Below, in pieces: positions 1-23,351 of a stretch of 23,351 nucleotides of DNA (position 1 is the first letter of the stretch; the number at the start of each line of letters is the position of its first letter). The DNA is from a virus: positions 1 to 23,351 of IMG/VR virus record IMGVR_UViG_3300034092_000620; one strand, written 5' to 3'. The position numbers and the translations under genes are program-made. Below the pieces are notes generated by a model. That model did no database searches. It was not told the DNA's origin and worked only from the letters and a program-made list of their open reading frames with translations.

Positions 1-3000
1 ACATTAACTGCAACAGGGGGTGGAACACAACTAATAGGATCATTTTCAACAATTATTGGAGACCCTGGAATAACTACAATACCGTCAGGAAATTGGAACT
101 TTGAGAATTACGTTAGTATGAGTTCCAATGGTGGTACTCCAAATTTATATGCTGATATATATATTAGAACAACAGGTGGTACTGAAACTTTAATTGGATC
201 AAATAGTGCGGTACCCCACCCCATTACCGACGGTACGCTTGTGGAACTTTATTTACATTCGGTACCTGTATCCGCAACAACGGTAAATATTAGTGATAGA
301 ATAGTCGTTAAGTTCTATGCAACCTCATTAGGTGGAAGAACAATGACTTGTTATTTTGAAGATGCAACAATTGCTCAGGTAACCACTTCATTATCACCAT
401 TTATTGCGGGAACATCAGGTACAGATGGTACTTCAGGCACTAACGGTACTAGCGGAACTTCTGGGACTAATGGATCTAGCGGCACAAATGGAACTAACGG
501 AACAAGTGGTACTAATGGAACCTCAGGAACTAATGGTACTAGTGGAACTAACGGGACATCAGGTTCTTCAGGTACTAATGGTACGGATGGGACTAGCGGA
601 ACTAATGGAACTTCAGGTACGAATGGAACTAGCGGTACTAATGGGACAAACGGAACTAACGGTACTAATGGAACGTCAGGCACTAATGGAACCAACGGGA
701 CTTCAGGTACAAATGGGACTAGCGGAACTAATGGAACGAATGGAACTTCAGGGACTAATGGAACAAACGGAACATCAGGGACTAATGGAACATCAGGAAC
801 AAATGGTACGAACGGGACTTCAGGTACAAATGGAACTTCGGGAACAAATGGGACAAACGGAACATCAGGTACGAATGGTACTAGCGGTACTAGCGGAACT
901 AACGGAACTAATGGAACTTCAGGTACAAATGGTACAAATGGTACGAGCGGGACCAACGGAACTTCAGGAACAAATGGTACAAATGGATCGTCAGGAACTA
1001 ATGGAACTTCAGGTACAAACGGAACAAATGGAACTTCAGGCACTAATGGTACGAGCGGAACAAACGGAACAAGTGGATCATCACCTGCAGTACCAGGTTC
1101 AGATAATCAAGTTTTAACGTCAAACGGATCAGGAGGAATAGTTGCCGAATCTCTTTTAACATTTGATGGTACAAAATTAAGTGTATTGTATCAGGCTGGT
1201 GATGAAGGTGGGGAAATCCTATTAAACAAACCTGTAACTAACACTACCATTTCAGGTACAGGGGTCACTTTTGACATATGGCAAGATAGAATTAGGTTTT
1301 TTGAACAAGGTGGTACTGCAAGAGGTGCGTTTCTTGACATAACCGCATGTGCTGCGGGTGTCGGTACAAATTTATTAACATCTGCCGGAACTTCAGGTAC
1401 AAATGGAACTTCAGGAACGAATGGTACAAACGGAACTTCAGGGACGAACGGTACTAATGGAACGTCGGGAACAAACGGTACGAATGGAACTAGCGGTACT
1501 AATGGAACATCAGGTACCAATGGAACAAATGGTACGTCGGGGACTAATGGAACATCAGGTACGAATGGGACTTCTGGAACTAGCGGAACTAATGGAACAT
1601 CGGGAACTAACGGAACAAATGGTACTAGCGGAACAAATGGAACTTCAGGGACTAATGGTACCAACGGCACTAACGGAACATCAGGAACAAACGGAACTAG
1701 CGGAACTAGCGGTACAAATGGTACATCGGGAACTAACGGAACATCAGGTAGTAGTGGAACAAATGGAACGAATGGCACATCAGGAACGAATGGAACTAGT
1801 GGAACAGATGGGACAAATGGTACATCAGGCACTAACGGAACTAGCGGAACTTCAGGCACTAACGGAACTAGCGGAACAAACGGAACTAGCGGAACTAACG
1901 GAACTAATGGAACTTCAGGAACTAACGGAACATCAGGGACTAGTGGGGAAAACGGAATATCCGCAGGTCAAACATACTACTTCAATGAAAGTCAGAATAG
2001 TGATGTTTCAGGATATAAGACATTATCAACAGAACCATCAACCGCAACAACACAAACAGTAACAACAAATTTATTAGGAAGCCAACAAAATGTATTAGTT
2101 TCTGATTATATAACGCCACAATTAGGGTTTTCAGTTATTCCTGGTGGCGTACAAAGATTTCATTTACATTACTTAAAACCGGCAAGTAATGATGATATAG
2201 ACGCATATGTTGAAATACAATTGGCAGATTCATCAGGAACAACTATAGGTCCAACAATAACTTCTAATATTTCATTAATTGGTTGGGTTAGTGCGGTAAT
2301 ACCTGTTGAAGTAAATGTGGATATAGTATTACCAACAACAACAATAGACCCAACAAATAGAATGATTGTTAGATTATATTTGAGTAATAATGATGCAACG
2401 GCACATTCGGTGGTATATTATACTGAAGGTAATTCATATTACTCATTTGTTGTTACCTCAGTTGGTGCAATTGCCGGAACTTCAGGTACTTCAGGTACAA
2501 ATGGAACCAGCGGTACTTCTGTTTCAGTTCCTGGATTAAACAATGAAGTTTTAACATCTGATGGATCAGGAGGTATAGTTGCAGAAACTAATTTAATATT
2601 TAGTGGGTCACAATTATCCGTAACAGGTACGGTAGTAACTTATGGGTTTGCTCTTCCTAATATAGATACGTCAACAGGATATTTAACCACATCAACACCT
2701 ATGGTAACGTCTACTTCTATTGATTGGCTCAGTAGAATCGCCTATGATGTTTCTAGTACTTCAAGTATTAATTGGACGAGTAGATATTTAACGGACTCAT
2801 ATCCTATTACTTCTGTTGATTGGGAAACTAAATATTTAAATGCGTATGACTTAACTACATCAGGGGCCACTCTTAGTGTTGATTGGAATTCTAGGTCATT
2901 ATATTCATTTAGACCTCTTCCTATGCCAACTTCCACTCTTAGTGTGGATTGGCAGAATAGAACATTGAATGATAGTGGTGGTATTTCTTCAGTAGCATGG

Positions 3001-3585
3001 AGAGATCGCACCTTATACACACCTAATGGAACAACATCTTTAAATTGGACGGATGATACTTTTTTAGATTCAAATGTTTATCAACGTGATTATAAATCTG
3101 CCGTTATACAAAACGCAGTATCAAATAACTATAACATTCCATATGGGTCATATTTAGGGGATGTAATTGAAGTAGATGGTTCTACGACCTTTATGGATGC
3201 AGCAGTAACAGATGGAAATTTAGTTTATTTAGATACTAACGCCACTTGGTATCCTGTTAATCAAGCGGCAAGTGGGGCCACTTTCCTATTAGGTATTGCA
3301 CATAACGTATATGCTCCTGGTGGAACAGGGTATGTTTTACTAGAAGGACATGTTGTAATTGATGATACATCATTCTCAGGACCAAATGTGCAAGGTGCGG
3401 ATCATGGTTTACCAATATATATTAGAGATGGAACAACTCAGGGTCTTATGTCAACAGTCGTTCCTACTACGACTGGTGGACCAAATATAGTAAGAGTGTT
3501 AGGTCATTGTTACCAACAAAACTCAGGAACAGCAACACAATGGATGATGAAATTTAGACCATCAAATGATTGGATAGAAATATAA
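1..3585 (+). CDS. Collagen-like modular tail fibre protein (5' end outside window)
   Basis: The reading frame is open from base 1, so the gene starts upstream; the first in-window ATG (118) lies inside a domain and is not the start. At least 1194 codons are visible. Order: beta-rich module (1-408); Gly-X-Y tract 1 (409-1083); an adaptor with VLTSNGSGGIVAES and a globular beta domain (1084-1386); tract 2 (1387-1959); a second copy of the first beta-rich module (1960-2475); short tract 3; a second adaptor with VLTSDGSGGIVAET; seven SVDW-type repeats; and a C-terminal domain ending in WMMKFRPSNDWIEI. The triplets are almost only GTS and GTN, without proline. This architecture is typical of phage fibres: extended shafts between trimeric knobs, with the C-terminus probably contacting the host. 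There is no signal peptide or membrane segment in view. The fibre role is inferred from architecture; the exact virion position is unknown. The next gene starts one base after the stop. Confidence 0.8.
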   Translation, partial: TLTATGGGTQLIGSFSTIIGDPGITTIPSGNWNFENYVSMSSNGGTPNLYADIYIRTTGGTETLIGSNSAVPHPITDGTLVELYLHSVPVSATTVNISDRIVVKFYATSLGGRTMTCYFEDATIAQVTTSLSPFIAGTSGTDGTSGTNGTSGTSGTNGSSGTNGTNGTSGTNGTSGTNGTSGTNGTSGSSGTNGTDGTSGTNGTSGTNGTSGTNGTNGTNGTNGTSGTNGTNGTSGTNGTSGTNGTNGTSGTNGTNGTSGTNGTSGTNGTNGTSGTNGTSGTNGTNGTSGTNGTSGTSGTNGTNGTSGTNGTNGTSGTNGTSGTNGTNGSSGTNGTSGTNGTNGTSGTNGTSGTNGTSGSSPAVPGSDNQVLTSNGSGGIVAESLLTFDGTKLSVLYQAGDEGGEILLNKPVTNTTISGTGVTFDIWQDRIRFFEQGGTARGAFLDITACAAGVGTNLLTSAGTSGTNGTSGTNGTNGTSGTNGTNGTSGTNGTNGTSGTNGTSGTNGTNGTSGTNGTSGTNGTSGTSGTNGTSGTNGTNGTSGTNGTSGTNGTNGTNGTSGTNGTSGTSGTNGTSGTNGTSGSSGTNGTNGTSGTNGTSGTDGTNGTSGTNGTSGTSGTNGTSGTNGTSGTNGTNGTSGTNGTSGTSGENGISAGQTYYFNESQNSDVSGYKTLSTEPSTATTQTVTTNLLGSQQNVLVSDYITPQLGFSVIPGGVQRFHLHYLKPASNDDIDAYVEIQLADSSGTTIGPTITSNISLIGWVSAVIPVEVNVDIVLPTTTIDPTNRMIVRLYLSNNDATAHSVVYYTEGNSYYSFVVTSVGAIAGTSGTSGTNGTSGTSVSVPGLNNEVLTSDGSGGIVAETNLIFSGSQLSVTGTVVTYGFALPNIDTSTGYLTTSTPMVTSTSIDWLSRIAYDVSSTSSINWTSRYLTDSYPITSVDWETKYLNAYDLTTSGATLSVDWNSRSLYSFRPLPMPTSTLSVDWQNRTLNDSGGISSVAWRDRTLYTPNGTTSLNWTDDTFLDSNVYQRDYKSAVIQNAVSNNYNIPYGSYLGDVIEVDGSTTFMDAAVTDGNLVYLDTNATWYPVNQAASGATFLLGIAHNVYAPGGTGYVLLEGHVVIDDTSFSGPNVQGADHGLPIYIRDGTTQGLMSTVVPTTTGGPNIVRVLGHCYQQNSGTATQWMMKFRPSNDWIEI
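409..1083 (+). repeat. Collagen-like coding tract 1 (about 75 Gly-X-Y triplets)
   Basis: An unbroken series of Gly-Thr-Ser, Gly-Thr-Asn and occasional Gly-Thr-Asp or Gly-Ser-Ser triplets. The protein is nearly periodic (18 or 27 bases) but the DNA is not: all four Gly codons and all four Thr codons are mixed, so exact DNA repeats stay short. The tract is visibly richer in G+C than the flanks. Stops are absent from several frames, which creates long false ORFs on both strands. Every GTN triplet followed by GT makes an Asn-Gly-Thr sequon. Confidence 0.95.
1387..1959 (+). repeat. Collagen-like coding tract 2 (about 63 triplets)
   Basis: Same Gly-Thr-Ser/Asn grammar as tract 1, with the same scrambled synonymous codons. 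It ends in a slightly degenerate sequence (GTSGENGIS) before the second beta-rich module. Probably a second shaft segment of the same fibre. Confidence 0.95.
2476..2520 (+). repeat. Collagen-like coding tract 3 (five triplets)
   Basis: A short Gly-Thr-Ser/Asn stretch joins the second beta-rich module to the second GSGGIVAET adaptor. It looks like a contracted version of the longer tracts, since it sits at the same junction type (AGTSGT at the module end, then a VPG adaptor). Confidence 0.85.
2710..3075 (+). repeat. Seven SVDW-type protein repeats in the fibre
   Basis: Degenerate repeats of about 14-24 residues carry the core S-[VIL]-[DNA]-W followed three residues on by R/K and then an aromatic or hydrophobic residue plus Leu. 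Visible cores are SIDW, SINW, SVDW, SVDW, SVDW, SVAW and SLNW. The spacing and alternating polarity suggest a beta-strand-turn repeat forming a fibrous stem before the C-terminal domain. The fold is inferred. Confidence 0.8.
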
Positions 3586-3586
3586 T

Positions 3587-3940
3587 ATGCCACCCCCATC
3601 AAGCAAAATATCAGGAATACCAGTAACATCCATAATTAATATGAAGAGTGTTAATGTAACATCTATTGTTTCAATAGGTGGAGTATCTACATCAAATATT
3701 CCTGGATGGCCAAGTGGTAGTGGGTGCGAAACACTTATTTTAGGTTATGCTTCTGGTCCACCCCCTACACAGGCATGTAGAAATAGAACAAATGAATACC
3801 AATTTGACTCTACTAATAGTATTTTATATGGTGTTGGAGAACCTTGCGGTGGCATACCAGCCCCTAACGGCTTTTATTCTGATGGTAGGTCAATTTACAC
3901 TTGGTTTGACGGAATATGGGGATTTGGGGGACCTTGTTAA
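3587..3940 (+). CDS. Small Cys-containing protein, probably virion-associated
   Basis: A 117-residue protein beginning one base after the fibre stop, so almost certainly co-expressed with it. The N-terminal 45 residues are Ser/Thr/Ile-rich with repeated I-S-G-I and V-T-S-I patterns. The C-terminal half has five cysteines and an aromatic block, NGFYSDGRSIYTWFDGIWG, which suggests a small beta-rich domain. It has no signal peptide, no membrane segment and no catalytic motif. The position suggests a fibre-tip, decoration or assembly protein, but the function is not recognisable. It converges on the minus-strand glycosyltransferase gene with a gap of six bases, so there is no room for a separate terminator. 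Confidence 0.7.
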   Translation: MPPPSSKISGIPVTSIINMKSVNVTSIVSIGGVSTSNIPGWPSGSGCETLILGYASGPPPTQACRNRTNEYQFDSTNSILYGVGEPCGGIPAPNGFYSDGRSIYTWFDGIWGFGGPC

Positions 3941-3946
3941 TTTATA

Positions 3947-6886
3947 TTATCTGTTATCTATATAGATGATTACTTCACTATAGTATTCTATAAAATGATC
4001 ATTCCATAGATCCCATTTAATATCTACACCATCTACGGAGAAAACTTGTATGTTATCAAACTGAGTTAAGATATTATCTCTAAACCATCTAAATTTACAT
4101 TCGTGGTAATTTGAATCGTTATTTAAGTGAAACTCAGTAACAATTTTTGGAATTGTTTTTAAAAACTCAATGTTACTTTGTTGGAAGACATCATATTCCC
4201 CACCTTCACAATCACATTTTAAAAAATCAATATTATCAATTTTGTATTCATCTAAGAACTCTTTAAAACTAAATGTGGGAACTATTTCTGTCATTTCATC
4301 CCAAGTGATTTCAATTTTCTTTTTATCTGTAATCGCCCCTTGAATGATCTTTACATTTTCTTGACCCACATTCTTTTTTAGGATTTCTATTTGGTGACTT
4401 ATTGGCTCAACAACATAACATTGTTTTGGGTTTTTTGGTAATATCTTATATGTAAACGGACCTAAAGATGCTCCTAAATCTACAACAATATCCCCTTCCT
4501 CAACTTCAAAAAATCTTTCATAGGTATTACCTTCAAATATTTCTTCCTCTGCTTGTTTAATATACCAGTCACTTCTTCCCCCCCAATCAAATGAGACCTC
4601 ATCAATTTTTTCTTCCATTACTTCTTTGTTAATTATTTTATTTATTTCTTTAATAACCATATCGGAACTTATTTCTTTTGTACATTCAAACATCCGAGTT
4701 GTGTTTTTGTGTAAGGGACACCAATTCCAATCACCGGCATCTAACCTATCTGAGTTAAAACATCCGTGACAAACACTTTCGTTAATAACTCTATATGTGT
4801 CTAAAGTTGTTTCTGCCCATTTCTCACTAAACCCTGAAATCAAAACAATAGGTAATTTACAAGCCCAAGCCAACCAAGATAGTCCAGAACCTAAACCAAT
4901 AAAAAACTCACAACTTGATAGGTCATCAATTACTTCTTGTAGGTTACCTCCTTTAAAAATTGTTACACCTTCAGGATAATGGTTATTCATATATCCATCA
5001 CCTTCTTTAGAATAGACCATACATTCATATCCCAAATTATTAAGATGGTCTATAACCGTTTGCCATCCGTCAGGGTTGTTCCAATATTTTGATTGTGCCG
5101 TTGAGTGAAACCCAATACCCACTTTTTTCTTTTTAGGTGTGTTAGGTAATTTTAATAGTGGTCTAACTTCTTCATAATCTAAACCTAATATATCCGTTGC
5201 CGTTTTTTGTAATGGCATTTTTTTAAAATCAAATGGGTGTTTGTTTGCGTCAAATTTACCATCTTCATTATAAAACCAACCTAAATTATATTGTGCGTGT
5301 ATGTTTGGTATTAATTCGCCAGGTTCAACAAACTCAATTTCAGGATACTGATCTTTAAACAAACTATTAAGGAATGTCGATACTATCGGTTTGCAACCAT
5401 GTTTTTTTCTAAATACCTCACAATAAGGAACCCAAGCCATTGTATCACCTAATGATTTTGATCCGAATGAAATATATACTCTCTTATCTTTTAGATCTAA
5501 TGTCTCATCATAAATTACTTCACCATTTTCTTCAACTGTTGTTCTCCATTTAATGAAATATTCTTTATTTAATTTAACCCAACTATTAATTGACAATTCA
5601 TTTTGATATGATATTTCATTTTTATCATCATAATATTTAATATTCAATTTGTTTTCTGTGGTTCCTTGTATTTCAAAATAAGGTTGGGTAACATAATGTC
5701 TAACAAAGGTATAATCTTTGGTTAAAGGTTTGTTTTGGGTAATGTTTATATTTGTAACTGCGTTATAAAAATTCAATAAATCTTCACCAAATGTATCATC
5801 AGGTAATATTTTATAAACGTCCTTATTTTCAATAAGTTCAACCAATTGTTTTGATATGTTTTTAACATCACCTTCTATTGGTGTTATATATCCGTCAAAC
5901 ATACCCATGTATTGTGGTAAATCTCTTGCAAGGATTTTCATTCCATAGTTGATTGATTCTCTAACAACCAACGGATTACATTCCCAAGTTGAGTTAAACA
6001 TTAAAACATCGCAAGCCGTCATGAATTTCTCAACGTCAGATCGTTCCCCCCATACTTTAACATTAGAAGGAAGGTCTTTCATAATAGGACCCCAATAGTC
6101 TTCAAAGTTTGGAGCTTGGTTCCCAATAAAATGAAATTCAATATCTGAGTTTGATTCAATTAATTCTTTTGCAACCTCAACACCTTCACCTTGATTTTTA
6201 CCACTTGTCCATAACCCAACATTAAGTACGTGAGTTTTAAACATATCCAAACCAAGTTCATTTCTTACTTTAATTTTTTCAATAAGTGGTACTTGATTAA
6301 AATCACCATAGATTTCATTCTCCTCTAAAATTTTAGTTACCTTATTCTCAATTGGGTATAACGATAAAAACTTAATTGGTGTTTCATTTAAAAACGTTTC
6401 CTTTAAATGATAAGGGGTAACAAAACAATATGCCTCAGGATTGAATTTTTTATGTGTTTGCGGATTAAACCAAACATTATGACAAGTCTCAACCATTTTC
6501 CAAGTCCTATCATTTGAATAAAGTTGATTTAACAATGGTAGCGGAATTTTATTAAAACTTTCAAACCCTTCAACCATCTCTTCTGAATGGACAATATCAA
6601 TATGATTGTTTTTAATAATATCAATTAACTCATATTTTCTTTTTGTGTTACTTGTATCCCCTAAACTAAAAAAATGACCTTCACCCAATATATCAATTAT
6701 TTTATCTCGTTGAACAACATATGTATTACTAAACTGAGAATACTCAACCAAAAAGATTTCAATTTGGTCTTTGAATTTTTGAAGTTCTTGAATTCTTTTT
6801 AATACGAATTGGGGTTGTCCTCCAGTTGAAAGATGAGGTGTAAGATATAATAGTTTAATTTTTTTCATACTATAAAAATAAAACAT
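3947..6886 (-). CDS. Three-domain GT4 glycosyltransferase / BAHT heptosyltransferase / FkbM methyltransferase
   Basis: A 979-residue fusion. Residues about 7-390 are a GT-B glycosyltransferase (GT4-like), with LYLTPHLSTGG at the start and an E-x7-E pair (E302, E310). Residues about 400-750 match the bacterial autotransporter heptosyltransferase (BAHT) pattern: SFGSKSLGDTMAWVPY near 474-488, STAQSKYWNNPDGW, and four cysteines (706, 709, 723, 735, the last in FECTK) like the metal-binding Cys set of TibC. Residues about 760-979 are an FkbM methyltransferase, with SAM motif VVDLGASLG (801-809) and DFLKCDCEGGEYDV (887-900). Expected role: transfer of one or two sugars to a protein or glycan, with O-methylation of a sugar. 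Domain identities are strong; donor and acceptor are unknown. An in-frame ATG at 6868 is an equally good start, since GT4 enzymes usually begin with that strand. Transcribed divergently from the GT9 gene across 33 bases. Confidence 0.85.
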   Translation of the reverse strand: MFYFYSMKKIKLLYLTPHLSTGGQPQFVLKRIQELQKFKDQIEIFLVEYSQFSNTYVVQRDKIIDILGEGHFFSLGDTSNTKRKYELIDIIKNNHIDIVHSEEMVEGFESFNKIPLPLLNQLYSNDRTWKMVETCHNVWFNPQTHKKFNPEAYCFVTPYHLKETFLNETPIKFLSLYPIENKVTKILEENEIYGDFNQVPLIEKIKVRNELGLDMFKTHVLNVGLWTSGKNQGEGVEVAKELIESNSDIEFHFIGNQAPNFEDYWGPIMKDLPSNVKVWGERSDVEKFMTACDVLMFNSTWECNPLVVRESINYGMKILARDLPQYMGMFDGYITPIEGDVKNISKQLVELIENKDVYKILPDDTFGEDLLNFYNAVTNINITQNKPLTKDYTFVRHYVTQPYFEIQGTTENKLNIKYYDDKNEISYQNELSINSWVKLNKEYFIKWRTTVEENGEVIYDETLDLKDKRVYISFGSKSLGDTMAWVPYCEVFRKKHGCKPIVSTFLNSLFKDQYPEIEFVEPGELIPNIHAQYNLGWFYNEDGKFDANKHPFDFKKMPLQKTATDILGLDYEEVRPLLKLPNTPKKKKVGIGFHSTAQSKYWNNPDGWQTVIDHLNNLGYECMVYSKEGDGYMNNHYPEGVTIFKGGNLQEVIDDLSSCEFFIGLGSGLSWLAWACKLPIVLISGFSEKWAETTLDTYRVINESVCHGCFNSDRLDAGDWNWCPLHKNTTRMFECTKEISSDMVIKEINKIINKEVMEEKIDEVSFDWGGRSDWYIKQAEEEIFEGNTYERFFEVEEGDIVVDLGASLGPFTYKILPKNPKQCYVVEPISHQIEILKKNVGQENVKIIQGAITDKKKIEITWDEMTEIVPTFSFKEFLDEYKIDNIDFLKCDCEGGEYDVFQQSNIEFLKTIPKIVTEFHLNNDSNYHECKFRWFRDNILTQFDNIQVFSVDGVDIKWDLWNDHFIEYYSEVIIYIDNR

Positions 6887-6919
6887 ACATTTTAATTGTG
6901 AAGTTCATATCATTATAGA

Positions 6920-7867
6920 ATGAAAGATGTTTGTGTTGATGTGTTAGGATGTAGATCGTTAGGGGATACCTTAGCCGTTACACCAACTTTAAGAAAACTT
7001 TATAATTCTTACGGTAAAAAAATATCTGTCGCAACTCATCACCCCGAAATTTTTAAAAACAATCCTTACGTAGATAATATTTTTAATGAAATTACAGACG
7101 ACATTAAAAATGATTATGAAGTATTTGAATCCTTTAATATTGGATACCACCCAAACGGTGTTTGTTATAAACATAACGCAATGGATATTAGACAATTTCA
7201 TGCGGTTAATTTAGGGTTTATGTTGACCAGAGATGAAATGTCAATGGACTATTTTCCTGATGAGGTAGAATTAATTGAGGGGTTACCTGAAAAATATGTT
7301 TTAATTCACCCCGTTCAAAATTGGAATTCAAGAACATGGGATGAAAAAAAATGGCAAATGTTAACAAAACTCTTAAATGAAAGAGGTATTGCCGTTATTT
7401 CTGTTGGAAAAGATTCATCAGAACTTGGTGGTTCAAATGTGGATAAACCCGTTTTTAATTTTAATATTGATATTGGTTTGAATTTAATGAACCAAACAAC
7501 CTTATCTCAAACATGGTGGCTAATTAATAGTGCAATGTGTTTCATTACTATGGATTCAGGATTACTTCATTTAGCAGGAACAACAGACTCAGAAATAATC
7601 CAACTTGGAAGTTCAATACATCCTCAATTTAGAGCACCATATAGAAAAAATAATCAAGGTCATAAATACCATTATGTTCTTGGTGGTTGTGGTTTACATT
7701 GTGCATCAGATATTAAATACGGAGTTAAAGAATGGAAATCAATACAAGGTATACCATCACTCGTTAATTGTTTAGAAAGAAAAGAAACATTTGAATGTCA
7801 CCCCAACCCAATTATTATTTATAATAAAGTTTTGGAAATATTAGATTTAGAATATTTATGTAGATAA
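6920..7867 (+). CDS. GT9-family (heptosyltransferase-like) glycosyltransferase
   Basis: A 315-residue GT-B enzyme of the ADP-heptose transferase type. Visible marks are the N-terminal LGCRSLGDTLAVTPTLRKL, the central VLIHPVQNWNSRTWDEKKW strand and loop, and the C-terminal MDSGLLHLAG nucleotide-sugar motif (D212, H217). A C-terminal cluster of four cysteines (257, 261, 284, 293) includes FEC, echoing the BAHT cluster in the neighbouring fusion, so it may also bind a metal. No membrane segment is seen, so it should be cytoplasmic. It begins 33 bases from the divergent fusion gene and is followed after 15 bases by a small gene in the same direction. Sugar and acceptor cannot be read from sequence; the family is clear. 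Confidence 0.82.
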   Translation: MKDVCVDVLGCRSLGDTLAVTPTLRKLYNSYGKKISVATHHPEIFKNNPYVDNIFNEITDDIKNDYEVFESFNIGYHPNGVCYKHNAMDIRQFHAVNLGFMLTRDEMSMDYFPDEVELIEGLPEKYVLIHPVQNWNSRTWDEKKWQMLTKLLNERGIAVISVGKDSSELGGSNVDKPVFNFNIDIGLNLMNQTTLSQTWWLINSAMCFITMDSGLLHLAGTTDSEIIQLGSSIHPQFRAPYRKNNQGHKYHYVLGGCGLHCASDIKYGVKEWKSIQGIPSLVNCLERKETFECHPNPIIIYNKVLEILDLEYLCR

Positions 7868-7882
7868 TCACATTTTAATTAC

Positions 7883-8182
7883 ATGGCAAACCAAATTCAA
7901 ATAAATTCAATATCTGGAACTTCACCATTTGATATCTATGTATGTGATGTAACCATATCGTATTGTTTTTTTGTTTCAGGAATCACCACAACACCATATA
8001 CGTTTAATGTTCCTCCACCTTTAGAGTCTATAACACCAATTATTTTAAAAATTATAGATGCTAATGATTGTGAAAAAATATTCTTACTATCTTGTGGGGA
8101 AATATACGGAAAAGAATTTGAAGGTTTTGAAGTATTTTTATTTCAAGACTCATCAATTTTTTTATTCGAAGGTCCTCCTTAA
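7883..8182 (+). CDS. Small hypothetical Cys-containing protein in the glycosylation island
   Basis: A 99-residue protein. Its pattern is alternating hydrophobic strands with cysteines in DIYVCD, YCFFV, DCEKIF and LLSCGE, a proline-rich turn (FNVPPPLES) and an acidic-hydrophobic tail (FEVFLFQDSSIFLFEGPP). This looks like one compact beta-sandwich. No catalytic motif, signal peptide or membrane segment is seen. It sits 15 bases after the GT9 gene and 55 bases before the next glycosyltransferase; that gap is T-rich with only a weak 4-bp stem. Small proteins of this style are common beside structural genes in phages of this type, so a virion or decoration role is guessed, not shown. Confidence 0.65.
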   Translation: MANQIQINSISGTSPFDIYVCDVTISYCFFVSGITTTPYTFNVPPPLESITPIILKIIDANDCEKIFLLSCGEIYGKEFEGFEVFLFQDSSIFLFEGPP

Positions 8183-8237
8183 ACTATTAATATTCATATT
8201 TTTTTCTTTTCTATTATTATTATGGAAATAACCAAAT

Positions 8238-9482
8238 ATGAATACAATATTTATACAAATCGCCTCCTATCGTGATCCCCAACTTAGTTTAACAATCTCA
8301 GATTGCATTAAGAACTCTAAATACCCCAAAAATTTGGTATTTGGTATTTGTAATCAATATCACCCTGACGATGAATTTAATATTGATGAATATCAGAATG
8401 ACAAAAGATTTAGAATTGAAAATGTTTTATATTCAGATTCTAAAGGGGCTTGTTGGGCTCGTAACTTATTACAACAAAGATATAGTGGAGAAACTTACAC
8501 ATTACAAATAGATTCTCATATGAGATTTTCTCCCGATTGGGACATTGAGATGATTAAAATGGTTAAACAACTTCAAAAGAAAGGACATAAAAAACCTTTA
8601 TTAACGGGTTATGTTTCATCATTTGATCCCGAAAATGATCCACAGGGAAGAGTAAATGAACCATGGAGAATGTCTTTTGATAGATTTACACCTGAAGGTG
8701 TTGTGTTCTTTTTACCTGAGGTTATCCCTGGATGGAAAAAATTAAAAGAACCTATCCCTTCCAGATTCTATTCCGCACATTTTTGTTTTACATTGGGGCA
8801 ATTTGTCAATGAAGTCCAACACGACAAAGATTATTATTTTCACGGAGAAGAAATTTCTATTGGCGTAAGATCCTTCACATATGGGTATGATTTATTTCAT
8901 CCTCACAAAGTTTTAATTTGGCACGAATATACTCGAAAAAACAGAACAAAAAGTTGGGATGACGATAAAGATTGGCATAAGAAAAACACAGCTTGTCATA
9001 TAAAGAACAGACAACTTCTTGGTGTTGATGGAGAAGTTTATGATGGAGACTACTCACAATACTTTGGTAATGAAAGAACCATTAGAGATTACGAAAGATA
9101 TTCCGGAATTTTATTTTCTAAAAGAGCTGTTCAACAAGATACTTTAGATAAGAAATACCCACCCAACGATTACCCATATTCGTCCGAAACAGAATGGATT
9201 AATTCTTTTGCCACAATATTTAAACATTGTATAGACATAAATTTAAATAGTGTTCCAGAAACAGATTATGATTTTTGGGTTGTTGCCTTCCATAACGCAA
9301 AAGATGAAACAATATATAGACAAGATGCTGACGCAAACGAAATTTTAAGAATAAAAAATGATCCCGATGGATATGGAAAAATATGGAGAGAGTTTAATGC
9401 AACCGAAATACCAAAATATTGGGTGGTATGGCCACACTCCATATCTAAAGACTGGTGTGAAAGAATAGTAGGTAATTTATGA
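8238..9482 (+). CDS. GlcNAc-transferase-like glycosyltransferase (PF11397-type)
   Basis: A 414-residue protein whose first ~260 residues follow the polypeptide alpha-GlcNAc-transferase pattern known from Dictyostelium Gnt1. It starts with IFIQIASYRDPQLSLTISDC, has GACWARNLLQQRY (70-82), and carries an acidic metal-binding motif, D92-S-H94, in LQIDSHMRF. A later FHGEEISIGVRSFTYGYDLF block with a downstream HEYTR fits the acceptor/catalytic half. The last ~120 residues add a region with DFWVVAFHNAKDETIYRQD that I do not recognise. Known members glycosylate proteins in the cytoplasm; here the acceptor is unknown. The stop overlaps the next start by four bases (ATGA), so the two products are probably coupled. 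No Shine-Dalgarno sequence precedes the ATG. Confidence 0.75.
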   Translation: MNTIFIQIASYRDPQLSLTISDCIKNSKYPKNLVFGICNQYHPDDEFNIDEYQNDKRFRIENVLYSDSKGACWARNLLQQRYSGETYTLQIDSHMRFSPDWDIEMIKMVKQLQKKGHKKPLLTGYVSSFDPENDPQGRVNEPWRMSFDRFTPEGVVFFLPEVIPGWKKLKEPIPSRFYSAHFCFTLGQFVNEVQHDKDYYFHGEEISIGVRSFTYGYDLFHPHKVLIWHEYTRKNRTKSWDDDKDWHKKNTACHIKNRQLLGVDGEVYDGDYSQYFGNERTIRDYERYSGILFSKRAVQQDTLDKKYPPNDYPYSSETEWINSFATIFKHCIDINLNSVPETDYDFWVVAFHNAKDETIYRQDADANEILRIKNDPDGYGKIWREFNATEIPKYWVVWPHSISKDWCERIVGNL

Positions 9483-11146
9483 TAACATTAGTAACGGGTT
9501 TATGGGACATAGGTAGAGGTGACCTTAGTGAAGGTTGGTCAAGATCGTACCAACATTATCTTAATAAGTTTGAGGACTTACTTAAGGTAGAGAACAATTT
9601 AATCATCTTTGGTGATGAGGAATTAGAAAAGTTTGTTAAAGAGAGACGACAAGACCACAACACCCAATTTATTGTTAGAGACTTAACTTGGTTTAAAAAT
9701 AATGAATTTTATAATCAAATACAATCAATAAGGACAAACCCAAAATGGTATAATCTTGCGGGGTGGTTAACGGACTCAACTCAAGCAAAATTGGAAATGT
9801 ATAATCCATTGGTTATGTCAAAAATGTTTATCCTTCACGACGCTTTGCTCTTGGATAAGTTTGTCTCAGAAAAACTATATTGGATTGATGCTGGATTATC
9901 AAATACTGTTAATTTAGGTTATTTCACAAAAGACAATGTATTACCAAATATCGATAATCTTTTTGATAAGTTCACGTTTATTTGTTTTCCATATCAAGCC
10001 AACACAGAGATACACGGATTTGATATTAAACAAATGGATAAATACACTAGAGATAGAGTTGATAAAGTTTGTCGTGGAGGTTTCTTTGGTGGACCAATTG
10101 AGGACATAAGACAAATGAATACCTTGTATTATAATTTAATTAAAGATACATTATCAAAAGGTTTAATGGGAACAGAAGAAAGTTTATTCTCAATTCTATT
10201 ATATAACAACCCAACCTTAATTGATTATGTTGAAATAAATGGTGACGGATTATTGTATAAGTTTTTTGAAGATGTTAAAAACAATGATGTAAAAATCAAA
10301 ACAATTTCAAGACCGAACGAAGTTATTAAGAAAACAAATGGTGGTGTTGGTTTATATGTTATAACATTTAACAGCCCAAAACAATTTGAAACCTTAATTA
10401 AAAGTATGTTAGATTATGATCCGGACTTTATTAATAAGACAAAGAAGTTTTTATTGGATAACTCCACAGACCTATCAACAACTCCGAGATATAAAGAATT
10501 GTGTGAAGAGTATAACTTTGAACATATTAAGAAAGATAATATAGGTATTACTGGTGGTAGAGTGTTTGTTGCCGAACATTTTGATGAAACTGATTTGGAC
10601 TTTTATTTTTTCTACGAAGACGACATGCTATTTTATTCAAAACCAAACTCAAAATGTAAGAACGGATTTAGCAGAAATTGTGATAAATTATATGACAAAG
10701 CTCTTCATATTATGAAGAAAGAGGAATTAGATTTTCTCAAGTTAAACTTTACGGAATTTTTTGGTTCGCACGAAAAACAGTGGTCGTGGTATAACGTGAG
10801 CAATGAATTTAGAAAAGAACATTGGCCGTTTAATCAAAACTTGCCGGTGCAAGGTCAAGACCCAAACTCACCAAATTTAGAATTTAAAAACATTAAATCA
10901 CATAATGGGTTATCATATGCGACTGGTGAAATCTTTTTAAGCAATTGGCCGATCGTGTTAAATAGAGACGGCAATTACAAATGTTATTTAGAAACAAAAT
11001 TTGCCCATCCTCACGAACAAACGGTGATGAGTCAATGTTATCAAGAAACCGTTAAGGGTAGAGTTAAGTCGGCAGTTTTATTACTTACACCAACAGAACA
11101 CAACCGTTTCGATTTTTATGAGGCACATTTGAGAAAAGAATGTTAA
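9479..11146 (+). CDS. HtrL/YibB-like domain fused to a second glycosyltransferase-like domain
   Basis: A 555-residue protein. Residues 1 to about 285 resemble the HtrL/YibB family, known from lipopolysaccharide gene clusters: LVTGLWDIGRGDLS at the N-terminus, the NPLVMSKMFIL block, YWIDAGLSN (134-142) and FFGGP. Residues about 290-555 resemble a GT-A fold transferase: GLYVITFNSPKQFETLIKSM opening strand and helix, then FFYEDDMLFY with an acidic triplet E380-D381-D382 that could hold the metal and nucleotide sugar, and a conserved-looking HPHEQTVMSQCY near the end. The biochemical role of HtrL itself is not established, so the reaction is unknown. It overlaps the upstream GlcNAc-transferase-like gene by four bases and closes the glycosylation island. 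It could act on the fibre or on host surface glycan. Confidence 0.68.
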   Translation: MITLVTGLWDIGRGDLSEGWSRSYQHYLNKFEDLLKVENNLIIFGDEELEKFVKERRQDHNTQFIVRDLTWFKNNEFYNQIQSIRTNPKWYNLAGWLTDSTQAKLEMYNPLVMSKMFILHDALLLDKFVSEKLYWIDAGLSNTVNLGYFTKDNVLPNIDNLFDKFTFICFPYQANTEIHGFDIKQMDKYTRDRVDKVCRGGFFGGPIEDIRQMNTLYYNLIKDTLSKGLMGTEESLFSILLYNNPTLIDYVEINGDGLLYKFFEDVKNNDVKIKTISRPNEVIKKTNGGVGLYVITFNSPKQFETLIKSMLDYDPDFINKTKKFLLDNSTDLSTTPRYKELCEEYNFEHIKKDNIGITGGRVFVAEHFDETDLDFYFFYEDDMLFYSKPNSKCKNGFSRNCDKLYDKALHIMKKEELDFLKLNFTEFFGSHEKQWSWYNVSNEFRKEHWPFNQNLPVQGQDPNSPNLEFKNIKSHNGLSYATGEIFLSNWPIVLNRDGNYKCYLETKFAHPHEQTVMSQCYQETVKGRVKSAVLLLTPTEHNRFDFYEAHLRKEC

Positions 11147-11152
11147 ACCCCA

Positions 11153-11160
11153 GTATTTAT
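11153..11160 (+). promoter_or_regulatory. GTATTTAT element upstream of the 11175 gene
   Basis: The octamer ends 14 bases before the ATG at 11175. Closely matching octamers sit at similar distance before the starts at 12266 and 17079 (13 and 14 bases). It may be a promoter -10-like element. AT-rich background makes chance matches fairly frequent, so confidence is low. Confidence 0.3.
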
Positions 11161-11174
11161 TGTTAAACTAATTG

Positions 11175-12227
11175 ATGGAATGGTTTATTAAGAAAGGAGC
11201 GACGCTTCCTACATTAAAATTAAATATATTTAAAGACGGTAGAAGCGATTATAATAGATCTATGAAAGATCTAAATCAAGATGATATATTCTTTTCTATG
11301 GTTAATACCGAAACAGATATCCCAAGAATAACATCAAGACCGGCAGGTGTTATGGAAAAACCAAACATTGACCCAACTTTAGAACCGGATTACTACGTTT
11401 ACTATCAGTTCACACCTTTTGATACCAAAGTTGTTGGCAGATATAAAGCACAATTTTTAATTAGAAACCAAACTGGTGTTTTAGTTTTGCCGTTAAATGA
11501 TGAACTATATATAAATGTTACGGATAGTTTCATCATTGACGACTTACCATATGTTAGTTGTTATGTGATTGACTTTCCTTGTTGTGTTGGTTCAGGTGGT
11601 GTTAATCCGGGACCAGGGCCAGGTCCTTTCCCAACAACAACGACCACAACAATAATACCATATACAACCACTTCAACAACAAGTATACCATATACAACCA
11701 CTTCAACAACTTTAGGTCCTGAACCAACAGCATATACAGAATGGGTTATATCGTTTGGGACACCATCTTCAACAAATGCGTGCTCTGAGTCGGGCGAATA
11801 TGTTACCGCATACACACCTGTAATGTCTGCATTAACAATAGGTCAAACCCTTTGGGCGACACCAGAATTCAATACATACGCTTTTGGGACTAATGGTTCT
11901 TGGTTTAAAATTCTAAAAAGAAATGGATTGTCTTATTCACCAAATACTGTTATATATGTTGGTCAATATAGTTTACTATTCGGTAATTACACTCAAGTAA
12001 TTTATTCACATGAGTGTGGAACTTCATTTCCTTGTAAATGTTTTACATATACTAAAACACAAAATAATGTGTTTAATTCGTTATATGTTAATTGCAATGG
12101 TAATATTGTAGGCATAACTTTACCTTTTAATGGATCTCAAACTTTCTGTGCGGCCTTTACACAACCGTATGATTATATATCTGTAACGGGCGGAAATAAC
12201 AACTGTGTTGGTGGTATTTGTCCTTAA
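11175..12227 (+). CDS. Virion-type protein: BppU-N-like domain, Thr-rich linker, Cys-rich C-terminal domain
   Basis: A 350-residue protein. A TTG directly before the ATG could extend it by one codon, but the paralogue at 12266 supports the ATG. Residues 1-137 form a beta-rich domain, about 52% identical without gaps to the neighbouring paralogue, with SMVN-ET-IP, YYVYY-FT and VGRY signatures and a terminal FPCC. The pattern resembles the immunoglobulin-like N-terminal domain of baseplate protein BppU, a weak match. Then come a GPGPGP turn and a Thr-rich linker with a near-perfect duplication (IPYTTTSTT). The C-terminal ~165 residues are Cys-rich (C-E-S-G, HECGTSFPCKCF, NNCVGGICP). Likely an external structural or adhesion protein; the exact role is unknown. 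Confidence 0.68.
   Translation: MEWFIKKGATLPTLKLNIFKDGRSDYNRSMKDLNQDDIFFSMVNTETDIPRITSRPAGVMEKPNIDPTLEPDYYVYYQFTPFDTKVVGRYKAQFLIRNQTGVLVLPLNDELYINVTDSFIIDDLPYVSCYVIDFPCCVGSGGVNPGPGPGPFPTTTTTTIIPYTTTSTTSIPYTTTSTTLGPEPTAYTEWVISFGTPSSTNACSESGEYVTAYTPVMSALTIGQTLWATPEFNTYAFGTNGSWFKILKRNGLSYSPNTVIYVGQYSLLFGNYTQVIYSHECGTSFPCKCFTYTKTQNNVFNSLYVNCNGNIVGITLPFNGSQTFCAAFTQPYDYISVTGGNNNCVGGICP
11655..11710 (+). repeat. 26-bp direct repeat, period 30, in the Thr-rich linker
   Basis: Two identical 26-base copies (11655-11680 and 11685-11710) separated by four bases encode IPYTTTSTT twice. Because the period is a multiple of three, gain or loss of a unit would change linker length without a frameshift. The repeat is unusually exact beside the codon-scrambled fibre tracts, which suggests a recent duplication. 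Confidence 0.9.
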
Positions 12228-12244
12228 CTAAAATCACAACTAAA

Positions 12245-12252
12245 GTATTTAT
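12245..12252 (+). promoter_or_regulatory. GTATTTAT element upstream of the 12266 gene
   Basis: The octamer ends 13 bases before the ATG and lies in a region resembling the one upstream of the paralogous gene at 11175. The overlapping TATAAATA (12250-12257) matches the T4 late-promoter core, but a normal start site from it would fall on or next to the start codon. Confidence 0.3.
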
Positions 12253-12265
12253 AAATAAAGTATTG

Positions 12266-12697
12266 ATGGAATTTTTCATAGGACAAAACGCAACTCTCCC
12301 CCTTTTAAAGTTACAGGTCGTTAAAGATGGTAACAACGACTATGACGATATGATGCAGTTTATTGAGAGATCTACAATATTTTTCTCAATGGTTAACATA
12401 GAAACAGGAATACCAAAGATAATGACTAAATCGGCCGGATTTGTCGAAAAACTTGATATGAACCCAAATGCAAGTCCAGAATATTATGTTTATTATAGAT
12501 TTACAAAAAATGATACAAGTAAGGTGGGAAGATATGAAGGTCAGTTTTTATTTAGAAATGACACAGGAACATTGGTATTACCGATTAGAGAACAATTATT
12601 TATTAATATAAGTGAAAGTTATTTGTCAGACGATATAGAACATAATAATTGTTATACCTTAGAGTTCCCTTGTTGTATTCCACCCCCAATTCTATAA
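12266..12697 (+). CDS. Paralogue of the 11175 N-terminal domain (single-domain virion-type protein)
   Basis: A 143-residue protein consisting only of the beta-rich domain found at the N-terminus of the preceding gene. About 71 of 137 aligned residues are identical with no gaps, and both copies end in FPCC. Starting at ATG 12266 aligns the two N-termini exactly (MEWFI versus MEFFI); an in-frame TTG at 12218 lies inside the upstream gene's last codons and is unlikely to be the start. It lacks the Thr linker and Cys-rich domain, so it may be a minimal structural copy or a partner forming mixed complexes with the long form. The resemblance to BppU-N is only a pattern match. It is followed by 109 bases of non-coding leader before the DNA polymerase. 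Confidence 0.7.
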   Translation: MEFFIGQNATLPLLKLQVVKDGNNDYDDMMQFIERSTIFFSMVNIETGIPKIMTKSAGFVEKLDMNPNASPEYYVYYRFTKNDTSKVGRYEGQFLFRNDTGTLVLPIREQLFINISESYLSDDIEHNNCYTLEFPCCIPPPIL

Positions 12698-12745
12698 CCT
12701 ACTATTTCCATATTTAATTGATTGATATATTCAAATTCCTTGACT

Positions 12746-12753
12746 ATATTTAT
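12746..12753 (+). promoter_or_regulatory. ATATTTAT element in the DNA polymerase leader
   Basis: The octamer lies 53 bases before the polymerase ATG and two bases before the ATG of a 12-codon mini-ORF. If it marks transcription initiation, the transcript would include the hairpin at 12767-12783. Chance occurrence cannot be excluded. Confidence 0.28.
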
Positions 12754-12755
12754 TA

Positions 12756-12791
12756 ATGAAGGTGAATGTCGTTATACACGACAGCCAATGA
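12756..12791 (+). other. Possible leader mini-ORF (11 residues) before DNA polymerase
   Basis: ATG to TGA encodes MKVNVVIHDSQ and ends 15 bases before the polymerase start. Its ATG sits right after an ATATTTAT element, like two larger genes in the window. The mini-ORF spans the whole hairpin, so its translation would melt the structure. It may equally be a chance ORF. Confidence 0.22.
12767..12783 (+). promoter_or_regulatory. Hairpin in the DNA polymerase leader
   Basis: A perfect 6-bp inverted repeat (TGTCGT / ACGACA) with a 5-base loop (TATAC) lies 23 bases upstream of the polymerase ATG. T4 gp43 is known to repress its own translation by binding an mRNA hairpin near its ribosome site. By analogy this could be an operator, although the distance is larger than in T4 and no U-run follows, so it is not an intrinsic terminator. 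Confidence 0.35.
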
Positions 12792-12806
12792 ACCACACTA
12801 ATTATT

Positions 12807-15593
12807 ATGATATCACAAGAAGAAATTAAGAGTTTCCTTGAGGGCAATGACCCAGAGGAACATATCGTAGCGATAGAATACGATTACCAATCAGACCACA
12901 TTTTTAAAATAAAAGAAGTTCCCGGTAAAGGAAAATCAATTAACAGAGACACATTTATTGCCTTTGCTTGGGTTGGTGACCTACACGGACTTAATTTTTA
13001 TTCTGGGTCCAAAGAACAACAGAAAGAAGCAATGTCCAAATATGGTATCATAATTGATAAATTAAGAACCGATGGTAATGAACGATTGGAGAATGGTTTA
13101 ACATTTCTTGTTAAGTCTCTAAAAGGATATAGAACCCTTATTCAGTTCTTCCGTGATGGAGGAATTGACCCATGGGGTGAAAGCGCTAAAGATAGAATAA
13201 TGTTATTGTCACCTGTAGAACAATACTTGGTCTCAAAGGAAAAACGATTGTTTAAAGGATTTGATGAATATAATGACATTACTAGACTTGTATTTGACCT
13301 TGAGACTACCGCCTTAGAACCAAAGGACGGTCGTATCTTTATGATTGGGATCAAAACAAACAAGGGGTTTATGAAAGTAATTGAATGTAAAGATCCCGAT
13401 GAAGAAAGAAGAGGTCTTGTTGAGTTCTTTAGAACCATAGATGAGATTAAACCGTCAATTATTTCAGGATACAACTCAGCAAACTTTGACTGGTTTTGGA
13501 TATTTGAGAGATGTAAGGCGCTTAATTTGGATATTAAGAAGATTGCCACACCAATGATACCAAAGAAAACAATCTCACAAAGGGAATCTATGTTAAAGTT
13601 GGCAAACGAAGTTGAGATGTTTAACCAAGTTAAAATGTGGGGTTACAACGTAATTGATATTATTCACTCCGTTCGTAGAGCTCAAGCAATTAACTCAAAC
13701 ATTAAAGAGGCAGGTCTAAAGTATATTACAAAATTTATTGAAGCCGAATCTGCCGATCGTATATATATTGACCACACTAAAATTGGGTCGATGTATGCCG
13801 AAAAAGAGGATTATTGGTTAAATACTCAAAATGGTAACTATAAGAAAGTTGGGTTAGATCCAAAAATTGATGAGGTATGTGTAAGAAGAGGAGACATTTA
13901 TATTAAAACAACTGGTGATGATATCGTTGAACAATATCTTGAGGATGACCTTGACGAAACTCTATTGGTGGATGACGAATTCAACCAAGCAACATTCCTA
14001 TTAGCGTCATTAGTTCCAACAACTTATGAAAGAGCATCAACAATGGGGACTGCAACTCTTTGGAAAATGGTAATGTTAGCTTGGTCATATAAACATGGAT
14101 TAGCAATACCACAGAAAAAAGAAAAAAGAAACTTTGTTGGTGGATTATCTAGATTATTAAAAGTTGGGTATTCTAAGAACGTATTAAAGTTAGATTACTC
14201 CTCACTATACCCATCCATTCAGTTAGTTCACGACGTGTTCCCTGAGTGTGATATAACGGGGTCAATGAAGGGGTTTTTAACTTACTTCCGTAACTCACGT
14301 ATTATGTATAAGAATTTATCCGCAGAATATAAGACAATTGATAAGAAGAAATCAACATCATATGATCGTAAACAATTGCCTATTAAGATTTTTATTAACG
14401 CATTCTTCGGATCATTATCGGCACCACACGTATTTCCGTGGGGTGACATTGATATGGGAGAACAAATAACCTGTACGGGTAGACAATACTTAAGACAAAT
14501 GTTAAAGTTCTTTAGTAAAAAGGGGTATAGTCCTCTAGTATGTGACACGGATGGTATGAACTTCTCATTACCTGATGGGGGTGTTGACGATAGAACATAT
14601 GTTGGGAAAGGGTTAAATTGGTTAGTTAAAGAAGGTAAAGAATATAGTGGTTATGATGCCGATGTTGCCGAGTTTAATGATTTATTTATGAAAGGTGAGA
14701 TGGGTCTTGATTGTGATGGAACTTGGGATTCTTGTATTAACTTGGCTCGTAAGAACTATGCAACGATGGAACACAATGGTAAAGTTAAATTAACGGGTAA
14801 TAGTATTAAGTCCAAAAAAATGCCAAAATACATTGAGAAGTTTTTGGATAAGGGAGTTAAACAATTACTTAGAGGTGAGGGAAAAGAATTTATTGATTGG
14901 TATTATGAATACATTCAAAAGATATTTGACCTAAGGGTTCCTTTGGCGGAGATCGCATCAAAAGCAAGAGTTAAAATAAGTGTTGAGGATTACATTAAAC
15001 GTAGTAAACAAACAACAAAGTCGGGTAGTTTAATGTCAAGACAAGCACATATGGAACTTATTATTAGAGATGGGATACAATCTAATCTTGGTGATGTAAT
15101 CTTATATGTGAACAATGGAAATAAGGCGTCTCATGGTGATGTTCAGAAAATAAATGAAAAAATGCCAAAAAAAGAAGTGGATTTATTTTTTGAGGAACAT
15201 GGTAGTAAACCTATTTTGGGGTCTCACGTCCAATTAAATTGTTATCGTATTGAACCTTCTGATTTAGAAAACAATCCTGAAATGTTAGGTGAATACAACA
15301 TCCAACGAGCAATTGCAACATTCAATAAACGAGTGGAACCATTGTTAATCGTATTTGATGATGAGGTTAGAGATACATTATTGGTTAAAAATCCAGAGGA
15401 TAGAAGTTTTTATACTTCAGGTCAATGTAAATTAATTAATGGTAAACCATTCAGTCCTGAAGATCAAGATGATATTTATGAAAACTTAATCAAAATGGAA
15501 CAAGGTGAGATTGATTTTTGGGATTCTGTGGGTGTTGATCCTAATTATATTTATGAATTAGCTGAAACAGGGTGGGAAGAACATATTAACTGA
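12807..15593 (+). CDS. Family B DNA polymerase (T4 gp43-like) with 3'-5' exonuclease
   Basis: A 928-residue replicative polymerase, close to T4 gp43 in length, so no intein or large insertion. Exonuclease motifs are intact: Exo I FDLETT (D164, E166), Exo II GYNSANFD (N223, D228), Exo III Y377-x3-D381. Polymerase motifs are intact: A, LDYSSLYPS (463-470); B, around KIFINAFFGS (527-536); C, CDTDG (D580, D582); followed by a KSKKMPKY segment like the family's KxY region. It should copy the phage genome with proofreading. The ATG at 12807 follows a 109-base leader containing a hairpin and mini-ORF; no Shine-Dalgarno sequence is visible. It lies among structural genes rather than with other replication genes and ends three bases from the convergent gene, leaving no room for an independent terminator. 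Confidence 0.95.
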   Translation: MISQEEIKSFLEGNDPEEHIVAIEYDYQSDHIFKIKEVPGKGKSINRDTFIAFAWVGDLHGLNFYSGSKEQQKEAMSKYGIIIDKLRTDGNERLENGLTFLVKSLKGYRTLIQFFRDGGIDPWGESAKDRIMLLSPVEQYLVSKEKRLFKGFDEYNDITRLVFDLETTALEPKDGRIFMIGIKTNKGFMKVIECKDPDEERRGLVEFFRTIDEIKPSIISGYNSANFDWFWIFERCKALNLDIKKIATPMIPKKTISQRESMLKLANEVEMFNQVKMWGYNVIDIIHSVRRAQAINSNIKEAGLKYITKFIEAESADRIYIDHTKIGSMYAEKEDYWLNTQNGNYKKVGLDPKIDEVCVRRGDIYIKTTGDDIVEQYLEDDLDETLLVDDEFNQATFLLASLVPTTYERASTMGTATLWKMVMLAWSYKHGLAIPQKKEKRNFVGGLSRLLKVGYSKNVLKLDYSSLYPSIQLVHDVFPECDITGSMKGFLTYFRNSRIMYKNLSAEYKTIDKKKSTSYDRKQLPIKIFINAFFGSLSAPHVFPWGDIDMGEQITCTGRQYLRQMLKFFSKKGYSPLVCDTDGMNFSLPDGGVDDRTYVGKGLNWLVKEGKEYSGYDADVAEFNDLFMKGEMGLDCDGTWDSCINLARKNYATMEHNGKVKLTGNSIKSKKMPKYIEKFLDKGVKQLLRGEGKEFIDWYYEYIQKIFDLRVPLAEIASKARVKISVEDYIKRSKQTTKSGSLMSRQAHMELIIRDGIQSNLGDVILYVNNGNKASHGDVQKINEKMPKKEVDLFFEEHGSKPILGSHVQLNCYRIEPSDLENNPEMLGEYNIQRAIATFNKRVEPLLIVFDDEVRDTLLVKNPEDRSFYTSGQCKLINGKPFSPEDQDDIYENLIKMEQGEIDFWDSVGVDPNYIYELAETGWEEHIN

Positions 15594-15596
15594 GTT

Positions 15597-15944
15597 TTAC
15601 CCAACCTTCATACCATCACTTGATAGTATCATCCAAATTCCCTGAACGTGTTGTAATTCAACACAAGCACCCCTATCTATAGCAATTTCATCCCAATCTT
15701 CGTCAATACGATTTAAGTCTGGAATAATAATACAATTTGTTAAAGTTTTAATTTTAATTTTATCTGTTGTTGTGGAATCTAATTTTATTTTACAAGTATT
15801 AACATCTCTAACAATAATTAGAGTTTCTCCACGAGTAGAATAAAAATCATCACTAACAACTATGGTTTCAAAAGTATCTAACACTAAAGACCTGTCTCCT
15901 CTAAATACGGTTTTTCTAATTGGTTTTTCTCTAACTATTGGCAT
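15597..15944 (-). CDS. Small beta-rich hypothetical protein downstream of the neck gene
   Basis: A 115-residue protein, last in the minus-strand unit and starting four bases after the stop of the gp13-like gene. It consists of short alternating hydrophobic strands (LVLDTFETIVVSDDF, ETLIIVRDV, CIIIPDL) and ends with CVELQHVQGIWMILSSDG, a pattern seen at the ends of small phage structural or fibre-like domains. It has no catalytic motif, signal peptide or membrane segment. Tight coupling to a neck gene suggests a head or neck decoration/completion role, but I do not recognise a family. Confidence 0.65.
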   Translation of the reverse strand: MPIVREKPIRKTVFRGDRSLVLDTFETIVVSDDFYSTRGETLIIVRDVNTCKIKLDSTTTDKIKIKTLTNCIIIPDLNRIDEDWDEIAIDRGACVELQHVQGIWMILSSDGMKVG

Positions 15945-15948
15945 AAAA

Positions 15949-17079
15949 TTAAATTACATATATCTGTCTTGGCATTGCCCTAAATTTCAGTTGTTTGTTT
16001 AGGTTTTCGGCAAGTAAGGCCTCTCTTTCCATAACCTTTTCTGGTTTAAGTCTTGTTAATCTTCCTTCAGGTCCAATAAGTTCGTCAATTAATTTTGTCT
16101 TTTCGTCTTTAGCTTCAGTTGCAAGTGCCGCATAATCCATAGTTAAATCACCACCATCGGCAGTTTTTAAGTTTCCACTAAACTTACCACGAACTCTTGA
16201 TAATGTTTCTTTACAATAGGCAATAAACCACCTTCTTATCCAAACCTGAGCCGGATTATTTAACTTATACCAACTTAATTTATCAAATGGAACGTCAGAT
16301 GGTAATTTAATAATGTCGGGGTTATCAGCCAAACATTTGTCCCTATCTCCCTGACCTAAGTCATAATACCAATACCAAACTCTACCTTTCATTAATTCCG
16401 CACTACCAAAATCAAATCTACCACCCGGTGTATTTAAAAGATGTAATGCCTTTTTACCTTCAGGTAAAGCGGTAATGTAATATGTTAAATCGCCTCGTAA
16501 AACTCTTTTTTGTATGTTAATCTCTTGCATTCTTAACAACATATCAAACACAGGTGTTAAGAAATAATTTACTCCTGAATTACCCATTTGAGCAAGTCCA
16601 CCACCACCACCAAGACCAGTTCCTTCACCGACACCACCAAAACCACCAACCCCAAAGATTGCATTATCTAAGGTTGATTGGGTAAACCATAACACTTCGT
16701 TAATTTCACGACCTGCGGGTATTTCATATATTTGTTGATTTTTAACCAACTGCACATAATCTTTTTTAATTACCCAATCACCACCAGCTTGTAAACCAAC
16801 AATTTTTGAGTATGCGTAAGTATATCTGTCTTCATAATTTAGACTTTTAGTTAAGAACGCTCTTGAGAGAGATTGTGTATCCAAATTAAGGTTATCTAAC
16901 GCTGTCCATTGAGCTTCAATTAACCAATCCTGAACATATTGTGAGTAGTCGTCTATTGAGAATTCCAATAATGTGTCCATCATTTCATCTTCTAATTCAA
17001 CGGATCTTAAAGGGGCACCCAATAAGTGTCTAATCTTTTGATAAAGTTTACTTCTTTCCGGTTCGTTTATAATTGACAT
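15949..17079 (-). CDS. Putative T4 gp13-like neck (head completion) protein
   Basis: A 376-residue protein. The N-terminus, KLYQKIRHLLGAPLRSVELE, followed by an acidic helix ending in DDYSQYVQDWL, matches the layout of T4-type gp13 (short helix, LGxP, then helix). The strand YVQLVKNQQIYEIPAGREINEVLWF fits the family's beta core. The C-terminal VWIRRWFIAYCKETLSRVRGKFSGN, with a following DGGDLTMD and acidic helix, fits the gp13 C-terminal helix region. Such proteins join the filled head to the tail. An insertion at 143-161 is almost pure glycine and may be a flexible loop. The assignment is by pattern and is moderate. The gene lies 42 bases downstream of the SOD fusion and four bases upstream of a small gene, suggesting co-transcription. 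Confidence 0.55.
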   Translation of the reverse strand: MSIINEPERSKLYQKIRHLLGAPLRSVELEDEMMDTLLEFSIDDYSQYVQDWLIEAQWTALDNLNLDTQSLSRAFLTKSLNYEDRYTYAYSKIVGLQAGGDWVIKKDYVQLVKNQQIYEIPAGREINEVLWFTQSTLDNAIFGVGGFGGVGEGTGLGGGGGLAQMGNSGVNYFLTPVFDMLLRMQEINIQKRVLRGDLTYYITALPEGKKALHLLNTPGGRFDFGSAELMKGRVWYWYYDLGQGDRDKCLADNPDIIKLPSDVPFDKLSWYKLNNPAQVWIRRWFIAYCKETLSRVRGKFSGNLKTADGGDLTMDYAALATEAKDEKTKLIDELIGPEGRLTRLKPEKVMEREALLAENLNKQLKFRAMPRQIYVI

Positions 17080-17093
17080 AAGACTTTTTTAAT

Positions 17094-17101
17094 ATAAATA
17101 T
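17094..17101 (-). promoter_or_regulatory. ATATTTAT element upstream of the gp13-like gene
   Basis: Read on the minus strand, the octamer ends 14 bases before the ATG at 17079, the same spacing as at 11175. It could provide an internal promoter allowing the neck gene to be expressed apart from the upstream helicase and SOD fusion. Confidence 0.3.
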
Positions 17102-17121
17102 CTTTATAATTAATTTCTTAA

Positions 17122-19332
17122 CTATTGACAGATAACCTTACCCTTTAAGGTTGGTGGTACTTGTAGTTCAATTGGTTCTAAAATGTCTTTATCAACAAAT
17201 TTATACGCATTTATTTTTGTGTATTTGGGATCTATTCTAAACCTTATGGATAATCTTTTTTCGTCACAACCTCTTTGACCTTTATTAGACCAATAAAGTT
17301 CTATGAATTCTGTAGGTATTAAAATATTGTTTTCATAAAAAATCCCCGACATTTTACTTTTTACCTTTTGTAAAAAATTTTCAGACAATTGATTTTTTTC
17401 TAACCATATAAAGATTCTTTCTATTAACTTATTATATAATTCAATATATGCCGGTTTTTGATTAAGTATTGAACTCTCCTTAAAAATTGAAAAGAATTCA
17501 GATAAATAACTATCAATAAATGGGTCCATTTTTTTAACCTCAAAAAAAGAACCTTTAGGATAAATAACATTTCCTTCTTCATCTTTAAAGTCTGACTTAC
17601 TTTCTAAATCTGCCTTTATGTAATGTGACCCACTTTTAAATGAATTTGATAAACAATTAGTTATCCTAAAAAAATGGTAGTTTATTGTTTCTTGACCCGA
17701 TTGAATTTTAACTAATGTATCAAATAATTTTTCTTTTGCGTCATCAGAACAAGCGTAATTTAATTGCAATCTTGTTGATTTTTTATTGAAGAAATCCCCA
17801 ACAAATCTATTTTCGTATTTTTGATGTTCCAAGTATCTTGCGTTACGCAAAAGAGAATCTAAATTTTCTGGTGCTATGGAAGTATTTTTTTGTTTTTTTA
17901 AAACTCTAAAAGTTTCTGTTTCATTAAAATTTTTATCTTTTATAAAATCAGAAATTAATTCTAAAAAGTTTATAGTTTTTTCTTGGTTTTGTAATGAAAG
18001 ATTTATAATTTGAGGGAATGTCCCAACAATCTTCTTACTAAAAAAATTATCTAACATTAGTATGGAATGTTCTAATCTTTGAATAAGATTTTGATCTGTA
18101 AGTGTGTCTCTAAAAGCTTTAAGTTTACAAAACGGAGAGTCGTTAATTTTTTTTAATTCGGTATATTCACACAAATAGGTTATTTTCGATTGTTGTCTTA
18201 ATGCAATCTCATTTATCTTAACTATTCTAGATTCTTTTAATGGTTTGTTTTTTGTTCTTAACACATAAAGTTGGTTAACAAATTCCCAATTAACACTATC
18301 CCAAAACTTTTTAATATATTCATCTCTTTTGTTTTGATATTTTAAATAGTAAGCGTGTTCCCAAACATCAAGACCAAGAAGTGGATATCCACCACCTTTA
18401 ACTATATTCATTAATGGATTGTCCTGATTTGGTGTGGACATAATTTTTAACTCATTATTTTTTGATAAATATAACCAAGCCCATCCAGAACCAAAACGTT
18501 CTTTTGCTGCTTCATTAAACTCATCCTTCATTTTTTTTATGTTTCCAAAATCCAATGTAATTTTTTTTAGAATATCCCCTTTAGGAAGTTGTTTCTTTGG
18601 TGAGAGCATTTTCCAAAACAATGCGTGATTAAAAGCACCACCCGCATTATTTCTAACTTTGTCATCAAACTTACTAATTGTTTTAATTATTTCTTCTAAC
18701 TCTATATCACCATCTTTGTTTTTCAAAGCGTCATTTAATTTTTTAACATAACCCTTATAGTGTTTGTTATAGTGAATGTCCATAGTTTTGGAGTCTATGA
18801 ACTTACTTAATGACGAATAAGAATAAGGTAATTTTTCAATACCGATTTTTTTCATTTCAAGAATTAAGTTTTCCTTAACCCCACCTTTTTCTATTAATAA
18901 AAGTTGTTCATTAATAATTCCCAACCTTTTTTTAATTCCTTTATCCTCAAACATCATATCTCGGATTTCGGGAAATTTCTTTTCAAACATTTTAATTAAT
19001 TGACCAGCAAATGCGTTTGCCTCATCTTCATTTTTACCTCCAATATCTGGGCCATGTTCTCTGTTTAATATTGTTAATTGGTATTCGTGAACCCACTCGT
19101 GAGCTAAAGTTCTTAATATATCACGATTAAGTCGTCCTTTTGATAGTATTTTTAATGTTGAATCCATTGTCCTACTTCCTGTGGACATTTCACTATCTCT
19201 AACCCCTAAAAAATTAATTTTTAAATCATTCCTTAATGGGTATTTTGTTTGTAAGAATGCGATAAATTTCTTAGTAAGAACTTTATCTTCCTTGGTCATA
19301 TCGCATTTTATATGTTTGATAGAAACTTTCAT
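17122..19332 (-). CDS. Metallopeptidase-superoxide dismutase fusion with unknown C-terminal region
   Basis: A 736-residue protein. Residues 1 to about 125 resemble a phage zinc metallopeptidase: GRLNRDILRTLAHEWVHEYQ contains HEWVH (78-82), with a candidate third ligand in NEDEANAFA (E102 or E104). Residues about 165-358 are a full Fe/Mn superoxide dismutase: MDIHYNKHYKGYV (H187), NNAGGAFNHALFW (H236), FGSGWAWL, STPNQDNPLM, GLDVWEHAYYLKYQNKR (D322, H326). All four metal ligands and the active-site Tyr are present, and the AGG segment is manganese-type. Residues about 370-736 are lysine-rich, mostly helical-looking and unrecognised. Expected activities are superoxide dismutation and proteolysis; neither is proven. 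No signal peptide. It lies 20 bases after the SNF2 gene and 42 before the neck gene, so it may be expressed with virion proteins. Confidence 0.85.
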   Translation of the reverse strand: MKVSIKHIKCDMTKEDKVLTKKFIAFLQTKYPLRNDLKINFLGVRDSEMSTGSRTMDSTLKILSKGRLNRDILRTLAHEWVHEYQLTILNREHGPDIGGKNEDEANAFAGQLIKMFEKKFPEIRDMMFEDKGIKKRLGIINEQLLLIEKGGVKENLILEMKKIGIEKLPYSYSSLSKFIDSKTMDIHYNKHYKGYVKKLNDALKNKDGDIELEEIIKTISKFDDKVRNNAGGAFNHALFWKMLSPKKQLPKGDILKKITLDFGNIKKMKDEFNEAAKERFGSGWAWLYLSKNNELKIMSTPNQDNPLMNIVKGGGYPLLGLDVWEHAYYLKYQNKRDEYIKKFWDSVNWEFVNQLYVLRTKNKPLKESRIVKINEIALRQQSKITYLCEYTELKKINDSPFCKLKAFRDTLTDQNLIQRLEHSILMLDNFFSKKIVGTFPQIINLSLQNQEKTINFLELISDFIKDKNFNETETFRVLKKQKNTSIAPENLDSLLRNARYLEHQKYENRFVGDFFNKKSTRLQLNYACSDDAKEKLFDTLVKIQSGQETINYHFFRITNCLSNSFKSGSHYIKADLESKSDFKDEEGNVIYPKGSFFEVKKMDPFIDSYLSEFFSIFKESSILNQKPAYIELYNKLIERIFIWLEKNQLSENFLQKVKSKMSGIFYENNILIPTEFIELYWSNKGQRGCDEKRLSIRFRIDPKYTKINAYKFVDKDILEPIELQVPPTLKGKVICQ

Positions 19333-19337
19333 TATTG

Positions 19338-19345
19338 ATAAATAT
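19338..19345 (-). promoter_or_regulatory. ATATTTAT element upstream of the SOD fusion
   Basis: Read on the minus strand, the octamer ends five bases before the ATG. The 18 bases ATATTTATCAATAATGAA, which include the start codon, are identical to those at the start of the homing endonuclease gene at 21162. Confidence 0.35.
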
Positions 19346-19352
19346 CAAGAAT

Positions 19353-21116
19353 TTAGTATTTCACCGAATGTATCTTATTAAGAATAAGTTCAACAATATC
19401 TCCCTTTTCATCTAAGTCATCACCCATAACGGTATTGATGTTTTTTTTCTTATCATTTACCATATCATATATGACGCTCTCAATTGAGTTAATAAATAAT
19501 GGATAATAAATTGATACAGAATTATTTTGACCATATCTGTAAGCCCTATCTTCCCCTTGAGCTAGATCGCCAGGAACAAACGATAGGTCATTCATAATTA
19601 CGGCTTCAGCAGCAGTTAAAGTAATTCCTACTCCGGCAGCTTTTAAATTTCCAACAAAAACATTTATTTTATCGTTCTCTTGGAATTGATCAACCGCATG
19701 TTGTCGTTGTGGTTTTGAAGTTGATCCGTCTAATCTCACGGCTTGTTTTCCAAAATGGTCGGCAATTTTATTTAATGTGTCGGTAAAATTGGTAAATATA
19801 ATAACTTTTTTCCCCTGTTCTATAATATTTTCGGCTAACTCAATAGTGTCGTTTATTTTTTCTTCGGCAATCACTTGACGAACTTTCATTAACTTACTAA
19901 ACTGAACCGTTAATGAACTACTCTCGTTTGGATTTTTATTATACCATTCATAATATTCCCCCATCAATCCTTCATAAAGTTTTGATTTTAATTTTAGGTA
20001 AACTGGTGTTATAATTTTTTCTGGTAAGTCTAAAACTTCTGTCTTTAATCTTCTTAATACTTGTCGAGAAGTTCTATCTCTTAACTCTTCTAAATTGGTT
20101 GCTCCGGCAACATTCCATATTTTTCTTTTTCCGGCAGTAAATTGGTAACCACCACAATATCGTATTGCATATGCCATCCAGTTTTGTGATACGGGACTAT
20201 CAATTATTGATAACAGGTTGAAATAATTCATTGGTCTATTTGTCATCGGCGTTCCTGTTAATAACCATACTCTTTTACAATTTTTCGTAAACGAATTAAC
20301 TAATTTGGATCGTATGCTTGTTCCGTTAGAAACATAGTGAGCCTCATCTAAAATTATGAGGTCAAAATTTCCTTGGCTTATCAATGAGTTATCTTTATCC
20401 TTTATATCATAAAAGTTTTTTAGGATATCATAATTTATGATAACAAAATCGTGTTCGGTTGAAAACTTTTTTCCCTCAGCAATATAAACTGAACGATCCG
20501 TATAGTTCTCAATCTCACGTTGCCAGTTAATTTTTAAAGATGCGGGACAAACAATTAAAATCTTTTTTACGTTACACTCTAAAGCGGCGATAATGGTTGC
20601 GGTTGTTTTACCCAATCCCATATCGTCCGCAAGAATAAATCTTTTTGAACCGGCAAGTTTTTCTATTGCCTCTTTTTGGTGAGATAATGGGGGTCTGTGA
20701 TCGTATTTGGAATAATCAACCTCAACTCTTTCAACATTATGTGTTTTAATTATGGAAGATTTAGGAACCCAAAACTCTGTTAATGGATCTTTTTCAAAGA
20801 ACTTACCCCATATATGATACGACTTTTCCTTTTCTACTAATAATTTTTCAATATAAATTTTTTCAGGAGTTTCCAATAGGTATCTCTCTTCTGCAAACTT
20901 TTTTGCGAAGTATGTGTCTAAGTCAACCCATTTACGAGCAACTTTTGGAGTTGTATTATAATAGTTAACGATATAGTCTGATTGTGACCTTGTTGGGTAA
21001 AACTTTTTTGAACTTAGTTTTTTATTTTGCAAATATAGGATGTGGTTATTTGCCCCACTATATGAGTCTAACAAATCGAGAGCTCTATTCTCTATGATTG
21101 ATTGGACATTTTCCAA
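19353..21116 (-). CDS. SNF2-family helicase/translocase (SMARCAL1-like)
   Basis: A 587-residue superfamily 2 ATPase. Residues 1-130 are a phage-specific N-terminus. The motor then shows LSHQKEAIEKL, Walker A ADDMGLGKT (163-171), motif II DEAH (257-260), TGTPMTNRPMNYF (287-299), a second lobe with GSTSKPQRQHAVDQF, GVGITLTAA, and motif VI QGEDRAYRYGQ. This compact layout resembles SMARCAL1-type annealing helicases, which remodel forks and pair complementary strands, so a role in replication or recombination is likely. The start must be a TTG at 21116: an in-frame TAA lies at 21126-21128 and no internal ATG occurs before the Walker A motif. First gene of the minus-strand unit, divergent from the homing endonuclease across 45 bases. 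Confidence 0.88.
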   Translation of the reverse strand: MENVQSIIENRALDLLDSYSGANNHILYLQNKKLSSKKFYPTRSQSDYIVNYYNTTPKVARKWVDLDTYFAKKFAEERYLLETPEKIYIEKLLVEKEKSYHIWGKFFEKDPLTEFWVPKSSIIKTHNVERVEVDYSKYDHRPPLSHQKEAIEKLAGSKRFILADDMGLGKTTATIIAALECNVKKILIVCPASLKINWQREIENYTDRSVYIAEGKKFSTEHDFVIINYDILKNFYDIKDKDNSLISQGNFDLIILDEAHYVSNGTSIRSKLVNSFTKNCKRVWLLTGTPMTNRPMNYFNLLSIIDSPVSQNWMAYAIRYCGGYQFTAGKRKIWNVAGATNLEELRDRTSRQVLRRLKTEVLDLPEKIITPVYLKLKSKLYEGLMGEYYEWYNKNPNESSSLTVQFSKLMKVRQVIAEEKINDTIELAENIIEQGKKVIIFTNFTDTLNKIADHFGKQAVRLDGSTSKPQRQHAVDQFQENDKINVFVGNLKAAGVGITLTAAEAVIMNDLSFVPGDLAQGEDRAYRYGQNNSVSIYYPLFINSIESVIYDMVNDKKKNINTVMGDDLDEKGDIVELILNKIHSVKY

Positions 21117-21161
21117 ATTCTTTTTTTATAATAATAACTAATAAATATATATTTATCAATA
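21117..21161. promoter_or_regulatory. Divergent intergenic region with back-to-back ATATTTAT elements
   Basis: Almost pure A/T. The stretch 21141-21156 reads ATAAATATATATTTAT, a palindrome giving one ATATTTAT toward each flanking gene: 24 bases before the SNF2 TTG and five before the endonuclease ATG. Probably a bidirectional promoter; the basis is position and motif only. Confidence 0.4.
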
Positions 21162-22124
21162 ATGAATAAGTTTGAATTATATGGATTATTTTGTCCCGAC
21201 ACAGATCAATTAAAATATATTGGTATAACAAAAAATGGATTACAAAAAAGATTAAAAAACCATTTAAAAAAACCAACAAATAAATTTATTTCAAAATGGT
21301 TCAGTTCTTTGAGTGATGAGAATAAAATCCCAATAATTAGACAAATAAAAGAATGTAATACCTACGATGATTTACTACAATCTGAAATATATGAAATTTC
21401 AAAATATAGAAAATTAAACTTTGATTTATATAATCTTACCGACGGTGGAGATATCAATCCTATGTTGGGTAAAACACATAGTGAAGAATCTAAAAAAAAA
21501 ATATCTCTAATACATAAAGGTAAAAAATTATCAGAAGACGAAAAGTTAAAAAGAAAAGAACGCATCAAAGAATTATGGTCAGATACAGAGTGGTCAGAAA
21601 AAATTAAGAAAAAAATGAGTGATAACACCAAAGGAGAAAAAAATCCTAACTGGAGAGGTGGTTTTAGAAATTTAACTTGTTTGTGTGGTAATAAAAAAAA
21701 CCATTATTCTAAAACTTGTTTGAAATGTAGGGATTGTTATGGTAAAAAAAATAATTTTTTTAATAAAAAACATAGTAAAGAAACCTTATCAATTTTAGCG
21801 GAAAAAAGTAAAAAGTTTGGTAATGAAAATCCTAATTTTAAATATGATATTAAAAGTGATGAACTATATGATTTATATGTTGTAAAAAATAAAACCATAA
21901 TTGAAATTAGTAATTTATTTAATTGTCATATAAACACAATAAATAAAAAATTGAGACAATATAAAATATATAAACCAAAATCTAATATTTATAATTTAGT
22001 GGTTGATGAGATAAAAAATCATTTAATAAATGAATTAAATTATGTTCAGATTGGTAAAATCTATGGTTGTAGTAATAAAATCATACATAAATTTGTAAAA
22101 AAAAATAACATATATGTCAAATAG
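21162..22124 (+). CDS. GIY-YIG homing endonuclease with NUMOD3 motifs
   Basis: A 320-residue free-standing endonuclease. The N-terminal nuclease domain has ELYGLF and YIGIT (Y7-G8, Y19-I20-G21), the conserved arginine (R30) and candidate catalytic E75. DNA-binding elements follow: a NUMOD3 motif GKTHSEESKKKIS (103-115), a second copy near NKKHSKETLS, a five-cysteine cluster (173, 175, 186, 189, 192) that may bind zinc, and two helix-turn-helix-like segments (about 243-270 and 283-316). Such enzymes cut a cognate site in related phages lacking the gene and spread by repair. It shares 11 bases with the next gene and uses the same 18-base start region as the SOD fusion. The composition is more A- and Lys-rich than its neighbours, fitting a recent arrival. 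Confidence 0.9.
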   Translation: MNKFELYGLFCPDTDQLKYIGITKNGLQKRLKNHLKKPTNKFISKWFSSLSDENKIPIIRQIKECNTYDDLLQSEIYEISKYRKLNFDLYNLTDGGDINPMLGKTHSEESKKKISLIHKGKKLSEDEKLKRKERIKELWSDTEWSEKIKKKMSDNTKGEKNPNWRGGFRNLTCLCGNKKNHYSKTCLKCRDCYGKKNNFFNKKHSKETLSILAEKSKKFGNENPNFKYDIKSDELYDLYVVKNKTIIEISNLFNCHINTINKKLRQYKIYKPKSNIYNLVVDEIKNHLINELNYVQIGKIYGCSNKIIHKFVKKNNIYVK

Positions 22125-22629
22125 TAATGTGCCAATAAATAGACTTGGTAAATTTTTTTCTCAAAATGATTTTTTTTTAGAGGTTAATCTTGGTATGGAA
22201 TGGATTGTAGGTGATATGAACTTCACTTGTGTCCTTTATCGTGTTGATAGAAACAAAACACCGATAGATGATGTTTATGGTGAAGCTCTAACAGACGGGA
22301 TAAATTTTTTACCTCCAGTTGAGTTTAACGCTTTAGTTGGTATTGCGGTACCTGAAAATAAAATGGTCGGATCATCCCGTATAGATCAGTTTGAACCTGG
22401 AAACATTACGATTTCAGTTTACTTAAAAACGTTGGAAGACCTCAATATTGATGTTGATTTTGGTGATTATATTGGGTATTACGACACTGAAAACTTTGTT
22501 AGATATTATAGCGTTGTTAATGATGGTCGTGTGACTTCCGACTTAAAACATACATATAAAGGCTATAAACCATTCTATCGCACTATCATTGCGGCACCTG
22601 TCGGACCAAATGAATTTAAAGGATTATAA
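22114..22629 (+). CDS. Putative T4 gp14-like neck protein
   Basis: A 171-residue protein. The order CVLYRVDRNKTPIDDVYGEA, then a beta strand ending DQFEPGNITISVYLKTLEDL, then DFGDYIGYYDTENFVRYYSV and a final GYKPFYRTIIAAP follows the T4 gp14 core: tyrosine-rich strand with IFGE, DEVTLSI, GDLIYF-FEI and DPFYQLG. Known gp14 completes the head-tail connector. It is shorter than T4 gp14 (256 residues) and lacks its C-terminal extension. The start overlaps the endonuclease end by 11 bases, so the endonuclease may have inserted directly in front of it. It is followed after 10 bases by a gp15-like gene, the order seen in T4. Assignment by pattern, moderate. Confidence 0.5.
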   Translation: MSNSNVPINRLGKFFSQNDFFLEVNLGMEWIVGDMNFTCVLYRVDRNKTPIDDVYGEALTDGINFLPPVEFNALVGIAVPENKMVGSSRIDQFEPGNITISVYLKTLEDLNIDVDFGDYIGYYDTENFVRYYSVVNDGRVTSDLKHTYKGYKPFYRTIIAAPVGPNEFKGL

Positions 22630-22639
22630 AATATAGAAA

Positions 22640-23351
22640 ATGGCATTACCAAAAAACCATACCGTTAAACCATCGATACCATTAACGTATCCAAAAATAC
22701 TTCACCAAAGAAGAGAAGAATTAGCTGAAATGATTTCTAAGGATGGAACTTACCTTCCTAAATCTTTATTACATGCTGACTTGGATCGTGGGTTTTTAGA
22801 TTTTGTTCGTGATAAGTTGGGGATTACAACGGAAGGTAAAGTAGTTCCTGTTGTTGACATTTTAATAACAACCCAAAATTGGGAACAATTTGTTAAAACT
22901 TGGGATTACCAAAATATAGATAAGAATGTTGAACCACCATTTATTACAACAATTAGAGTTCCGGAGGTTAAATACGGAAATAATCCAGCCGTAATATATA
23001 ATATTCCAAATAGAAAAATGTATTATTATATGGAAGTTCCTACTTGGGATGGTAACCGACATGGTGCCGACATATATAAAATACCACAACCAATCCCTGT
23101 TGATATAAAATATTCTGTTGTAATTGTTTGTAATAGAATGAGAGAAATAAATTCGTTTAATAAAAAAGTTATTGAAACATTTGCCTCAAAACAGGCATAT
23201 CAAAATATTAAAGGACATTATATTCCTATTATTAACGATAGTATGACAGACGAATCGGCTTTAGATTTAGAAAAAAGAAAATATTATATTCAAAAATACG
23301 AATTTACAATGATGGGGTTCTTATTAGATGAGGACGAGTTTGAGGTATACC
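22640..23351 (+). CDS. Putative T4 gp15-like tail terminator (3' end outside window)
   Basis: The frame opens at ATG 22640 and stays open to the right edge, giving 237 complete codons. The N-terminus (MALPKNHTVKPSIPLTYPKI) and an early helical DLDRGFLDFVRDKLG lead to strands with PPFITTIRVPEVKYGNNPA. The segment PVDIKYSVVIVCNRMREINS, a helix, HYIPIINDS and then KYEFTMMGFLLDEDEFEVY parallels the T4 gp15 core, where a YEL strand, a helix and a terminal F-x-V-x-G-x-x strand form the tail-terminator fold. In T4, gp15 caps the tail and joins it to the neck, fitting the gp14-like gene ten bases upstream. It is clearly a virion-type gene; the specific identity is moderate. No Shine-Dalgarno sequence. 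Confidence 0.5.
   Translation, partial: MALPKNHTVKPSIPLTYPKILHQRREELAEMISKDGTYLPKSLLHADLDRGFLDFVRDKLGITTEGKVVPVVDILITTQNWEQFVKTWDYQNIDKNVEPPFITTIRVPEVKYGNNPAVIYNIPNRKMYYYMEVPTWDGNRHGADIYKIPQPIPVDIKYSVVIVCNRMREINSFNKKVIETFASKQAYQNIKGHYIPIINDSMTDESALDLEKRKYYIQKYEFTMMGFLLDEDEFEVY

Follow-up and report, generated by a model that had tools for sequence, protein, structure and literature searches.

Introduction

As described by Iyer et al. 2017 (PMC5512222), polyvalent proteins join a zincin-like metallopeptidase (MPTase) and exchangeable effector domains within a single phage-encoded polypeptide. Such proteins occur in phages and conjugative elements, their MPTases fall into 12 clades, and self-cutting was proposed for the members that bear an MPTase (PMC5512222). 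A second described system of relevance is that of the T4 internal head proteins (IPI-III, Alt), which are directed into the head by short capsid targeting sequences, N-terminal stretches of 10-20 residues ending in (L/I)xE, while the T4 protease gp21 cuts after (L/I)-x-E (PMC9026906).

We analysed a stretch of 23,351 nucleotides of viral DNA (IMG/VR record IMGVR_UViG_3300034092_000620; hereafter the window), in which one gene, here called pepSOD, joins a metallopeptidase to a complete Fe/Mn superoxide dismutase (SOD), so that two or more enzymatic domains lie in one phage polypeptide. pepSOD shares with the polyvalent proteins its several enzymatic domains, the zincin, the swappable effectors and, as we infer, delivery with the DNA and proteolytic separation. 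It differs from them in that its zincin and SOD form a fixed pair followed by a variable cargo, and in that the (L/I)xE sites of its linkers point to a prohead protease, beyond the embedded zincin alone. By design pepSOD belongs near the polyvalent proteins; delivery, which is part of that definition, is a presumed step here. The paper describing them nowhere uses the word superoxide (PMC5512222).

The likeness to the T4 internal head proteins lies in short peptides ending in (L/I)xE, in the many small tagged proteins, and in a gp21-type protease and a major capsid protein (MCP) encoded within the same phages (relatives). Unlike these T4 proteins, pepSOD has no N-terminal tag, and its candidate sites lie between domains, as in a polyprotein. 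Because a tag was found within the first 25 residues of 0/99 cores, we did not file pepSOD as a T4 internal protein.

The initial annotation, made from the sequence alone, knew of no described architecture of this kind. For the SOD this holds (no fusion in the isolated phages searched, no mention of superoxide in PMC5512222); the general design of a zincin plus effectors is already known. As far as our search went, no report places an SOD in virions as cargo or in a multidomain effector of phages. The SOD as a conserved module and the (L/I)xE|S linker and tag scheme both appear to be new, judged against the open-access papers that we searched.

The pepSOD gene and its surroundings

pepSOD lies on the minus strand among these genes:

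15597..15944, minus strand: small virion-structural-like gene, downstream (PHROG virion structural protein, weak match, E 0.01)
15949..17079, minus strand: neck / head-tail adaptor gene, gp13-like, directly downstream of pepSOD (PHROG Ad2, E 4e-8)
17122..19332, minus strand (19332→17122): pepSOD gene, 736 aa, a single uninterrupted ORF
19353..21116, minus strand: UvsW/SNF2-type helicase gene, directly upstream of pepSOD with a 20-nt gap; conserved neighbour

The helicase–pepSOD–neck gene order is retained in long contigs of relatives. The initial annotation had proposed, with no strand given, a fusion of an HExxH peptidase with a complete SOD, followed by a neck gene, in a phage. Our results confirm the fusion, with one ORF, Pfam SOD domains and about 100 homologues, and the match to head-tail adaptor Ad2 identifies the neck gene. 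The phage origin is borne out by the neck gene and the SNF2-type helicase, by a family-B polymerase that is also encoded in the window, and by longer contigs of relatives, which encode gp23, a gp21-type protease and the tail sheath.

The modules follow one another in the order zincin peptidase, linker, Fe/Mn SOD, linker and C-terminal domain of type A:

18943..19332, minus strand: peptidase domain, residues 1-130 (AF2 secondary structure and residue invariance)
19087..19101, minus strand: HEWVH catalytic motif, residues 78-82 (H78, E79 and H82 invariant in 99/99 cores)
18841..18942, minus strand: peptidase-SOD linker, residues 131-164 ((L/I)xE at E142, E148 and E159; low pLDDT)
18262..18840, minus strand: complete Fe/Mn SOD, residues 165-357 (Pfam, PDB match, model, invariance)
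18193..18261, minus strand: SOD-cargo linker, residues 358-380 (candidate prohead-protease sites LKE|S, 365-368, and INE|I, 373-376)
17125..18192, minus strand: type A C-terminal cargo domain, residues 381-736 (356 aa, no known family; pLDDT mostly 75-90)

A family of fused proteins in metagenomes

A protein scan of IMG/VR yielded 146 confirmed stretches, 80 of which were kept, and a scan with the peptidase profile yielded 389, again with 80 kept. Altogether, the peptidase–SOD order is found in 100 complete proteins, all distinct and drawn from many metagenomes, and 99 distinct peptidase–SOD cores served as the set for residue invariance. In addition, near-identical pepSOD genes (99–100%) were found on three other contigs (L002-L004) from other metagenomes. 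An assembly error, which the initial annotation had named as a possible refutation, or a frameshift joining separate genes is therefore ruled out as the origin of the fusion, and we regard its probability as negligible: the same join recurs in independent assemblies from many metagenomes, in about 100 complete and distinct proteins.

No fusion was found in the collection of isolated phages searched, where no record spanned 80% of pepSOD and the matches covered the SOD alone or, in cyanophage S-SRM01, the peptidase alone. Nor did any appear in GTDB genomes, in which an SOD-profile scan, run on two short patterns and non-exhaustive, gave 18 relatives, all stand-alone SOD ORFs of 171–274 aa. Stand-alone SODs of the PA5oct/MIJ3 group and of Vibrio phage 2.275.O are, like pepSOD, phage-encoded Fe/Mn SODs, but they share about 30% identity with it in a match limited to the SOD region, and the Vibrio one is a single-domain gene.

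In a tree with SODs of Flavobacteriales and other bacteria, the fused SODs form one clade (support 98/90), with long branches elsewhere, outside that clade. They are about 43–52% identical to the sampled Flavobacteriales SODs. A recent acquisition from Flavobacteriales hosts is thus unsupported; the phylogeny against Flavobacteriia that the initial annotation had suggested gave no sign of a recent pick-up, the fused SODs clustering apart.

Median dN/dS values (Nei–Gojobori) were 0.05 for the SOD, 0.09 for the peptidase and 0.20 for linker 131–164; the ratios are approximate because dS is near 1. SOD has been fixed across a large environmental phage group, which implies that superoxide matters at some stage of infection or in the particle.

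An intact and probably active SOD domain

Pfam recognises Sod_Fe_N (PF00081) at residues 166-244 with 74.2 bits (cut-off 27; E 1.2e-20), followed by Sod_Fe_C (PF02777) at residues 250-354 with 135.3 bits (cut-off 20.9; E 8.9e-40). The closest solved relative in a phmmer search against the PDB is the Sphingobacterium MnSOD 6gsc (E 1.5e-62). Consistent with this, the AlphaFold model of the domain matches solved SODs with Z of about 16, and its identity to solved MnSODs is about 42-49%.

The metal ligands H187, H236, D322 and H326 are unchanged across 99/99 distinct cores, and so are H191, Y195, Q303, E325 and Y329, which we take, from motif and spacing, to be His30, Tyr34, Gln146, Glu170 and Tyr174 of E. 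coli MnSOD, residues of the second shell and dimer. Judged from its residues, the active site is of Mn type, with Gln in the C-terminal domain. Like the Mn-type Fe/Mn SODs, pepSOD keeps all ligands and second-shell residues, but its SOD is embedded in a larger phage protein and forms a clade of its own. The four ligands had been assigned correctly in the initial annotation, and the loss of ligands in homologues, which it had named as evidence against its reading, was seen in none of the cores. Its view of an intact, likely active SOD is likewise upheld by Pfam, the 6gsc match, the invariant sites and dN/dS; we conclude that the fused SOD is intact and probably active.

A zincin core in the peptidase domain

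The AF2 model of the peptidase consists of a strand, a helix, three strands, the H78-E79-x-x-H82 helix and a helix bearing E102 and E104, the latter two within an NEDEA motif (residues 101–105) that follows HEWVH. E102 and E104, together with H78, E79 and H82, are present in 99/99 distinct cores. The phage MPTase zincin has been described as a sheet with an N-terminal helix and two C-terminal helices carrying HEXXH and Glu (PMC5512222), and the secondary structure and motif order of the pepSOD peptidase agree with that description. As modelled, residues 1-130 are a zincin core. Pfam gave weak matches below the cut-offs, to SprT-like (best E 0.008, in 2/7 members), M78 (13-14 bits; cut-off 22) and DUF6055, and a PDB sequence search with the peptidase profile gave no match.

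Exchangeable C-terminal cargo

The segment behind the SOD varies among the 99 cores: 21 have none and are about 364 aa long, 25 carry type A, 37 type B, nine type C, five type D, one D plus B and one another domain. The fullest architecture is peptidase–SOD–D–D–B, with 962 aa. On a tree built from the core only, the cargo label changes at least 26 times, compared with a mean of 53 after shuffling, indicating that cargo has been swapped repeatedly, yet non-randomly.

Type B, the commonest, was found at 66 loci in a scan with its profile. Residues E136, D176 and Q190-x-K192 are invariant, and residues of about 125–275 of the model match the SPARDA nuclease domain (Z 8.2), I-Ssp6803I (7.6) and Hjc (7.1). 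The top domain matches (Foldseek, VIA) are PD-(D/E)xK enzymes with Z of 6-8, NhoI among them. Since these Z values alone are middling, the conserved E-D-QxK motif carries weight, and from motif and fold we predict that type B cargo is a PD-(D/E)xK nuclease. This likeness to PD-(D/E)xK nucleases (I-Ssp6803I, the SPARDA nuclease domain, Hjc, NhoI) concerns the fold and the E-D-QxK of the relatives' type B; in contrast, the window's own cargo is of type A and showed no relation to them. A profile comparison of type A with type B gave a probability of 0.1%, and such comparison gave no support for types A and C as PD-(D/E)xK domains.

Pfam and PHROG gave no significant match for ten C-terminal domains, and neither did a PDB sequence search with the type A profile. 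The initial annotation had described the C-terminal 360 residues as of unknown sequence. That no family is found for them stands; what it overlooked is that they are one of several exchangeable cargo types.

An SOD with its own C-terminal extension and no peptidase was found at L224 and L226. Its N-terminus carries LxE[N/S] motifs, and the L224 extension is related to type B (profile comparison probability 92.8%).

Tandem arrays of tagged type D paralogues flank or directly follow pepSOD at five loci (L080, L081, L171, L240 and L251). Further type D copies are fused into pepSOD, so that several stages of gene fusion are visible.

Linkers and an N-terminal tag

Low-confidence linkers separate the folded modules in the AF2 model, with pLDDT <50 at residues 362-380. 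Linker 131-164 evolves fastest within the core; still, E159 is kept in 99/99 and (L/I) at position 157 in 94/99. Behind the SOD, (L/I)xE[SNDEIT] occurs within 35 aa in 77 of the 78 extended proteins, compared with 11% of control windows, and the stricter [LI][KNTS]E[SN] within 22 aa in 62/78, compared with 1.6%. This comparison applies to extended proteins; in the extension-less cores (21/99) it is meaningless, the tails being too short to hold a site. Across whole genomes, internal (L/I)xES shows no strong enrichment; the case for the linkers therefore depends on where the motif lies and on the stand-alone homologues.

Stand-alone homologues of type B start with MKYIFTESQLDILKNKILINED, and those of type D, which form tandem arrays adjoining pepSOD, start with MKIIITES or MKIIITENQ. 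The tag MKRIIRLTESDLARIVRRVINEE or MKIIITESQ opens dozens of proteins in relatives of 272 kb and 224 kb. Matches to the tag of >6 bits numbered 37 in the two genomes, compared with 2 in five shuffled proteomes. A tblastn search of isolated phages with the 23-aa tag gave no match, with a query too short to be informative, and our literature search found no paper on the LTESDL motif.

Across L087-L112, the tag takes the form MKxIIRLTESDLxRIVKRVIxE or MKIIITESQ, sits mostly on unknown proteins and resembles T4 capsid targeting sequences. One tagged protein of 1018 aa (L099:3199-6255, minus strand) contains several internal (L/I)NES or VESES-type separators and is probably another polyprotein. DHH-like phosphoesterase proteins (weak Pfam DHH) with an N-terminal LxES tag were seen at L099:11189-12778 and L103:1587-4094 (minus strand).

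Capsid protease, upstream motifs and host

Two relatives longer than the window contig (G001 and G008) encode an S77 (gp21-type) prohead protease. The N-terminal region of gp23, the MCP, reads NQASFLINE|A or YLINE|A in relatives, where a cut may be placed after the Glu. FLINE|A of these phages is presumably comparable in position to the processed site of T4. The pepSOD linkers resemble such capsid-protease sites, which suggests a cargo that travels inside the virion and is released into the host. The initial annotation had overlooked both this match of the linkers to the capsid-protease rule and the presence of the motif as a tag on many other proteins of these phages.

Two motifs precede gene starts at the locus:

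19338..19346, minus strand: GATATTTAT motif immediately before the start of pepSOD, a putative late promoter or start element
17093..17102, minus strand: GATATTTATA motif upstream of the neck gene

GATATTTAT(A) is found also at the genes for tail tube, sheath, neck and S77, in most cases with 13–25 nt between it and the start codon. TATTTAT lies upstream of pepSOD at 68/74 distinct loci, and a longer form lies upstream of the next gene, again at 68/74. In addition, [ATG]TATTTATA is commoner upstream of tagged than of untagged genes (21/63 vs 68/547, Fisher p = 8e-5).

In the window and in all relatives, GATATTTAT(A) lies close to start codons, often ending about 5-15 nt before the ATG, so transcripts may be nearly leaderless. 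Read as its reverse complement, the motif is similar to TATAAATA, the late promoter of T4.

Flavobacterium phage immuto (41%) and Microcystis phage Mel-JY01 are among the isolates closest by MCP. In each of two genomes, 10 genes are preceded by the Bacteroidota promoter consensus, which we take to be TTTG–N15–21–TAnnTTTG, compared with 0.4 and 0.2 after shuffling. On these sequence grounds the host is likely a member of the Bacteroidota, and the pepSOD phages are probably T4-like phages infecting Bacteroidota. In phage immuto itself, only some N-termini are loosely tag-like, and several of these belong to head-operon proteins.

A candidate packaged polyprotein and its rivals

The architecture, the intact and constrained sites, the repeated exchange of cargo after an (L/I)xE linker and the tag on stand-alone homologues of two cargo types and on dozens of other phage proteins are directly seen. 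The reading that we prefer, and to which its sequence basis gives about an even chance of being right, is that pepSOD is a late, head-packaged polyprotein that would be cut at its linkers and deliver zincin, SOD and exchangeable cargo to the host. The fused protein would be made together with head and tail proteins, as the common upstream motif and the gene order suggest, and would enter the prohead core, as suggested by the motifs that tag and linkers have in common. The gp21-type prohead protease may then cut after Glu in the (L/I)xE linkers, freeing peptidase, SOD and cargo, a step based on the cleavage rule of T4 and on such a site being kept in the MCP of these phages. Once freed, the enzymes would exit together with the DNA and act as infection begins. 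The cargo, which in its commonest type is a predicted nuclease, might attack host or competing DNA, the zincin might cut a host protein or aid processing, and the SOD might remove superoxide that arises as the host is shut down or defends itself; the SOD may in addition shield the genome in the particle. What the SOD does once delivered is a guess. Against packaging, pepSOD sits among neck genes, away from the head-core genes, and its N-terminus, unlike those of T4 internal proteins, bears no tag; moreover, 21/99 cores lack an extension and end in tails with no room for the site, (L/I)xE is a short degenerate motif, and a helix might be what the glutamates of the linkers are kept for. Of the options raised in the initial annotation, a virion-borne form is favoured by the linkers, tags and late-type motif, packaging itself being a conjecture.

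The main rival is a self-processing polyvalent protein with no role for a prohead protease, in which the N-terminal zincin itself cuts the linkers, be it ahead of packaging, within the head or once in the host cell. Nearly all fused proteins have the zincin in front of SOD and cargo, and the design fits that of polyvalent proteins (PMC5512222). However, the peptidase-less SOD with extension also has LxE[N/S] at its N-terminus, and the linker motif obeys the S77 rule and is common to stand-alone proteins lacking a zincin; we consider self-cutting rather unlikely. We also judge it unlikely that pepSOD acts unprocessed in the cytoplasm, as an auxiliary metabolic SOD detoxifying superoxide during takeover, with the fusion serving co-expression and the LxE linkers as spacers. 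Such a role would suit an SOD that is intact and strongly constrained, and stand-alone phage SODs are known in PA5oct-like phages and Vibrio phage 2.275.O. Yet it leaves unexplained both the LxE[S/N] N-terminal tags on stand-alone cargo homologues and the near-universal motif right after the SOD in cargo-bearing proteins, and the upstream motif common with structural genes points to late expression. Finally, the constant place between helicase and neck gene would fit a structural protein of neck or head, in which the SOD and peptidase folds serve as rigid blocks beside the products of the gp13/gp14 neck operon. Yet the catalytic residues of both enzymes, with the second shell, are invariant, which a protein of purely structural function would not require; in addition, many relatives lack the C-terminal part or carry another in its place. 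That the SOD fold is reused as structure, an option which the initial annotation had raised, is hence very improbable, all ligands and second-shell residues being invariant and SOD dN/dS being 0.05.

Beyond the packaged polyprotein, we tentatively consider a wider possibility, somewhat against the balance of probability: a modular capsid-cargo system in which (L/I)TE|S would send dozens of tagged proteins to the prohead and to S77 cutting. Polyproteins would arise from fusion of tagged genes, and pepSOD, the conserved one among them, would inject an active SOD, a protease and a swappable nuclease or other cargo as the phage infects. If true, the capsid-cargo reading would make this the first injected SOD, directed against oxidative stress or oxidative defence. 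Used as a rule, the (L/I)xE|S motif of tag and linkers could also predict packaged, ejected proteins among the hundreds of unknowns in large Bacteroidota-type phages.

Other genes in the window

A homing endonuclease gene (NUMOD3; PHROG homing endonuclease) at 21162-22124 on the plus strand is inserted between helicase and neck/tail genes. Positions 1-3585, also on the plus strand, hold a putative tail-fibre gene with long GTSGTNGTSG collagen-like repeats, adjoined by several glycosyltransferase-like genes at 3947-11146.
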